A stretch of DNA of 64,000 nucleotides from Burkholderiaceae bacterium. Lineage in GTDB: Bacteria; Pseudomonadota; Gammaproteobacteria; Burkholderiales; Burkholderiaceae_C. Positions 1 to 64,000 of the stretch are shown in pieces. Position 1 is the stretch's first letter; every line of letters starts with the position of its first letter. The stretch is from the NCBI GenBank assembly GCA_023150375.1, contig JAKLLA010000018.1, forward strand, positions 92,444 to 156,443. The letters run 5' to 3'. Made by a program: the position numbers and the translations under genes. The notes below the pieces were generated by a model, which was given only the letters and a program-made list of their open reading frames with translations, was not told where the DNA came from and searched no databases.

Positions 1-990
1 GACGAGGCCCAGCAGCGGCTGATCGACCTGACCGGACAGACCGACCTGGCCGCTGCGCGCCATCTCGCCGACCTGGGCATCGATCTGCTCGTGGACCTCG
101 AAGGGCTCGGTCCGGCCCGGCGGCCCACCCTGCTCGCGCTGCGCCCGGCCCGCCTGCAGGTCGGCTGGCTGGACCGCGAGGCCGGCCAGCGCCCGCCCTG
201 GCTCGACGCGCTGCTCTGCGAGCGCGGTGACCCGGCCATCCACGCCTACGCCGAACCGGAGCGGCTGCTCGAACTGCCTCGACCGCTGCTCGGCCCGAGG
301 CGCCCGGCCCCCCTGCCCGGCAGCCCGGCCCACGACGCCGGCCGCCGCCGCTGGGGCCTGCCGCTGCGCGCGCCGGTGCTGGCCTGCACCCGACCGCTGG
401 ACGAGTTCGCGCCGGGCCAGTTCGCCAGCTGGATGCGCCTGCTGCAGGCCTGCCCGCCAGCGGTGCTCTGGCTCGGCTCTCGCCCCCCGCTGGCCCGCCA
501 GGCCCTGCAGGCCGCCGCCGCAGCGGCGGGCATCGCCGCGCAGCGCCTGCACTTCGCCCCCTGGCCGGCACGGCCCGAGGCCGACGAAGCCCTCGCCCTG
601 GCCGACCTGCACCTCTCCCCGGGGCCGGCGGGCGATGCCCCGGCCCTGCTCCAGGCGCTCGAAGCCGGGCTGCCCGCGCTGTCGATGCCGGCCGGCCCGC
701 CCACGCAGACCCTCGCACGGCTGAGCGCCGCAGGGCTCGCCCCGGCCGACCTCGGCGCGGTCGGACTGATCGCCCACGATGTCCAGAGCGGCGAACAGAT
801 CGCCCGCCACTGGCTCGGCCACCCGCGCGAACTGCTGACACTGCACCGTCGCCTCGCCCAGGCTGCGGCCCGGTCCCCCCTCTTCGACCTGCCCCGCCAG
901 GTGCGCCAGCTCGAAGCCCTGCTGCAGGAGTTGCTGGAACGCCCCCCTCAGACGCCCGACGCTGCAGCGGCTGCGCCACAGATCACTTGA
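1..990 (+). CDS. OGT/SPINDLY-like glycosyltransferase family 41 C-terminal region (5' partial)
   Basis: Frame is open from base 1; DLTGQTDLAAARHLADLGIDLLVDLEGLGPARRPTLLALRPARLQVGWL resembles the Glyco_transf_41 pattern DLTG..GIDILVDL.G....R..ILALRPAPIQV. Confidence 0.75.
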   Translation, partial: DEAQQRLIDLTGQTDLAAARHLADLGIDLLVDLEGLGPARRPTLLALRPARLQVGWLDREAGQRPPWLDALLCERGDPAIHAYAEPERLLELPRPLLGPRRPAPLPGSPAHDAGRRRWGLPLRAPVLACTRPLDEFAPGQFASWMRLLQACPPAVLWLGSRPPLARQALQAAAAAAGIAAQRLHFAPWPARPEADEALALADLHLSPGPAGDAPALLQALEAGLPALSMPAGPPTQTLARLSAAGLAPADLGAVGLIAHDVQSGEQIARHWLGHPRELLTLHRRLAQAAARSPLFDLPRQVRQLEALLQELLERPPQTPDAAAAAPQIT

Positions 991-1024
991 AGCCCCGTCG
1001 CGCAATGCTATAGTTGCGGACTTC

Positions 1025-1100
1025 GCCGGTGTAGCTCAGTCGGTAGAGCAGCTCATTCGTAATGAGAAGGTCGAGGGTTCGATTCCTTTCACCGGCACCA
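1025..1100 (+). tRNA. tRNA-Thr (anticodon CGT), CCA encoded
   Basis: 76-nt cloverleaf: acceptor GCCGGTG/CACCGGC, anticodon loop TTCGTAA, T-loop TTCGATT, terminal ACCA. Confidence 0.95.
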
Positions 1101-1107
1101 ATGAAAT

Positions 1108-1142
1108 CAACGGGTTAGCACTCACAAGGTGCTGACCCGTTG
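1108..1142. terminator. Inverted repeat CAACGGGTTAGCAC-tcacaag-GTGCTGACCCGTTG just downstream of tRNA-Thr; possible terminator or integration-associated dyad
   Basis: 14-bp arms with a single mismatch (T/G wobble), 7-nt loop, followed by tgctttct. Confidence 0.5.
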
Positions 1143-1359
1143 TGCTTTCTGGGCCTCATGCATCCTGCTTGCATCCTGTGGTGCGGGGTGCTGCGACGAG
1201 GCGGCACGTGGATAGAAGGAACCCCAGGTCTGGGTCGTCCCCACCCTGCGTCTCGCAGGAGGTGCGTCACATTCCACAGGGTCTCGATTCAGCGCTGGGT
1301 CTGGGCCGGTGGAAAGCGCACGAAGGTGAAAATGCAACGGACAAGAAGCCCGTTTCTGC

Positions 1360-3201
1360 ATGAACCACCCAGCCCTCTCTTCCTTCATCTGGTCCGTCGC
1401 CGACCTGCTGCGCGGCGACTACAAGCAGTCCGAGTACGGCCGCGTCATCCTGCCATTCACGGTGCTGCGCCGCCTGGACTGCGTGCTGGAAGCCACCAAG
1501 CCCGCCGTGCTGGCCGAGTTCGAGGCCAGGACCCGGGCTGGCCTGAACCCCGAGCCCTTCCTGCTGCGCAAGGCCGGACAGAGCTTCTTCAACACCTCGC
1601 CGCTGGATCTGGTCAAGCTGCTGGGTGACCAGGACCACATCCGGCAGAACCTCTACGCTTACGTCCAGGCTTTCTCGCCGGCGGCGCGCGACATCTTCGA
1701 GCGCTTCGACTTCTACACGCAGGTCGAACGGCTGGCCAAGGCCAATCTGCTGTACCTCGTCACCGAGAAGTTCGCCCACATCGACCTGCATCCCGCGGTC
1801 GTCGACAACGCCAGCATGGGCGCGGTGTTCGAGGAGCTGATTCGCAAGTTCGCGGAAATCAGCAACGAGACCGCCGGGGAGCACTTCACGCCCCGGGAAG
1901 TCATCCGTCTGATGGTGAACCTGCTGTTCATCGAGGACGACGACGTGCTGACCCCCGGCAACGCCGTGGTCCGCACCATCTACGACCCCACGGCGGGCAC
2001 CGGTGGCATGTTGTCCGTCGCCGGGGAGTACCTGGCCGAGCACAACCCCCAGGCGCGCCTGACGATGTTCGGCCAGGAACTCAACGACGAGTCCTACGCC
2101 ATCTGCAAGGCCGACATGCTCATCAAAGGCCAGGACGTGGCCAACATCGTCGCCGGCAACACGCTCAGCGACGACGGCCACGGTGGCCGCAAGTTCGACT
2201 ACATGCTCTCCAACCCGCCCTTTGGCGTGGAATGGAAGAAGGTCGAGAAGGTAGTGCGCCAGGAGCACGAGCAGAAGGGCTTCGACGGCCGCTTCGGCCC
2301 CGGCCTGCCGCGGGTCAGCGATGGCTCGATGCTGTTCCTCATGCACTTGCTGTCCAAGATGCGCCCGGCGCACGAGGGCGGCAGCCGCTTCGGCATCGTG
2401 CTCAACGGTTCACCGCTGTTCACCGGTGGTGCCGGCAGCGGCGAGAGCGAAATCCGCCGCTATCTGCTGGAGAACGACCTGGTGGAGGCCATCGTCGGCC
2501 TGCCCACGGACATGTTCTATAACACCGGCATCGCCACCTATGTGTGGGTGCTGTCCAACCGCAAGCCGGAGGACCGCCGCGGCTACGTCCAGCTCATCGA
2601 CGCCAGCGGCTTCTGGCAGAAGATGCGCAAGAGCCTGGGGAGCAAGCGCCGGGAGATGAGCGACGAGCACATCGCCACCGTCACGCGGCTGTTCGGCGAT
2701 TTCACCGAGGCCGAGTTGGTCACGGTCATCGACGCTGCCGGCCAGGCCCAGGGCGAGCCGGTGCTGGTGACCAACACCGACACCGCACCCACTGCGCCCG
2801 AGGGCGGCCGCCTCAAGCGCGTGCCCATCGCGCGCATCTTCCGCAACGAGGACTTCGGCTACACGACCATCACGGTAGAGCGCCCGCTGCGAGACGAAGC
2901 CGGCCACGTGGTCGTCGGCCTGAAAGGCAAGCAGAAGGGCAAGCCCCAGCCCGACAGCGCGCTGCGCGACACCGAGAACGTGCCGCTGGCCGAGGACATC
3001 GGCGCCTACTTCAAGCGCGAGGTGCTGCCCCATGCGCCCGATGCCTGGATAGACGACGAGAAGAACAAGGTCGGCTACGAGATTCCGTTCAACCGCCACT
3101 TCTATGTGTTCGAGCCGCCGCGCAGCCTGCAGGCCATCGACGAGGAGCTGAAGACCGTCACGGCCAGCATCATGAAGATGCTGGGGGAGCTGGCGGAATG
3201 A
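1360..3201 (+). CDS. hsdM: Type I restriction-modification system methyltransferase subunit
   Basis: HsdM N-terminal [43 protein letters not shown] and [11 protein letters not shown]6-adenine MTase motifs. Confidence 0.95.
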
Positions 3202-4541
3202 GCTTGCCGAGGTATAGGGAGTACAAGGACAGCGGAATTCCGTGGCTCGGCGCTGTTCCGCACCACTGGAAGGTCCAGCGCTTCAAGTGGCTCGTCGAGC
3301 GCAACGACGGGGGCGTTTGGGGCGACGACCCCGACGGGTCGAATGACACCGTGGTTCTGCGCTCCACGGAGCAGACTGTCGATGGGCGCTGGCAGATTGA
3401 AGAGCCCGCGAAGCGGCGGCTTACAGAGAAGGACCGACTCTCAGCGCTGCTCGCAGTCGGGGACTTGCTGCTCACCAAGTCGAGCGGAAGTGCGCTGCAC
3501 ATCGGCAAGACCACGCTGGTAGACGCGCGGGTGGCGGAGTTGAGCGCCTGCTACTCCAACTTTATGCAGCGTATCCGTGTCGGAGCCGGGTTGTCGCCAA
3601 AGGTTGCGTGGTACATCCTGAACAACAGCTTGGCGCGCGATCAGCTAGACCTGCTGTCCAACTCCACGACGGGACTGGCTAATCTCAACGGCACCATCAT
3701 TGGGGACTTGGTGCTGGCTGTCGCACCTCAGGAAGAACAAACCGCCATCGCCGCCTTCCTCGACCGCGAAACCGCCAAGATTGATGCGCTGATTGCCGAG
3801 CAGGAAAAGCTCATCGCCCTGCTGGCCGAAAAGCGCCAAGCCACCATCTCCCACGCCGTCACCAAGGGCCTCGACCCCAGGGCGCCGATGAAGGATTCCG
3901 GGGTGGCGTGGTTGGGGGAGGTGCCGGCGCATTGGGACGTGCGGCCACTGAAACACTTGGTCCAGCTGAAGAGCGGTGGAACACCAAGCAAAGAGAACCC
4001 GGCGTATTGGGACGGTGGTATTCCATGGGCGTCTGCAAAGGACTTGAAGGTCGAGCAGCTTCATGACACTGCCGACCATATCTCTCAGGCAGCAGTTGAC
4101 GACGGAGCCGCGAGCTTGGTACCGCAAGGTGCAGTCTTGGTGGTCGTCCGTGGAATGATTTTGGCTCGCATGTTCCCGGTAGTTGAGGCAACTTGTCCCA
4201 TGGCAATCAATCAAGACCTGAAGGCCGTAGTCCCGAATCGAGGACTGGACACCTCATTTCTTGCGTGGTTGCTGCGAGGCAGCGCTACTGAATCACTGAC
4301 TCGACTAGATGAAGCCGGACATGGAACCAAAGCCTTGCGAATGGATGCATGGACATCCATGTGTCTTCCGATTCCGCCGCAGCCCGAACAGCTGAAGTTG
4401 GCAGAGTTCATTTCGGCGGAGACAGCAAAGCTGGACTCGCTTTGCACAGAAGCCGACAAAGCAGTCACGCTGCTCAAGGAGCGCCGCAGCGCCCTCATCG
4501 CCGCCGCGGTCACTGGCCAAATCGATGTGCGCAACGCCTAA
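3198..4541 (+). CDS. hsdS: Type I restriction-modification specificity subunit
   Basis: ATGA overlap with hsdM; two half-repeats [15 protein letters not shown] and [15 protein letters not shown], each followed by a TRD and a helical spacer ([36 protein letters not shown]). Confidence 0.93.
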
Positions 4542-4566
4542 GAACCACAAGACTAGGGAGAAACCC

Positions 4567-6684
4567 ATGAGCCACACGCTCACCGCCAAGGAACAGTCGC
4601 TCGCCAAAATCTTCAGCGACGACTACGTCTTCACCATTCCTGGCTACCAGCGGCCGTATGCCTGGGGCAAAGAGCAGGCGCAGGAACTGCTCGATGACCT
4701 GCTTGGCGCCCTCGCGGCCGCACCACAGCAACTCAGCGACGCCGCGCCGTACTTCCTCGGCAGCATCGTGCTCATCAAGGCCGAAGCGACGCCCGAAGCC
4801 ACCGTGGTGGACGGCCAGCAGCGGCTGACGACGTTGACCCTGCTTCTGTCGGCCATCCGGGCCACAGTCGGTGATGACGAACTTCAGAAGGACATCACCG
4901 GCTGCATCTACGAGAAGGGCAGTCTGGTGAAGGGCACGCAGGCCCGCTACCGCCTGCTGCTGCGCGAACGCGACCGCGACTTCTTCCGCCAGTACGTGCA
5001 GCATGAGAACGGCCTGCAGGCGCTGGCTCAGGTCAACACGGTGCTGCCCGATGCGCAGGGCCGCCTGCGCGCGAACGCCCAGGTATTCATGGAGGGGCTG
5101 GCCAAACTGTCGCAATCGGAGCTGGTGCGACTGGTGCAGTTCGTCATCACGCGCTGCTACCTGGTGACGGTGGCGACGCCCGACCTGGATTCGGCGTACC
5201 GCATCTTCGGCGTGCTCAACAGCCGCGGCCTGGACCTGAGCGCCACCGACATCCTCAAGGCCGAAATCATCGGCGGCATCGCACCGGCGCTGCGCGACGC
5301 CTACACGAAGAAGTGGGAAGACGAAGAAGAGGACCTCGGCCGAGAAGAGTTCGGTGACCTGTTCAGCCACATCCGCATGGTCTACCGCAAGGCCAAGCCC
5401 CAGGGCACGTTGCTGAAGGAATTCAAGGAACACGTCGTGCCGGCCAAACAGCCGCAACAGTTTGTCGACGAAGTGCTGTTGCCAATGGCTCAGGCCTTCA
5501 GCGAGCTGCGTGACGCCGACTACGCCAGCACCCACCACGCCGAGCAGGTGAACGAAACCCTGCGGTGGCTGAACCGCCTGGAGTTCAAGGATTGGGTGCC
5601 CCCGGCCTTGACCTTCTTCGTGCGGCATCGCCAGAAGCCCGAAGCCGTGCTGGGCTTCTTCCGGGACCTGGAGCGGCTGGGTTACTCGATGCTCGCGCGA
5701 AAGACGGGCGTCAATGAGCGCATCGAGCGATTTTCCGCGCTGACCATCGCCGTCGAGTCTGGCGCCGACCTATCCCTGTTGACCTCGCCCCTGCAGCTTT
5801 CGCAGGAGGAGCAGTACCAAACCTACACTGCGTTGAGTGGACCGCTGTACGAGACCCATTCGCCCCGGGCGTTGGCGTTGCTGCTCCTGCGACTGGACCA
5901 CCTGATGTCCGACGGCAGCGCCAGCTACCAGCACGACGTGGTTTCAGTTGAACATGTCATGCCCCAGCAACCTGCGCCGAACAGCCAATGGGCGACCTGG
6001 GTGCCCGACAAGGTGGCACATCAGTTGTGGGTCCATCGCCTCGGCAATCTGGCCCTGCTGAGTCGCAAGAAGAACAGCTCAGCGAGCAACCGCGACTTCG
6101 GCTGGAAGAAGTCGGCCTACTTCACCAAGGGTGGCACGAGCGCGTTTGCGCTGACCACGCAGGTTCTGCAGCACGAGGACTGGACCGTCGATGTCATGCA
6201 ACAGCGTCAGGACGCCTTGCTTGCGAAGCTGGAAGCCCATTGGCGCCTTCAGGACCGCAAGAGCAAGGCGGAGCTTGCCGACGCCCTGCTCGCTGAACTG
6301 GAAGGCGCGGGGAGCGCCGTCCTCTTCGAACTCGAAAACACACGACACGGCCTAGCGGCCATGGCAAGGGAGAACGGCGAAGCTTTCACCGTGCTGGCCG
6401 GGTCGCAAGCCAAGCTCGATTGGTCGGGCCAGCCTCATTCCTACCTTCAGCTGAGAGAGGACCTGCGAAGTTCGGGGGCACTGAAACTGTCCGAAGACGG
6501 AACCCATCTCATCTTTTCCAACGACACGGACTTCAAGAGTCCGAGTGCCGCGTCAGCCACCGTTCTCGGTCGTACAGACAACGGTCGGACAACATGGCGG
6601 CTAAAGGGAACCACCATCACCTATGCAGCCTGGCAGGACAACCTGCCGGGCAATCAGCCTGCAACAGGCCGGGCTGAGGTCTAA
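4567..6684 (+). CDS. DUF262 + DUF1524 (GmrSD-like) protein encoded inside the type I R-M operon
   Basis: IPGYQRPYAWGKEQAQELLDDL and VVDGQQRLTTLTLL (DUF262); SVEHVMPQQ...HRLGNLALLSRKKNSSASN (DUF1524 HNH-like). Confidence 0.85.
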   Translation: MSHTLTAKEQSLAKIFSDDYVFTIPGYQRPYAWGKEQAQELLDDLLGALAAAPQQLSDAAPYFLGSIVLIKAEATPEATVVDGQQRLTTLTLLLSAIRATVGDDELQKDITGCIYEKGSLVKGTQARYRLLLRERDRDFFRQYVQHENGLQALAQVNTVLPDAQGRLRANAQVFMEGLAKLSQSELVRLVQFVITRCYLVTVATPDLDSAYRIFGVLNSRGLDLSATDILKAEIIGGIAPALRDAYTKKWEDEEEDLGREEFGDLFSHIRMVYRKAKPQGTLLKEFKEHVVPAKQPQQFVDEVLLPMAQAFSELRDADYASTHHAEQVNETLRWLNRLEFKDWVPPALTFFVRHRQKPEAVLGFFRDLERLGYSMLARKTGVNERIERFSALTIAVESGADLSLLTSPLQLSQEEQYQTYTALSGPLYETHSPRALALLLLRLDHLMSDGSASYQHDVVSVEHVMPQQPAPNSQWATWVPDKVAHQLWVHRLGNLALLSRKKNSSASNRDFGWKKSAYFTKGGTSAFALTTQVLQHEDWTVDVMQQRQDALLAKLEAHWRLQDRKSKAELADALLAELEGAGSAVLFELENTRHGLAAMARENGEAFTVLAGSQAKLDWSGQPHSYLQLREDLRSSGALKLSEDGTHLIFSNDTDFKSPSAASATVLGRTDNGRTTWRLKGTTITYAAWQDNLPGNQPATGRAEV

Positions 6685-6686
6685 GG

Positions 6687-9600
6687 ATGGCGCTGCACCA
6701 GGAAGTTCACTTCGAGGCGGAAATCTGCCAGCACCTGGCAGCGCACGGCTGGCTGTACGCCGAAGGCGACGCCACCCACTTCGACCGCACTCATGGCCTG
6801 TTCACGCCAGACCTCCTGGCTTGGGTGGAAGCGACCCAGCCCGAGAGTTGGCAGCGCCTACACAAGACCCTCGGAGCCGCACTGCCTAAGGTGTTGGCCG
6901 AACGCGTTCGCAAGAACATGAACGAACGCGGCACCTTGGACGTGCTGCGACGTGGCGTTGAGATGCTGGGCTTGAAAGAGCCCCTGTCCCTGGCGCAATT
7001 CAAGCCGGCCCTGGCCATTAATCCCGCCATCCAGGCGCACTACGCGGCCAACCGCCTGCGGGTGGTACGGCAAGTGACTCATTCGCCAAACAACCCGAAG
7101 GCCGAGCTGGACCTGGTGCTGTTCGTCAACGGCATCGCGGTGGCGACCGCCGAGCTCAAGTCCGACTTCACGCAGAGCGTGCACGACGCGGTCGACCAGT
7201 ACCGCTTCGACCGGCACCCGCAGCCCAAGGGCGGCGTGCTGGAGCCACTGCTGGGCTTCCCAGGCGGGGCCTTGGTGCACTTCGCCGTCAGCCAGTCGGA
7301 AGTGATGATGACGACCCGGCTGGCCGGGCCGGCCACGACCTTCCTGCCGTTCAACCGGGGCAACGCCGGTGGCGCCGGCAACGCACCCAATCCGGACGGC
7401 TTCGCTACCGCCTACCTGTGGGAAGAAGTCTGGGCCCGCGAGAGCTGGCTGGACATCCTGCACCGCTACTGCACGGCCAAGCGCGACGACAAGAAGCAGC
7501 TGAAGGCGGTCATCTTCCCCCGCTACCACCAGCTCGACGCCACCCGACGATTGGTGGCCGACGTTCTGGCCAACGGTCCTGGTCAGCGCTACCTGATTCA
7601 GCACTCGGCCGGCTCGGGCAAGACGAACAGTATTGCGTGGACCGCCCACTTCCTGGCCGACCTGCACGACGCCGAACATAAGAAGCTGTTCGACAGCGTT
7701 CTGGTCGTATCGGACCGCAACGTGCTGGATGCCCAGTTGCAGGAAGCCATCTTCGACTTCGAGCGCACGACGGGCGTGGTGGCCAGCATCACCCACGAGC
7801 ACGGCAGCAAGAGCGCGCAGCTCGGCCAGGCGCTGAAGGAAGGCAAGAAAATCATCGTCTGCACCATCCAGACCTTCCCGTTTGCGCTGGCGGCGGTGCA
7901 GGAACTGGCGGCGACCGAAGGCAAACGCTTCGCGGTCATCGCGGATGAGGCGCACAGCTCGCAGAGTGGAGAGGCGGCGGCCAAGCTGAAGCAGTTGCTG
8001 TCGGCGCAGGAATGGGCCGAACTGCAAGACGGCGGTGAGGTCGACACCGAGGCCTTGCTGGCCGCGCAGATGGAAGCCCGTGCCAACGTGAAGGGGCTGA
8101 CCTACGTCGCCTTCACGGCGACACCCAAAGCGAAGACGCTGGAGCTCTTCGGCCGCCCCGGGCCGGACGGGCTACCGATGCCCTTCCATGTCTACTCGAT
8201 GCGCCAGGCCATCGAGGAGGGCTTCATCCTCGACGTGCTGAAGAACTTCACCAGCTACAAGCTGGCCTTCAAGCTCGCGCACGGCGGCCAGGAATACGAC
8301 GAGAAGCAGGTCGAGCGCAGCACCGCAATGAAGGGCATCATGCAGTGGGTCCGGCTGCATCCCTACAACATTGCGCAAAAGGTGCAGCTCGTCGTCGAGC
8401 ACTACCGCGAGAACGTACAACCACTGCTGGCAGGACGTGCCAAGGCCATGGTGGTGGTCGGCAGCCGCAAGGAGGCGGTGCGCTGGCAGAAGGCCATCCG
8501 CGCCTACATCGCGCAGCGCAACTACCCCCTGGGCGTACTGGTGGCCTTCTCGGGCGAGGTGAACGACCCGGAGAGCTACCCGCAGGCGGTCTCCGAAACC
8601 AGCAAGGACTTGAATCCGGGCCTGAAGGGCCGCGACATCCGCGACGCCTTCAACGAGACCGACTACCACCTGCTGCTGGTGGCCAACAAGTTCCAGACGG
8701 GTTTCGACCAACCGCTGCTGTGCGGCATGTACGTCGACAAGATGCTCGGCGGCATCCAGGCCGTGCAGACGCTGTCACGCCTGAACCGTGCTCATCCCGG
8801 CAAGGACACGACCTACATCCTCGACTTCGTCAACGATTCCGCCGACATCCTGAAGGCCTTCAAGACCTACTACGAGACCGCCGAGCTGGAAGCCGCGACC
8901 GACCCGCACCGGGTCTACGACCTGCGCGCCAAGCTCGATGCCACGGGCTACTACGACGACTTCGAGGTGGACCGGGTCGCCAAGGTCGACCTCGACCCTC
9001 AGGGCACCCAGAAGCAGCTCGACGCCGCCATCGCCCCGGTCGCCGACCGGCTTCTGAAGCGCTACAAGTCACTGCAGCAGGAGAAGGCGGCGGCCGAGGT
9101 GGCGGGCGACGACAAGGTGGCCAAGGTCGCCAAGGACGCGCTCGATGCCCTCGTGCTGTTCAAGAACGACATGGGCGCCTATGTGCGCCTGTATGCTTTC
9201 CTGAGCCAGATCTTCGACTACGGCAACACCGACATCGAGAAGCGCTTTCTGTTCTTCAAGCGCCTCCTCCCGCTGCTCGACTTCGGACGCGAACGCGACA
9301 CCGTCGACCTGAGCAAGGTGGTCCTGACGCATCACACGCTGAAGGACCATGGCAAGCAACCCATGGCCTTGAACCAGGACGGCCGCTACAGACTCCCGCC
9401 GATGGACGCGGTGGGCAGTGGCAGCGTGCAGGAAAAGCAGCAGGCCTACCTGGTCGAAATCATCCAGAAGGTGAACGGCCTGTTCGAGGGCGAGCTGACC
9501 GACGACGACCAGCTCGTCTACGTCAACGGCGTGCTCAAGGGCAAGCTGCTGGAGAACGAGACCCTGGTGCAGCAGGCGGCCAGCAACAGCAAGGAACAGT

Positions 9601-9779
9601 TCTCCAGCTCGCCCGACCTGAACCAGGCTCTAATGGACGCCATCATGGATGCCTTCGAGGCACACCAGACCATGAGCACGCAGGCGCTGGGGTCCGAGCG
9701 GGTGCGCGAGGGACTGAAGGGCATTCTGCTGGGACCGGCGCAGTTGTACGAGGCGCTGCGGGCTCGGGCGCCGGGGTGA
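6687..9779 (+). CDS. hsdR: Type I restriction-modification endonuclease/translocase subunit
   Basis: N-terminal nuclease region ...VATAELKSDFTQ; Walker A HSAGSGKTNSIAW; DEAHSSQSG; TYVAFTATPKAKTLELFG; 1030 aa. Confidence 0.95.
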   Translation: MALHQEVHFEAEICQHLAAHGWLYAEGDATHFDRTHGLFTPDLLAWVEATQPESWQRLHKTLGAALPKVLAERVRKNMNERGTLDVLRRGVEMLGLKEPLSLAQFKPALAINPAIQAHYAANRLRVVRQVTHSPNNPKAELDLVLFVNGIAVATAELKSDFTQSVHDAVDQYRFDRHPQPKGGVLEPLLGFPGGALVHFAVSQSEVMMTTRLAGPATTFLPFNRGNAGGAGNAPNPDGFATAYLWEEVWARESWLDILHRYCTAKRDDKKQLKAVIFPRYHQLDATRRLVADVLANGPGQRYLIQHSAGSGKTNSIAWTAHFLADLHDAEHKKLFDSVLVVSDRNVLDAQLQEAIFDFERTTGVVASITHEHGSKSAQLGQALKEGKKIIVCTIQTFPFALAAVQELAATEGKRFAVIADEAHSSQSGEAAAKLKQLLSAQEWAELQDGGEVDTEALLAAQMEARANVKGLTYVAFTATPKAKTLELFGRPGPDGLPMPFHVYSMRQAIEEGFILDVLKNFTSYKLAFKLAHGGQEYDEKQVERSTAMKGIMQWVRLHPYNIAQKVQLVVEHYRENVQPLLAGRAKAMVVVGSRKEAVRWQKAIRAYIAQRNYPLGVLVAFSGEVNDPESYPQAVSETSKDLNPGLKGRDIRDAFNETDYHLLLVANKFQTGFDQPLLCGMYVDKMLGGIQAVQTLSRLNRAHPGKDTTYILDFVNDSADILKAFKTYYETAELEAATDPHRVYDLRAKLDATGYYDDFEVDRVAKVDLDPQGTQKQLDAAIAPVADRLLKRYKSLQQEKAAAEVAGDDKVAKVAKDALDALVLFKNDMGAYVRLYAFLSQIFDYGNTDIEKRFLFFKRLLPLLDFGRERDTVDLSKVVLTHHTLKDHGKQPMALNQDGRYRLPPMDAVGSGSVQEKQQAYLVEIIQKVNGLFEGELTDDDQLVYVNGVLKGKLLENETLVQQAASNSKEQFSSSPDLNQALMDAIMDAFEAHQTMSTQALGSERVREGLKGILLGPAQLYEALRARAPG

Positions 9780-9852
9780 TTCAGGGTAGCGATAATCCAG
9801 TCCCTTGCAGGCAGGCCTGCACTGCACGCGCAGCCCCTCCGAAGGAACGTCG

Positions 9853-10830
9853 ATGTGCTACAGCGCCCAGGTGGTGGCCGACTACAAGCGCTACGTGCAA
9901 CGGTTCGGCGCAGTGATCGACCTGCCAGCCTTCTACGACACCTTCTGGCGCCGCAGCCAGGGCGCCCGGCTGAAGTTTCCGAAGGCCATGGAAGACGCCT
10001 TCCTGGCTGCGCAGACCGGGATCGAGGTCGAGATCCGCGCCCTGATCGAGTCCTGGCGGACCGGACAGGCCGCCCAGCTCGAGCAGATGCTGTTCGCGCA
10101 GAAGAAGCGCCTGGCCGAGGCCGAGCGCAAGCTGCAGACCCGGGTGACTCAGGCGGCGACCGAGAGCCGGCGCATCGCCAGCGACAAGATGGCCTGGGCC
10201 ATGACCAGGCTGGCCGACCTGTGGCGAAGCGAGCCGCAGGCCCGCGACCACCGGATCTTCCCGGGCTGGTACGCCCCGGTGATGGTCTGGGAGGACGGGC
10301 GACGCGTCGTGCGGCCGATGCGCTACCAGTGCCGCCCGGCAGGCAAGCCCGCTACACACGACCAGAAGTTTCCAGGCACCTACAACGCCCGGCGCGACAA
10401 CCTGGAAGGTTTCTGGAAGGGCCAGTTCGGCCACACCCACGGCGTGATGCTGGTGAACGCCTTCTACGAGAACGTGGCGCGCCACCAGGTCGAACATCGC
10501 GAGCTGGCGCCTGGCGAGCGGCCCGAGAACCTGGTACTGGAGTTCCGGCCCCGTCCGGCGCAGGAGATGCTGGTGGCCTGCCTGTGGTCACGCTGGCAGG
10601 CACCAGGCGCGCCAGGAGCGCCGGGCGAGCCGGATCTGCTGTCTTTCGCGGCGATCACCGACGAGCCACCCGAGGAGGTGGCCGCCGCCGGCCACGACCG
10701 CTGCATCGTGCCGATCCGGCCCGAGCTGGTCGACGCCTGGCTGAATCCCGACCCGCAGCGCCTGCGCGCACAGTACGCCATCCTGGACGACCGGCCGCGG
10801 CCGTACTACGCGCATCGGCTGGCGGCATGA
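9853..10830 (+). CDS. Divergent SRAP (YedK/HMCES-like) domain protein with helical insertion
   Basis: Starts MCYSAQ (catalytic Cys2 after Met removal); YNARRDN, GVMLVNAFYEN and HDRCIVPI match the order of SRAP motifs; central coiled-coil-like segment. Confidence 0.65.
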   Translation: MCYSAQVVADYKRYVQRFGAVIDLPAFYDTFWRRSQGARLKFPKAMEDAFLAAQTGIEVEIRALIESWRTGQAAQLEQMLFAQKKRLAEAERKLQTRVTQAATESRRIASDKMAWAMTRLADLWRSEPQARDHRIFPGWYAPVMVWEDGRRVVRPMRYQCRPAGKPATHDQKFPGTYNARRDNLEGFWKGQFGHTHGVMLVNAFYENVARHQVEHRELAPGERPENLVLEFRPRPAQEMLVACLWSRWQAPGAPGAPGEPDLLSFAAITDEPPEEVAAAGHDRCIVPIRPELVDAWLNPDPQRLRAQYAILDDRPRPYYAHRLAA

Positions 10831-10879
10831 GGAGGCCGACCGGCCGTGCGCGAGCCGATGGCGACCCACGGGTCGAGCG

Positions 10880-11314
10880 TCAGCCCGACAGGCGGGCCAG
10901 CTCCGCGGTGCGCACCCGGTTGAGCAGCATCTTCAGCTGCGCCAGCTCCTCCACCGTGAGGCAGCCGAAGTACTCCCGCTCGATCTGATCCACCTTGGCT
11001 TCGGCCTGCACCAGCGCCGCGCGACCCGCCGCCGTCGAACTCACCTGGATGACCCGGCGGTTGTTCGGGTCGCTGCGCCGCTCGAGCAGGCCCTTGGTCT
11101 CCATGGCCTTGATGAACTCGCCCATCGACTGGGCCGTCATGTTGGCCCGGCGCGCCAGGTCCGCCGAAGAGACCGGCTCGTGGTGCACGATGAGATTGAG
11201 CACCATGTACTGCCCGGCGGTGATGGCCTCGTCCTGCAGGCCCTGCTCGATGCGGCGGCGCGCCAGCAGTTCGACTTGCTGGATGTAGAAGAAGGCACGT
11301 GCGGTGACCGCCAT
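10880..11314 (-). CDS. MarR-family transcriptional regulator
   Basis: 144 aa, winged-helix pattern VSSADLARRANMTAQSMGEFIKAMETKGLLERRSDPNNRRVIQVSSTAAGRAAL. Confidence 0.9.
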   Translation of the reverse strand: MAVTARAFFYIQQVELLARRRIEQGLQDEAITAGQYMVLNLIVHHEPVSSADLARRANMTAQSMGEFIKAMETKGLLERRSDPNNRRVIQVSSTAAGRAALVQAEAKVDQIEREYFGCLTVEELAQLKMLLNRVRTAELARLSG

Positions 11315-11364
11315 GAAATCGCTCCGTTGAACCCCGGCTCAGGCCCCGGGCGACCCATCCCGTT

Positions 11365-13185
<1,821 letters not shown>

Positions 13186-13252
13186 GGATGGAATGTCGAG
13201 GGCTTGCAGGCTCCGGGCGGCGAGCCGATGTCCGGATGGGTTCGAACCATAG

Positions 13253-13265
13253 TAAGTCTACCTTA
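13253..13265. promoter_or_regulatory. Candidate operator A1 (TAAGTCTACCTTA)
   Basis: 13-bp imperfect dyad in the divergent ACAD/ligase promoter; related copies at 13315, 57952 and 57989. Confidence 0.5.
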
Positions 13266-13314
13266 TCGTTTACACGATAGGGAAAGCAATGTGTCGGATC
13301 GAGCGATCAGTTAG

Positions 13315-13327
13315 TAAGGTTGCCTTA
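13315..13327. promoter_or_regulatory. Candidate operator A2 (TAAGGTTGCCTTA)
   Basis: Perfect TAAGG-N3-CCTTA dyad; lies in an imperfect 25-bp direct repeat with the A1 surroundings. Confidence 0.5.
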
Positions 13328-13415
13328 TTGTTTACCGGCTCCTGACAACGCACGGCCCCTCCCCGGCCTGCGCGGTCGGGGCTCCTCCCACCCGGCCCCA
13401 ACAGGCCTTGCTGCG

Positions 13416-15296
13416 ATGGCGATGTCGACCGCTCCCTTTCTGCCGCTGCCCTTCCTGCCACGCGATCTGGCGGTGGAGGTGCGCCGCGACGGTGCCATCC
13501 TCATGCGCAGCCGGGTGCCGCTGGGTCCGGTGGAGCCGCATCTGCCGGCCATGCTGCTGCGGCAGGCCCGTGTGCGAGCCGCACAGCCCTGGCTGATGCA
13601 GCGCCGCGGCGATGGCGCGGCCTGGCGCGCACTGAGCTATGGCGAAGCGGCCGAACAGGCCCAGGCTGCCGCACAGTGGCTGCTCGCGCAGGATCGCCCC
13701 GGACGCGCCGTGATGGTGCTCAGCGGCAACAGCCTCGAGCACGCCGTGTTCGAGCTGGCGGCGATGAAAGCGCGCATGCCCTATGTGCCGGTCACGCCTG
13801 CCTACTCGCTGCTCAGCGCCGACCATGCCAAGCTGCGCGCGATGGTCGAGCTGATCGACCCGGCGGTCGTCTTCGTGCAGGAAGCAGCCCGCTTCGAACG
13901 GGCGCTGCGTGCGCTCGGCCTCCGCGATGTGCGCGTGATCCACGTCGAGGCCCCGGTTGCCGGCCTGGCATCGACGCCCTGGTCCGAGGTGACGGCCACG
14001 CCGGTCGGCGAGGCGGTGCAGGCGTCCATCGCCGCGATCGAGCCCGGCACCGTCGCCAAAGTCCTGTTCACCTCCGGTTCCACCGGGGTGCCCAAGGCGG
14101 TGCCGGTGACGCAGCATATGCTCTGCGCCACCACGGCGATGCATGCCCAGACGGTGCAGCGGGACGCCGACACGCCCCCATCGGTGCTGCTGGAGTGGCT
14201 GCCCTGGAGCCATGTGGCCGGCGGCACCGCGATCTTCGACAGCGTGCTGGAGGACGGCGGCACGATGTACCTGGACGACGGCCGCCCGGTACCCGGCGAG
14301 TTCGAGAAGACGCTGCGCAACCTCGAAGAGGTCTCGCCCACCCGCTTCTCCAGCGTGCCGGCCGGCTATGCGATGCTGGCCGACGCGCTGGAGCGCAGCG
14401 AGTCGCTGGGGCACCACTTCTTCCGCCGGCTGCGCCGCCTCACCTCTTCCGGCGCCAAGCTGCCCGACAGCCTGTACCAGCGCCTGCAGGCGCAGGCGGT
14501 GCGCCACCTGGGGCACCGGGTGCCCTTCGTGGCCGGCTACGGCTCCACCGAGACCTGCGCGGCCACCACCGTGATCCATTGGCCCACCGAGCTGCCCGGC
14601 CTGGTCGGCCTGCCCCAGCCGGGCGTGGAGCTCAAGCTGGTGCCGCTGGACGACCAGCGCTACGAGGTGCGGGTGCGCGGCCCCTCGGTGATGTCGGGTT
14701 ACCTGGCGCAGCCCGAGCTGACACGCCAGGCCTTCGACGACGAGGGCTACTACGGCATGGGCGACGCGGTCACCTTCGTCGATCGGGCCCGCCCGGAGGA
14801 AGGGCTGGCCTTCGCCGGGCGGGTGGCCGAGGAGTTCAAGCTGCAGTCCGGCATCTTCGTGCGGGTGGGCAGCCTGCGTGTGGAGCTGGTCGGTGCCCTG
14901 GCGCCGTGGATCACCGACGTCGTCGTCACCGGCGCGGATCGGGCCTGGGTGGGGTTGCTGGCCTGGCCGAACGTCGCCGCCTGCCGCGAACGCTTCGGCG
15001 CGCTGCCGCTGCCCGAACTCCTGCGGCAGCCGGCCCTGCACGAGGCATTGCACCAGGCGCTGCAGCGGCACAACGCAGACCACAGCGGCAGCAGCCGGCG
15101 CATTGCGCGGATGCTGCTGCTGGCCGAGCCGCCGTCGCTGGACGCCGGCGAAATCACCGACAAGGGCTATGTGAACCAGCGCGCCGTGCTGGCGCGCCGC
15201 GCGGCGGACGTCGAGCGGCTCTACGCCGCAACGGTCGGGCCCGATGTCGTGGTGATCGATCCTGCTCACACGCCTTCCCAACGGGAGAACGCATGA
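13416..15296 (+). CDS. Feruloyl-CoA synthase-like acyl-CoA ligase (locus A)
   Basis: AMP-binding motif LFTSGSTGVPKAV; PSVLLEWLPWSHVAGG; GYGSTETCAA; GEITDKGYVNQRAVL. Confidence 0.85.
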   Translation: MAMSTAPFLPLPFLPRDLAVEVRRDGAILMRSRVPLGPVEPHLPAMLLRQARVRAAQPWLMQRRGDGAAWRALSYGEAAEQAQAAAQWLLAQDRPGRAVMVLSGNSLEHAVFELAAMKARMPYVPVTPAYSLLSADHAKLRAMVELIDPAVVFVQEAARFERALRALGLRDVRVIHVEAPVAGLASTPWSEVTATPVGEAVQASIAAIEPGTVAKVLFTSGSTGVPKAVPVTQHMLCATTAMHAQTVQRDADTPPSVLLEWLPWSHVAGGTAIFDSVLEDGGTMYLDDGRPVPGEFEKTLRNLEEVSPTRFSSVPAGYAMLADALERSESLGHHFFRRLRRLTSSGAKLPDSLYQRLQAQAVRHLGHRVPFVAGYGSTETCAATTVIHWPTELPGLVGLPQPGVELKLVPLDDQRYEVRVRGPSVMSGYLAQPELTRQAFDDEGYYGMGDAVTFVDRARPEEGLAFAGRVAEEFKLQSGIFVRVGSLRVELVGALAPWITDVVVTGADRAWVGLLAWPNVAACRERFGALPLPELLRQPALHEALHQALQRHNADHSGSSRRIARMLLLAEPPSLDAGEITDKGYVNQRAVLARRAADVERLYAATVGPDVVVIDPAHTPSQRENA

Positions 15297-16108
15297 CGAC
15301 GACGAACGCATCTGCGGCGCCGCAGCGCCTGATCGAGCTGCAGCGCGAGGACGGCATCCTGCTCGTGCAGCTCAACCGGCCCGACAAGCGCAACGCGATC
15401 AACGACGCCCTGATGGCCCAGCTCGAGGAGGTGTTCACCGACGGCCTGGGCGATGCGCGCGTGGTGATCCTGCACGGTGCCGGGGCGCATTTCAGCGCCG
15501 GGCTGGACCTGTTCGAACTGATGAGCCAGCCCAACCCCGACGTGGTGGTCGGCATGCGGCGCTCGCGCCGCTGGCACCGCGCCTTCGACACGATCCAGTT
15601 CGGCGAGGTGCCGGTGATCAGCGTGCTCGAGGGCGGCGTGATCGGCGGCGGCTTCGAGCTGGCCGCGGCCACGCATGTGCGCGTCACCGAGCAGTCGGCC
15701 TTCTTCCAGCTGCCCGAGGGCCAGCGCGGCATCTTCCTGGGCGGCAGCGGCTCGGTGCGCATTCCGCGCCTCATCGGTGCGGGCCGGGTGGTGGAGATGA
15801 TGCTGACCGGCCGCTCGCTCAGCGCTGCCGAGGCCCTGCAGCTGGGCGTGGCGCACTACCTGGTGGACGACGGCGCCGGCCTGGCCAAGGCGCGCGAGCT
15901 GGCGCAGGCCATCGCGCGCAACGCGACGGCCACCAACTACGCCGTCATCAACGGCATCCAGCGCATCAGCGAGATGCCCATGGGCGAAGGCCTCTTCGCC
16001 GAAACGATGGTGACGGTGATGACCAAGGCCGCCGGCACCGGTGCCGGCCAGCGCATCCACGAGTTCTTCGAGGGGCGCCGCCAGCGGTCGGAAGACGCCG
16101 GCCGCTGA
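15293..16108 (+). CDS. Enoyl-CoA hydratase/isomerase (crotonase) family protein
   Basis: LNRPDKRNAINDALMAQLEEVF, AGAHFSAGLDLFEL, GGVIGGGFELAAATHVRV; ATGA overlap with the upstream gene. Confidence 0.9.
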   Translation: MTTTNASAAPQRLIELQREDGILLVQLNRPDKRNAINDALMAQLEEVFTDGLGDARVVILHGAGAHFSAGLDLFELMSQPNPDVVVGMRRSRRWHRAFDTIQFGEVPVISVLEGGVIGGGFELAAATHVRVTEQSAFFQLPEGQRGIFLGGSGSVRIPRLIGAGRVVEMMLTGRSLSAAEALQLGVAHYLVDDGAGLAKARELAQAIARNATATNYAVINGIQRISEMPMGEGLFAETMVTVMTKAAGTGAGQRIHEFFEGRRQRSEDAGR

Positions 16109-16165
16109 CGCCCGCCCCGCGCGGGCCGGATGCCTCGAGTTGCTGCAGAGATCAGGAGACCCCCC

Positions 16166-17383
16166 ATGCTTTCCAAGGAAGACAACGACCTGCTGACCCG
16201 GGTGAGCCACGGCGCGCCGATGGGGCGCATGATGAAGCAGCACTGGTGGATTCCCGCCGCGCTGTCCGACAAGCTCGAGGCGGACGGCAAGCCGCTGCGC
16301 GTGCGCCTGTTCGGCGAGAACTACGTGGCCTTCCGGGCCACCGGCGGCAAGGTGGGCTTCTTCGACGAGGCCTGCCCGCACCGCGGCGCCTCGATGGCCC
16401 TGGCGCGCAACGAGGACAACGCGCTGCGCTGTATCTACCACGGCTGGAAGTTCAGCGTCGAGGGCGTCACCGTGGCCGTGCCCACCCAGCCGGCCAACGA
16501 GGCCGAGTACTGCAAGCATGTACCGCTGAAGCACTACCCGGTGCGCGAGGAGGCCGGCATCGTCTGGGTGTGGCTGGGCGAAGGCGACACGCCGCCCAAG
16601 TTCCCGGAGCTGCCCTTCGTCGGCCTGCCGCGCGAGAACTTCGTGGTCTTCCGCCAGAAAGTCAACGCCAACTGGCTGCAGGGGGTCGAGACGACGATGG
16701 ACTCGGCCCACCTGGGCGTGCTGCACCAGAGCTGGCTCAAGGGCTTCGGTGACATCGAGTTCTCCTCGGCCAACATGGCGCCGGTCTACCACCTGGCGAC
16801 CAAGCCCTTCGGCTTCCGGTATGCCGCCGTGCGCCAGCTGAAGGACGCGCGCGCATACGTGCGCACGAACTCCTTCGTCATGCCCTGGTACGGCATCGTC
16901 TCGCCCAACGACACCGAGGTGAAGGGCGGCAGCATCTTCTTCTCGGTGCCGATCGACGACGAGAACATCTGGTACTGGCAGATGACCTACCGCAGCAGCG
17001 AGAAGCTGGTGCCCAACAAGACGCACCACTTCAGCGATGCCGATTCCTGGCCGCCGCTGCCGCCCGGCCCGCCCGAGGACAACTGGGGCCAGGACCGCGA
17101 GGCGATGAAGAACGGCCACTTCACCGGCTTCACGCAGATGCTGGGCACCGAGGACTTCGCCGTGATCATGAGCATGGGGCCGATCTCCGACCGCACCAAG
17201 GAGTACCTGGGCGCCGGTGACGGCGCGGTGCTGGCGGTGCGCCGCTGCCTGATGTCCGCACTTCGCGAGTTCATCGCCGGTCAGGTGCCGGCGCTGGCCC
17301 GCCACGAGCAGATCGACTACCTGCAGACACCGCCGGTCTCCCGCGTGGTGTCCAGCGAGGCCGAGTGGCGCGCCTTCCTCTGA
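16166..17383 (+). CDS. Rieske [2Fe-2S] aromatic ring-hydroxylating oxygenase alpha subunit (locus A)
   Basis: Rieske CPHRG...CIYHGW; catalytic-domain NWLQGVETTMDSAHLGVLHQ. Confidence 0.92.
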   Translation: MLSKEDNDLLTRVSHGAPMGRMMKQHWWIPAALSDKLEADGKPLRVRLFGENYVAFRATGGKVGFFDEACPHRGASMALARNEDNALRCIYHGWKFSVEGVTVAVPTQPANEAEYCKHVPLKHYPVREEAGIVWVWLGEGDTPPKFPELPFVGLPRENFVVFRQKVNANWLQGVETTMDSAHLGVLHQSWLKGFGDIEFSSANMAPVYHLATKPFGFRYAAVRQLKDARAYVRTNSFVMPWYGIVSPNDTEVKGGSIFFSVPIDDENIWYWQMTYRSSEKLVPNKTHHFSDADSWPPLPPGPPEDNWGQDREAMKNGHFTGFTQMLGTEDFAVIMSMGPISDRTKEYLGAGDGAVLAVRRCLMSALREFIAGQVPALARHEQIDYLQTPPVSRVVSSEAEWRAFL

Positions 17384-17447
17384 CGACGCCCGCCGAACGC
17401 GACCCAAGAACGACCCGAGAACGACCCGAAGCCGCCCAGGAGACCCC

Positions 17448-19061
17448 ATGACCCACCCGAAGTTCGTCCAGCCGCAGTCGATCGTCCTTGCCGTGGGCCT
17501 GCTGGCCGCCGCGGCGGTGCAGGCGCAGTCCAGCGCCGCTGCCCCGCAGCGCGGCGGCACGCTGGTGGTGCCTATCCACGTCGGCGAGCCGCCGACCTAC
17601 GACTGCCACGCCACCAACTCGCCGGCGGCGATGTGGCGCGTCGCCCCGCACTACTCGACCCTGCTGAAGATCGATGCGGACCGCTTCCCGCAGGTCACCG
17701 GCGACCTGGCCAAGAGCTGGACCGAGTCGCCCGACCGCCTGACCTACCGCTTCACGCTGCAGCCCAACATCAAGTTCCACGACGGCTCGACGCTGACCAG
17801 CGCGGATGTCAAGGCCAGCTTCGACCGCCTGCGCAACCCGCCGCCGGGCGTGGTGTCGCTGCGCCAGGGCATGCTCGCCGACATCGCCGACATCGAGACC
17901 CCCGACGACAGCACGGTGGTCTTCAAGTTCAGGCGGCGCCATGCAGCGGCCCTGCAGCTGCTGGCCATGCCCTACGCCTGCATCTACTCGGCCAGGCTGA
18001 TGGCCAGCGATCCGGCGTATCCGGCCAAGCGGGTGATGGGCAGCGGCCCGTTCAAGTTCGTGCGCTACACCCCGGGCTCGGAGTGGGTCGGCGAGCGCTT
18101 TGCCGACTACTTCCAGGCCGGCAAGCCCCACCTGGACGGCATCCGCCTGCTCAGCGTGGCGCCGGTGGCAGCCACCAACGCGCTGCTGGCCGGTCAGGTG
18201 CACTTCACGATGCAGGGCCTCACGCCGCCCGAGGTGGCGCGCATCACCGCCGCACGCGGCGACAAGGTCAAGGTGGTCGGCGGCGGCAAGGCCACCACCT
18301 TCGGCCCCTGGTTCGCCATCAACACGCAGCGCGATGCCGTCAAGGACGAGCGCGTGCGCCGCGCCCTGAACCTGGCGCTGGACCGCTGGGGCGCCTCCAA
18401 GGCGATGGAGCAGATCACGCCGATGTTCCGTGTCGGCGGCCTGGTGCGCCCGGGCTCCACCTTCGCCCGCAGCGACGACGAACTCGCCCGGCTGCCCGGC
18501 TTCGGCCGCGACATCGAGGCCGCCCGCGCCGAGGCGCGCAAGCTGCTGGCCGCAGCCGGCAAGCGCGACCTCAAGCTCACGGTGGTGAACAACCGCGCCT
18601 TCACCTACTTCGGCGTCTACGTGGCCGACCAGCTCTCGAAGATCGGCGTGCAGGTCGAGCACCTGCCGCTGGACACCCCGCAGGTGGCCGCGCGCCGCAC
18701 CTCGGGCGACTACGACCTGATCTTCGACAGCCCGGCCGAGTTCGTCGACGACCCGTCCGTCCAGCTCGCCTACTTCGAGCCCTTCAGCAGCAACCGCGCC
18801 AACCTGGCGCGCGTGGGCGACCCGACCTTCGTGGAGATGTTCCAGGCCCAGCTGCAGGACGTGAACCCGGCCACGCGGGCGAAGAAGGTGCGCGACCTGG
18901 AGGCCTACCTGATGCAGAAGAGCTACGTGATGCCGCTGTTCTGGCAGAGCCGCAAGCGCGTCATCGACGCCGGGCTGCACGGGCTGGAAGGCGACTACCC
19001 GTCCAACTACGTGAAGCTGGACTTCGCCGATCTCTGGCTCGATCCCGCCTCGCGCAAGTGA
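17448..19061 (+). CDS. ABC transporter substrate-binding protein, family 5 (peptide/nickel type)
   Basis: Signal-peptide-like N-terminus; FTLQPNIKFHDGSTLTSADVKASFDRLRNP; VMGSGPFKFVRYTPGSEW. Confidence 0.9.
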   Translation: MTHPKFVQPQSIVLAVGLLAAAAVQAQSSAAAPQRGGTLVVPIHVGEPPTYDCHATNSPAAMWRVAPHYSTLLKIDADRFPQVTGDLAKSWTESPDRLTYRFTLQPNIKFHDGSTLTSADVKASFDRLRNPPPGVVSLRQGMLADIADIETPDDSTVVFKFRRRHAAALQLLAMPYACIYSARLMASDPAYPAKRVMGSGPFKFVRYTPGSEWVGERFADYFQAGKPHLDGIRLLSVAPVAATNALLAGQVHFTMQGLTPPEVARITAARGDKVKVVGGGKATTFGPWFAINTQRDAVKDERVRRALNLALDRWGASKAMEQITPMFRVGGLVRPGSTFARSDDELARLPGFGRDIEAARAEARKLLAAAGKRDLKLTVVNNRAFTYFGVYVADQLSKIGVQVEHLPLDTPQVAARRTSGDYDLIFDSPAEFVDDPSVQLAYFEPFSSNRANLARVGDPTFVEMFQAQLQDVNPATRAKKVRDLEAYLMQKSYVMPLFWQSRKRVIDAGLHGLEGDYPSNYVKLDFADLWLDPASRK

Positions 19062-19138
19062 AGCCGGCTTTCCGGCCCCGCCCCAGTCCCACCCTCGAAC
19101 CCCACTCGGAACCCACCGTGCGTGCCCCGGATCCTGTG

Positions 19139-21221
19139 ATGGAAGACGTCGTCGCCAAGCTCGCCGCCGGCCCGGCTGCGCCCGCCCCGGCCGCCTCCCC
19201 GGAGTCGCCCGTGCTGCGCGTGCGCAACCTCGACGTCGAGTTCCTCACCGAGGCCGGCCGCGTGCCGGCGGTGCGCGGCCTGAGCTACGAGGTGCGCCCC
19301 GGCGAGGTGCTGGCCATCGTGGGCGAATCCGGCTCGGGCAAGTCGGTGAGTTCGCTGGCCGTGATGGGTCTGCTGCCGGGCAATGCCCGCGTGAGCGCCG
19401 CCTCCATCGACTTCGACGGGACCGACCTGCACCGGCTCGACGCCGCCCAGCTGCGCCGCCTGCGCGGACGCGGCCTTCCAGGACCCGATGACGGCGCTGA
19501 ACCCGGTGATGACGGTGGGCCAGCAGCTGGAGGAGCCGCTGCGCCAGCACCTGGGGCTGAACGCCCGGCAGGCCCGCGAGCGCGCGCTCGAGCTGCTGGC
19601 GCTGGTCGGCATCCCGGATGCCCAGGCCCGCATCGAGCAGTATCCGCACCAGTTCTCGGGGGGCATGCGCCAGCGCGTGATGATCGCCATCGGGCTGTCG
19701 TGCAACCCCAAGCTGCTGATCGCCGACGAGCCGACCACCGCGCTGGACGTGACCATCCAGGCGCAGATCCTCACGCTGATGCAGGACCTGTGCCGGCGGC
19801 TGAAGGTCGCGCTGGTCTTCATCACCCACAACCTGGGCGTGGTGGCCCGCTACGCCGACCGGGTGCTGGTGATGTACGGCGGGCGCATGCTCGAGCAAGG
19901 GCCGGCCGGCGCGGTGTTCCGCCAGCCGCGGCACCTGTACACCGCCGGGCTGCTGGCCTCGGTGCCCACGCTGGACGGCGAGCGTCGCGAGCGCCTCGAA
20001 GGCATCGAGGGCACGCCGCCGAACCCGCTGCATCTGCCGCCGGGCTGTGCCTTCGCGCCGCGCTGCGTGCATGCGGTGGAGCGCTGCCGCCAGCCCGGCG
20101 AGGCGGCCCCCACCGACGTCGGTACCTGGTCGGCCTGCTGCCGTGCCGCCGACCTGGCCAGCGGCGCCATCGGCTGGGTCGCCGCCACGGCGCGCCCGCT
20201 CACGCCGGCTGGCGCCGGCCGCCCGGCGCCGGGCCCCGCCGACACCGACGGCACGGCGCTGCTGCGCCTGGAATCGCTCGGGAAGTCCTTCGCGGTCAAG
20301 CGGGGCCTGTTCGGGTCGACCCGCACGATCCGCGCCGTCCAGGACATCAGTCTGAGCATCGCAGCCAACGAGACCGTCGGCGTCGTGGGGGAGTCCGGCT
20401 GCGGCAAGTCCACCCTGGGGCGGCTGCTGCTGCGGCTCGAGGAACCCACCGGCGGTCGGGTGACGTTCCGGGGGCAGGACATCACGCACCTGGGCGACCG
20501 GGCCCTGCGGGGCTTTCGCCGCCACGTGCAGGTGATCTTCCAGGACCCCTACTCCTCGCTCAATCCGCGTCAGCGCATCGGCAGCATCCTGACCGAGCCG
20601 ATGCTCGTGCACGGCCTGGCCCCGGACGCCGCCAGCGCGAAGGCCGAGGCCGCACGCCTGCTGCAGGAGGTCGGCCTCTGGCCCGAACATGCCGATCGCT
20701 ACCCGCACCAGCTCTCCGGCGGACAGCGCCAGCGGGTGGCCATCGCCCGCGCCCTGGCCATGCGCCCGGAGCTGATCGTCTGCGACGAGGCGGTCTCGGC
20801 GCTGGACGTCTCGGTGCAGGCCCAGGTGGTCAACCTGCTGGCCGACCTGCAGCGCAGCCACCGTCTGTCGTACCTGTTCATCGGGCACGACCTGGCGGTG
20901 GTGCGGCAGATCGCCACGCGGGTGGTGGTGATGTACCTCGGCCGCATCGTCGAGATCGCCGAACGCGACGCGTTCTACCGCGAGCCGCTGCATCCCTACT
21001 CGCGTCTGCTGATGGCGGCGGTGCCCTCGCTGGCCGAGGCCGGCACCGGCCGGTTCACCGCACCGGCCGTCCAGGGCGAGCCGCCCAGCCCGCTGGCGCC
21101 GCCCTCGGGCTGCGCCTTCCGTACCCGTTGCCCACGCGCGGCGGCCGAGTGCGCCCAGACCGTGCCGCCGCTGCGCGCGGTCGGTCCGGGCCGCCAGGTG
21201 GCCTGCCTGCGAATCGAGTGA
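19139..21221 (+). pseudogene. Dual ABC ATPase (GsiA/DppDF-fusion type), frame disrupted at ~19472-19476 in the first ATPase domain
   Basis: Frame 19139: MEDVV...GESGSGKSVSSL...LRRLRGR; frame 19488: [18 protein letters not shown]...[16 protein letters not shown]...; second domain [15 protein letters not shown]...[17 protein letters not shown]. ~11 nt missing between LRGR and FQDP compared with the usual spacing. Confidence 0.8.
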
Positions 21222-21228
21222 GGCCCGC

Positions 21229-22182
21229 ATGATTTCATTCCTCGCCAAACGCGCCGGCCAGTTCCTGTTCACCCTGTGGTGCGTGGCCACGCTGATCTTC
21301 TTCATGCTGCGTGTGCTGCCGGGCGACCCGGTGGAGTTCAAGTACACCAGCGAGGGCGGCACGCTGACCGCCCAGCAGCTGCAGGAGCAGCGCGAGCGCT
21401 TCGGCTACGACCGGCCGCTGCCGGTGCAGTACGCCAGCTGGATCGGCGGGCTGGTGCAGGGCGACCTGGGCACCTCGATCTGGAGCGAGAACCCGATCCG
21501 CGAGGAAATCGGCACGCGCCTGGGCATCACGATCCAGCTGGCCGTGGCGGCGCTGCTGGTGGGGCTGCTGCTGGCGCTGCCGCTGGGGGTGGCCGGCGCG
21601 CTGGCGCGGGGCACCTGGCTGGACCAGCTGATCCGGGTGGCCACCGTCACCGGCCAGTCGGTGCCCAGCTTCTGGCTGGCCATGCTGGTGCTGCTGGCCA
21701 TGCTGGCCACGCTGGGCTGGATCCCCTCCATCGAGGCGGTGTCGTGGCAAGACAAGCCCTGGGACTACCTGGCCCAGCTGCTCGTGCCGGCCGTGGTGGT
21801 GGGCTGGCGGCTGTCCTCGGTGAATGCCCGGCTGCTGCGCTCCTCGCTGATCGAGGTGCTCAACCAGGACTACGTGCGCACCGCCCATGCGAAGGGAGTG
21901 CACCCGGTGCGCGTGGTGTGGCGCCACGCCCTGGGCAACGCCCTGCTGCCCACCGTCACCGTGATCGGCATCGAGTTCGCCGGCCTGCTCGGCGGGCTGG
22001 TGGTGACCGAGCAGGTCTTCAACATCAACGGCATCGGCCGCCTGCTGGTGCAGGCCATCGGCTTCAGCGACCTGGCGCTGATCCAGGGGCTGGTGATGCT
22101 GTTCGCGCTGATCTACGTGACCGTCGGCTTCGCCGTCGACCTGGTGCATGCGCTGCTCGATCCGCGCATCCGCATCCGCTGA
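21229..22182 (+). CDS. ABC transporter permease, DppB-like
   Basis: MISFLAKRAGQFLFTLWCVATLIFFMLRVLPGDPV; RTAHAKGVHPVRVVWRHALGNALLPTVTVIG. Confidence 0.93.
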   Translation: MISFLAKRAGQFLFTLWCVATLIFFMLRVLPGDPVEFKYTSEGGTLTAQQLQEQRERFGYDRPLPVQYASWIGGLVQGDLGTSIWSENPIREEIGTRLGITIQLAVAALLVGLLLALPLGVAGALARGTWLDQLIRVATVTGQSVPSFWLAMLVLLAMLATLGWIPSIEAVSWQDKPWDYLAQLLVPAVVVGWRLSSVNARLLRSSLIEVLNQDYVRTAHAKGVHPVRVVWRHALGNALLPTVTVIGIEFAGLLGGLVVTEQVFNINGIGRLLVQAIGFSDLALIQGLVMLFALIYVTVGFAVDLVHALLDPRIRIR

Positions 22183-22200
22183 CCGCCGAGACCCACCGCC

Positions 22201-23115
22201 ATGACACCTTCGTCCATGTCCTACCTGCAGCGCAGCGTGGCCAGCTCGCTGGCGCAGCAGCCCGCCGTGCGTGCGCTGCTGCGCTTCCTGCGCCAGCAGC
22301 CGCTGGGCGCACTCGGCCTGATCGGCATCGTCACGATGCTGGTGGCCGGATCCTTCGCGCCGCAGCTGGCCCCCTACGACCCGCTGGCCGCGCGCTTCGA
22401 CGCCACGCTGCAGCCGCCCAGCGCACAGCACTGGATGGGCACCGACAACTTCGGCCGCGACATCTTCTCGCGCATCCTCTACGGCACACGCCCGGCACTG
22501 CTGCTGGGCATCTCGACCGCGCTGATCGGCTCGCTCATCGGCACCGCGGTGGGCACCACCTCGGCCTATTTCGGCGGCCGGGTGGATGCCGTGCTGCAGC
22601 GTGCCAACGACGTGCTGCTGTCGATCCCGCTGATCGTCGCCGCACTGGTCGTGGTGGCCGTGCTCGGGCGGCGCGAGGTGGCGGGGCTGGACGTGAACCT
22701 GATGATCGCCATCACCCTGCCCTACATCCCGGTGATGGCCCGGGTGATGCGCAGCGCGGCGCTGCCGGTGCGCATGTCGCCGCACATCGACGCGGCGCGC
22801 GCCCTGGGCTTCTCGCACCTGCGCATCATGGCGCGGCACATGCTGCCCAACCTGGTCTCCCCCTGGCTGGTGATGGTGAGTGCCTTCACGGCGCAGACCA
22901 TCCTGCTGGAGGCCTCGCTGTCCTTCCTCGGCGTCGGCGTGCACGAGCCGACGCCGGCCTGGGGCCTGATGCTCTCGGGCGTGAGCGTCGAGACCTTCGT
23001 CTCCGCGCCCTGGGTGGTGCTGTTTCCCGGCCTGGCGATCAGCCTCACCGTCTTCGCCTTCAGCCTGCTCGGCGACGCGCTGCGCGACGCCCTCGACCCC
23101 CGCACCCGCCATTGA
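22201..23115 (+). CDS. ABC transporter permease, DppC-like
   Basis: HWMGTDNFGRDIFSRILYGTRPALLLGISTALIGSLIG; AARALGFSHLRIMARHMLPN. Confidence 0.93.
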   Translation: MTPSSMSYLQRSVASSLAQQPAVRALLRFLRQQPLGALGLIGIVTMLVAGSFAPQLAPYDPLAARFDATLQPPSAQHWMGTDNFGRDIFSRILYGTRPALLLGISTALIGSLIGTAVGTTSAYFGGRVDAVLQRANDVLLSIPLIVAALVVVAVLGRREVAGLDVNLMIAITLPYIPVMARVMRSAALPVRMSPHIDAARALGFSHLRIMARHMLPNLVSPWLVMVSAFTAQTILLEASLSFLGVGVHEPTPAWGLMLSGVSVETFVSAPWVVLFPGLAISLTVFAFSLLGDALRDALDPRTRH

Positions 23116-23181
23116 GCCTGGCCGGGCCGGCGTCGACCGGCCCGCCAGCGAACGTCAACCCGTCCCTCCAAGGAGCCTTGC

Positions 23182-24177
23182 ATGGCCCGCATCACGCTCG
23201 GCATCGGCACCTCCCACAGCCCGATCCTGATCCTCAGCGGTGAGAAGTGGGAGCACCGCGCCCGCGACGACCGCCGCAACCCGTCGCTCTACACGCTCGA
23301 CGGCCGCAAGGTCTCCTATGACCAGCTCGTGGCCGAACGCGGCGAGCCTTTCGCGCAGCAGGCCGACCCGGCCCGCTTTCCCGCGCAGGCGGCCCAGGCC
23401 GAAGCCGCGCTGGACCGCCTGGAGGCGATGCTGGTCGAGGCCCGGCCCGACGTGGTGCTGGTGATCGGCGACGACCAGGACGAGCTGTTCGGCTACGACA
23501 ACCTGCCCGCCCTCTCGGTCTACCGCGGCGAGGAGGTCGTGATGAAGGAGCAGCCGCTGCCGCATCCACGCCTGACCTGGACCGACCGCGACTTCTGGGC
23601 CGGCTACGCGATGGACCTGCCGCGGCGCTTCCCGGCCGCGCCGAAGCTGGCCGACGACCTGATCCGCGGGCTGATCCGCCTGGGGGTGGACGTGGCCACC
23701 AGCAACGCGGTGCCCGACCCCGAACGGCGTGCCTTCGGCCACGCCTACGGCTTCGTCTACCAGCGGCTGATGAAGCGGCTGCCCGTGCCGATGCTACCGG
23801 TGCTGCTCAACACCTACTTCCCGCCGAACAACCCGACCTCGGCGCGCTGTTACGACATCGGCAGCGCCATCGCACATGCCCTGGCGGCCTCGCCGATCGA
23901 CGCCGACGTGGCGGTGATCGCCTCGGGCGGCCTGAGCCACTTCCTGTGCGAGGAGGCCTTCGACCGCCGCGTGATGCAGGCCCTGAAGACCCACGACGTG
24001 GCCACGCTGACGCAGATCCCGCAGGAAGCCCTGTGCTCCGGCACCTCCGAGACGCGCAACTGGATCACGATGGCCGGCGCCATCGGCCACCTGCGCTGCG
24101 TGTACGACGAGTACCTCCCGGTCTACCGCACCGCGGCCGGCACCGGCATCGGTCTCGGTTTCGCCGCCTGGCGCTGA
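23182..24177 (+). CDS. Class III extradiol ring-cleavage dioxygenase (LigB-like)
   Basis: GIGTSHSPILIL, VVLVIGDDQDELF, NTYFPPNNPTSARCYDIGSAIAHAL, VAVIASGGLSHFLCEE. Confidence 0.85.
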   Translation: MARITLGIGTSHSPILILSGEKWEHRARDDRRNPSLYTLDGRKVSYDQLVAERGEPFAQQADPARFPAQAAQAEAALDRLEAMLVEARPDVVLVIGDDQDELFGYDNLPALSVYRGEEVVMKEQPLPHPRLTWTDRDFWAGYAMDLPRRFPAAPKLADDLIRGLIRLGVDVATSNAVPDPERRAFGHAYGFVYQRLMKRLPVPMLPVLLNTYFPPNNPTSARCYDIGSAIAHALAASPIDADVAVIASGGLSHFLCEEAFDRRVMQALKTHDVATLTQIPQEALCSGTSETRNWITMAGAIGHLRCVYDEYLPVYRTAAGTGIGLGFAAWR

Positions 24178-24220
24178 CGCGCCGGCATCGCCCCTCCACC
24201 CTTCGAAGCGCATACCTCCC

Positions 24221-25219
24221 ATGATCATCGATTGCCACGGCCACGTCAGCCCGCCGGCCGAACTCTGGGTCTACAAGGCCAATCTGCTGTCACACCGGGG
24301 CGCCCACGGCCGGCGCATGCCCGAGGTCAGCGACGCGGCCATCCTGGCTGCGGCCAACCGCCGCGAGATGGCCCCCAAGGGCCACCTGGACATGATGGAT
24401 CAGTTCGGCATCGACCTGCAGATGCTCTCGCCGCGGCCTTTCCAGATGATGCACAGCGCCAAGCCCGCCAAGCTGGTGCACTGGTTCACCGAGGAAACCA
24501 ACAACCTCATCGCCCGCACGGTGGCGCTGATCCCCGGGCGTTTCGTCGGCGTGGCGGGGCTGCCGCAGACGGCGGGTGACCCCATCGAGCAGGTGCTGCC
24601 CGAGCTGGAGCGCTGCGTGAAGATGGGCTTTCGCGGCGTGCTGCTCAACCCCGACCCCTACGAGAACAGCGGCGTGGAGCCGCCGTCGCTGGGCGACCGC
24701 TACTGGTACCCGCTGTACGAGAAGCTCTGCGAGCTGGACGTGCCGATGCACATCCACTCCACCAGCTCGCACTCCGAGCGTGCGCCCTACACGCTGAACT
24801 TCATCAGCGAGGAGACCCTCGCGGTCTACAACCTGGTGCAGTCCAGCGTCTTCAAGGACTTCCCGACGCTCAAGGTGATCTGTTCGCACGGCGGCGGGGC
24901 GATTCCGTACCAGATCGGGCGCTTCCAGTCCGCCTCCAGCCGCCAGGGCGCAAGCTTCCTCGACGGCATGCGCCAGCTCTACTACGACACCGTGCTGTAT
25001 TCGGAGGAAGCGCTGCGCCTGCTCATCAAGACCGTGGGCGCCGACCGCTGCCTGTTCGGCTCGGAGTGCCCGGGCGTGGGCTCGACCATCGACCCCGCGA
25101 CCGGCCGCCAGCGCGACGACCTGCGCCCGGTGATCGAGGGCTTCGACTGGCTGAGCGCCGCCGACAAGCAGCTGATCTTCGAAGGCAACGCCCGCCAGGT
25201 CTTCGGCCTGCCGGCCTGA
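24221..25219 (+). CDS. Amidohydrolase family protein (ACMSD / 4-oxalomesaconate hydratase-like)
   Basis: MIIDCHGHV, MHIHSTSSHSE, LKVICSHGGGAIPYQIGR, CLFGSECPGVGS. Confidence 0.82.
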   Translation: MIIDCHGHVSPPAELWVYKANLLSHRGAHGRRMPEVSDAAILAAANRREMAPKGHLDMMDQFGIDLQMLSPRPFQMMHSAKPAKLVHWFTEETNNLIARTVALIPGRFVGVAGLPQTAGDPIEQVLPELERCVKMGFRGVLLNPDPYENSGVEPPSLGDRYWYPLYEKLCELDVPMHIHSTSSHSERAPYTLNFISEETLAVYNLVQSSVFKDFPTLKVICSHGGGAIPYQIGRFQSASSRQGASFLDGMRQLYYDTVLYSEEALRLLIKTVGADRCLFGSECPGVGSTIDPATGRQRDDLRPVIEGFDWLSAADKQLIFEGNARQVFGLPA

Positions 25220-25243
25220 TCCACCCCACGCACCCGCCCTGCC

Positions 25244-26137
25244 ATGAAGATCGCCCGCTACAACGAGGGTCGCATCGGCGTCGTCGTCGACGCCGAGCAC
25301 CTGGTCGACGTCACCGAACTCGTCGGCGCCGACGCCACCGCCTGGCCGCCCGTCGGCAGCCTGCGGCTCATCGCCGACTTCGAGCGGCTGCGCCCGCGCA
25401 TCGAAGCGGCGCTGCCCGGCCTGCCGCGCATCGCGCTGCGCGATGTCACCCTGCGCACCCCGGTGCCCTGGCCCAACAAGGTGATTGCCTACCCGGTCAA
25501 CTACCACGACCACGGCCGCGAGATGCAGGCCGGCTACCGCGCCGACGTGCAGGGCTTCTTCCTCAAGCCCGCCTCGTCGCTGTCGGGCGCCGGCGAGCCC
25601 GTCGAGCTGCCGATCGTGCCCGGCCGCGAGGTGCACCACGAGTCCGAGCTGGCCATCGTGATCGGCCGGCAGTGCCGCGGCATCGCCCGCGAGGAATGGC
25701 GCGACGTCGTCTTCGGCTACGCCTGCCTGCTCGACATGGTGGTGCGCGGCCGCGAGGAACGGGTCTTCCGCAAGGCCTTCGACACCTTCTGCCCGGTGGG
25801 CCCCTGGATCACCACCGCCGACGAGGTGGGCGACCCCTCGCAGCTGGAGATGAAGCTCTGGGTCAACGGCGAACTCCGGCAGCACGCCAACACCCGCGAC
25901 CTGGTGCTGGACATCCCCGGCATGGTGCAGATGGCCGCGGCGGTGATGACGCTGTACCCCGGCGACATCATCGCCACCGGCACGCCCGCCGGCGTGGGCC
26001 CGGTGAAGGACGGCGACCAGATCCGCATCACGATCGACCACCTGGGGGAGATGAACGTGCCGGTGGTCCAGGGCACGCTGGGCCAGACCCCGGTGTTCGC
26101 CCAGCCCTACACCCCCGACATCGTCAAGCAACGCTGA
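25244..26137 (+). CDS. Fumarylacetoacetate hydrolase family protein
   Basis: VIAYPVNYHDHGREM, FFLKPASSL, HHESELAIVIGRQCRGI, GDIIATGTPAGVGPVKDGDQIRI. Confidence 0.9.
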   Translation: MKIARYNEGRIGVVVDAEHLVDVTELVGADATAWPPVGSLRLIADFERLRPRIEAALPGLPRIALRDVTLRTPVPWPNKVIAYPVNYHDHGREMQAGYRADVQGFFLKPASSLSGAGEPVELPIVPGREVHHESELAIVIGRQCRGIAREEWRDVVFGYACLLDMVVRGREERVFRKAFDTFCPVGPWITTADEVGDPSQLEMKLWVNGELRQHANTRDLVLDIPGMVQMAAAVMTLYPGDIIATGTPAGVGPVKDGDQIRITIDHLGEMNVPVVQGTLGQTPVFAQPYTPDIVKQR

Positions 26138-26156
26138 CAACGCGCCGGGAGCCCCC

Positions 26157-27095
26157 ATGAAGCCCATGAAGACCCTCGACGAACTCTACGCTGCGATCGA
26201 CGCCCTCAGCATGGAAGGCGGCTGGCACCGCAAGCAGCCTTCGCTCTGGCCCGAGCCGCGCGCCAACTTCCTGCCCGCGCAGTGGCGCTACGCCGACGTC
26301 AAGCCCATCCTCGAGGCCGCCGGCCACCTGGTGGACCACGAGCTGGCCGAGCGCCGCAACCTCACGCTCACCAACCCGCTGCCGGGCAACTGGTACGCCA
26401 CGGTGCGCACGCTGGTGGCGGCCTACCAGTCGATCAAGCCGGGCGAGCACGCCCTGTCGCACCGCCACACGCCCAACGCGCTGCGCATCATCCGCGAAGG
26501 CCATGGCACCTACACGGTGGTCAATGGCACCCGCGTGGAGATGCGCCCCGGCGACGTGCTGCTCACCCCGAGCTGGTGCTGGCACGCCCACGAGGCCCTC
26601 GGCCCGGACGAGTGCTTCTGGGTCGACGTGCTGGACGTGCCGCTGGTGCACCTGCTCGAGCCGATGTTCTTCGAGCGGCACCCGGACCGTTTCGAGCCGG
26701 TGCGCGAGAACGTCGAGGCCTGCCCGCTGGCCTTCCGCTGGGAGGACTCGCTGCGCCGCCTGGACGCGGCCGCCACCGCCCCCGCCCACGGCATGGCCCA
26801 GCGCGAGATCGAGCTCGGCGCGCCGGCCATGAAGACCGTGGCCATCCATGTGCAGCGCATGGCGGCGGGTTTCGCCTCGCCGGAGCATCGCAGCACCGCC
26901 AACGCGGTGTTCACCGTCGTCGAGGGCGCGGGGCGCACCCGGGTGGGCGACCGCGTCTTCGAGTGGGCGCGCGGCGACGTGCTGGCGGTACCCGGCTGGC
27001 AGCCCTACCGGCATGAGGTGAGCGCCGACGCCCACCTGGTGCGGGTGAGCGACGAGCCGGTGATGCGCGCCTTCGACTGGCTGCGCCAGCGTTGA
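26157..27095 (+). CDS. Cupin protein, gentisate 1,2-dioxygenase-like
   Basis: PGEHALSHRHTPNALRIIREGHGTYTVVNGTRVEMRPGDVLLTPSWCWHAHEAL; second cupin half DRVFEWARGDVLAVPGWQPYRHEV. Confidence 0.82.
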   Translation: MKPMKTLDELYAAIDALSMEGGWHRKQPSLWPEPRANFLPAQWRYADVKPILEAAGHLVDHELAERRNLTLTNPLPGNWYATVRTLVAAYQSIKPGEHALSHRHTPNALRIIREGHGTYTVVNGTRVEMRPGDVLLTPSWCWHAHEALGPDECFWVDVLDVPLVHLLEPMFFERHPDRFEPVRENVEACPLAFRWEDSLRRLDAAATAPAHGMAQREIELGAPAMKTVAIHVQRMAAGFASPEHRSTANAVFTVVEGAGRTRVGDRVFEWARGDVLAVPGWQPYRHEVSADAHLVRVSDEPVMRAFDWLRQR

Positions 27096-27161
27096 TCCGC
27101 AAAGACCACATCGAACCGGAGTGACGGCGCGCAGCCGTCGGACCCCACAAGGAGCAGGACC

Positions 27162-28352
27162 ATGCATGTACTGATCGCCGGCGGCGGCATCGGCGGACTC
27201 GCCGCGGCGGCCGCGCTGCTGCAACGTGGCGTCGACGTCGACGTCTTCGAACAGGCCACCGAACTCAAGGAGGTCGGCGCGGGCATCCAGATCAGCCCGA
27301 ACGGCAACAAGGTGCTGGACGCGATCGGCGTGTTCGAGCGGTTGAAGGCGCTGTCCTTCGACCCCGAGCGCAAGGAGTTCCGTCTGTGGAACACCGGCCG
27401 GCCCTGGCCGATGTTCAGCCTGGGCAAGCAGGCGATCGCCGACTACGGCTACCCCTACCTGACGGTGTACCGCCCCGACCTGCACGAGGCGCTGGCCGAT
27501 CGCGTGCGCGCGCTCGACCCCGACGCCATCCACCTCGGCAGCGGCGTGGCGGGCTGCACGCAGGATGACGAGAGCGTCGAGCTGCACCTGCGCGACGGTC
27601 GTCGGGTGCGCGGCGATGCCCTGATCGGCGCCGACGGCGTACGCTCGGTGGTGCGCAACACCCTCTGGGGGCCCACCGACCCGACCTTCTCCGGCATGGT
27701 GGCCTGGCGCGGCATGATCCCGATGGAGCAGCTGCCCGAGCGCATGCAGGCCTCGGTGGGCACCACCTGGATCGGCCCGGGCGGTCATGCGGTGAGCTAC
27801 CCGCTGCGGCGCGGCAAGTTCATGAACTTCGTGGCCACCATCGAGGGCAAGACCTGGACGGCCGCTGCCGGCTCGGAGGTCGGCACGGTGGAGGAATGCC
27901 TGGCCGACTTCGCCGGCTGGCACGAGGACGTGCAGACCATGATCCGCTGCAGCCCGAAGCTGCTCAAGTGGGCGCTGATGCAGCGCGACCCCATCCCGGC
28001 CTGGACGCAGGGGCGCATCAGCCTGCTGGGCGATGCGGCGCACGCCACGCTGCCCTTCCTGGCGCAGGGCGCGGTGCACTCCATCGAGGACGGCATGGTG
28101 CTGGCGCGCTGCCTGGAAGGCGTGCCGCCCGAGGACGCCCCGGCCGCGCTGGCCCGCTACGAGGCGGCCCGCATCGGGCGCACCAGCCAGATGGTGCGCG
28201 GCGCCACCGCCAACACCGAACGCTTCCACAGCCGCGAGCTGGCCACCGAGGCGTCGGCCGAGCGCTACCTGCAGCGCGAGTGGAGTGCCGCGCCGATCCA
28301 CGACCGCTACCACTGGCTGTACGTCTACGATGCCAACACCGTGGCCATCTGA
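27162..28352 (+). CDS. FAD-dependent aromatic monooxygenase (salicylate/3-hydroxybenzoate hydroxylase-like)
   Basis: HVLIAGGGIGGLAAAAALLQRGVDVDVFEQA; GADGVRSVVRNTLWG; ISLLGDAAHATLPFLAQGAVHSIEDG. Confidence 0.88.
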   Translation: MHVLIAGGGIGGLAAAAALLQRGVDVDVFEQATELKEVGAGIQISPNGNKVLDAIGVFERLKALSFDPERKEFRLWNTGRPWPMFSLGKQAIADYGYPYLTVYRPDLHEALADRVRALDPDAIHLGSGVAGCTQDDESVELHLRDGRRVRGDALIGADGVRSVVRNTLWGPTDPTFSGMVAWRGMIPMEQLPERMQASVGTTWIGPGGHAVSYPLRRGKFMNFVATIEGKTWTAAAGSEVGTVEECLADFAGWHEDVQTMIRCSPKLLKWALMQRDPIPAWTQGRISLLGDAAHATLPFLAQGAVHSIEDGMVLARCLEGVPPEDAPAALARYEAARIGRTSQMVRGATANTERFHSRELATEASAERYLQREWSAAPIHDRYHWLYVYDANTVAI

Positions 28353-28368
28353 CGGCGGGGGCAAGAAC

Positions 28369-29559
28369 GTGTCGACACGACTCCTGGACGGCATCCGGGT
28401 CCTCGACCTCAGCAACGTGCTGGCCGGGCCCTTCTGCGGCTACCAGCTGGCGCTGCTGGGCGCCGACGTGATCAAGGTCGAGTCCCCGGACGGGGGCGAC
28501 CTGGCGCGGCAGCTCGGTGCCGACCCCGCGCTCAACGCGGCCGGCATGGGCGCTTCCTTTCTGGCGCAGAACGCCGACAAGCGCTCGGTGGTGGTGGACC
28601 TCAAGAGCGAGGCGGGGCGGGCGACCTTCCTGCAGCTGGTCGACAGCGCCGACGTGCTGCTGGAGAACTTTCGCCCCGGCGTGATGCGGCGCCTGGGCCT
28701 GGACCACGAAACCCTGCGCGAGCGCCGCCCGGCGCTGGTGTACTGCGCCATCTCCGGCTTCGGCCAGACCGGCCCGTTGTCGCGCTCGCCGGCCTACGAC
28801 CAGATCATCCAGGGCCGCGCCGGGGTCATGAGCGTCACCGGCGACCGCGACAGCGCGCCGCTGCGGGTGGGCTACCCGGTGTGCGACACCTTCGGCGGGC
28901 TGACGGCGGCCTTCGCGATCTGCGCGGCGCTGGTGCAGCGCGCTCGCACCGGCGAGGGGGCCTTCCTCGATGTGTCGATGCTCGATTCGGCCCTGGTCAG
29001 CATGGGCTGGATCGTCTCCAACCTGCTGATCGCCGGGCAGACCCCGGTGCCGATGGGCAACGACAACTTCACCGCCAGCCCGTCGGGCACCTTCGCCACC
29101 GCCCGCGGCCTGCTCAACATCGCCGCCAACAAGCAGGACCAGTACGAGGCGCTGTGCGACACCCTGGGCGCGCCGCAGCTCAAGACCGATCCGCGCTTTG
29201 CCGACCGCGAAAGCCGCAAGCGCCACCGCGCCGAGCTGCGCACCGAGATCGAGCGCCACCTGGCCGAGGCGGATGCCGCCACCTGGGAGGACCAGCTCAA
29301 CGCCGTCGGCGTGCCGGCCGGCCAGGTGCTCGAGGTGGCGCAGGCCCTGAGCCAGGAGCAGCTGCAGGCCCGCCCGCTCGTGGGCGAGGTGCCGCTCGAC
29401 CTGGGCGGGCGCGGCACGCTACAGCTCACCGGCAGCGCCTTCCTGGTCGATGGCCAGCGCTGCCTGCCGCAGGCACCGCCGCCACGGCTGGGGCAGCACA
29501 GTGCCGAGATCCTCGGCGAACTCGACGCGGCGCAGCACTGCGGAGGGCCCCATGGCTGA
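28369..29559 (+). CDS. CaiB/BaiF family CoA-transferase (GTG start)
   Basis: LLDGIRVLDLSNVLAGPFCGYQLALLGADVIKVESPDGGDLAR; RPALVYCAISGFGQTGPLSRSPAYDQIIQG. Confidence 0.9.
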   Translation: MSTRLLDGIRVLDLSNVLAGPFCGYQLALLGADVIKVESPDGGDLARQLGADPALNAAGMGASFLAQNADKRSVVVDLKSEAGRATFLQLVDSADVLLENFRPGVMRRLGLDHETLRERRPALVYCAISGFGQTGPLSRSPAYDQIIQGRAGVMSVTGDRDSAPLRVGYPVCDTFGGLTAAFAICAALVQRARTGEGAFLDVSMLDSALVSMGWIVSNLLIAGQTPVPMGNDNFTASPSGTFATARGLLNIAANKQDQYEALCDTLGAPQLKTDPRFADRESRKRHRAELRTEIERHLAEADAATWEDQLNAVGVPAGQVLEVAQALSQEQLQARPLVGEVPLDLGGRGTLQLTGSAFLVDGQRCLPQAPPPRLGQHSAEILGELDAAQHCGGPHG

Positions 29560-30370
29560 TCCCATGCAGCAGGCCTCGGACTGGTGGTCCACCGCGATCA
29601 TCGACATCCGCCCCGGCGTGATCCGGCCGCGCGGGCGCCCGATCCAGGACCTGATCGGCCACATCAGCTTCCCGCAGATGATCTGGCTGATGCTGCGCGG
29701 CGAGCTGCCCGATGCGGCGCAGGCCGGGCTGCTCGAGGCCGCGCTGGTGGCGTCGGTGGACCACGGGCCGCAGGCGCCCTCGATCGCCATCGCCCGCATG
29801 GCGGTGACCTGCGGGCAGGGGTTGAACGGCGCGATGGCCTCGGCCATCAACGTGCTCGACGACGTGCACGGCGGCGCGGGCGAGCAGTGCCTGGCGCTGT
29901 ACCGCCGCGTGCTGCAGCTGCAGCACGGGCGCACGCTGGAGGCGGCGGTCGACGCGGCGCTGGACGAGCAGATCCGGCAGCACGGGCGCATCGTGCCCGG
30001 CTTCGGGCACCGCTTCCATCCGGTGGACCCGCGCGCGGTGCGGCTGCTGGCGCTGATCGACGCGGCGCAGGCGGCCGGCACGGTGACGGGCGAACATGCC
30101 GCGGTGGCCCGCGCCGTCGAGGCGGCGCTGCAGCGCCGCACCGGCAAGGCGCTGCCGATGAACATCGACGGCGCCACCGCGGCGCTGTTCGGCGAGCTGG
30201 GCTTCGAGCCGGCGCTGGCGCGCGGGCTGTTCATCCTCTCGCGCTCGGTGGGCATCCTGGCGCACGCCTGGGAGGAATCGACCCAGGGCCGGCGCATCAA
30301 GGGGCCGATGCCGCCGAGCATCCCCTACACCTACACCGGACCGCGCGAGCCCGACGGCCCGACGAAGTGA
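29552..30370 (+). CDS. Citryl-CoA lyase / citrate synthase C-terminal-like protein
   Basis: GLNGAMASAINVLDDVHGGAGEQCLALY, GRIVPGFGHRFHPVDPRA, NIDGATAALFGELGFEPALARGLFILSRSVGILAHAWEE. Confidence 0.82.
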   Translation: MADPMQQASDWWSTAIIDIRPGVIRPRGRPIQDLIGHISFPQMIWLMLRGELPDAAQAGLLEAALVASVDHGPQAPSIAIARMAVTCGQGLNGAMASAINVLDDVHGGAGEQCLALYRRVLQLQHGRTLEAAVDAALDEQIRQHGRIVPGFGHRFHPVDPRAVRLLALIDAAQAAGTVTGEHAAVARAVEAALQRRTGKALPMNIDGATAALFGELGFEPALARGLFILSRSVGILAHAWEESTQGRRIKGPMPPSIPYTYTGPREPDGPTK

Positions 30371-30379
30371 CCTGCCGCG

Positions 30380-30856
30380 ATGAGCGCCAAACTGCCCCCC
30401 ACCCCGACCGCCGACCTGCTGTGGAGCGACGAGCGCCTGCTCGGCTTCGGCCCGATGGACCGCACCCACGAGGACTTCTATCGCCTGGCCTTCGACCTGC
30501 TGACCTGCCACGACGGCGGTGCCGGCTACGCCGCCGTGGCGCGGCGCGCCATCGCGGCCTTCGAGGCGCATGCCGTCGCGCACTTCGGCGAGGAGGAGCG
30601 CTGGATGCAAGACAGCGGCTTCCCGGCCGCCGGCTGCCATGTCGACGAGCACGCCGCCGTGCTGGCCTCGGTGCGCGAGGTCCGGGCTGCCGTGGACGAA
30701 GGCCGGGCCGGCGCCGACCTGCTGCGCCGCCTGGCCGAACATCTCTTCACCTGGTTCCCGGCGCATGCGGACTACATGGACTCCGCGCTGGCGGCCTGGA
30801 TGTGCAAGCGCACGCTGGGCGGCCAGCCGGTGGTGCTGCGGCGGCAGCGGGACTGA
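30380..30856 (+). CDS. Bacteriohemerythrin-like O2-binding protein
   Basis: DRTHEDFYRL, HFGEEERWM, HVDEHAAVL, WFPAHADYMD reproduce the spacing of hemerythrin Fe ligands. Confidence 0.82.
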   Translation: MSAKLPPTPTADLLWSDERLLGFGPMDRTHEDFYRLAFDLLTCHDGGAGYAAVARRAIAAFEAHAVAHFGEEERWMQDSGFPAAGCHVDEHAAVLASVREVRAAVDEGRAGADLLRRLAEHLFTWFPAHADYMDSALAAWMCKRTLGGQPVVLRRQRD

Positions 30857-30948
30857 GTCCCGCACCCGGCGCCGCTGCGAAGCCGGGCGATCCAAGCGCG
30901 CATCCTCGCTGCGAGACCGGCGACAGGGTTCATTCAGGAAACACCCTC

Positions 30949-31120
30949 TCAGATCACCCGCACCGGCTCCTGCCGCAGCTCGAAACCGCTGGAGGCCAGC
31001 ATCTTCAGGTTGCCATTGGCGCGGATCTCCACACACGCCCCCACCCGCCACTGGCCAGCAGGTTGGGGTCACTGAGCCGGTCGAAGCCAAGGATGAGTTT
31101 GAGCTGAGGTATGGTGAATC
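30949..31120 (-). pseudogene. Remnant of a hypothetical protein gene
   Basis: Minus-strand pieces QLKLILGFDRLSDPNLLASG and VEIRANGNLKMLASSGFELRQEPVRVI* lie in different frames with no intact ORF. Confidence 0.35.
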
Positions 31121-31254
31121 TCCCTGAAGGTGACGAAGGCGCTTCGGGATGGATGCATCCTCATTCTTGGGCGAGGAGGCACCTGCTGGGGATGGCTCCA
31201 ATGTATTGACCCACTAAAAACCTGCACAGGTGTTACCGTTGAAAGGAAGACACC

Positions 31255-31569
31255 GTGAGCACACTGATGGAAGAAGAGATCAAGCGCTGGACAGCCAAGC
31301 GCAAGACGGCACTGGTGCTGGAGATCATCCAGGGCAAGACGAGCGTGGCGGAGGCGAGCAGGGCCTACGACCTGACGCCCTCGGAGATCGAGGGCTGGGT
31401 GGAAGATGGCCGCAAGGGGATGGAAAACGCCCTGAAGGCCAACCCGCAGGACGTGCGCGAGCAGTACGAGCGGCAGATCAAGGATCTGCAGGAGGCGTAC
31501 GGGGAGGCGATGCTGGAGCTGCGCGCGAGAAAAAAATTGCAGTCCCTGCTGGGCGAGGAAGAGAAGTGA
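31255..31569 (+). CDS. IS3-family transposase OrfA
   Basis: 104-aa HTH protein upstream of OrfB; A7 slippery run at 31530-31536 near its 3' end. Confidence 0.9.
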   Translation: MSTLMEEEIKRWTAKRKTALVLEIIQGKTSVAEASRAYDLTPSEIEGWVEDGRKGMENALKANPQDVREQYERQIKDLQEAYGEAMLELRARKKLQSLLGEEEK

Positions 31570-32387
31570 TCGAGACGATCCGCCAGGGACTGCAGGCCGA
31601 AGGCATCACCGTCTCGATCAGCAAGCTGTGCCGGTGGTTCGGGGTGCCGCGGCGCACGGTGTACTACCGAGCGGTCAAGGCCGAACCGAAGCTGCAGGAG
31701 CGGCTGGTGGCGCCGATCAAGGCGATGATCGAGGAGAACCCGTCATTCGGCTACCGGACGGTGGCGTACCTGCTGGGGATGAACAAGAACACGGTGCAGC
31801 GCATCTTCCAGCTCAAGGGCTGGCAGGTGCGCAAACGCCCCGTCGGCTTCAGACCGCGCATCCAGGCGCTGCCCTCGGTGGCGCAGGTGCCCAACGAGCG
31901 CTGGGCCACCGACATGTGCCGGATCTGGGCTGGACGCGACGGCTGGACCACCATGGCGTTGGTGATCGACTGCCACAGCCGGGAGCTGCTCGTCTGGCAT
32001 CTGTCACGCAGCGGTCGCTCCCGGACCGCCGAGTCGGCGCTGGAGCAGGCGCTCATCGCCCGCTTCGGCACGCTCGGCCGGCTGCCGGCGCCGTTCCTGC
32101 TGCGCTCGGACAACGGCCTGGTCTTCACCAGTCGCAGCTTCACCGCGCTGGTCAGGAGCTACGGGCTGCGCCAGGAGTTCATCACCCCGCACAGCCCCGA
32201 GCAGAACGGCCTGGTCGAGCGGGTTATCCGCACGCTCAAGGAGCAGTGCGTGCACCGCCACCGCTTCGAGTCGCTGCAGCACGCCAGCCGTCTGATCGGC
32301 GACTGGATCCATTTCTACAACCACCGGCGCCCTCATCAGGCGCTGTGCATGATGACCCCCGCTGAGGCGTTCGCCGCAGCTGCCTGA
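31566..32387 (+). CDS. IS3-family transposase OrfB (DDE integrase core), GTG start or -1 frameshift fusion with OrfA
   Basis: RWATDMCRIW..., LLRSDNGLVFTSRSF, SPEQNGLVERVIRTLKEQC, HFYNHRRPHQAL. Confidence 0.92.
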   Translation: MIETIRQGLQAEGITVSISKLCRWFGVPRRTVYYRAVKAEPKLQERLVAPIKAMIEENPSFGYRTVAYLLGMNKNTVQRIFQLKGWQVRKRPVGFRPRIQALPSVAQVPNERWATDMCRIWAGRDGWTTMALVIDCHSRELLVWHLSRSGRSRTAESALEQALIARFGTLGRLPAPFLLRSDNGLVFTSRSFTALVRSYGLRQEFITPHSPEQNGLVERVIRTLKEQCVHRHRFESLQHASRLIGDWIHFYNHRRPHQALCMMTPAEAFAAAA

Positions 32388-32543
32388 CCTGTGCAGGTTC
32401 TGGTGGGTCAATACACCAAAGGGATCGGGTGGGACTGTTGCGCAGGGGGAGACCCAATTGGGGGGTAGTCATGGCCATGCGCAAAGGTCATTCATTAGTC
32501 TTAGCTCGTGCCCCCCCAGAAGAACACCAGTTGCTCGATCTGG

Positions 32544-35539
32544 TCAGCCGCCCGCCGCCGACATCACGTCACTGAGCGACCGCGCCACCAGGTAGCGCGC
32601 CGGGTTGTCGCCGACAGCCAGCGCCTTGAAGTGCGCCTTGACCACGAAGTAAAGGCGCCGGGTGCCGTCCTTGTTCACCAGCACGGCCCAGTCGGGGTTG
32701 TAGTTGCCCAGCGGGGTGGGCACCTTGAACCAGCCGGGCAGCTTGGCGTACAGCACCACGTCGTCGTCCTTCTCCAGGGCGTCGGCGAAGTCGCGCTCGG
32801 TGGCCGAGTCGTAGACCACGTGCTCGTAGATCGAGCGCTTGGTGTCGCGCAGCATGTTGGTCAGGTAGCCGGTCAGCTCCTCGGTCTCGAACAGCTCCTG
32901 GGCCCAGACGGCGTCGTCGCCCAGGCGCTGGTAGCGGATGCCGTCCACCAGAGCCATGCGCTTGCAGCGGTTGATGATTTCGGCCGCCTGCTCGATGAAC
33001 TGCTGCGGGTTGCGCTTGAAGTCGTCCAGGCGCTCGCACTCGGTCAGGATCTTGACCAGGGTGCGCCGCGTCAGCTGCGTGCGGTCCTGCAGGTCGGTCA
33101 GCAGGTCGGGCAGCTCGATGTCGGCCTCGTCCAGCGTCACGGTGTAGGCGCCTTCCTTCTCGCGCGCCTCCACGCCGGCCTTGCCGATGCCAATCTCCGC
33201 CTTGCGCCACTGCAGCCGGGCACGGGCGATGTGCAGGTCACGGTTCAGCGCAGCCTTGCAGTCGCGGATGAGCTTGTCGTTGTCGAACTGCACCCGGTAC
33301 GTGGTCTTGTGCTTGATGCGGTCCCACAGCGCCTTGAAGTCCTCGCTCAGCGTCACGGCCTTGCCGTCGGCGCCCTTACGCAGCGGCACGGTCTCGCGGT
33401 CGTCGCGGTTCTTCACCTCGACGCGGCCGGTCACCTTGCGCAGCAACTCGGCCACCTGCGCCCGGTACGGCTCGAAGGCCTCGGGCAACGCCAGCTTGCC
33501 GTCCTTCAGGGCGACCTTCAGCGAGTCCTGCACTTTGCCCTTGGCGTCGATGTGTCCGGCAGCGCGCAGGTGGTCCCACAGGGCCTTGGACTGGTCCACG
33601 CCCAGGGGGGTCACCTTGCCGTCGCCCGTGGTGATGGCGATGGTGGCGAACTGGTGCTGCTCGACGATGCCGAAGCGGATGCCCGTGTCGGCCTCGATCT
33701 CCTTCTGCAGCTGGTCGGCGAACTCCTGGTACGACTCGGTGGCAATCACCGTCAGCCGGTTCACGTCGTGCCCGTAGACGCGCTGCCCATCCTGGTTGAC
33801 GCACAGGCGCAGGCCTCGGCCCAGGGTCTGGCGGCGCTCGCGCTCGCTGCCCATCTCGCGCAGAGCGCAGATCTGGAAGACGTTGGGGTTGTCCCAGCCC
33901 TCCTTCAGGGCCGAGTGGGAGAAGATGAACTTCAGCGGCGTGCCGAAGCTGAGCAGCTTTTCCTTCTCCTTCATGATGAGGTTGTAGCCGCGCTCGGCGT
34001 CGGCGCGGCTGGTCTCGTTCTTCAGGCCGCCTTCCTTGTCCAGCTCGGGGTCCGCCCAGCGGCCCTTCTTGTCGATGGAGAAATAGCCGTCGTGCACGGC
34101 GGCTGCTTCCTGCGCCAGGTCCACCTCGCCGAACAGGCTCTGGAAGGCCGGCAGCTTGGCCGCGCGCCGGTACTCTTCCTCGAAGATGCGGGCGTAGTCC
34201 CCCTTCACCGGGTTGCCGTCCTTGTCGTACTGACGGTAGCGCGCCACCGACTCGATGAAGAACAGCGACAGCACCTTGATGCCCTTGGGCCGAAGCAGCT
34301 TCTCCTTCTCCAGGTGCTCCTTGATGGTCCGCCGGATCATCTCGCGCTGCACGGCCAGGGCATCCACCTCGCCGTGGGCTTGCCCCTGGGCCAAGAAAGT
34401 TTCGCCGCCCGGGTAGCGAAGCTCCACGTACTCGGCCCCTTTGGCCGTGTTGACCTCGCCGATGCGGTACCCGGCATAGACGGCACGACGGGTGAGCTGC
34501 TGCAGGTCGTCGCCGTCGCTGACGGTCAGTACGTCGGTGGAGACCTTGCCATTGGCCCCGCTACCTGACTGGGCGTGCACCTCCACCTTGGCAAAGATGC
34601 CCTTCTTGGTGCTCACCTCCAACAGGCGCACGTAGGGCTTGTTGAAGGCGTCCTCGACGGTGGCCGCTGCCACCTCGATCTGCTTGACCAGCTTGCGCTC
34701 ATAGGCGTCAACCGCATCCAGCCTGAAGACCATGTGGTGTTTGTGCGCGTGGGTCGCGGAGTAGCGCAGCGTGCACAGCGGGTTCATCGCGTCCAGCGCA
34801 GCCTTGCCGGCGCCCTTGAGGCCGCCATCCACGCTCTGCGGCTCGTCCACGATGACGATGGGCTTGACAGCGCGGACCAGCTGAATCGGCGCGCCGACGG
34901 TGAATTCTTTCGACGGTGCCACGCCATCCAGCGTCAGGTCGGTCTTTTCGCTGTACTGGTAGAGGTTGTTGACCTCCTTCTTGTTGATGGCGCCCACCGT
35001 GACGACCATGATCTGCACATGTGCGCTGGTGGCGAAGTTGCGCACCTGCCCCAGGTCGCTGGAGTCGTACAGGAAGAAGTCCACCGGCACGCCGGCATAC
35101 ATGCTCTTGAAGTGCTCCTCGGTGATCTGCAGCGACTTGTAGACGCCTTCCTTGATGGCCACCGACGGCACCACGATGACGAACTTGGTGAAGCCGTGTT
35201 CAGCTCGAAGATCGTGCGCAGGTAGACGTAGGTCTTACCGGTTCCGGTCTCCATCTCGACCGTGAAGTTGTAGTCGCCCTTCGCCAACTGCCCGCTGGGC
35301 GGCAGGCCGTGCCGCATCTGGACAGCCTGCAGGTTCTCCAGCAGTTGTTCCTCTTGCAGCGTCAGCTTGTTGCCCAGGCCAAGCTCGGTGTCGGCCATGC
35401 CCAGCGTCATCTGCTGCGTGGGGGCCTTCATGGTGACCGTGAACTCGGTCCGGCAGACCTCCTGGCCACGGAACAAGTCGCAGACCGACTCGATGGCCTG
35501 CAGTTGGTAGTCGAGATTAGGCTCGAAGTGAAGTTTCAT
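32544..35539 (-). pseudogene. res: Type III restriction enzyme Res subunit, frame disrupted at ~35198-35200
   Basis: Frame 35539: MKLHFEPNLDYQLQAIESVCDLFRG...VEMETGTGKTYVYLRTIFELN; the continuation HGFTKFVIVVPSVAIKEGV... lies in a different frame (ORF 32544-35174), e.g. IVDEPQSVDG and ILGRGLRLCVNQDGQRVYG-type motifs. Confidence 0.82.
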
Positions 35540-35549
35540 CGCGTCAACC

Positions 35550-37454
35550 TCACAGGCTTCGCACGTTGACGATGCCGTTCTGCTCCAGGATCGCGGCCAT
35601 GTTGGTCTTGGCCACGTCGTCCGCGAAGGCGCTGTCCCGGAACACGCAGGTCGTGTCGCCAGCCGGTGCGAGCTCCTTCCGCCAAGCCACGATGCCTTGT
35701 GCCAAGGCCTCGACCTCGTTCGCCCCGATGCTCGGCTCCAGGCAGGTCATCAGCACCCCACCGGCCACGCTCTGAACCGCCTTTCCGGCGATCTGCTTGG
35801 TGGTCGACGGCACGCAAAGGTCCAGGCCCAGCTTCAGCAGCAGCTCGTTCAGCACGTCGGCAGGCGTACGGCCCTCGACGATGTGTTCGGTGTGGTCGAA
35901 CAGGGACGCCTTCAGGTCGGCAGGCTTGGGGGACCAGGCCGCGATGTTGGACGTGTCGAGCCGGTAGCAACGGAAGCCCACGTCCCCCGCGAACATCGGA
36001 TCCGCCTTCTTGTGACGATTGCCTGCACCGCGCACCCGTGCCTTGGTCACGTCTGCAATGGTCTTCCATCCGGCGGCCTCTGCGCCCTCCAACGGCTCGG
36101 GTAGCTGCACGAGGATGCAGCGCCGGTTGCCGCCGTCCTCGGCGTTCTGGGCGAACAGGGCATCCATCGTTGTCCCCGTACCGGCAAAGAAGTCCAGCAC
36201 CAGGTCGTTGCCGTTGGGCGTTGTGCCGAGCTGGAGAATCCGTCGCATCAACCGGGTAGGCTTGGGCGTGTCGAACACCACGTCGGAGTTGGGAAACTCC
36301 ACGGCAGCCAGCAGTTCCTTCTTGGCTTCCTGCGTGTGTCCGACCTCGTCGTAAGTCCAGAGGGTCTGTGGCACACGCCCATCCTTCACCTCGGAGAGAA
36401 AGCGCTTGATGGCCGGCACGTTGTTGCCATCAGTCCCCCACCAGATGCGGTTGTCGCGATCCAGTTCGTCGAACTTGGGCTTTGAGACTCGCCAGTAGGT
36501 TCCGGGTGGCGGACCTGCCAACTGCCTACCCGATGGGCAGGCAATCGGATATGTCCCTTCACCATAGTAGTTGCGTGCGGACAAATCGCCGGCCTTCCAG
36601 GGGCCACGCGGATCGTTATCCGGGTTGGAGTAGCGGGCCTCCATCTCCTCTGTGCGGGGCAGCAGCCGTGGTGTCCACACGTCAGCGCTCTTGGCGTAGA
36701 CCACGATGTAGTCGTGGTCCTCCGAGAAGTGTCGGGCCGAGTTCTTGGGCGAGTAGACCTTCTGCCAGATGACCGTTGCGATGAAGTTCTCCTCCCCGAA
36801 GATCTCGTTCATCACGGCGCGCAGGTTGTGCACCTCATGGTCGGCGATGCTGACGAAGATGGCGCCGTCCTGCCGCAACAGGCTGTGCGCCAGCTTCAGG
36901 CGCGGGTACAGCATGTTCAGCCAGTCGGTGTGGAAGCGCCCGCTGGCCTCGGTGTGCGAGCTGATGCGGCGTCCACCCTCGGCTTGGCCCGTCAACTCCA
37001 GGTAGTTCTGGATGCTGTCGTGGAAGTTGTCCGGGTAGACGAAGTCCTTGCCGGTGTTGTACGGCGGGTCGATGGTGATCAGCTTGACCTTGTTGGCGTA
37101 GCTCTTCTGCAGCAGCTTCAGCACTTCCAGGTTGTCGCCTTCGATCAGCACGTGCTGGGTCGTATCCCAGTCGACGCTTTCGGTCGGCACCGGACGCAAC
37201 GTGCCTGTCGTCGGCGACAGGGCAAGTTGTCGCGCCTGCCGCTTGCCATGCCAGTTCAAGCCGAAGCGCTCGTCGGCATCCGTGATGGTCGCGTCACCGA
37301 CCAGGGCTTTCAGCACATCCACATTGACGGCCTGGCCGTTCGGCCCTTCGGTCACCAGCTCCGGAAACAGGGCCTTGAGCTGAGCCAGGTTGCCGGCCGC
37401 CAGATTGGCGGATTGGGCCTCCGGGCTGGCCGCTTCGATCTTCTTCATCGTCAT
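35550..37454 (-). CDS. mod: Type III site-specific adenine methyltransferase
   Basis: LITIDPPYNTGKDFVYPDNFHDS (DPPY); LDFFAGTGTTMDALFAQN (FxGxG SAM motif). Confidence 0.93.
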   Translation of the reverse strand: MTMKKIEAASPEAQSANLAAGNLAQLKALFPELVTEGPNGQAVNVDVLKALVGDATITDADERFGLNWHGKRQARQLALSPTTGTLRPVPTESVDWDTTQHVLIEGDNLEVLKLLQKSYANKVKLITIDPPYNTGKDFVYPDNFHDSIQNYLELTGQAEGGRRISSHTEASGRFHTDWLNMLYPRLKLAHSLLRQDGAIFVSIADHEVHNLRAVMNEIFGEENFIATVIWQKVYSPKNSARHFSEDHDYIVVYAKSADVWTPRLLPRTEEMEARYSNPDNDPRGPWKAGDLSARNYYGEGTYPIACPSGRQLAGPPPGTYWRVSKPKFDELDRDNRIWWGTDGNNVPAIKRFLSEVKDGRVPQTLWTYDEVGHTQEAKKELLAAVEFPNSDVVFDTPKPTRLMRRILQLGTTPNGNDLVLDFFAGTGTTMDALFAQNAEDGGNRRCILVQLPEPLEGAEAAGWKTIADVTKARVRGAGNRHKKADPMFAGDVGFRCYRLDTSNIAAWSPKPADLKASLFDHTEHIVEGRTPADVLNELLLKLGLDLCVPSTTKQIAGKAVQSVAGGVLMTCLEPSIGANEVEALAQGIVAWRKELAPAGDTTCVFRDSAFADDVAKTNMAAILEQNGIVNVRSL

Positions 37455-37481
37455 GTGTTTCCTCCCTGCAAGCGCAGGCAA

Positions 37482-38159
37482 TCAGTCTTTCAGGTGCACG
37501 AGTCGCGAGACGAGTTCGTGCATCGCTGTGTAGGGTTGGGTGCCATCAAAAGCGTTGGTGATTTCGGCCAGACGCTGCGCACGTGCCGTGGCGTCGTTCA
37601 ATCGGGCCTGCGTGGCTTGCCAATGGCCGCCGCCACCCTTCTCGTAGCCGGGCAGGTGGACTTTCAGCCGCTCCAGCGCCTCATGCCGGTGCAATGGGGC
37701 GTGCACGTCTTCGAAGTGCAGCAGCAGCCAAAGCTCGAAGCACGGCACCGAGGCCATGGCCTCCACTGGCACCGCTACCCCGTTGTCATTGCGAAGCTTG
37801 CCGCTCTGCGCGGCAGCCTGTGCAAGCGCTGCGTGGTAGCTCTTGTGCTCGTCGCGGTCGAAGACCACGATGATCCGGTCAAATTCACGGGGGTGGAGGC
37901 CGCGCTCCCGGTCGCCGTTCTTGAAGACGGTCAGGGCGTAATCGAGTACCTGCTGCGGCTCGGTCCCGAACTGGCTGTGAAGCACCTGAACATGCGCCGT
38001 TGCCAGCCGGTAGGCACGCTGAATCTCGCACAGATACTGCGGTTCGGTCTTCTCGCCTTCGCAGACGATCAGCAGCCGCTCATAGGGCTGCCGCACGGCC
38101 GCACGCCGCTTCAGGTTTCGCGCGGCCTGCCGGTGTTTGGGCTGGTTGTCCTTCCCCAT
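37482..38159 (-). CDS. rloB: RloB-like protein
   Basis: RLLIVCEGEKTEPQYLCEI, DRIIVVFDRDEHKSY, PCFELWLLLHFEDV: Toprim-like RloB pattern, next to an RloA-like ATPase. Confidence 0.8.
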   Translation of the reverse strand: MGKDNQPKHRQAARNLKRRAAVRQPYERLLIVCEGEKTEPQYLCEIQRAYRLATAHVQVLHSQFGTEPQQVLDYALTVFKNGDRERGLHPREFDRIIVVFDRDEHKSYHAALAQAAAQSGKLRNDNGVAVPVEAMASVPCFELWLLLHFEDVHAPLHRHEALERLKVHLPGYEKGGGGHWQATQARLNDATARAQRLAEITNAFDGTQPYTAMHELVSRLVHLKD

Positions 38160-38163
38160 CGCT

Positions 38164-39432
38164 TCAATGCACCCCAGCCTTGGCTGGCGCAGGCCAATCG
38201 CTGAAGAAGGGCAGGGCGCCGTAGCGGCCGGCCAAGTAGCCGCGCTCCCAGGCCTCTTGCTTGCGTGGGCTGAAGTCGGTCAGCGGGTACAGGCGAGTGG
38301 CCTGGTCGGCATCCTTTTCGGTAAACCAGATCTGGTCTCGCCGGAAGAGGGTGTGGTCCAGCAGCGAGGTGTCATGGGTGCTGAAGATCAGCTGCGCGCC
38401 GTTGGGATTGAGCTCGGGCGTCTGGAACATGGTGACGAGGCGCCGCACCAGCAGGGTGTGCAAGCTGCTGTCCAGTTCATCCACCACCAGCACGCGTCCA
38501 TCACGCAGGCAATCCAGTACCGGCGCGATCAGGCCATACAGGCGCTGCGTGCCTTCGGACTCATCATGCAACTCGAACTTGGCGGAGCCCTTGGGCGTGC
38601 TGTGTTCGAACACGGGCATCAAGAACTCACGCTCCTCCTGGCTGGCTTGTAGGCCGCTGGCGCTCATCACCCACTGGGCCTGCATGCCCTTGCGGGGGAC
38701 TGCCTGAACGTCGGCGATGGAGATGTCGGCGGCGGACAGGAACTCGCGGATCGAGGCCCGTCCTTGCTCCGTCGCCAGCAGCGCCGTAGTGAAGTCAGGC
38801 AGCACAGTGGCACCGGCCGGCAGGAACGTGATGCTCCGGACGATCCAGTTGAACACCGGGCTGAGCTGTTCGCTGTTGAGCTGTGCGGCCATGGACAAGA
38901 ACAACGCGTTTGGGCGCGTGCTCTCCTGCCACAGCTTGCGAGGGCCAGTCAGGTAGGTGCTGAACTCGTAGTCGTACCCGTCGCCATCGATGTGTTGCCG
39001 GCTGAACAGCTGGGTGGGCTTGCTGCTTCGATAGACCAGCAGCGACTCGCTGACGATGCGCTGTGGCGTCATCGCGAACGCGTACTGGTGGCGCACGCCC
39101 GACAGCAGGAAGGTGATCTCGAACTCGGTGGGCTGGTGGGCCGTGGCCGGGTCCAGCTTGAAGGGCTGCACGTTGTAGGTTTGGCCCGGCTGGATGACCG
39201 TGGCCGACTCGGCCACCACGGCGCGCATGTAGTCCAACGCGCGCAGCAAGCTGGACTTGCCACTGGCGTTGGGCCCGTAGACCACCACAGTGCGCAAGGC
39301 ATGGGGCGCTGACTTCAGCCCGGTGGATGCCAGGTGCGTTGTAGCCAGTTCCTTGTCGCCAGACGCAATCAGGTTCAGGGCCTGCTCGTCGCGGATTGAA
39401 CGGAAGTTCCGAACCCGAAATTCAAGCAACAT
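38164..39432 (-). CDS. rloA: RloA-like AAA/ABC-class ATPase (AbiLi-type)
   Basis: MLLEFRVRNFRSIRDEQALNLIAS, VVVYGPNASGKSSLLRALDYM, VLVVDELDSSLHTLLVRRLV, LIFSTHDTSLLD. Confidence 0.85.
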   Translation of the reverse strand: MLLEFRVRNFRSIRDEQALNLIASGDKELATTHLASTGLKSAPHALRTVVVYGPNASGKSSLLRALDYMRAVVAESATVIQPGQTYNVQPFKLDPATAHQPTEFEITFLLSGVRHQYAFAMTPQRIVSESLLVYRSSKPTQLFSRQHIDGDGYDYEFSTYLTGPRKLWQESTRPNALFLSMAAQLNSEQLSPVFNWIVRSITFLPAGATVLPDFTTALLATEQGRASIREFLSAADISIADVQAVPRKGMQAQWVMSASGLQASQEEREFLMPVFEHSTPKGSAKFELHDESEGTQRLYGLIAPVLDCLRDGRVLVVDELDSSLHTLLVRRLVTMFQTPELNPNGAQLIFSTHDTSLLDHTLFRRDQIWFTEKDADQATRLYPLTDFSPRKQEAWERGYLAGRYGALPFFSDWPAPAKAGVH

Positions 39433-39439
39433 GACCCAT

Positions 39440-39462
39440 CTCCTTATGAACAAGGAGTTCAT
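39440..39462 (-). promoter_or_regulatory. Overlapping dyads at the rloA ribosome-binding site (ATGAAC-TCCTT-GTTCAT and CTCCTT-GTTCAT-AAGGAG)
   Basis: Two perfect 6-bp inverted repeats sharing bases; AAGGAG is the Shine-Dalgarno 7 nt upstream of the rloA ATG. Confidence 0.55.
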
Positions 39463-39570
39463 TCTTGCAGAAAATGTTCAAGATAGGCGTCAATATTCGG
39501 TGAAGAATTGTGGATATTCCCCCTGGCAACACTGCGGGTTCAACCCCGAGTCCGCGCCATCGCGGTGCGT

Positions 39571-40410
39571 TCATAGCTGCGCACGGGCCACTCTCAGGCG
39601 GGCATCCAGCCGTTGTAGTTCCAGATTCAGGTCCACCTGCTTGGCGATCTGTCGTTCCTTGGCGGCCAGGCTTCGCAGGCGTGCCGCTTCTTGTTCCAGT
39701 CGTTGGCAGGCTCGCAGCGCGTCACGCTGGGCAGCGGCTGCGGTGGGGCCACTCGGCAGACGGAAGTTGCCGGTCAGGCGTGCGGCTTCTGCAGCGGTGA
39801 GGCAGTCCATCCAGCTCTGGTACAGAGCCATCAGGTCGTGATGCGGCCGGCGGTCCAGGGCCATCGCCTCCAGCAACGGGCCCGCGACGGATGCAGTGCC
39901 GGTGTTGGGGCCAAGCAGTTCGGAGCGAACCAACTCCCCGTCGAGCACCACCTTGCCCGCCTCGTTCTGAGCAGCACGCTTGTGGGCCAGGCTGAGGGCG
40001 AGCTGCGCCGGGGGCCGTGGCGGTCCGTCATCGGGCGTTGCGGTGGCACGCGGCACCAGCGTCTGGATCAGCAGCACAGGGTAGGGCACCGCCCGGTGCA
40101 CAAGCTCGGCCAACCGCAGCCACTGCGATGCCTTGCCATGCGTGGCACGCACCTGCACGCTCAGCACGGCCACTTCCAGGACCTCGCGCCCGTCGGCGCG
40201 GTGTTCCGGGATTGCTACGGTGCCGGGCTTCAGCGCAGCGATCCACTGCAGCTCCTCGATGCCGTCGGTCAGCAGGCGCCGGTCGGCCGCCGTCGGCGCG
40301 CCGTGCTCGGCCAGCATCTTCTTGGGCACGCGCTGGTCCACCCTTGCGCGCTCGGGCAAGGCCAGCGCCTTGACCACGTCGTCGGCGGTGAGGTGGGGCG
40401 TCGCCTTCAT
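39571..40410 (-). CDS. DUF4391 domain-containing protein
   Basis: Start VVKALALPERARVDQRVPKKMLAEHG, IEELQWIAALKPGTVAIPE, CLTAAEAARLTGNFRLP; typical of DUF4391 proteins next to helicase/Mod/Res genes. Confidence 0.7.
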   Translation of the reverse strand: MKATPHLTADDVVKALALPERARVDQRVPKKMLAEHGAPTAADRRLLTDGIEELQWIAALKPGTVAIPEHRADGREVLEVAVLSVQVRATHGKASQWLRLAELVHRAVPYPVLLIQTLVPRATATPDDGPPRPPAQLALSLAHKRAAQNEAGKVVLDGELVRSELLGPNTGTASVAGPLLEAMALDRRPHHDLMALYQSWMDCLTAAEAARLTGNFRLPSGPTAAAAQRDALRACQRLEQEAARLRSLAAKERQIAKQVDLNLELQRLDARLRVARAQL

Positions 40411-42194
40411 GGGGTCAGCGGTGCGCCGAAGGCCTTGACGGTGTCCTCGCTGTCGCGGCCCGACACGGTCTTGCCGGTGGCAGCCTCGATGAGGGTCAGC
40501 AATGCGCCGGCACGCAGGCGGATGAAGGCGTCAAAGTCGTCTGCGCGCAGTGCGGCCACCGGAATGACGTGCGAGGCCAGGAACTCGTCCAGGCTGGTCG
40601 GCGGCACCTGCTTGGCTTTCTGGATCCGGCCCAGGTAGACGCTGGGGGCGTCACCGCTGATGAAGCGGTTGGTGCCAGCGGCCAGCGGCGCCTTGTTGAT
40701 CACGCTGTTCCACTTGTCCTTGGGCAGCTTCTGCCTCTCGCACCACGCACGCGGGAAGATGTGGTGGATGTCGATGGCGTTGTTGAAGTAGGTGTTCAGG
40801 TCGATGGGCGTGCCGCTGACGAAGTCGCGCCCGCCGTGCTTCATCAGCAGGGCGGCCAGGCCTTTGTAGGCCGCTGCCAGTCGGCTCTGCAGTGACAGCA
40901 GGCGGGTGGGCGCGAAGTTGGCGTCGCGCACCGTGCGCGGTTCGGTGCCGCCGTCCACCCAAGCCACCACGTCCTGCATGTCCATCGCGAAGCGCGTCTC
41001 ATTGGCGCCGCCGTACAGCTCGCCCAGCACGCCGCTCCAATACCAACGCAACAGGCTCTGCTTGATGCCGTGCAGGGTTGTCCGTTCGCCCAGGTGGGCG
41101 CAGATCGCGGCCAGCGGGATCAGCTGCGTGGCATAGGGCAGGCTGCGCTCGTCGAAGATCTTCTCCTCGGCCAGCAGCTCGGCAGCGCGCTTGAAGCCCA
41201 GCTCCAGGGCCGCCTCCAGCGCTTTGAAGTCGGCCAGATCCAGCTTCAGCACGTCGGCACGCTTGCAGCTCACCGCCGTCTTCTGAGCCAGGTGCCGCCG
41301 GTAGCTGGCCAGCAGCGTGACGGCAGTCAGGAAGCTCGTGCCGTCCACGGCCTCCAGCACGTCGTGCTTGGCGGTCAGCCGTTCGCGCCGGGCGTCCCAG
41401 TCATCGCGCAGGTTGAACTCGTCCGCTGCAAAGGTGGCGGTCATCAGCTCGAACACGGTCAGCGTGACGCCGCCGGTGTTGACCTTCTCGAAGACCTGGC
41501 AAACGGCCTCCCGTGGCGTGTCCTGGGTCAGCTCGATGGCCGGTACCTTGAACTGCTGGAAGCGCAGCCAGATCTCGTTGCGGAACTTCTGCATGAACTG
41601 CATGGCTTCCGCGCCGAACTGGTGGTGGGCACTGAAGCCGCTCTCCCAGGTCATGAAGCCCTGGATGTCGAACAGCAGCGCCACCGGGAACAAGCGCTGG
41701 GTGTACTGCAGCTCAGGCGTGCTCACGTCGAGGTCGACCTTGCGGCCGAAGTCCGAGGTGACCTGCAGCGACTCGGGGACCGAGATGACGGCCTCCTCGC
41801 GGTCGGCGTGCGGATCCAGGCACTTGGCCATGTCCAGGAAGTAGAGCCGGCGGATGTCGGCACCCTTCTCGGTGCGCGTGGGCACGGGCTGGCCGCTGCG
41901 CAATGACAGGTACATCGAGGTCAGGCGTTGCTGGCCGTCCAGCACCAGGGTCTTGGGCTTGGGCGCGGGCTGCAGTTGCACGCCGGCGAACAGCCGGGGC
42001 TTGAACGGCACGCCACCGGCCTCCAGGAACATCACGGCGCCGATGGGGTACGACAGGGACAGACTCGCGATCAGCGACCGGATGTGGTTGTCATCCCAGA
42101 CCCAGCCGCGCTGGAAGTCGGGCAGCTGAATCTGACCGGCAGCGATGCCGTCGAGAACGTCCTTCAGTGCGGGTTCTGCGGTGCGAAAGCTCAT
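40407..42194 (-). CDS. DUF262 (GmrSD-like) protein
   Basis: IQLPDFQRGWVWDDNHIRSLIASLSLSYPIGAVMFL, LVLDGQQRLTSMYLSL; C-terminal DIHHIFPRAWCERQKLP (HNH-like). Confidence 0.85.
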   Translation of the reverse strand: MSFRTAEPALKDVLDGIAAGQIQLPDFQRGWVWDDNHIRSLIASLSLSYPIGAVMFLEAGGVPFKPRLFAGVQLQPAPKPKTLVLDGQQRLTSMYLSLRSGQPVPTRTEKGADIRRLYFLDMAKCLDPHADREEAVISVPESLQVTSDFGRKVDLDVSTPELQYTQRLFPVALLFDIQGFMTWESGFSAHHQFGAEAMQFMQKFRNEIWLRFQQFKVPAIELTQDTPREAVCQVFEKVNTGGVTLTVFELMTATFAADEFNLRDDWDARRERLTAKHDVLEAVDGTSFLTAVTLLASYRRHLAQKTAVSCKRADVLKLDLADFKALEAALELGFKRAAELLAEEKIFDERSLPYATQLIPLAAICAHLGERTTLHGIKQSLLRWYWSGVLGELYGGANETRFAMDMQDVVAWVDGGTEPRTVRDANFAPTRLLSLQSRLAAAYKGLAALLMKHGGRDFVSGTPIDLNTYFNNAIDIHHIFPRAWCERQKLPKDKWNSVINKAPLAAGTNRFISGDAPSVYLGRIQKAKQVPPTSLDEFLASHVIPVAALRADDFDAFIRLRAGALLTLIEAATGKTVSGRDSEDTVKAFGAPLTP

Positions 42195-42210
42195 GGTGTC
42201 AGCCTCGCCA

Positions 42211-44901
42211 TCACGCCTGTTCGGACTGGGCGGTGTCCCAGGTCGCACCGAAGTGCTTGCGCAGCGGCTCCAGCGCGAGCGGCAAGGCAGCGCTGCAGGT
42301 CACGCCCAGGTACTGGGCGGCGCGAGTGGCGCCGACATACAGGAACTTGTCGAACAACTCCGGGCGGGCAGCGGCCAGTTGGTCGATGCCCACGAAGAAG
42401 ACGGCCTCGAACTCCAGCCCCTTGATGTGCTGAACATCGAAGACCCGGACGTTGCTCTCCTGCCCGACGGCCTGGCCTTCGCGGCAAGCGACCACCTGAA
42501 TGTTCTGGTTGGCGAGCGCGTGGTTCAGCGCGTTGGCCACGGGTTCTACCTCGGCTTCCGAGTTGACGAAGATCGCCGTGGACGGTAGTCGTCCGTCGAG
42601 GAACCGGTCGATCCACTGAATCCTCGCAGCCAGCCAGCCCACGGCGTCTTCAAGGGATGCGCACTCCAGAAGCACCGGGGGTTCGCCCTCGTTGTTGACC
42701 TCGGTGGGCAAGGTGGCCTCTTGGTCGGAGCCCCCGACACACGCGATGATGTCCCGGGCCAGCTCGTTGAGCTGGCGACTCTGGCGGTAGGAGACCGTGA
42801 CACGCCGGATGTCGAAGTCCGCGAAGACCCACTGCAGCTCGTCGGCAGAGCGCGCCCCCCAGGTGGTCAGCCGCTGGTTGAAGTCGCCGCAGGCAAAGAA
42901 CGACCGCAAGCGCGGGTGCGCCAGTGCCGCCATGCAGGCCAGTTGGATCGGCGAGAAGTCGGTGGCCTCATCGACGACGACCTGGCTGCGCAGGGCGCCC
43001 AGCACGGGCTTCAGCGACGCCCAGGCGGGGCTGTCGATGTCACGCATCACTGTGGGCCGCTGCAGCAGTTCGCCAGCCGACCGGAGGATCGCCAGCAGGA
43101 CGAGATCCAACTCAAGCGGGTTCAGCTCACGGGCCTCGAAGCCCGTTTTCGCATACCACCGGCCCTCGTCCTGGCGAACCTTCCGGAAGGCGCGGTAGCG
43201 CTTCTGGATGCCATCCACGTAGCGCTTGACCGGGTTCACGAATCGCCGGGCATGGGCCTGGAGCAGCAGGCTTGTACCCAGGGCGCTCAGCTCGGCGGGC
43301 GCCAGCGTGCGGTCGCCCAGCCACTCGATGACCTTGCCGTTGCGGGTGGTCTTGTTGGGGGATCGCTTGGCTGCGGCATTGCGGGCCTGCGTGCGGACCG
43401 CTTGCATGTAGGCGTTGATGGCGGCCCCAGGGCCGACCTTGGGCGCCGCCACGTCCTCGTCGTCCTCGGTGTCCTGGTCATCGTCGGCATCGGTGTCGGC
43501 AGCTTGCTGCAGGCTTTCGATGAACTTCGCCAGCTCGCTGACCAAGCCCCGATTGCGGGCGAGTTGTGCGTTCAGCGCGGCTTTGATGGTGGCGTCGGTC
43601 TCGTCCTTGAGGCGCGCCACGAACGCCTGTATGGCGGGAAGCTCGCCTGCCAATGTTGTGAACGTGGACGGCCACGGGCCATTTTCTTTGAGGGTGGCTT
43701 GCAGGCGTTTCCCCAGTTGCTGCGCCGTCGCCAGCCCGGCGCCCGCCAGCGCCTGCGCGCTGTCCATGAGCTCGGCCCGGTACGCGGCGCCTTGCCAGGC
43801 TTGAAAGTCATCGAACCAAGCGATCGGCTGGGTCACGGCCGTCGGCTGCAGGCTGTTCACTTCCTTGAGGACGAAAGTTCCGCCGCCAGTGGCGGTCCGC
43901 AGGACGCCGAAGGTCTGCCTGGCCAGGTCGCGACGGTGGTCGGCCCAGGTGCGGATGTTCTGGTCTGGTGCTGGGATACCTTCCCGGGCAAAGGCCTCCT
44001 TCAGGTACTGCTTCAACAGCTCCGTCGGCGTGAACATCAGCCAGCTCTTCCCGTGCGGCACCTGCTGACTCTGGGCGAGTTCCTCAGCGACGCGCTGCTC
44101 GTCTTCGTCCAGAAACTGGGCGTCAAGCTTTTGCCCGAGGCGACGGATCAGCGTTGTCGTCTTGCCGGTGCCGGGGGGGCCAAGCAACAGGACACGGCGA
44201 TTGAGTGGCAGGCGGAAGATCTCGTCCTGGAACTGGTCCAGCACCGGCTGGTCGCGCAGACCCATCTTGGTGATGACGCTGCGCTTCATGCCCTCGATGA
44301 CGTTCTGGCTGGCCTCGGCGCTCGCCAGCAACTGGGCGACCAGGTCCTCGACGGGTTCTGCCAGCTCTGGGTGTCGCTCCAGCAGCTTGCGCAGCGATTC
44401 GATGGTGACCGTTGGCGCATCTTCCGACTGCACGACCGTGTAGGCGTCCCAAGATCCGGCCAGGGGCGACGGGCGTAGCTGTGCTCGCTCGACGACGATC
44501 AACGCCTTGCCATCGGGGCGGACGTACTCCTCGCCGACCGGCAAGGACGCCAGGCGACCAACTGGCGCGCGATAGCTGACCAAGCCCAGGTTGGCGAGGC
44601 CTTGCTCGGCGCGGCAGAAGTAGTAGGCGGTGCGGTGCCCGTCGTCGTCTTCAGCGATGACCCGGGCGATGGCTGGCTCGCTGGCCAGCTTGCGATACGC
44701 GGACTCGTTGGCCTGGTTGACTTCGTCGAGCGCTCGCGCGGCGCGATCCGAGTTCAGCGTGTTCCCGCCGGTGGCGAGCGCGTCTATGCCGAGACGGCGC
44801 GGGTTGGCCAGCCACTGGCGGGCTGTGCTTGCCACGGTGTCGAGCTTGTCGACGACATCCTTTGCCAGCGGCTTAAGGCGTTGGCTGTGCTCCATGCTCA
44901 T
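42211..44901 (-). CDS. UvrD-like superfamily I DNA helicase
   Basis: LLGPPGTGKTTTLIRRLGQKL (Walker A), VDEATDFSPIQLACMAAL, FACGDFNQRLTTWG, VTVSYRQSRQLNELA, FDVQHIKGLEFEAVFFVGID. Confidence 0.85.
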   Translation of the reverse strand: MSMEHSQRLKPLAKDVVDKLDTVASTARQWLANPRRLGIDALATGGNTLNSDRAARALDEVNQANESAYRKLASEPAIARVIAEDDDGHRTAYYFCRAEQGLANLGLVSYRAPVGRLASLPVGEEYVRPDGKALIVVERAQLRPSPLAGSWDAYTVVQSEDAPTVTIESLRKLLERHPELAEPVEDLVAQLLASAEASQNVIEGMKRSVITKMGLRDQPVLDQFQDEIFRLPLNRRVLLLGPPGTGKTTTLIRRLGQKLDAQFLDEDEQRVAEELAQSQQVPHGKSWLMFTPTELLKQYLKEAFAREGIPAPDQNIRTWADHRRDLARQTFGVLRTATGGGTFVLKEVNSLQPTAVTQPIAWFDDFQAWQGAAYRAELMDSAQALAGAGLATAQQLGKRLQATLKENGPWPSTFTTLAGELPAIQAFVARLKDETDATIKAALNAQLARNRGLVSELAKFIESLQQAADTDADDDQDTEDDEDVAAPKVGPGAAINAYMQAVRTQARNAAAKRSPNKTTRNGKVIEWLGDRTLAPAELSALGTSLLLQAHARRFVNPVKRYVDGIQKRYRAFRKVRQDEGRWYAKTGFEARELNPLELDLVLLAILRSAGELLQRPTVMRDIDSPAWASLKPVLGALRSQVVVDEATDFSPIQLACMAALAHPRLRSFFACGDFNQRLTTWGARSADELQWVFADFDIRRVTVSYRQSRQLNELARDIIACVGGSDQEATLPTEVNNEGEPPVLLECASLEDAVGWLAARIQWIDRFLDGRLPSTAIFVNSEAEVEPVANALNHALANQNIQVVACREGQAVGQESNVRVFDVQHIKGLEFEAVFFVGIDQLAAARPELFDKFLYVGATRAAQYLGVTCSAALPLALEPLRKHFGATWDTAQSEQA

Positions 44902-47900
44902 GCGTTGCTCCCTTTGTGTTTTGGGTGGGCAGTACCACCATGAATGCCAGCACCTCGAAGTCACCGGCCCCGGCGAACTCGCCCTTCATGGCGTGCGTGC
45001 CGCCGGGCGAGAACAAGCTGGCGACGGCGCGCTCTTCGGCCTTTCCGACCACTGAAGCCACGGCCGAGGCCAGCAGCTTCTGGGCGTGCCGCATGTCCTC
45101 GCCTTGGCGGGTCAGCTTGTCGTGGCGGCTGCTGGCGCCCAGGTCGGGCAGCTCGCGGCCCAGCGCCAGGCGCTTGAGGCGGTCCAGGATGCGCTTGGCC
45201 TGAGGGTAGGCGAGCACCGTGGTGCCGTCGTCGCCCACATGGGCCAGGTAGATCGGCGCCAGTGGGTAGTCGCCGGATCCGGCGCCGGCTGGGGCCTTGC
45301 TTCCGCCAGCGCCCTCGGCCCGCAGGCAGAAGATGATGCCGGGCTCGATGTCGGCGTCGATGCTGCTCGTGACGGCGTACGCGCCCAGCGGCATGCCCTC
45401 CAGCACCGCCGGATGGTCGCGAAGGAACTGCGCGAGGTCGATGCGGAAGTCGGTCAGCGTCAGGTCGGTGATCGAGACCCCGCTGCTCAGGTCTTCCATG
45501 TCGATGACGGAGTCCTGCAGCTTCAAGAGCTGCTTGCGGCGGTACTCCAGGTCGTTCATCGGGTCGCCGGACTGTTGCTCGATGAGGTTCTCCTCACCGG
45601 TGGCTGACACGTCCAGCAGCACCATGCGCCCGCTGACGCGCTGCTCCAGGTTGATGTACTCGTCGAGCGCGATGTTCGGCCAGAAGTTGACCAGTTGGAT
45701 GCTGCGGTTGGGCGAGCCGATGCGGTCGATTCGGCCGAAGCGCTGGATGATGCGGACCGGGTTCCAGTGGATGTCGTAGTTGATGAGCCAGTCGCAGTCC
45801 TGCAGGTTCTGACCTTCAGAGATGCAGTCGGTCGCGATCAGCAGGTCAATCTCGCCTTCACCGGCCATGTCGGCCGGGCGCTCCTTGGCGCGGGGCGCGA
45901 AGGCCGACAGCACGCTGCTCATGCTCTTGCGCAGGCCCGGCAGAGTGGTCTGGATGCCGGCGCTGCCGGTGACCAGGGCGGCGTCGATGCCCAGCGTGGC
46001 CTTGGCCCAGGGCGCCAGGTTGGCGTAGAGGTACTGGGCGGTGTCCGAGAACGCAGTGAAGACGATGATCTTGCGGTTGCCGTCGTTGATGGGGTGGCGG
46101 CACTTGTCCTCGACCATCTCGCGCAGCTTGGCCAGCTTGGCGTCACGTGCGGCATCCACCTGCTGGGCGGCGGTCAGCAGCGTGTCCAGGCGGTTGCGGT
46201 CCTCCACCAGGTCCTGACGCCACCGGATGCGGTCCACGTCGCCCAGCAGCACCTTCACCTTGCGGCCGACCAGCAGCGCCTCGAAGGCCGGGTCGTCGAT
46301 GTCCACGTCGGCGATGTCCAGCTCTTCGATGCCGTCCCCGTTGGTGGCCTGGCCGGCATGCTGCTCGATCTGCGCGAGCACCGCCTCCACGTCGCGGAGT
46401 TGCCGCTGCAGCGTCAGCGCGAACGACGATACGGCGCTCTCCATGCGCTTGAGCACGTTCACCCGCAGCAGGTGGATGAGGCTTTCCTCGCGGTCGGCCT
46501 GACGGAAGAAGCTCTCGCCGCCCCGGATCTCGGTGCTGTACTTGGCGTCGTAGGCAGCCTGCTTGTGCGGCAGCACGTAGCGCAGCGGCGCGTAGGCGGC
46601 CAGGTTCAGGCGCCGGATCTCCAGGTTGATGTCCTTGATGGCGCGGAACTGGCCCGCCCGGTCCACGTCGGCCTTGATGTTGATGGGCGGCCGGCGGTCC
46701 GGAAAGCGGCCGGTCTCCTGCGTGCCGTAGTACTTCTGGATGTGCCGGCGCGACCGCGCGATCGTCAGGTGGTCCAGGAGCGTGAAGTAGTCGAAGCCCA
46801 GCATCTCGACCAGACGGCTGGGCGTGCGCTCGCGCTCTTCCAGGCCGAGCCAGCGGTTGAACTGGATCTGCGCCTTGCGCGTGGTCTGCTGGATGCTGTC
46901 GATGCCGTAGTCGGCCAGCGCGGTGTCGTCGCCTTCGGTGGCGAACGCGATTTGGTTGCGCAGGTCGGTCAGCCGGTTGTTCACCGGCGTGGCCGACAGC
47001 ATCAGCACCCGGGTCTTGACCCCTTCCCGGATGATCTTGCGCATCAGTCGGTCGTAGCGTGTCTCGGTGCCTTGCCGGGGCGACTTCTTGTTGCGGAAGT
47101 TGTGGCTCTCGTCGATGACGACCAGGTCGTAGTTGCCCCAGTTCACATGGGACAGGTCGATGTCGCCCGAGTGGCCGCCGTCGCGCGACAGGTCGGTGTG
47201 GTTCAACACGTCGTAGTTGAACCGGTCCGCCGCCAGGATGTTGCGCTTGTCGTTGGCCTTGTAGAGGGTCCAGTTGTCGCGCAGGCGCTTGGGGGCCAGG
47301 ACCAGCACGCGGTCGTTGCGCAGCTCGTGGTACTTGATGACGGCCAGGGCCTCGAAGGTCTTACCGAGGCCTACGCTGTCCGCGATGATGCAGCCGCCAA
47401 AGCGCGCCAGCTTGTCGATGGCGCCGACCACGCCATCCCGCTGGAACTTGAAGAGCTTCTTCCAGACCACCGTGTTGCGGATGCCGGTGGCCGACTTGAC
47501 GATGCGCTCTTCGTCCAGCGCATCTTCCCGCCCGCCGAACAAGTGGTTCAGCATCAGCGCGTAGATCGCGAACGGCGCCCGGTGCTCGCCGATGGACTTG
47601 AGTTGGTCGAGCAAGGCCTGGCGCGCGGCGTCCGCCGACTCAGTGGCCGACGGCAGCGTCTTCCACTGCTGATCGAACCACTGGGCAAGCATCGCGGCCT
47701 CGGCGGAGCTCTCTGAGGCTTGCGTCAGGCTCAGGGGGTTGCCGGGCGTCAGCCCCAGCCCCTCCGTGCTCATGGCCACCGAACCCATGACGACTTGCTC
47801 GGGGGTGCCCTGCGCGTTGCGCAGCACGGCCGTGCCTTGCGGGATCCGGCCGGGTGCACGCCGTACCTCCACCTGGCCCTGTAGCCAAGCAGCGCACTGA

Positions 47901-48151
47901 TTGGCCAGCCACCGGGTCTGCAGCCGATTGCGGGCTGCACGGTCGCCTTCACCGCCCTGAATCTCCAGGTCCTGGCCTTCGCCCGGCAGGATGAGCTGGG
48001 TGCTGTTCACGCGGGCCAGCGCATCGCGCAGCTCGGCGTAGGCATGCAACGAAAAGGTCGGCGTCATGAACGCCAGCAACTGGCCCGTCTTCAGGTGGGG
48101 GCGCAGTAGGTCGATGGCGCGGTCAGCGCCTCGGTTCTGTACCAGCTTCAT
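44873..48151 (-). CDS. SNF2-type superfamily II helicase with PLD-like N-terminal region
   Basis: GGCIIADSVGLGKTFEALAVIKYHELRNDRVLVLAPKRLRDNW, LVVIDESHNFRN, DLLIATDCISEGQNLQDCDWLINYDIHWNPVRIIQRFGRIDRIGS. Confidence 0.88.
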   Translation of the reverse strand: MKLVQNRGADRAIDLLRPHLKTGQLLAFMTPTFSLHAYAELRDALARVNSTQLILPGEGQDLEIQGGEGDRAARNRLQTRWLANQCAAWLQGQVEVRRAPGRIPQGTAVLRNAQGTPEQVVMGSVAMSTEGLGLTPGNPLSLTQASESSAEAAMLAQWFDQQWKTLPSATESADAARQALLDQLKSIGEHRAPFAIYALMLNHLFGGREDALDEERIVKSATGIRNTVVWKKLFKFQRDGVVGAIDKLARFGGCIIADSVGLGKTFEALAVIKYHELRNDRVLVLAPKRLRDNWTLYKANDKRNILAADRFNYDVLNHTDLSRDGGHSGDIDLSHVNWGNYDLVVIDESHNFRNKKSPRQGTETRYDRLMRKIIREGVKTRVLMLSATPVNNRLTDLRNQIAFATEGDDTALADYGIDSIQQTTRKAQIQFNRWLGLEERERTPSRLVEMLGFDYFTLLDHLTIARSRRHIQKYYGTQETGRFPDRRPPINIKADVDRAGQFRAIKDINLEIRRLNLAAYAPLRYVLPHKQAAYDAKYSTEIRGGESFFRQADREESLIHLLRVNVLKRMESAVSSFALTLQRQLRDVEAVLAQIEQHAGQATNGDGIEELDIADVDIDDPAFEALLVGRKVKVLLGDVDRIRWRQDLVEDRNRLDTLLTAAQQVDAARDAKLAKLREMVEDKCRHPINDGNRKIIVFTAFSDTAQYLYANLAPWAKATLGIDAALVTGSAGIQTTLPGLRKSMSSVLSAFAPRAKERPADMAGEGEIDLLIATDCISEGQNLQDCDWLINYDIHWNPVRIIQRFGRIDRIGSPNRSIQLVNFWPNIALDEYINLEQRVSGRMVLLDVSATGEENLIEQQSGDPMNDLEYRRKQLLKLQDSVIDMEDLSSGVSITDLTLTDFRIDLAQFLRDHPAVLEGMPLGAYAVTSSIDADIEPGIIFCLRAEGAGGSKAPAGAGSGDYPLAPIYLAHVGDDGTTVLAYPQAKRILDRLKRLALGRELPDLGASSRHDKLTRQGEDMRHAQKLLASAVASVVGKAEERAVASLFSPGGTHAMKGEFAGAGDFEVLAFMVVLPTQNTKGATHEHGAQPTP

Positions 48152-48462
48152 CGTGCGCGTTCAACCTCCACGGCCGCGCCGACCGCCGGGGCGGCCGGGG
48201 CGGCCGGGGCCGCGGTCCAACCGCTGCTCTCCGAACGGTCAATGCACCATCCAACGGATGCGCAATAGGGGGTGAGATCAGTGACCTCAAGAGAACCAGC
48301 AACCCCCTTGACGCTCATGATTTCTCCCGACTTTCGGGCCATAGGAACTTGCAATACTGATCCTTTAGGGTCGAGTTTAGGCCAGTCCAACACGAGAATT
48401 TGCATCGGACTCAAGAGTAGCTGGATCACCTCAAGTACTTCTGCACATTGGGCAGTCAACAC
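48148..48462 (-). CDS. Small hypothetical ORF overlapping the helicase start (ATGA); start uncertain
   Basis: 105-aa ORF (GTG start) ending in AAPAAPAAPAVGAAVEVERAR, with stop overlapping the helicase ATG; an internal ATG (MQILVLDWP) is also possible. Confidence 0.4.
   Translation of the reverse strand: MLTAQCAEVLEVIQLLLSPMQILVLDWPKLDPKGSVLQVPMARKSGEIMSVKGVAGSLEVTDLTPYCASVGWCIDRSESSGWTAAPAAPAAPAVGAAVEVERAR
48188..48213. repeat. Short tandem repeat (GGGGCGGCC)n, about 2-3 copies
   Basis: ggggcggccggggcggccggggccgcg. Confidence 0.6.
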
Positions 48463-48880
48463 CTCAACCCAAACTGCCGATCCCGCGCCTTGCTCTTCTG
48501 ATCACGGATCCAGTCCTGCATCTGCCCGGTCTGGGGCTGACGGGCCATGTTTTCGAGCTGGGTGATGCGGGCATCCAGCGCCTTGCATTCGGCGGCCTTG
48601 CCCTGGCCGGTGGCTTGGACCACCTAGCCGTCCACCACCACGGTGTGGGTGGAATGTTGGGTCACGCTGCCCTGCGGCACCGGTGCTGGGGCCTGGTAGA
48701 GGCCGGCGGCGCGGGCACGGACTCGATGCGGTCGAGGAGTGCGCCGTGCTCGCGGCAGTGGGCGCTGGACCGGAAGGTGTCGCCGAAGCTGGCCGCGTCG
48801 CGGGCCGCTGCGATCTCGCAGCGCGAGTCGGCCCCGGCGCCGCCCACCGCCGAGAAGCGGCGCAGCAGCTGGGCCCTCAG
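48456..48880 (-). pseudogene. Decayed DUF4124-like/hypothetical Burkholderiales protein gene with in-frame TAG
   Basis: RFSAVGGAGADSRCEIAAARDAASFGDTFRSSAHCREHGALLDRIES...SVTQHSTHTVVVDG*VVQATGQGKAAECKALDARITQLENMARQPQTGQMQDWIRDQKSKARDRQFGLRC*. Confidence 0.55.
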
Positions 48881-49036
48881 CCGCAGGCCGATGTGGCAGC
48901 CCGGCCCGGCTCGTCCGTCGAGGGTTTAGAGCGCGACGGCATGGACCTGTGGGGCCAGCCGGGTGATAGAGCGCACGCGCAGCATGGACGGCGCACTTAT
49001 CGATGGAGGTCTTCTTGCAAGGGTTTGGGCTGCGGC

Positions 49037-50254
49037 TCAGAGCATCTCTCTCCAGCGCGCCTCGCCGTCGAAGACGGCCGCGACGGGCCGGATGCGCTCG
49101 TAGGGGATGGCCTCGTGGTTGGCCAGGGCCGGGGTGCGGTTCTGCATGAACTCGCGCACCGCGGCCAGCAGGCAGCGCCGCACCGCCAGAACCGCACCGT
49201 CGCCAGCGCCCAGGTACTCCTTGCTGCGGTCGACGATCGGACCCATGCTCATGATCACCGCGAAGTCCTCGGTGCCCAGCGCCTGGGTAAAGCCGGTGAA
49301 GTGGCCGTTCTTCATGGCCTCGCGGTCCTGGCCCCAGTTGTCCTCGGGCGGGCCCGGCGGCAGCGGCGGCCAGGACTCGGGGCGGGTGTCCGACACCTGC
49401 TGGGTGATCTCCACCGGCTGGTCGAAGTCGTAGACGATGTTCCAGTAGCACAGGTGCTCGTCGTCCACCGGCACGGCGAAGAAGAAGTTGCCGCCGCGCG
49501 ACTGGCTGCGCCCGGGCGCCACCACGCCGTACCAGGGCAGCACGAAGGAGTTGGTCCGCACGTACGAGCTGCCGTCGGCGAGCGCGCGCACCGAGGCGTA
49601 GCGGAAGCCGTAGGGCTTCTGCTCGACGTGGTAGACCGGCGCCATGTTGGCCGACGACAGGCGGATGTCGCCCACGCTGGAGAGCCAGCTCTGGTGCAGC
49701 ATGCCGAGGTGGGCCGAGTCCATCGTCGTCTCCACGCCCTGCAGCCAGTTGGCGGGCACCGTCTGGCACACCGCCACCACATGGCCGGGCGGCAGGCCGC
49801 AGAACTCGAAGTTCTGGAACTTCGGCGGCGTGTCGCCCTCGCCGAGCCACACCCAGTAGATGCCGCCCTCCTCGCGCACGGGGTAGTGCTCGAGCGGCAC
49901 GTGCTTGCAGTACTCGGCCTCGTTGGCCGGCTGGGTGGGCACGGCCACGGTGACGCCCTCGACGCTGAACTTCCAGCCGTGGTAGATGCAGCGCAGCGCG
50001 TTGTCCTCGTTGCGCGCCAGGGCCATCGAGGCGCCGCGGTGCGGGCAGGCCTCGTCGAAGAAGCCCACCTTGCCGCCGGTGGCGCGGAAGGCCACGTAGT
50101 TGCGGCCCAGCAGGCGCACCCGCCTGGGCTTGCCGTCGGCTTCCAGCTGGGCCGACAGGCCGGCGGGGATCCACCAGTGCTGGCGGATCATGCGCCCCAT
50201 CGGGGCATCGCCGCTGACGCGGGTGAGCAGCTCGTTGTCTTCACGGGACAGCAT
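49037..50254 (-). CDS. Rieske [2Fe-2S] aromatic ring-hydroxylating oxygenase alpha subunit (locus B)
   Basis: MLSREDNELLTRVSGDAPMGRM...CPHRGAS...CIYHGWKFSVEG...NWLQGVETTMDSAHLGMLHQ. Confidence 0.92.
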   Translation of the reverse strand: MLSREDNELLTRVSGDAPMGRMIRQHWWIPAGLSAQLEADGKPRRVRLLGRNYVAFRATGGKVGFFDEACPHRGASMALARNEDNALRCIYHGWKFSVEGVTVAVPTQPANEAEYCKHVPLEHYPVREEGGIYWVWLGEGDTPPKFQNFEFCGLPPGHVVAVCQTVPANWLQGVETTMDSAHLGMLHQSWLSSVGDIRLSSANMAPVYHVEQKPYGFRYASVRALADGSSYVRTNSFVLPWYGVVAPGRSQSRGGNFFFAVPVDDEHLCYWNIVYDFDQPVEITQQVSDTRPESWPPLPPGPPEDNWGQDREAMKNGHFTGFTQALGTEDFAVIMSMGPIVDRSKEYLGAGDGAVLAVRRCLLAAVREFMQNRTPALANHEAIPYERIRPVAAVFDGEARWREML

Positions 50255-50329
50255 CGGGGTTCTCCTGGGCAGAGTGGGAGCAGGGAACGAACGGAGGGGG
50301 ACCGGAGGGCGAACGGGCCGACCGGTGGC

Positions 50330-52189
50330 TCAGGCCATCACGATCACCTCGGCGTCCGGCCGTTCGGCAAACAGGCGCGCCACCTCGGCGGACCGGCGCG
50401 TCAGCACCAGCCGCTGGTTGACGTAGCCCTTGTCGGTGATCTCGCCGGCGCCGATGTCGGGCGGCTGCGTCAGCAGCAGCAGGCGGTGCACCTGGCGGCT
50501 GCTGCCGCCGGCTGCACGGTTGTGCGCCTCGAAGGCGGCGCGCAGCGTCTCGCGCAGCCCGGGATCGGCAACGAGGTCTGCCAGCGAGGCGTCGGGCCGA
50601 CCGAGCCGGGCGCGGCAGGCCGCCGGGTTCGGCCAGGCCAGCAGCGCCACGAAGGGCTGGTCGGCACCGGCCACCACCACGTCGTTGAGCAGCCCCTGCG
50701 CCGCCTCGATGCAGTCCACCCGCAGCGCACCGACGCGCACGAAGATGCCGGACTGCAGCTTGAATTCCTCGGTCACCCGGCCGCTGAAGAACAGGCCGGC
50801 CTCGGGCCGATCGGGGTCGGCGAACTGCACCGCGTCGCCCATGCGGAAGAAGCCTTCCTCGTCGAAGGCCTCGGCCGTGGCCTGCGGTTGATTCAGGTAG
50901 CCCGGTGTCACGCAGGCGCTGCGCACCCGGATCTCGTAGCGCTGGTCGTCCATCGGCAGCAGCTTCACCGTCACGCCCGGGTGCGGCAGGCCGATCACGC
51001 CGGCGCTGTCGGCGCACCAGTGCGTCACCGTCACGGCCGCGGCGGTCTCGGTGGAACCGAAGGCCGAGACGAAGGGGATGCGTGCGCCGATGCTGCGCAC
51101 CGCGGCGGCCTGGATGCGGTCGAACACCGAATCCGGCAGGCGCGCGCCGGCATAGTTGGTGCGGCGCAGGCGGCGGAAGAAGGCGTCGGCCAGCATCGGG
51201 TCCGCCTCCATCGCCTCGGCCAGCATGGTGTAGCCCAGCGGCACGCTGATGAAGTTGGTGGGTGACACCTCGCGCAGGTTGCGCAGCGTTTCGTCGAACA
51301 GGCCCGGCACCGGCTTGCCGTCGTCGATCCAGAGCTCGCCGCCTTCGGCCAGTGCCACGCCGAACATGATGTTGCCGCTGGCCACATGGCTCCAGGGCAT
51401 CCAGTCCAGCAGCACGCTGGGCGGCGTGCCGGGCGGGTCGAGCACCACCTGCCGGTGCATGGTGATGCTGATCGTCAGCATGCCGTGGGTGATCGTCGCC
51501 GCCTTGGGCAGGCCGGTGGAGCCGGAGGTGAAGAGGTACTTGGCCACCGTCTCCGGCCGGATCGCCGCCACCGAGTCGGCCACCGCCGGCCCGGGACGCA
51601 CGGCCAGCCAGTCGGGCCAGTGCGCCGTCGCCAGATCCTCCGGACCCGACTCGACCACCACACGCACCCCATCGGCCGGCAGGCGCAGGCCACGCAGCGC
51701 GCGCTCGAAATGCCGGCCATCCTGCGCGAACACCACCGCCGGCTGCAGCAGGTCCACCATGCCCTGCAGCTTGGCCAGGTCCTGCGTCAGCAGCGAATAG
51801 GCAGGCGTGATGGGTACATAGGGCATGCGCGCCTGCATGGCCGCCAGCTCCAGCACGCCATGCTCGATCGAGTTGCCACTGAGCACCGCGACGCAGCGCC
51901 CGGGCCGGTCCAGGTCGAGCAGGGCCTGCGTCACCGCATCGACCTGGCGCAGCGCCTCGCCGTAGTGCAGCTGCCGCCACTGCCGCTGCGGGCCGTGGCG
52001 CTGCGACAGCCACAGGGCGTCCGGTCGGCTGCGGCCATGCCGGCGCAGCAGCCCCGGCAGGTGCGGCTCGACTTCGCCCAGCGGCACGCGGCTGCTCAGC
52101 AGCAGCGTGCCGTCGTCGCGCCGCTGCAGCGCGAGGTCGCGCGGCATGAAGGGCAGGTCGCGAAAAGGTACGTCGGTCAGCACCGTCAC
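50330..52189 (-). CDS. Feruloyl-CoA synthase-like acyl-CoA ligase (locus B)
   Basis: YLFTSGSTGLPKAATI; PSVLLDWMPWSHVASGN; AFGSTETAAAVT; GEITDKGYVNQRLVL. Confidence 0.87.
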   Translation of the reverse strand: MTVLTDVPFRDLPFMPRDLALQRRDDGTLLLSSRVPLGEVEPHLPGLLRRHGRSRPDALWLSQRHGPQRQWRQLHYGEALRQVDAVTQALLDLDRPGRCVAVLSGNSIEHGVLELAAMQARMPYVPITPAYSLLTQDLAKLQGMVDLLQPAVVFAQDGRHFERALRGLRLPADGVRVVVESGPEDLATAHWPDWLAVRPGPAVADSVAAIRPETVAKYLFTSGSTGLPKAATITHGMLTISITMHRQVVLDPPGTPPSVLLDWMPWSHVASGNIMFGVALAEGGELWIDDGKPVPGLFDETLRNLREVSPTNFISVPLGYTMLAEAMEADPMLADAFFRRLRRTNYAGARLPDSVFDRIQAAAVRSIGARIPFVSAFGSTETAAAVTVTHWCADSAGVIGLPHPGVTVKLLPMDDQRYEIRVRSACVTPGYLNQPQATAEAFDEEGFFRMGDAVQFADPDRPEAGLFFSGRVTEEFKLQSGIFVRVGALRVDCIEAAQGLLNDVVVAGADQPFVALLAWPNPAACRARLGRPDASLADLVADPGLRETLRAAFEAHNRAAGGSSRQVHRLLLLTQPPDIGAGEITDKGYVNQRLVLTRRSAEVARLFAERPDAEVIVMA

Positions 52190-52207
52190 CGGGCCCTCCG
52201 CATGAAG

Positions 52208-53992
<1,785 letters not shown>

Positions 53993-54001
53993 GACGCCCC
54001 C

Positions 54002-55693
54002 TCAGTCTGCGCCGGGCACGAAGCGGCCGCCTTCGCGCGCCAGCCGCTCCAGCAGCGCGGCAGGGCGGAAGCGCTCGCCGAAGCGCTCCTGCAGCTCGCC
54101 CAGGCGGCGCAGCACCCAGGCGGCGCCCAGCCGGTCGGCGTGGTACATCGGGCCGCCGCGCCAGGCCGGCCAGCCGAAGCCGCGCTGCCAGACCACGTCG
54201 ATGTCGCTGGCCCGGTCGACGATGCCCTCCTCGACCAGCTTGGCGCCCTCGTTGAGCATCGGCAGCAGGAGCCGGTCGCGCACTTCGTCGTCGCCGATCG
54301 CCCGGCGCTCGATGCCGAGTTCGCGCGAGGCCTGTTCGATCAGCGCGGTGACTTCCGGGTCGGGGATCGGCCGGCGCTTGCCCGGATCGTAGCGGTAGAA
54401 GCCCTTGCCGGTCTTCTGGCCCAGCCGCCCGGCCGCCACCAGGCCGGCCAGGATGGGGTCGTGCTGGCCACGCTCCTGGCGCACCCGGTGGACCAGCTCG
54501 ATGCCGCCGGCCATGTCGGCCAGTTCGTAGCTGCCCATGGGCAGGCCGAACTCGGTGAGCACCCGGTCGATCTGCTGCGGCAGCGCGCCTTCGAGCAGCA
54601 GCCGGTCGGCTTCCTGGTCACGCGCGATGAGCAGCCGGTTGCCGACGAAGCCATGGCACACGCCCACCACCACCGCCGTCTTGCGCAGCCGGCTGCCGAT
54701 GCGCTGGGCCGCCGCGACCACCTCGGGCCGGGTGCGCGGGCCACGCACCACCTCGAGCAGCGGCATCACATGCGCCGGGCTGAAGAAGTGCAGGCCGACC
54801 ACCTGGCCGGGCCGGCTGGTGGCGTCCGCGATGCGGTCGATGTCCAGCGCCGAGGTGTTGCTGCCGAGGATGGCGTGGGCCGGCGCATGGCGGTCGATCT
54901 GCGCAAAGATCTCCTGCTTGAGCGCGAGCTGCTCCCACACTGCCTCGATCACCAGGTCGGCCTGGGCGACATCCTCGACACGTGTGCTCAGGTGCAGCGC
55001 CGCACGGCGTGCAGCGGCATCCTCCGCGCTGAGTCGGCCACGCTTGACCATGGCGTCGAAGTGGTTCCCCACCGTCTGGCGGGCCGATTCGAGCACGGCC
55101 TCGCTGCGGTCGATCAGCGTCACCGGCAGGCCCGCCGCGAGCAGCGCGGTGGTGATGCCCGAGCCCATGCTGCCGGCGCCCACCACCGCCGCCTGCCGCA
55201 GCGGCGGGGCATCGTCGTCGGCGCTGATGCCATTGGCTGCCGCGCGCAGCGCCTGCGCCGCATAGGCGCGGGCGCGGTTGGCCTCGGGGGTCGTGAAGGT
55301 GGCCGCCGGCACGCCTTCGGCCCCTTCGCTGACGTGCAGCTCGACCGGGTCGCCGATGCGCAGGCCGAAGACATCGGCATCGATGACCGAGGTGGTGATG
55401 CGCGGCCCCTCGGGCAGCTCGACCACCGCAACCGCCGTGGGCCGCTTCGCGCCGCGCACGATCGAGAACGAATAGACCGTGCCGACGCCGCGGGTGGTCA
55501 GCCACTCGGTGGGCGCATGGCCGCAGAACGGGCAGTGTTCGCGCGGGTAGAAGTGCGCCGATCCGCAGGCGCTGCAGTGCTTGATCAGCAGCCGCCCTTC
55601 GGCCAGGGCTTCCAGGTAGGGCGCGGCCGCGGGAAAGCGCTGCGCCGGGGTGAGCGTGGGGGACGGGGCGTGGACAGGAGAGGGTCGTGCCAT
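54002..55693 (-). CDS. Fusion protein: DUF35 (Zn-ribbon/OB-fold) + 3-hydroxyacyl-CoA dehydrogenase
   Basis: N-terminus LLIKHCSACGSAHFYPREHCPFCGHAPTEW...VYSFSIV; C-terminus AAVVGAGSMGSGITTALLAAGLPVTLIDRS, ILGSNTSALDIDRIA, VGLHFFSPAHVMPLLEVV, KTGKGFYRYDPGKR. Confidence 0.88.
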   Translation of the reverse strand: MARPSPVHAPSPTLTPAQRFPAAAPYLEALAEGRLLIKHCSACGSAHFYPREHCPFCGHAPTEWLTTRGVGTVYSFSIVRGAKRPTAVAVVELPEGPRITTSVIDADVFGLRIGDPVELHVSEGAEGVPAATFTTPEANRARAYAAQALRAAANGISADDDAPPLRQAAVVGAGSMGSGITTALLAAGLPVTLIDRSEAVLESARQTVGNHFDAMVKRGRLSAEDAAARRAALHLSTRVEDVAQADLVIEAVWEQLALKQEIFAQIDRHAPAHAILGSNTSALDIDRIADATSRPGQVVGLHFFSPAHVMPLLEVVRGPRTRPEVVAAAQRIGSRLRKTAVVVGVCHGFVGNRLLIARDQEADRLLLEGALPQQIDRVLTEFGLPMGSYELADMAGGIELVHRVRQERGQHDPILAGLVAAGRLGQKTGKGFYRYDPGKRRPIPDPEVTALIEQASRELGIERRAIGDDEVRDRLLLPMLNEGAKLVEEGIVDRASDIDVVWQRGFGWPAWRGGPMYHADRLGAAWVLRRLGELQERFGERFRPAALLERLAREGGRFVPGAD

Positions 55694-55697
55694 GGTG

Positions 55698-56867
55698 TCA
55701 CTCCGCGGCCAGGATCAGCGTGCCCGAGGCGTGGTAGCCCGCCAGCGAGCCGCCGGTGCCGTGGGCCAGCACGATGTCGTGGTTCTTCACCTGCACGGCC
55801 GGATGGGCTTCGCCGCGGCACTGCCGCACCGCTTCGAGGATCTTGGTCATGCCGCCCTTGTTGCCGGGGTGGTTGTTGCACAGGCCGCCGCCGTCGGTGT
55901 TGAAGGGCAGCCGCCCGACGCCCGAGATGAGGTTGCCGTCGGCGACGAAGCGCCCGCCCTCGCCCTTCTTGCAGAAGCCCAGGTCCTCCAGCTGCAGGAT
56001 CACCGTGATCGTGAAGCTGTCGTACAGCGAGGCGTACCGGATGTCGGCCGGTGTGACGCCGGCTTCCGCGAAGGCGGTGGCGCCCGAGCGCACCCCGGCG
56101 GAATACGTCAGGTCGATGCGGCCGCCGTCGGCATGCTTGAAGGCCTCGCCGGCGCCGATCACCTTCACCCGCGGGCGCTTCAGCGACCTGGCGATCTCCG
56201 GCCGCGCCACCACCACCGCGCCGCCGCCGTCGGTCATCACGCAGCAGTCCAGCCGGTGCAGCGGGTCGGCCACCATCGGCGAGTCCAGCACGTCCTGCAC
56301 CGTCAGCACCTTGCGCATCAAGGCGTGCGGGTTGTGCTGCGCATGGTGCGAGGCGGCCACCTTCACCCAGGCCAGCTGCTCGCTGGTGGTGCCGAACTCG
56401 TGCATGTGCCGGCGCGCGACCATCGCGTAGCCGTACATCGGCACGGGTACCGTGCCGGCGTAGTACGGGCGGTCCGGCATGCGGCTGAAGTCGATGCCCG
56501 CCAGCGAGGTGCCGGCATGGGCCGCCAGCGGGCGGTCGGCCAGCGTCACCAGCGCCACGTTGCACTGGCCGGCGGCGATCGCCCGCATCGCATGGTTCAC
56601 ATGCAGCAGGTAGGACGAACCGCCGGTCTCGGTGCTGTCGAGGTAGCGCAGATGCCGCAGGCCGAGGTACTCGGCCATCGACATGCCGCCGATGCCCGGG
56701 GCGTCGGCGGCGCAGAAGTAGCCGTCGACATCGTCCAGGCCCAGGCCCGCGTCGGCCAGCGCGCCGCGGGCCACGTCGGCATGCAGCTGCGCCGCGGTCA
56801 GACCGTCGGCCCGGCGGACCGGGTGCTCGTGGATGCCTACGATGTAGGCCTTGCCGTTCACACTCAT
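55698..56867 (-). CDS. Thiolase (SCP-x-like lipid-transfer thiolase family)
   Basis: MSVNGKAYIVGIHEHPVRRADGLTAAQLHADVARGALADAGLGLDDVDGYFC...; CCVMTDGGGAVVV; GLCNNHPGNKGGMTKILEAVRQCRGEA. Confidence 0.85.
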   Translation of the reverse strand: MSVNGKAYIVGIHEHPVRRADGLTAAQLHADVARGALADAGLGLDDVDGYFCAADAPGIGGMSMAEYLGLRHLRYLDSTETGGSSYLLHVNHAMRAIAAGQCNVALVTLADRPLAAHAGTSLAGIDFSRMPDRPYYAGTVPVPMYGYAMVARRHMHEFGTTSEQLAWVKVAASHHAQHNPHALMRKVLTVQDVLDSPMVADPLHRLDCCVMTDGGGAVVVARPEIARSLKRPRVKVIGAGEAFKHADGGRIDLTYSAGVRSGATAFAEAGVTPADIRYASLYDSFTITVILQLEDLGFCKKGEGGRFVADGNLISGVGRLPFNTDGGGLCNNHPGNKGGMTKILEAVRQCRGEAHPAVQVKNHDIVLAHGTGGSLAGYHASGTLILAAE

Positions 56868-56878
56868 GGGAGGACTCT

Positions 56879-57865
56879 TCACGCGTCCGGCTTGAAGCCG
56901 GTCTTGCGCACCCGATCGGGCCAGGCGGCGTGGTTGTCGCGCATGGCCTTGGCGAAGTCGGCCTGCGTGCTCGTGTCCGCCTCGATCGCCAGCTTGTTCA
57001 GCACCTCGACGGTCTCCGGCTGCGCGATGGCCGTGCGGATGGCCCCGTGGGCGCGTGCGACCGTGGCTTCCGACGCGCCGCGCGGCATCCACACGCCGTA
57101 CCACTCGGCCGACTCCATGAAGGAGAAGCCCTGCTCGCCGAAAGTCGGCACCTCCTGCGCGAAGCGCGACCGCCGGGCGCCGGAGGTGGCCAGCAGGCGC
57201 ATGCGGCCGCTGGCGCGGTGCGGCAGCGAGTCGCCCACCGGCGAGTACATCGCCGGAATCTGCCCGCCCAGCAGGTCCTGCACCCCGGGTGCCGAGCCGC
57301 GATACGGGATGTGATTCAGCGCCACCCCGGACTCCCGGGACAGCAGCCGGACGAAGAACTCCTGCGGGCTGCCGGCGCCGGGAGAGCCGAAATTGGCGCG
57401 CGCGGGGTTGGCCTTCACCCAGTCCAGGAAGTCACGCACGGTCCTGACCGTCTCGGGCACCGCCGGGCCGACGGCAAAGCCGTACTGGACCGTTCCGCAG
57501 CCGGCGACGGCCACACCGTCCTCGAACTTGAAGGGCGTGTTCTTCGGATCGACGTGCGGCTGCAGCGTGATGACGGTCTCGGGCTGCAGGATGACGACGC
57601 TGCCATCGGTCGCGCCGCGACGCATCTCGTCGAAGGCCAGACGCCCCCCCGCGCCCACCTTGTTCTCCACGATCACCTGCCGGGCGTAGCCGACGGTCCG
57701 CAGGCCCTCGGCCAGCCGCCGGGCGGCGGCATCGGTGGTCCCGCCGGCCGGAAAGCCGCAGAGGATCCTGGCGATCTCCAGGGGCCCCTGAGCCCGCAGT
57801 GGCGCGGAGGTCGCTGCGGCCAGCGCAGCCATCCCACCGACGACTTGTCGACGTGTCACGTTCAT
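56879..57865 (-). CDS. Bug-family tripartite tricarboxylate transporter substrate-binding receptor
   Basis: ARILCGFPAGGTTDAAARRLAEGL, NFGSPGAGSPQEFFVRLL, HIPYRGSAPGVQDLLGGQIPAMYSPVG. Confidence 0.9.
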   Translation of the reverse strand: MNVTRRQVVGGMAALAAATSAPLRAQGPLEIARILCGFPAGGTTDAAARRLAEGLRTVGYARQVIVENKVGAGGRLAFDEMRRGATDGSVVILQPETVITLQPHVDPKNTPFKFEDGVAVAGCGTVQYGFAVGPAVPETVRTVRDFLDWVKANPARANFGSPGAGSPQEFFVRLLSRESGVALNHIPYRGSAPGVQDLLGGQIPAMYSPVGDSLPHRASGRMRLLATSGARRSRFAQEVPTFGEQGFSFMESAEWYGVWMPRGASEATVARAHGAIRTAIAQPETVEVLNKLAIEADTSTQADFAKAMRDNHAAWPDRVRKTGFKPDA

Positions 57866-57951
57866 GCCTGTCTCCTTCACTGATGGCCTCGCGCCGCGCC
57901 CTTCGGGTCTCGACGGTCTGCTTGCCATCCGGCAAGCGACAAGCATGTTTA

Positions 57952-57964
57952 TAAGTCGACCTGA
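57952..57964. promoter_or_regulatory. Candidate operator B1 (TAAGTCGACCTGA)
   Basis: Matches A1 (TAAGTCTACCTTA) at 11/13; upstream of the locus B operon. Confidence 0.45.
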
Positions 57965-57988
57965 TCTTTTTTTTATCGGTGAAAATAC

Positions 57989-58001
57989 TAAGGTAACCTG
58001 A
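57989..58001. promoter_or_regulatory. Candidate operator B2 (TAAGGTAACCTGA)
   Basis: Matches A2 (TAAGGTTGCCTTA) at 10/13; same paired arrangement as locus A. Confidence 0.45.
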
Positions 58002-58036
58002 TATGAAGCCATCCTGTCCGGGCCCGGGCCCGGCTC

Positions 58037-61000
58037 TCAGCGGAAGTCCCGGCTCGCCCCCACCGCCAGCCCGCCCAGCAGCGGCGTCAGGTCCTCGACG
58101 TGCGCGGCGATCAGGTTGCGCAGTTCGCCCTCGCGCTGCCAGGTGCCCTTCACGCCCAGCAGCTGCGCACGCAGCAGCGGCCCGCGCAGCCGCTCCTTGA
58201 CCTTGGGCCAGACGATCACCTGCACGTTGCCGGTCTCGTCCTCCAGCGAGACGAACATCACCCCGTGCGCCGTCTGCGGCTGCTGGCGCACCGTGACGAT
58301 GCCGCAGGCCCGGGCCAGGCTGCCGTGGCGGCGGTGGTGCAGCTCCATCGCCGTGTTCCAGCCCAGCCTGGCCAGCGTGGGCCGCAGGATCGCCAGCGGG
58401 TGCCGGCGCAGCGTCAGGCCGGTGGCGGCGTAGTCCCAGACCACCTCCTCGCCCTCTGGTGCCTCGGGCAGCTCCAGCACCGCCTCGTCCACCGGCGCCT
58501 CGCGCAGCAGCAGCGGCGCCGGGCGCAGGGCCGAGGCCTCCCAGACCTGCTGGCGGCGGTGCCCGGCCAGGCTGAGCAGCGCATCGGCGGCGGCCAGGTG
58601 GTTCATCTCATGCTGCTCCAGGACAGCGCGCCGGGCCAGGTCCTCGGCGCTGTCGAAGGGCGCGCAGCGGCGTGCGGCGACGATGCGCTGCCCCGCCGCG
58701 GCCGTCAGCCCCCCGATCATCCGCAGGCCCAGGCGCACCGCCGGCGGCCCCGGCAGGCCCTCGAGCGTGCAGTCCCAGTGGCTGTGCATCACGTCGACGC
58801 GGCGCACCTCCACGCCATGCCGCTTGGCGTCCTGCACCAGCTGGCTGGGGCTGTAGAACCCGAGCGGCTGGCTGTTCAGCATGGCCGCCAGGAACTCCGC
58901 CGGGTGGTGGCACTTGAGCCAGCAGCTCGCGTAGACCAGCAGCGCGAAGGAGGCCGCATGGCTCTCCGGGAAGCCGTACTCCGAAAAGCCCTTGATCTGC
59001 TCGAAGATCGCCTCGGCGAAGGCCCGCTCGTAGCCCCGCTGGGTCATGCCGTCGACGATCCTGGCGTGGTACTGCTGCAGCCCGCCCTTGCGCTTCCAGG
59101 CCGCCATCGCCCGGCGCAGCTGGTCGGCCTCGCCGGGCGTGAAGCCGGCCGCCAGGATGGCCACCTGCATCACCTGCTCCTGGAACACCGGCACGCCCAG
59201 CGTGCGGCCCAGCGCCGCCTTCAGGGCCTGGCTCGGGAAGGTCACCGGCTCCTTGCCCTGGCGGCGGTTCAGGTAGGGGTGCACCATGCCGCCCTGGATC
59301 GGCCCCGGGCGCACGATGGCCACCTCGATCACCAGGTCGTAGAAGCAGCGCGGCTTCAGGCGCGGCAGCATGCTCATCTGCGCCCGGCTCTCGATCTGGA
59401 ACACGCCCACCGTGTCGGCCCGGCAGATCATGTCGTAGGTGGTGCGGTCCTCGGCCGGGATGTCCTGCAGGCCGAAGGCATGGCCCAGGCGCTGGCCGAC
59501 GAAGTCCAGGCTCTTGCGGATCGCGGTCAGCATGCCCAGGGCCAGCACGTCGACCTTGAGCAGGCCCAGCGCGTCGATGTCGTCCTTGTCCCACTGGATC
59601 ACGGTGCGCTCGGGCATCGCGGCGTTCTCGATGGGCACCAGGCGCGACAGCGGCCCTTGCGTCAGCACGAAGCCGCCCGGGTGCTGGCTCAGGTGGCGCG
59701 GAAAGCCGACCAGCTGCCGGGTGAGTTCCATCAGCTGGCGGATCGCCAGGTCGTCCAGCGACAGCCCCAGCTCCTGCACCCGGTCGGCGCGCACCCCGCC
59801 GCCGTCCCAGGCGCTGTGGTTCTTCGCCAGGGCGTCGACCAGCCCGGCGTCGAGCCCGAGGGCCTTGCCCACGTCGCGGATGGCCGAGCGGGGCCGGTAG
59901 CTGATCGCCACCGCGGTCAGGGCGGCACGGCTGCGGCCGTACTTGTCGTAGAGGTACTGGATCACCTCCTCGCGCCGCTCGTGCTCGAAGTCCACGTCGA
60001 TGTCGGGCGGCTCGTTGCGCTCGCGGCTGATGAAGCGCTCGAAGAGCACCGCCATGCGCGCCGGGTCCACCTCGGTGACGCCCAGGCAGTAGCAGACCAC
60101 CGAGTTGGCCGCCGAGCCCCGCCCCTGGCAGAGGATGTGGCGCGAGCGCGCGAAGGCGACGATGTCGTGGACGGTCAGGAAGTAGTGCTCGTAGCGCAGC
60201 TCGGCGATCAGCGCCAGCTCGTGCTCGATCTGCGCGGCCACCGCCGCCGGAATGCCCCCAGGCCAGCGCCGCCCGGCGCCCTCATGGGTGAGCCGGCGCA
60301 GGTGGGAGGCCGGGGTCTCGCCCGCAGGCACCACCTCGGCCGGGTACTGGTAGCGCAGCTCGTCGAGCGAGAAGGCGCAGCGCCCGGCCACCTGCAGCGT
60401 CTGGGCCAGCAGGTCGGCCGGGTAGGTCTGCGCCAGGCGCAGCCGGGTGCGCAGGTGCTGCTCGGCATTGCCCTGCAGCGCCAGGCCGCATTCGGTCAGC
60501 GGCCGGCCCAGCCGGGTGGCCGTCAGCACGTCGTGCAGGGCCTTGCGCGAGCGCACGTGCATCTGCACATCGCCCAGTGCCACCAGCGGGATGGCCGAGA
60601 GCTCGCCGGCCTCGCGCAGGCGGTGCAGCCAGACCTCGTCGTCGAGCCGGCGCAGCAGCGACACGCCCAGCCAGCAGCGCCCGGTGAAGTGGGTCAGCAG
60701 CCAGCGCGCCAGATCGAGCAGCTGCGCGGGCGAGGCCCCCCGCTGCGGCGCGGCCAGCACCAGGCAGTCCTGCAGCGCCTGCGCGCGGATGGCGGCGCGG
60801 TCGAGGGTGTAGCGGCCCTTGGCGGCGCTGCGGCGCAGGCGGGTGATGAACTCGCAGAGGTTGCCGTAGCCGTTCAGGTTGCAGGCCAGCAGGATCAGGT
60901 CGAAGGCGCCCTGGTCGCCCCCCTCGGCCGGCACCGCGAAGCGGCTGCCCACGATCAGCGGCAGGCCGACCTTCTTCGCGGCCACATGGGCGCGCACCAC

Positions 61001-61171
61001 GCCGGCCACCGAGCACTCGTCGGTCAGCGCCAGCGCGGCATAGCCCAGCCGGGCGGCGCGCTCGACCAGCTCCTCGGGCTGGCTGGCGCCCTGCAGGAAG
61101 GAGAAACTGGACAGGCACTGCAGCTCGGCATAGGCCGGGACGACGGCAGCGGACTCGACGGGCTCGGCCAT
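58037..61171 (-). CDS. dnaE2: Error-prone DNA polymerase III alpha DnaE2/ImuC
   Basis: AELQCLSSFSFLQGASQPEELVERAARLGYAALALTDECSVAGVVRAH; FERFISRERNEPPDIDVDFEHERREEVIQYLYDKYGR; 1044 aa. Confidence 0.95.
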   Translation of the reverse strand: MAEPVESAAVVPAYAELQCLSSFSFLQGASQPEELVERAARLGYAALALTDECSVAGVVRAHVAAKKVGLPLIVGSRFAVPAEGGDQGAFDLILLACNLNGYGNLCEFITRLRRSAAKGRYTLDRAAIRAQALQDCLVLAAPQRGASPAQLLDLARWLLTHFTGRCWLGVSLLRRLDDEVWLHRLREAGELSAIPLVALGDVQMHVRSRKALHDVLTATRLGRPLTECGLALQGNAEQHLRTRLRLAQTYPADLLAQTLQVAGRCAFSLDELRYQYPAEVVPAGETPASHLRRLTHEGAGRRWPGGIPAAVAAQIEHELALIAELRYEHYFLTVHDIVAFARSRHILCQGRGSAANSVVCYCLGVTEVDPARMAVLFERFISRERNEPPDIDVDFEHERREEVIQYLYDKYGRSRAALTAVAISYRPRSAIRDVGKALGLDAGLVDALAKNHSAWDGGGVRADRVQELGLSLDDLAIRQLMELTRQLVGFPRHLSQHPGGFVLTQGPLSRLVPIENAAMPERTVIQWDKDDIDALGLLKVDVLALGMLTAIRKSLDFVGQRLGHAFGLQDIPAEDRTTYDMICRADTVGVFQIESRAQMSMLPRLKPRCFYDLVIEVAIVRPGPIQGGMVHPYLNRRQGKEPVTFPSQALKAALGRTLGVPVFQEQVMQVAILAAGFTPGEADQLRRAMAAWKRKGGLQQYHARIVDGMTQRGYERAFAEAIFEQIKGFSEYGFPESHAASFALLVYASCWLKCHHPAEFLAAMLNSQPLGFYSPSQLVQDAKRHGVEVRRVDVMHSHWDCTLEGLPGPPAVRLGLRMIGGLTAAAGQRIVAARRCAPFDSAEDLARRAVLEQHEMNHLAAADALLSLAGHRRQQVWEASALRPAPLLLREAPVDEAVLELPEAPEGEEVVWDYAATGLTLRRHPLAILRPTLARLGWNTAMELHHRRHGSLARACGIVTVRQQPQTAHGVMFVSLEDETGNVQVIVWPKVKERLRGPLLRAQLLGVKGTWQREGELRNLIAAHVEDLTPLLGGLAVGASRDFR

Positions 61172-61192
61172 GGACCCCCTCTCACCCCGATT

Positions 61193-62581
61193 TCAGGCGA
61201 ACACGCCGTGCAGGTACCAGGCGGTCCGGTCGTTGGCCAGACGCTCCTGGAAGATCCACAGCACCCCGGCGTGCTCGCTCAGCGCCACCCAGTAGTCGCG
61301 CTGCACATGGGCGGTGCGGGCCTGCGCGCCCTCGCCCAGGCGGTGCCACCAGCCACCCTCGACGCGGTGCGGGCCGGTGAGCAGCTGCAGCGGGCCCTGG
61401 TAGATCGGGCGCGGCCCCTGGGTGGCCAGCTCGAGCGGCTCGGGCAGCAGCCAGGTCGGCTGCGGCAGCCCCGCCTCGCCGGCCGGCGGCTGGGCGCCGG
61501 CCGCGGCAGGCCGCCCCGGCCCCGTGTCCACCCACCGGCCCGGCGCATGGGGCTGCCACTGCTGCATCCACTCCGGCCGGTGGTCGTCCAGGCACAGCGG
61601 GCGACGCACCCGCTCGGGCCCGAGCCGCGCGGCAATGCGCTCGAGCACCTGCGGCAGCGACTCCTGCGGCGCCGCCTCCTCGGGCAGCAGCGAGGCGCTG
61701 CGCCCGTCGAGCGGGCACACCTCCAGCGCCACCAGCGCGAGTTCGCCGACCGGGGCCTGCAGGTGCAGCCGGGCCAGGTGCTCGCCCAGCAGGCGGCCGA
61801 GGTGCGCCACGTCGCGGGTGGGCTCGGCGGTGCGCAGGGTGAGCTCGCCGCCCGCGCCGGCCTCGCGGGCGCGCATCGCATCGTGCGCCCAGTGCAGCGT
61901 GAAGGCGCGCACCCCGCTGTGGCGCGCGGCCAGCCAGCCGCACAGCGACAGCAGCAGGCGCCGGGCGCCGAACAGCAGCGCCGGTGCCGCCTCGACCCGC
62001 GAAGGCAGCTCCAGTCGGGCCGAGAAGGTCTCGGGCAGCTCCACCCAGGCGTAGGTCTCGGGCTGCAGGCCGTAGGCACGGTCCAGGGCGTCGAGCAGCG
62101 CCTTGCCGAAGCGCCGGCTGATCCCGCCCCGGGGCAGGCGGCGCACATCGCCCAGGCGACGGCAGCCCAGCCGGGCCAGCGTGCCGGCGTGCGGGCGCAG
62201 CGCCGTGAGCACGGCCATCGGCAGCGCATCCAGCGTGGCCTCCAGCGGCGGCCGCAGGCCGTTCCCGGGGCTGGTCCCGAAACCGTTCTCGACACCGTTC
62301 CCGGAGCCCGCCCGCGCCAGCGCCAGCGCGGCCAGGCCGGTGCGCGACCAGGCCAGCGCGGCGACGCCCAGCTCGTGCCCCTCCTGCACGATGCGCTCGC
62401 GCAGCGCCCGCCCGCCGCCGAACAGGCGCAGGCTGGCCCGGACCTCGAGCAGCACCGCCTCCTCGCACAGGGCCACCCGGGGCGTGAACTGCAGCGCCCA
62501 GGTCGCCACGCTGCGCAGCGCCTCAGCGCTGGGCAGCGGCGCTTCGGGCGCGGGCGGCAGGCGCAGGGCGGCCCAGAGCAT
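61193..62581 (-). CDS. imuB: ImuB, Y-family polymerase-like protein
   Basis: Position between imuA and dnaE2; CEEAVLLEVRASLRLFGGGRALRERI; GCRRLGDVRRLPRGGISRRFGKALLDALDRAYG. Confidence 0.9.
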   Translation of the reverse strand: MLWAALRLPPAPEAPLPSAEALRSVATWALQFTPRVALCEEAVLLEVRASLRLFGGGRALRERIVQEGHELGVAALAWSRTGLAALALARAGSGNGVENGFGTSPGNGLRPPLEATLDALPMAVLTALRPHAGTLARLGCRRLGDVRRLPRGGISRRFGKALLDALDRAYGLQPETYAWVELPETFSARLELPSRVEAAPALLFGARRLLLSLCGWLAARHSGVRAFTLHWAHDAMRAREAGAGGELTLRTAEPTRDVAHLGRLLGEHLARLHLQAPVGELALVALEVCPLDGRSASLLPEEAAPQESLPQVLERIAARLGPERVRRPLCLDDHRPEWMQQWQPHAPGRWVDTGPGRPAAAGAQPPAGEAGLPQPTWLLPEPLELATQGPRPIYQGPLQLLTGPHRVEGGWWHRLGEGAQARTAHVQRDYWVALSEHAGVLWIFQERLANDRTAWYLHGVFA

Positions 62582-63458
62582 GGCCGGCAGCCTCCGGAGT
62601 CGACGCGGGCCACGGCGCCGGGGCCGGCCCGGCCTCGCGCCCAGGGCGCCAGCGGTCCGGCCGACGGGTGCGCGGGGTCAGCACCGCAGCCAGGCCACCG
62701 GGCACGGAGTCGAGCGTCAGTACCCCCTCGTGCACCGGCCCGCGGCGCTTGAGCAGCCGCAGCTGCAGCGTCCAGTCGGGGCCGAAGCCGGCCAGCAGGC
62801 GCAGCGGCGCGGCCGACGACTCATGCTGCGCCGCCGCAGGGCGGAACAGGAAGACCGGCGCTTCCAGCCCCAGCGCTGCCACCTGCAGCCGGCGGATCTG
62901 CTCCGGCCGCGCCTGCGGCAGCCAGGCCAGCACGGCCCCGCAGGCGCCGGACTTGATCAGCTGCTCGGCGCACCAGAGGCGCTGGACCGGCGCCTCGGCC
63001 TGGATCCAGACCAGCTGAGTGGCCTCGAGGCCCAGATGCCGCAGCCCCGGCAGATGCGGAACGCGCGGCGGCCCGATCAGCACCACCGGCCGCCCCGAGG
63101 CCGCGGTCGCGGCCAGCGAGGGGCCGACCAGGCGCCACTCCAGCACGGCCGGCTGGGCGCCGAGCAGCTCGGTCAGCGCCCCGCAGGGCCAGCCGCCACC
63201 GGGCAGCTCGGCGTCCAGCGCGGCGAACCCGCTGGGCAGCACCCGGCCGGCCTGCAGGCCCAGGTCGCAGCCGCGCCAGACGGCCTGCCCGAGGTCGGAC
63301 GGCACCTCGGACGACACCTCGGACGAGGACTCGACCGACGCGGCGCCGACCGGCAGCGAACGCCGGGCGCGGGAACGGGAGGAAGATCGGTGCGGGGGCA
63401 CAACCCCCGGGGCCGGCAGCGCGTCGTCGCCCTCGGCCCATCGCAGGACGGCAGACAT
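62523..63458 (-). CDS. imuA: ImuA, RecA/SulA-like mutasome protein
   Basis: VLPSGFAALDAELPGGGWPCGALTELLGAQPAVLEWRLV; adjacent to imuB-dnaE2. Confidence 0.9.
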   Translation of the reverse strand: MSAVLRWAEGDDALPAPGVVPPHRSSSRSRARRSLPVGAASVESSSEVSSEVPSDLGQAVWRGCDLGLQAGRVLPSGFAALDAELPGGGWPCGALTELLGAQPAVLEWRLVGPSLAATAASGRPVVLIGPPRVPHLPGLRHLGLEATQLVWIQAEAPVQRLWCAEQLIKSGACGAVLAWLPQARPEQIRRLQVAALGLEAPVFLFRPAAAQHESSAAPLRLLAGFGPDWTLQLRLLKRRGPVHEGVLTLDSVPGGLAAVLTPRTRRPDRWRPGREAGPAPAPWPASTPEAAGHALGRPAPAARARSAAAQR

Positions 63459-63471
63459 GGCTGATCTCGTG

Positions 63472-63487
63472 CTGTATGGATATACAG
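63472..63487. promoter_or_regulatory. LexA box CTGTATGGATATACAG upstream of imuA
   Basis: Exact CTGT-N8-ACAG, 13 bp upstream of the imuA start codon. Confidence 0.88.
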
Positions 63488-63770
63488 TATTGCACCGACC
63501 ACCGTCGCTTGCCAAGAGGCGGCCCTTCCGTGCGCCGCATCGCGACGGATCGCAGCCGGCGATGCCGCGGCGTCCTGCCGTCGGTCGACCGAGGTGGCGC
63601 AGGTCCCTCCTGAACATCCGCCGACTCGTCTCGAGATGTGCCCCTAGGTGACAGATCGGCTTCGGGCCGCGCCGGTAGAATTTCCTGGTTTGCAAGCGGT
63701 GCAGACGCTCGACATGCTGCCGCCCACCGGTCCCGACGCAGCGGCAATGCCGCAACGAGAAAGAATCCGC

Positions 63771-64000
63771 ATGACCCCCCAGGAGATCCTCGAACAGTAC
63801 GGCCCGCGCGAGTCGATGGACTACGACGTGGTGATCGTGGGTGCCGGCCCGGCCGGCCTAGCCACGGCCATCCGGCTCAAGCAGCTGGCCGCCGACCAGG
63901 GCGGCGAGATCAACGTGGTGGTGCTCGAGAAGGGCTCCGAGCCGGGTGCGCACATCCTCTCGGGCGCGGTGATGGACCCGCGCGCGATGAACGAGCTCTT
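63771..64000 (+). CDS. Electron transfer flavoprotein-ubiquinone oxidoreductase (3' partial)
   Basis: MTPQEILEQYGPRESMDYDVVIVGAGPAGLATAIRLKQL...VVVLEKGSEPGAHILSGAVMDPRAMNEL. Confidence 0.92.
   Translation, partial: MTPQEILEQYGPRESMDYDVVIVGAGPAGLATAIRLKQLAADQGGEINVVVLEKGSEPGAHILSGAVMDPRAMNEL

Follow-up and report, generated by a model that had tools for sequence, protein, structure and literature searches.

A DUF35 domain in place of the crotonase half of an MFE-1-type 3-hydroxyacyl-CoA dehydrogenase, a putative docking module for a cysteine-less thiolase-fold partner

The analysed 64,000-nucleotide stretch of DNA (the window) encodes on its minus strand, from an ATG at 55693 to a stop codon at 54002, a fusion of a DUF35 domain with a 3-hydroxyacyl-CoA dehydrogenase (HAD), an architecture that is rare but not private to the source genome. 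The protein can be read as an MFE-1-type HAD carrying a DUF35 docking module in the crotonase position, by which the HAD would be clamped onto the thiolase-fold enzyme encoded by the gene ending 4 nt upstream. A single complex would then hold the last two steps of β-oxidation, from 3-hydroxyacyl-CoA to 3-oxoacyl-CoA and on to cleavage, with the hydratase as a separate protein, and the pathway would run from a CoA ligase through an acyl-CoA dehydrogenase (ACAD), the hydratase and the DUF35-HAD to the thiolase-fold enzyme, acting on an aryl-propanoid acid. Because the partner is devoid of the thiolase cysteine, it is proposed to act on the 3-oxoacyl-CoA or the hydrate of this compound, cleaving it with no covalent acyl-enzyme and releasing acetyl-CoA, with Tyr282 serving as the base and His333 as the acid. 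Taken as a whole, this explanation, which combines a tethered HAD with non-covalent 3-oxoacyl-CoA cleavage of an aryl-propanoid chain, has in our estimate an even chance of being correct. The features concerned are listed in Table 1.

Table 1. Positions in the window of the fusion, its modules and the associated genes.
Feature	Position	Strand	Evidence
TctC-type solute-binding protein, at the head of the presumed operon	56879..57862	-	PF03401
Thiolase-fold protein without the cysteine (PRK08142 type, 389 aa), putative partner and C-C cleaving enzyme	55698..56867	-	NF006010, 660 bits
DUF35::3-hydroxyacyl-CoA dehydrogenase fusion, 563 aa	54002..55693	-	ORF and Pfam; conserved in L008, L009, L010
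DUF35 module (zinc ribbon and OB fold, residues 28-120), presumed docking domain	55334..55612	-	PF12172, PF01796
Linker helix, residues 136-153, approximately the MFE-1 interdomain linker region	55235..55288	-	AF2 model and 6ium profile alignment
HAD module (Rossmann and duplicated C-terminal domain), residues 168-563	54005..55192	-	PF02737, PF00725, active-site residues
ACAD with PF12806 C-terminal domain	52208..53992	-	Pfam; homologue in 4/4 fusion clusters
Acyl-CoA ligase, PRK12582 family	50330..52189	-	NF009232, 800.9 bits; in 4/4 fusion clusters
Rieske oxygenase with LigXa_C domain, putative O-demethylase	49037..50254	-	Pfam
Enoyl-CoA hydratase (ECH), candidate for the step lacking in the fusion operon	15293..16108	+	PF00378, NF006013

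The fusion had been proposed in the initial annotation, and both its coordinates and its domains are confirmed. Matches above the Pfam curated cut-offs were obtained for zf-ChsH2 (PF12172, residues 28-58, E = 3.5e-12), OB_ChsH2_C (PF01796, residues 69-120, E = 4.7e-11), 3HCDH_N (PF02737, residues 168-344, E = 6.3e-59) and 3HCDH (PF00725, residues 348-435), the last followed by a second 3HCDH stretch, the C-terminal domain being duplicated. The N-terminus displays the rubredoxin-like Cys4 zinc ribbon and the subsequent OB fold of DUF35 proteins, with Cys40, Cys43, Cys54 and Cys57 as the zinc ligands, whereas the remainder has the GxGxxG NAD motif, the catalytic residues Ser281, His302, Glu314 and Asn352 and the duplicated C-terminal domain of the MFE-1/FadB dehydrogenases. 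The zinc ligands, the NAD motif and the catalytic residues are all intact and likewise invariant across the four fusions. A frameshift or assembly artefact is ruled out, since three further assemblies carry this fusion too, with identities of 52-61%.

The earlier description of the C-terminal part as a full FadB-like dehydrogenase is correct for the HAD half, which is complete, but the crotonase (hydratase/isomerase) domain found at the N-terminus of the FadB/MFE-1 multifunctional enzymes is absent and DUF35 stands in its stead. The NCBIfam models for FadB and FadJ correspondingly match only the C-terminal half of the fusion, with scores far under the cut-off. The AF2 model (pLDDT 77) consists of the OB strands, the helix 136-153 and then the HAD fold, and has MFE-1/FadB enzymes as its best PDB matches, while the solved structures nearest to the DUF35 module are 9myr_B (Shy DUF35) and 6ok1_B (ChsH2 DUF35). 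As in 6ium, 1zcj and 1wdk, the duplicated HAD is preceded by a linker, and the identity to 6ium is 40%; the alignment of the fusion profile with 6ium starts at profile position 129 and chain residue 258, which is the interdomain linker. The tree includes 103 HAD relatives without the fusion; a crotonase half was recognised by motif in the ORF of 82 of them and by eye in several more. Since the nearest unfused HADs are thus mostly crotonase-HAD proteins and the 6ium alignment runs from the linker onward, sequence comparison places DUF35 in the position of the hydratase half of an MFE-1-type enzyme. The thiolase-fold partner also sets the system apart from MFE-1/FadB, as it is not of the FadA type.

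Full-length matches to the fusion were found by a genome-collection scan in at least three other genomes, MAGs assigned to Hydrogenophaga (L008), Betaproteobacteria (L009) and Alphaproteobacteria (L010), that is, two beta- and one alphaproteobacterial genome besides the source genome. The four fusions, three of which come from MAGs, form one clade (SH-aLRT 100). At E ≤ 1e-115 no further full-length match was present in three overlapping sets, drawn from the family (251 genomes), the order (399) and the phylum (399), and all remaining matches start at fusion residue 104 or later. With the DUF35 half as the query, all other frames found in 369 genomes of the class were at most 321 aa long; all of these surveys draw on sampled genomes, with thresholds that may miss divergent fusions. 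Plasmid-borne spread was rejected, as 80% coverage of the protein was not reached by any of 72,556 plasmid records. Two sets of apparent fusions were also discarded. In Cupriavidus respiraculi (L082), where a joined tblastn range suggested one, the HAD, DUF35 and thiolase-like proteins are encoded by separate genes, and in the long stop-to-stop frames of L120, L127 and L139 the added length lies upstream of DUF35, which ends at the stop. Fusions of DUF35 to thiolase-superfamily, Rossmann-fold, SCP2 and hot-dog domains have been noted earlier (PMC2954200), so the idea of DUF35 fusions is already known. For the DUF35-HAD combination no description was found in the open literature, searches for ChsH2 with HAD and for aromatic β-oxidation included, and with its rarity in every survey the architecture is not a common and annotated one.

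The gene order along the minus strand is TctC, thiolase-like, fusion, ACAD, ligase and Rieske oxygenase, with gaps of 11, 4, 9, 18 and 75 nt, respectively. The ligase belongs to a family that we take to be feruloyl-CoA-synthetase-like. All four fusions are encoded directly 3′ of the same thiolase-like gene, with ligase, ACAD and ECH homologues in the cluster; the ECH of the window lies about 38 kb from the fusion, and its homologues are inside the clusters of L008, L009 and L010. The LigXa-like Rieske oxygenase has a homologue in L009 (67%) and only a Rieske relative in L010 (31%), and none was found in L008. The gene neighbours, among them ring-modifying Rieske oxygenases, support the aromatic side-chain setting suggested in the initial annotation and, together with general knowledge of the families, make an aryl-propanoid substrate a reasonably probable one.

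The ECH gene is part of a second, paralogous set (10880-17383) comprising a MarR regulator, ACAD, ligase, ECH and LigXa-like Rieske oxygenase, in which the PF12806 ACAD, the PRK12582-like ligase and the Rieske oxygenase are about 60%, 57% and 73% identical to their paralogues in the fusion operon, and which has no thiolase-like or HAD gene of its own. This set is followed by a family-5 solute-binding protein (17448-19061) and by genes for LigB, amidohydrolase_2, FAA hydrolase and cupin proteins, which look like an aromatic ring-cleavage locus. The two catabolic sets are separated by a defence-island-like stretch (32544-48151) with a type III restriction enzyme and methyltransferase (32544-37481), an AbiLii/AbiLi-like pair (37482-39462) and an HKD and Snf2 helicase protein of a candidate-defence type (44873-48151). 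A possible second defence locus is formed by an Orf5/HEC-06/SspE-like protein (4525-6684) adjoining a type I restriction-enzyme-like protein (6687-9779), and DnaE2 polymerase- (58037-61171), ImuB- (61193-62581) and ImuA-like genes (62523-63755), identified by eye from the sequence, resemble a mutagenic-repair cassette. Elsewhere in the source genome, contig C28 holds unlinked parts of a similar pathway (L088:7112-13851, L089:7092-9721), namely a standalone FadB-type HAD (48% identity) accompanied by ECH, Rieske oxygenases and TctC, and, about 8-15 kb away, a TctC gene followed by a thiolase-like gene (68%) and a standalone DUF35 gene near CaiB- and ECH-like genes.

The neighbouring gene had initially been described as an SCP-x-type thiolase, and while the gene is indeed adjacent, the label is probably wrong. 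Thiolases need a nucleophilic cysteine, and the corresponding position is occupied by Gly83, which in the alignment faces the cysteine of 7yvy, a Pyrococcus thiolase, and Gly89 of CtSal. The HDCF motif of the SCP2-type thiolases is likewise replaced, by Tyr282-Asp-Ser-Phe, and YDSF is found in all 30 sampled loci. The nearest characterised folds are those of Sal and Ltp2, and the protein shares with these aldolases both the tyrosine base of the YD-F/Y motif and the glycine in place of the cysteine. By residue counting on the alignment, Tyr282 and Ser284 correspond to the base Tyr302 and the acid Cys304 of CtSal, respectively, and His333 to Gln352 of CtSal and the position of Tyr344 in Ltp2, and the catalytic acid of either aldolase is therefore not retained. 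The top structure match is 4u4e, a crystal structure described merely as a putative thiolase, although the AF2 model is weak (pLDDT 60.5) and the fold matches serve only to support the sequence result. Given Gly83 and the YDSF motif, the protein does not appear to be a conventional thiolase, nor is it a proven member of either aldolase type.

The presence of an ACAD, a hydratase and an intact HAD suggests that oxidation to the 3-oxoacyl-CoA precedes cleavage, and since, in addition, no ordinary thiolase Cys motif was detected in the 64-kb window and no ALDH homologue in the window or in L008-L010 with a single ALDH query, which leaves room for one encoded elsewhere, a non-covalent cleavage of the 3-oxoacyl-CoA is favoured. 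It is rather likely that the fusion HAD and the partner catalyse consecutive reactions, while hydrolytic cleavage by the Tyr/His pair falls somewhat short of an even chance, and the complete picture of a tethered machine, in which the HAD would hand its 3-oxoacyl-CoA to the Cys-less enzyme for a hydrolytic retro-Claisen cleavage by these residues, is tentative. Among solved structures there is, to our knowledge, no precedent for a 3-oxoacyl-CoA hydrolase with a Cys-less thiolase fold. For most of the unfused thiolase-like/DUF35 pairs, the 12-20 kb examined contain neither an HAD nor a ligase or ACAD of the types seen here, so the basic chemistry of the partner need not involve an HAD; the neighbourhoods of 20 such pairs contain mostly unrelated genes, with short-chain dehydrogenases near one of them (L156, by eye only).

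The loss of the cysteine and the tyrosine of the YD-F motif are common to Sal and Ltp2, which cleave the 3-hydroxyacyl-CoA substrate of the HAD and not its product, and this speaks against the main explanation. A retro-aldol reaction of the Sal/Ltp2 kind, from 3-hydroxyacyl-CoA to an aryl aldehyde and acetyl-CoA, is consequently a serious rival to the favoured 3-oxoacyl-CoA cleavage, though possible rather than probable. The tethered HAD would then be a branch or proofreading activity that, for example, acts on the other 3-hydroxy stereoisomer or reduces 3-oxoacyl-CoA back to 3-hydroxyacyl-CoA for the aldolase. Such chemistry better fits the ancestry of the partner, with its counterparts of CtSal Gly89 and Tyr302 and its nearest characterised folds, and both known aldolases are tethered through DUF35 to an enzyme of a neighbouring step (PMC11321319, PMC12329534). 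However, the acid residues of Sal and Ltp2 are replaced, the ALDH query found no homologue in the window or in L008-L010, and the HAD, present in all four clusters, would oxidise the aldolase substrate away and be left without an obvious role. It is considerably less probable that the partner is a thiolase with a displaced nucleophile, such as Cys330 beside His333, and forms an ordinary dehydrogenase-thiolase couple: both residues are invariant in five aligned homologues and the pathway logic would be that of ordinary β-oxidation, but all orthologues examined have the glycine at the canonical site and YDSF for HDCF, and a serine is found at the Cys330 position in 4u4e and CtSal.

The tethering of the HAD to the partner, an idea of the initial annotation, finds support in the gene arrangement. 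In the 30 sampled loci of the order, the window included, DUF35 is encoded 3-93 nt downstream of the YDSF protein on the same strand. Where no fusion exists, in 29 of these loci, it is a standalone gene whose frame stops 0-3 residues past the domain; only the frame of the window continues into an HAD. The source genome has only two PF01796 matches, each beside one of two close thiolase-like paralogues. Among characterised proteins, both halves find their best matches in a single solved complex, 9myr, one in each of its chains (CtSal and the CtShy DUF35), and the nearest structures are the Sal/Shy-DUF35 and Ltp2/ChsH2-DUF35 complexes. Because DUF35 sits at the place of the standalone gene in all 29 sampled relatives and because of the 9myr match, docking onto the thiolase-like partner is a well-supported prediction, and a physical complex of the two proteins is likely. 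Hardly probable, by comparison, is a DUF35 that serves only the stability or oligomerisation of the HAD, with a common pathway and no complex behind the linkage to the thiolase-like gene, for although a fusion by itself is no proof of binding and the catalytic efficiency of the Shy MaoC does not need DUF35 (PMC11321319), the domain lies exactly at the site of the standalone docking subunit and no further PF01796 match is left in the genome for this thiolase-like protein.

Of the known systems, the Shy-Sal hydratase-aldolase complex of Comamonas testosteroni (PDB 9myr, an alpha-beta-beta-alpha heterotetramer; PMC11321319, PMC12329534) comes closest to the arrangement. Shy consists of an N-terminal DUF35 and a catalytic MaoC domain, is encoded downstream of sal and uses DUF35 to bind Sal (PMC11321319), by a flexible tether that its authors judged inconsistent with direct channelling (PMC12329534), a role that the initial annotation had considered for the tethering in the fusion. 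The fusion likewise joins an N-terminal DUF35 to a catalytic domain belonging to the same CoA pathway, and is encoded directly downstream of a thiolase-fold partner with a glycine at the nucleophile position and a YD-motif tyrosine, but the catalytic domain is an HAD instead of the MaoC hydratase, the zinc site is Cys4 and not Cys3His1, the partner has YDSF and His333 where Sal has YDCY and Gln352, and the gene setting is aromatic rather than steroid. In ChsH1-ChsH2-Ltp2 (PDB 6ok1), DUF35 also joins a β-oxidation enzyme to a Cys-less thiolase-fold protein, as is predicted here, although it is located C-terminally to MaoC and Ltp2 has YDHF and Tyr344. The benzoylsuccinyl-CoA thiolase BbsAB (7pxp) and the archaeal thiolase/DUF35/HMG-CoA synthase complex (6esq) combine a thiolase fold with DUF35 and acyl-CoA substrates as well, but their DUF35 is standalone and both are described as active thiolases; in the alignment, BbsB keeps an HDAF-type histidine, unlike the neighbour of the fusion. 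Finally, the PRK08142-type pairs, including that on contig C28, have the same thiolase-like protein at about 62-72% identity, with 4u4e as its nearest solved relative, and DUF35 directly downstream, but in these DUF35 stops at the domain end and no HAD follows.

The thiolase-like gene and DUF35 form a frequent pair in changing neighbourhoods (L113-L141); at E ≤ 1e-120 the thiolase-like gene is present in 37 of the 399 genomes sampled from the order. This large YDSF group of the PRK08142 type is annotated as thiolase or acetyl-CoA acetyltransferase, probably in error since the thiolase nucleophile is missing, and the fusion provides a strong hint as to which reaction neighbours that of the YDSF partner. 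DUF35 has so far been seen as a tether of hydratases to aldolases and as a bridge of thiolases with condensing enzymes; if an HAD is indeed another of its cargoes, DUF35 would be a general adaptor for swappable successive enzymes of CoA pathways. Should the hydrolytic retro-Claisen reading also hold, the β-oxidation would end with no thiolase involved, and the Sal/Ltp2 group would gain a third active-site solution.
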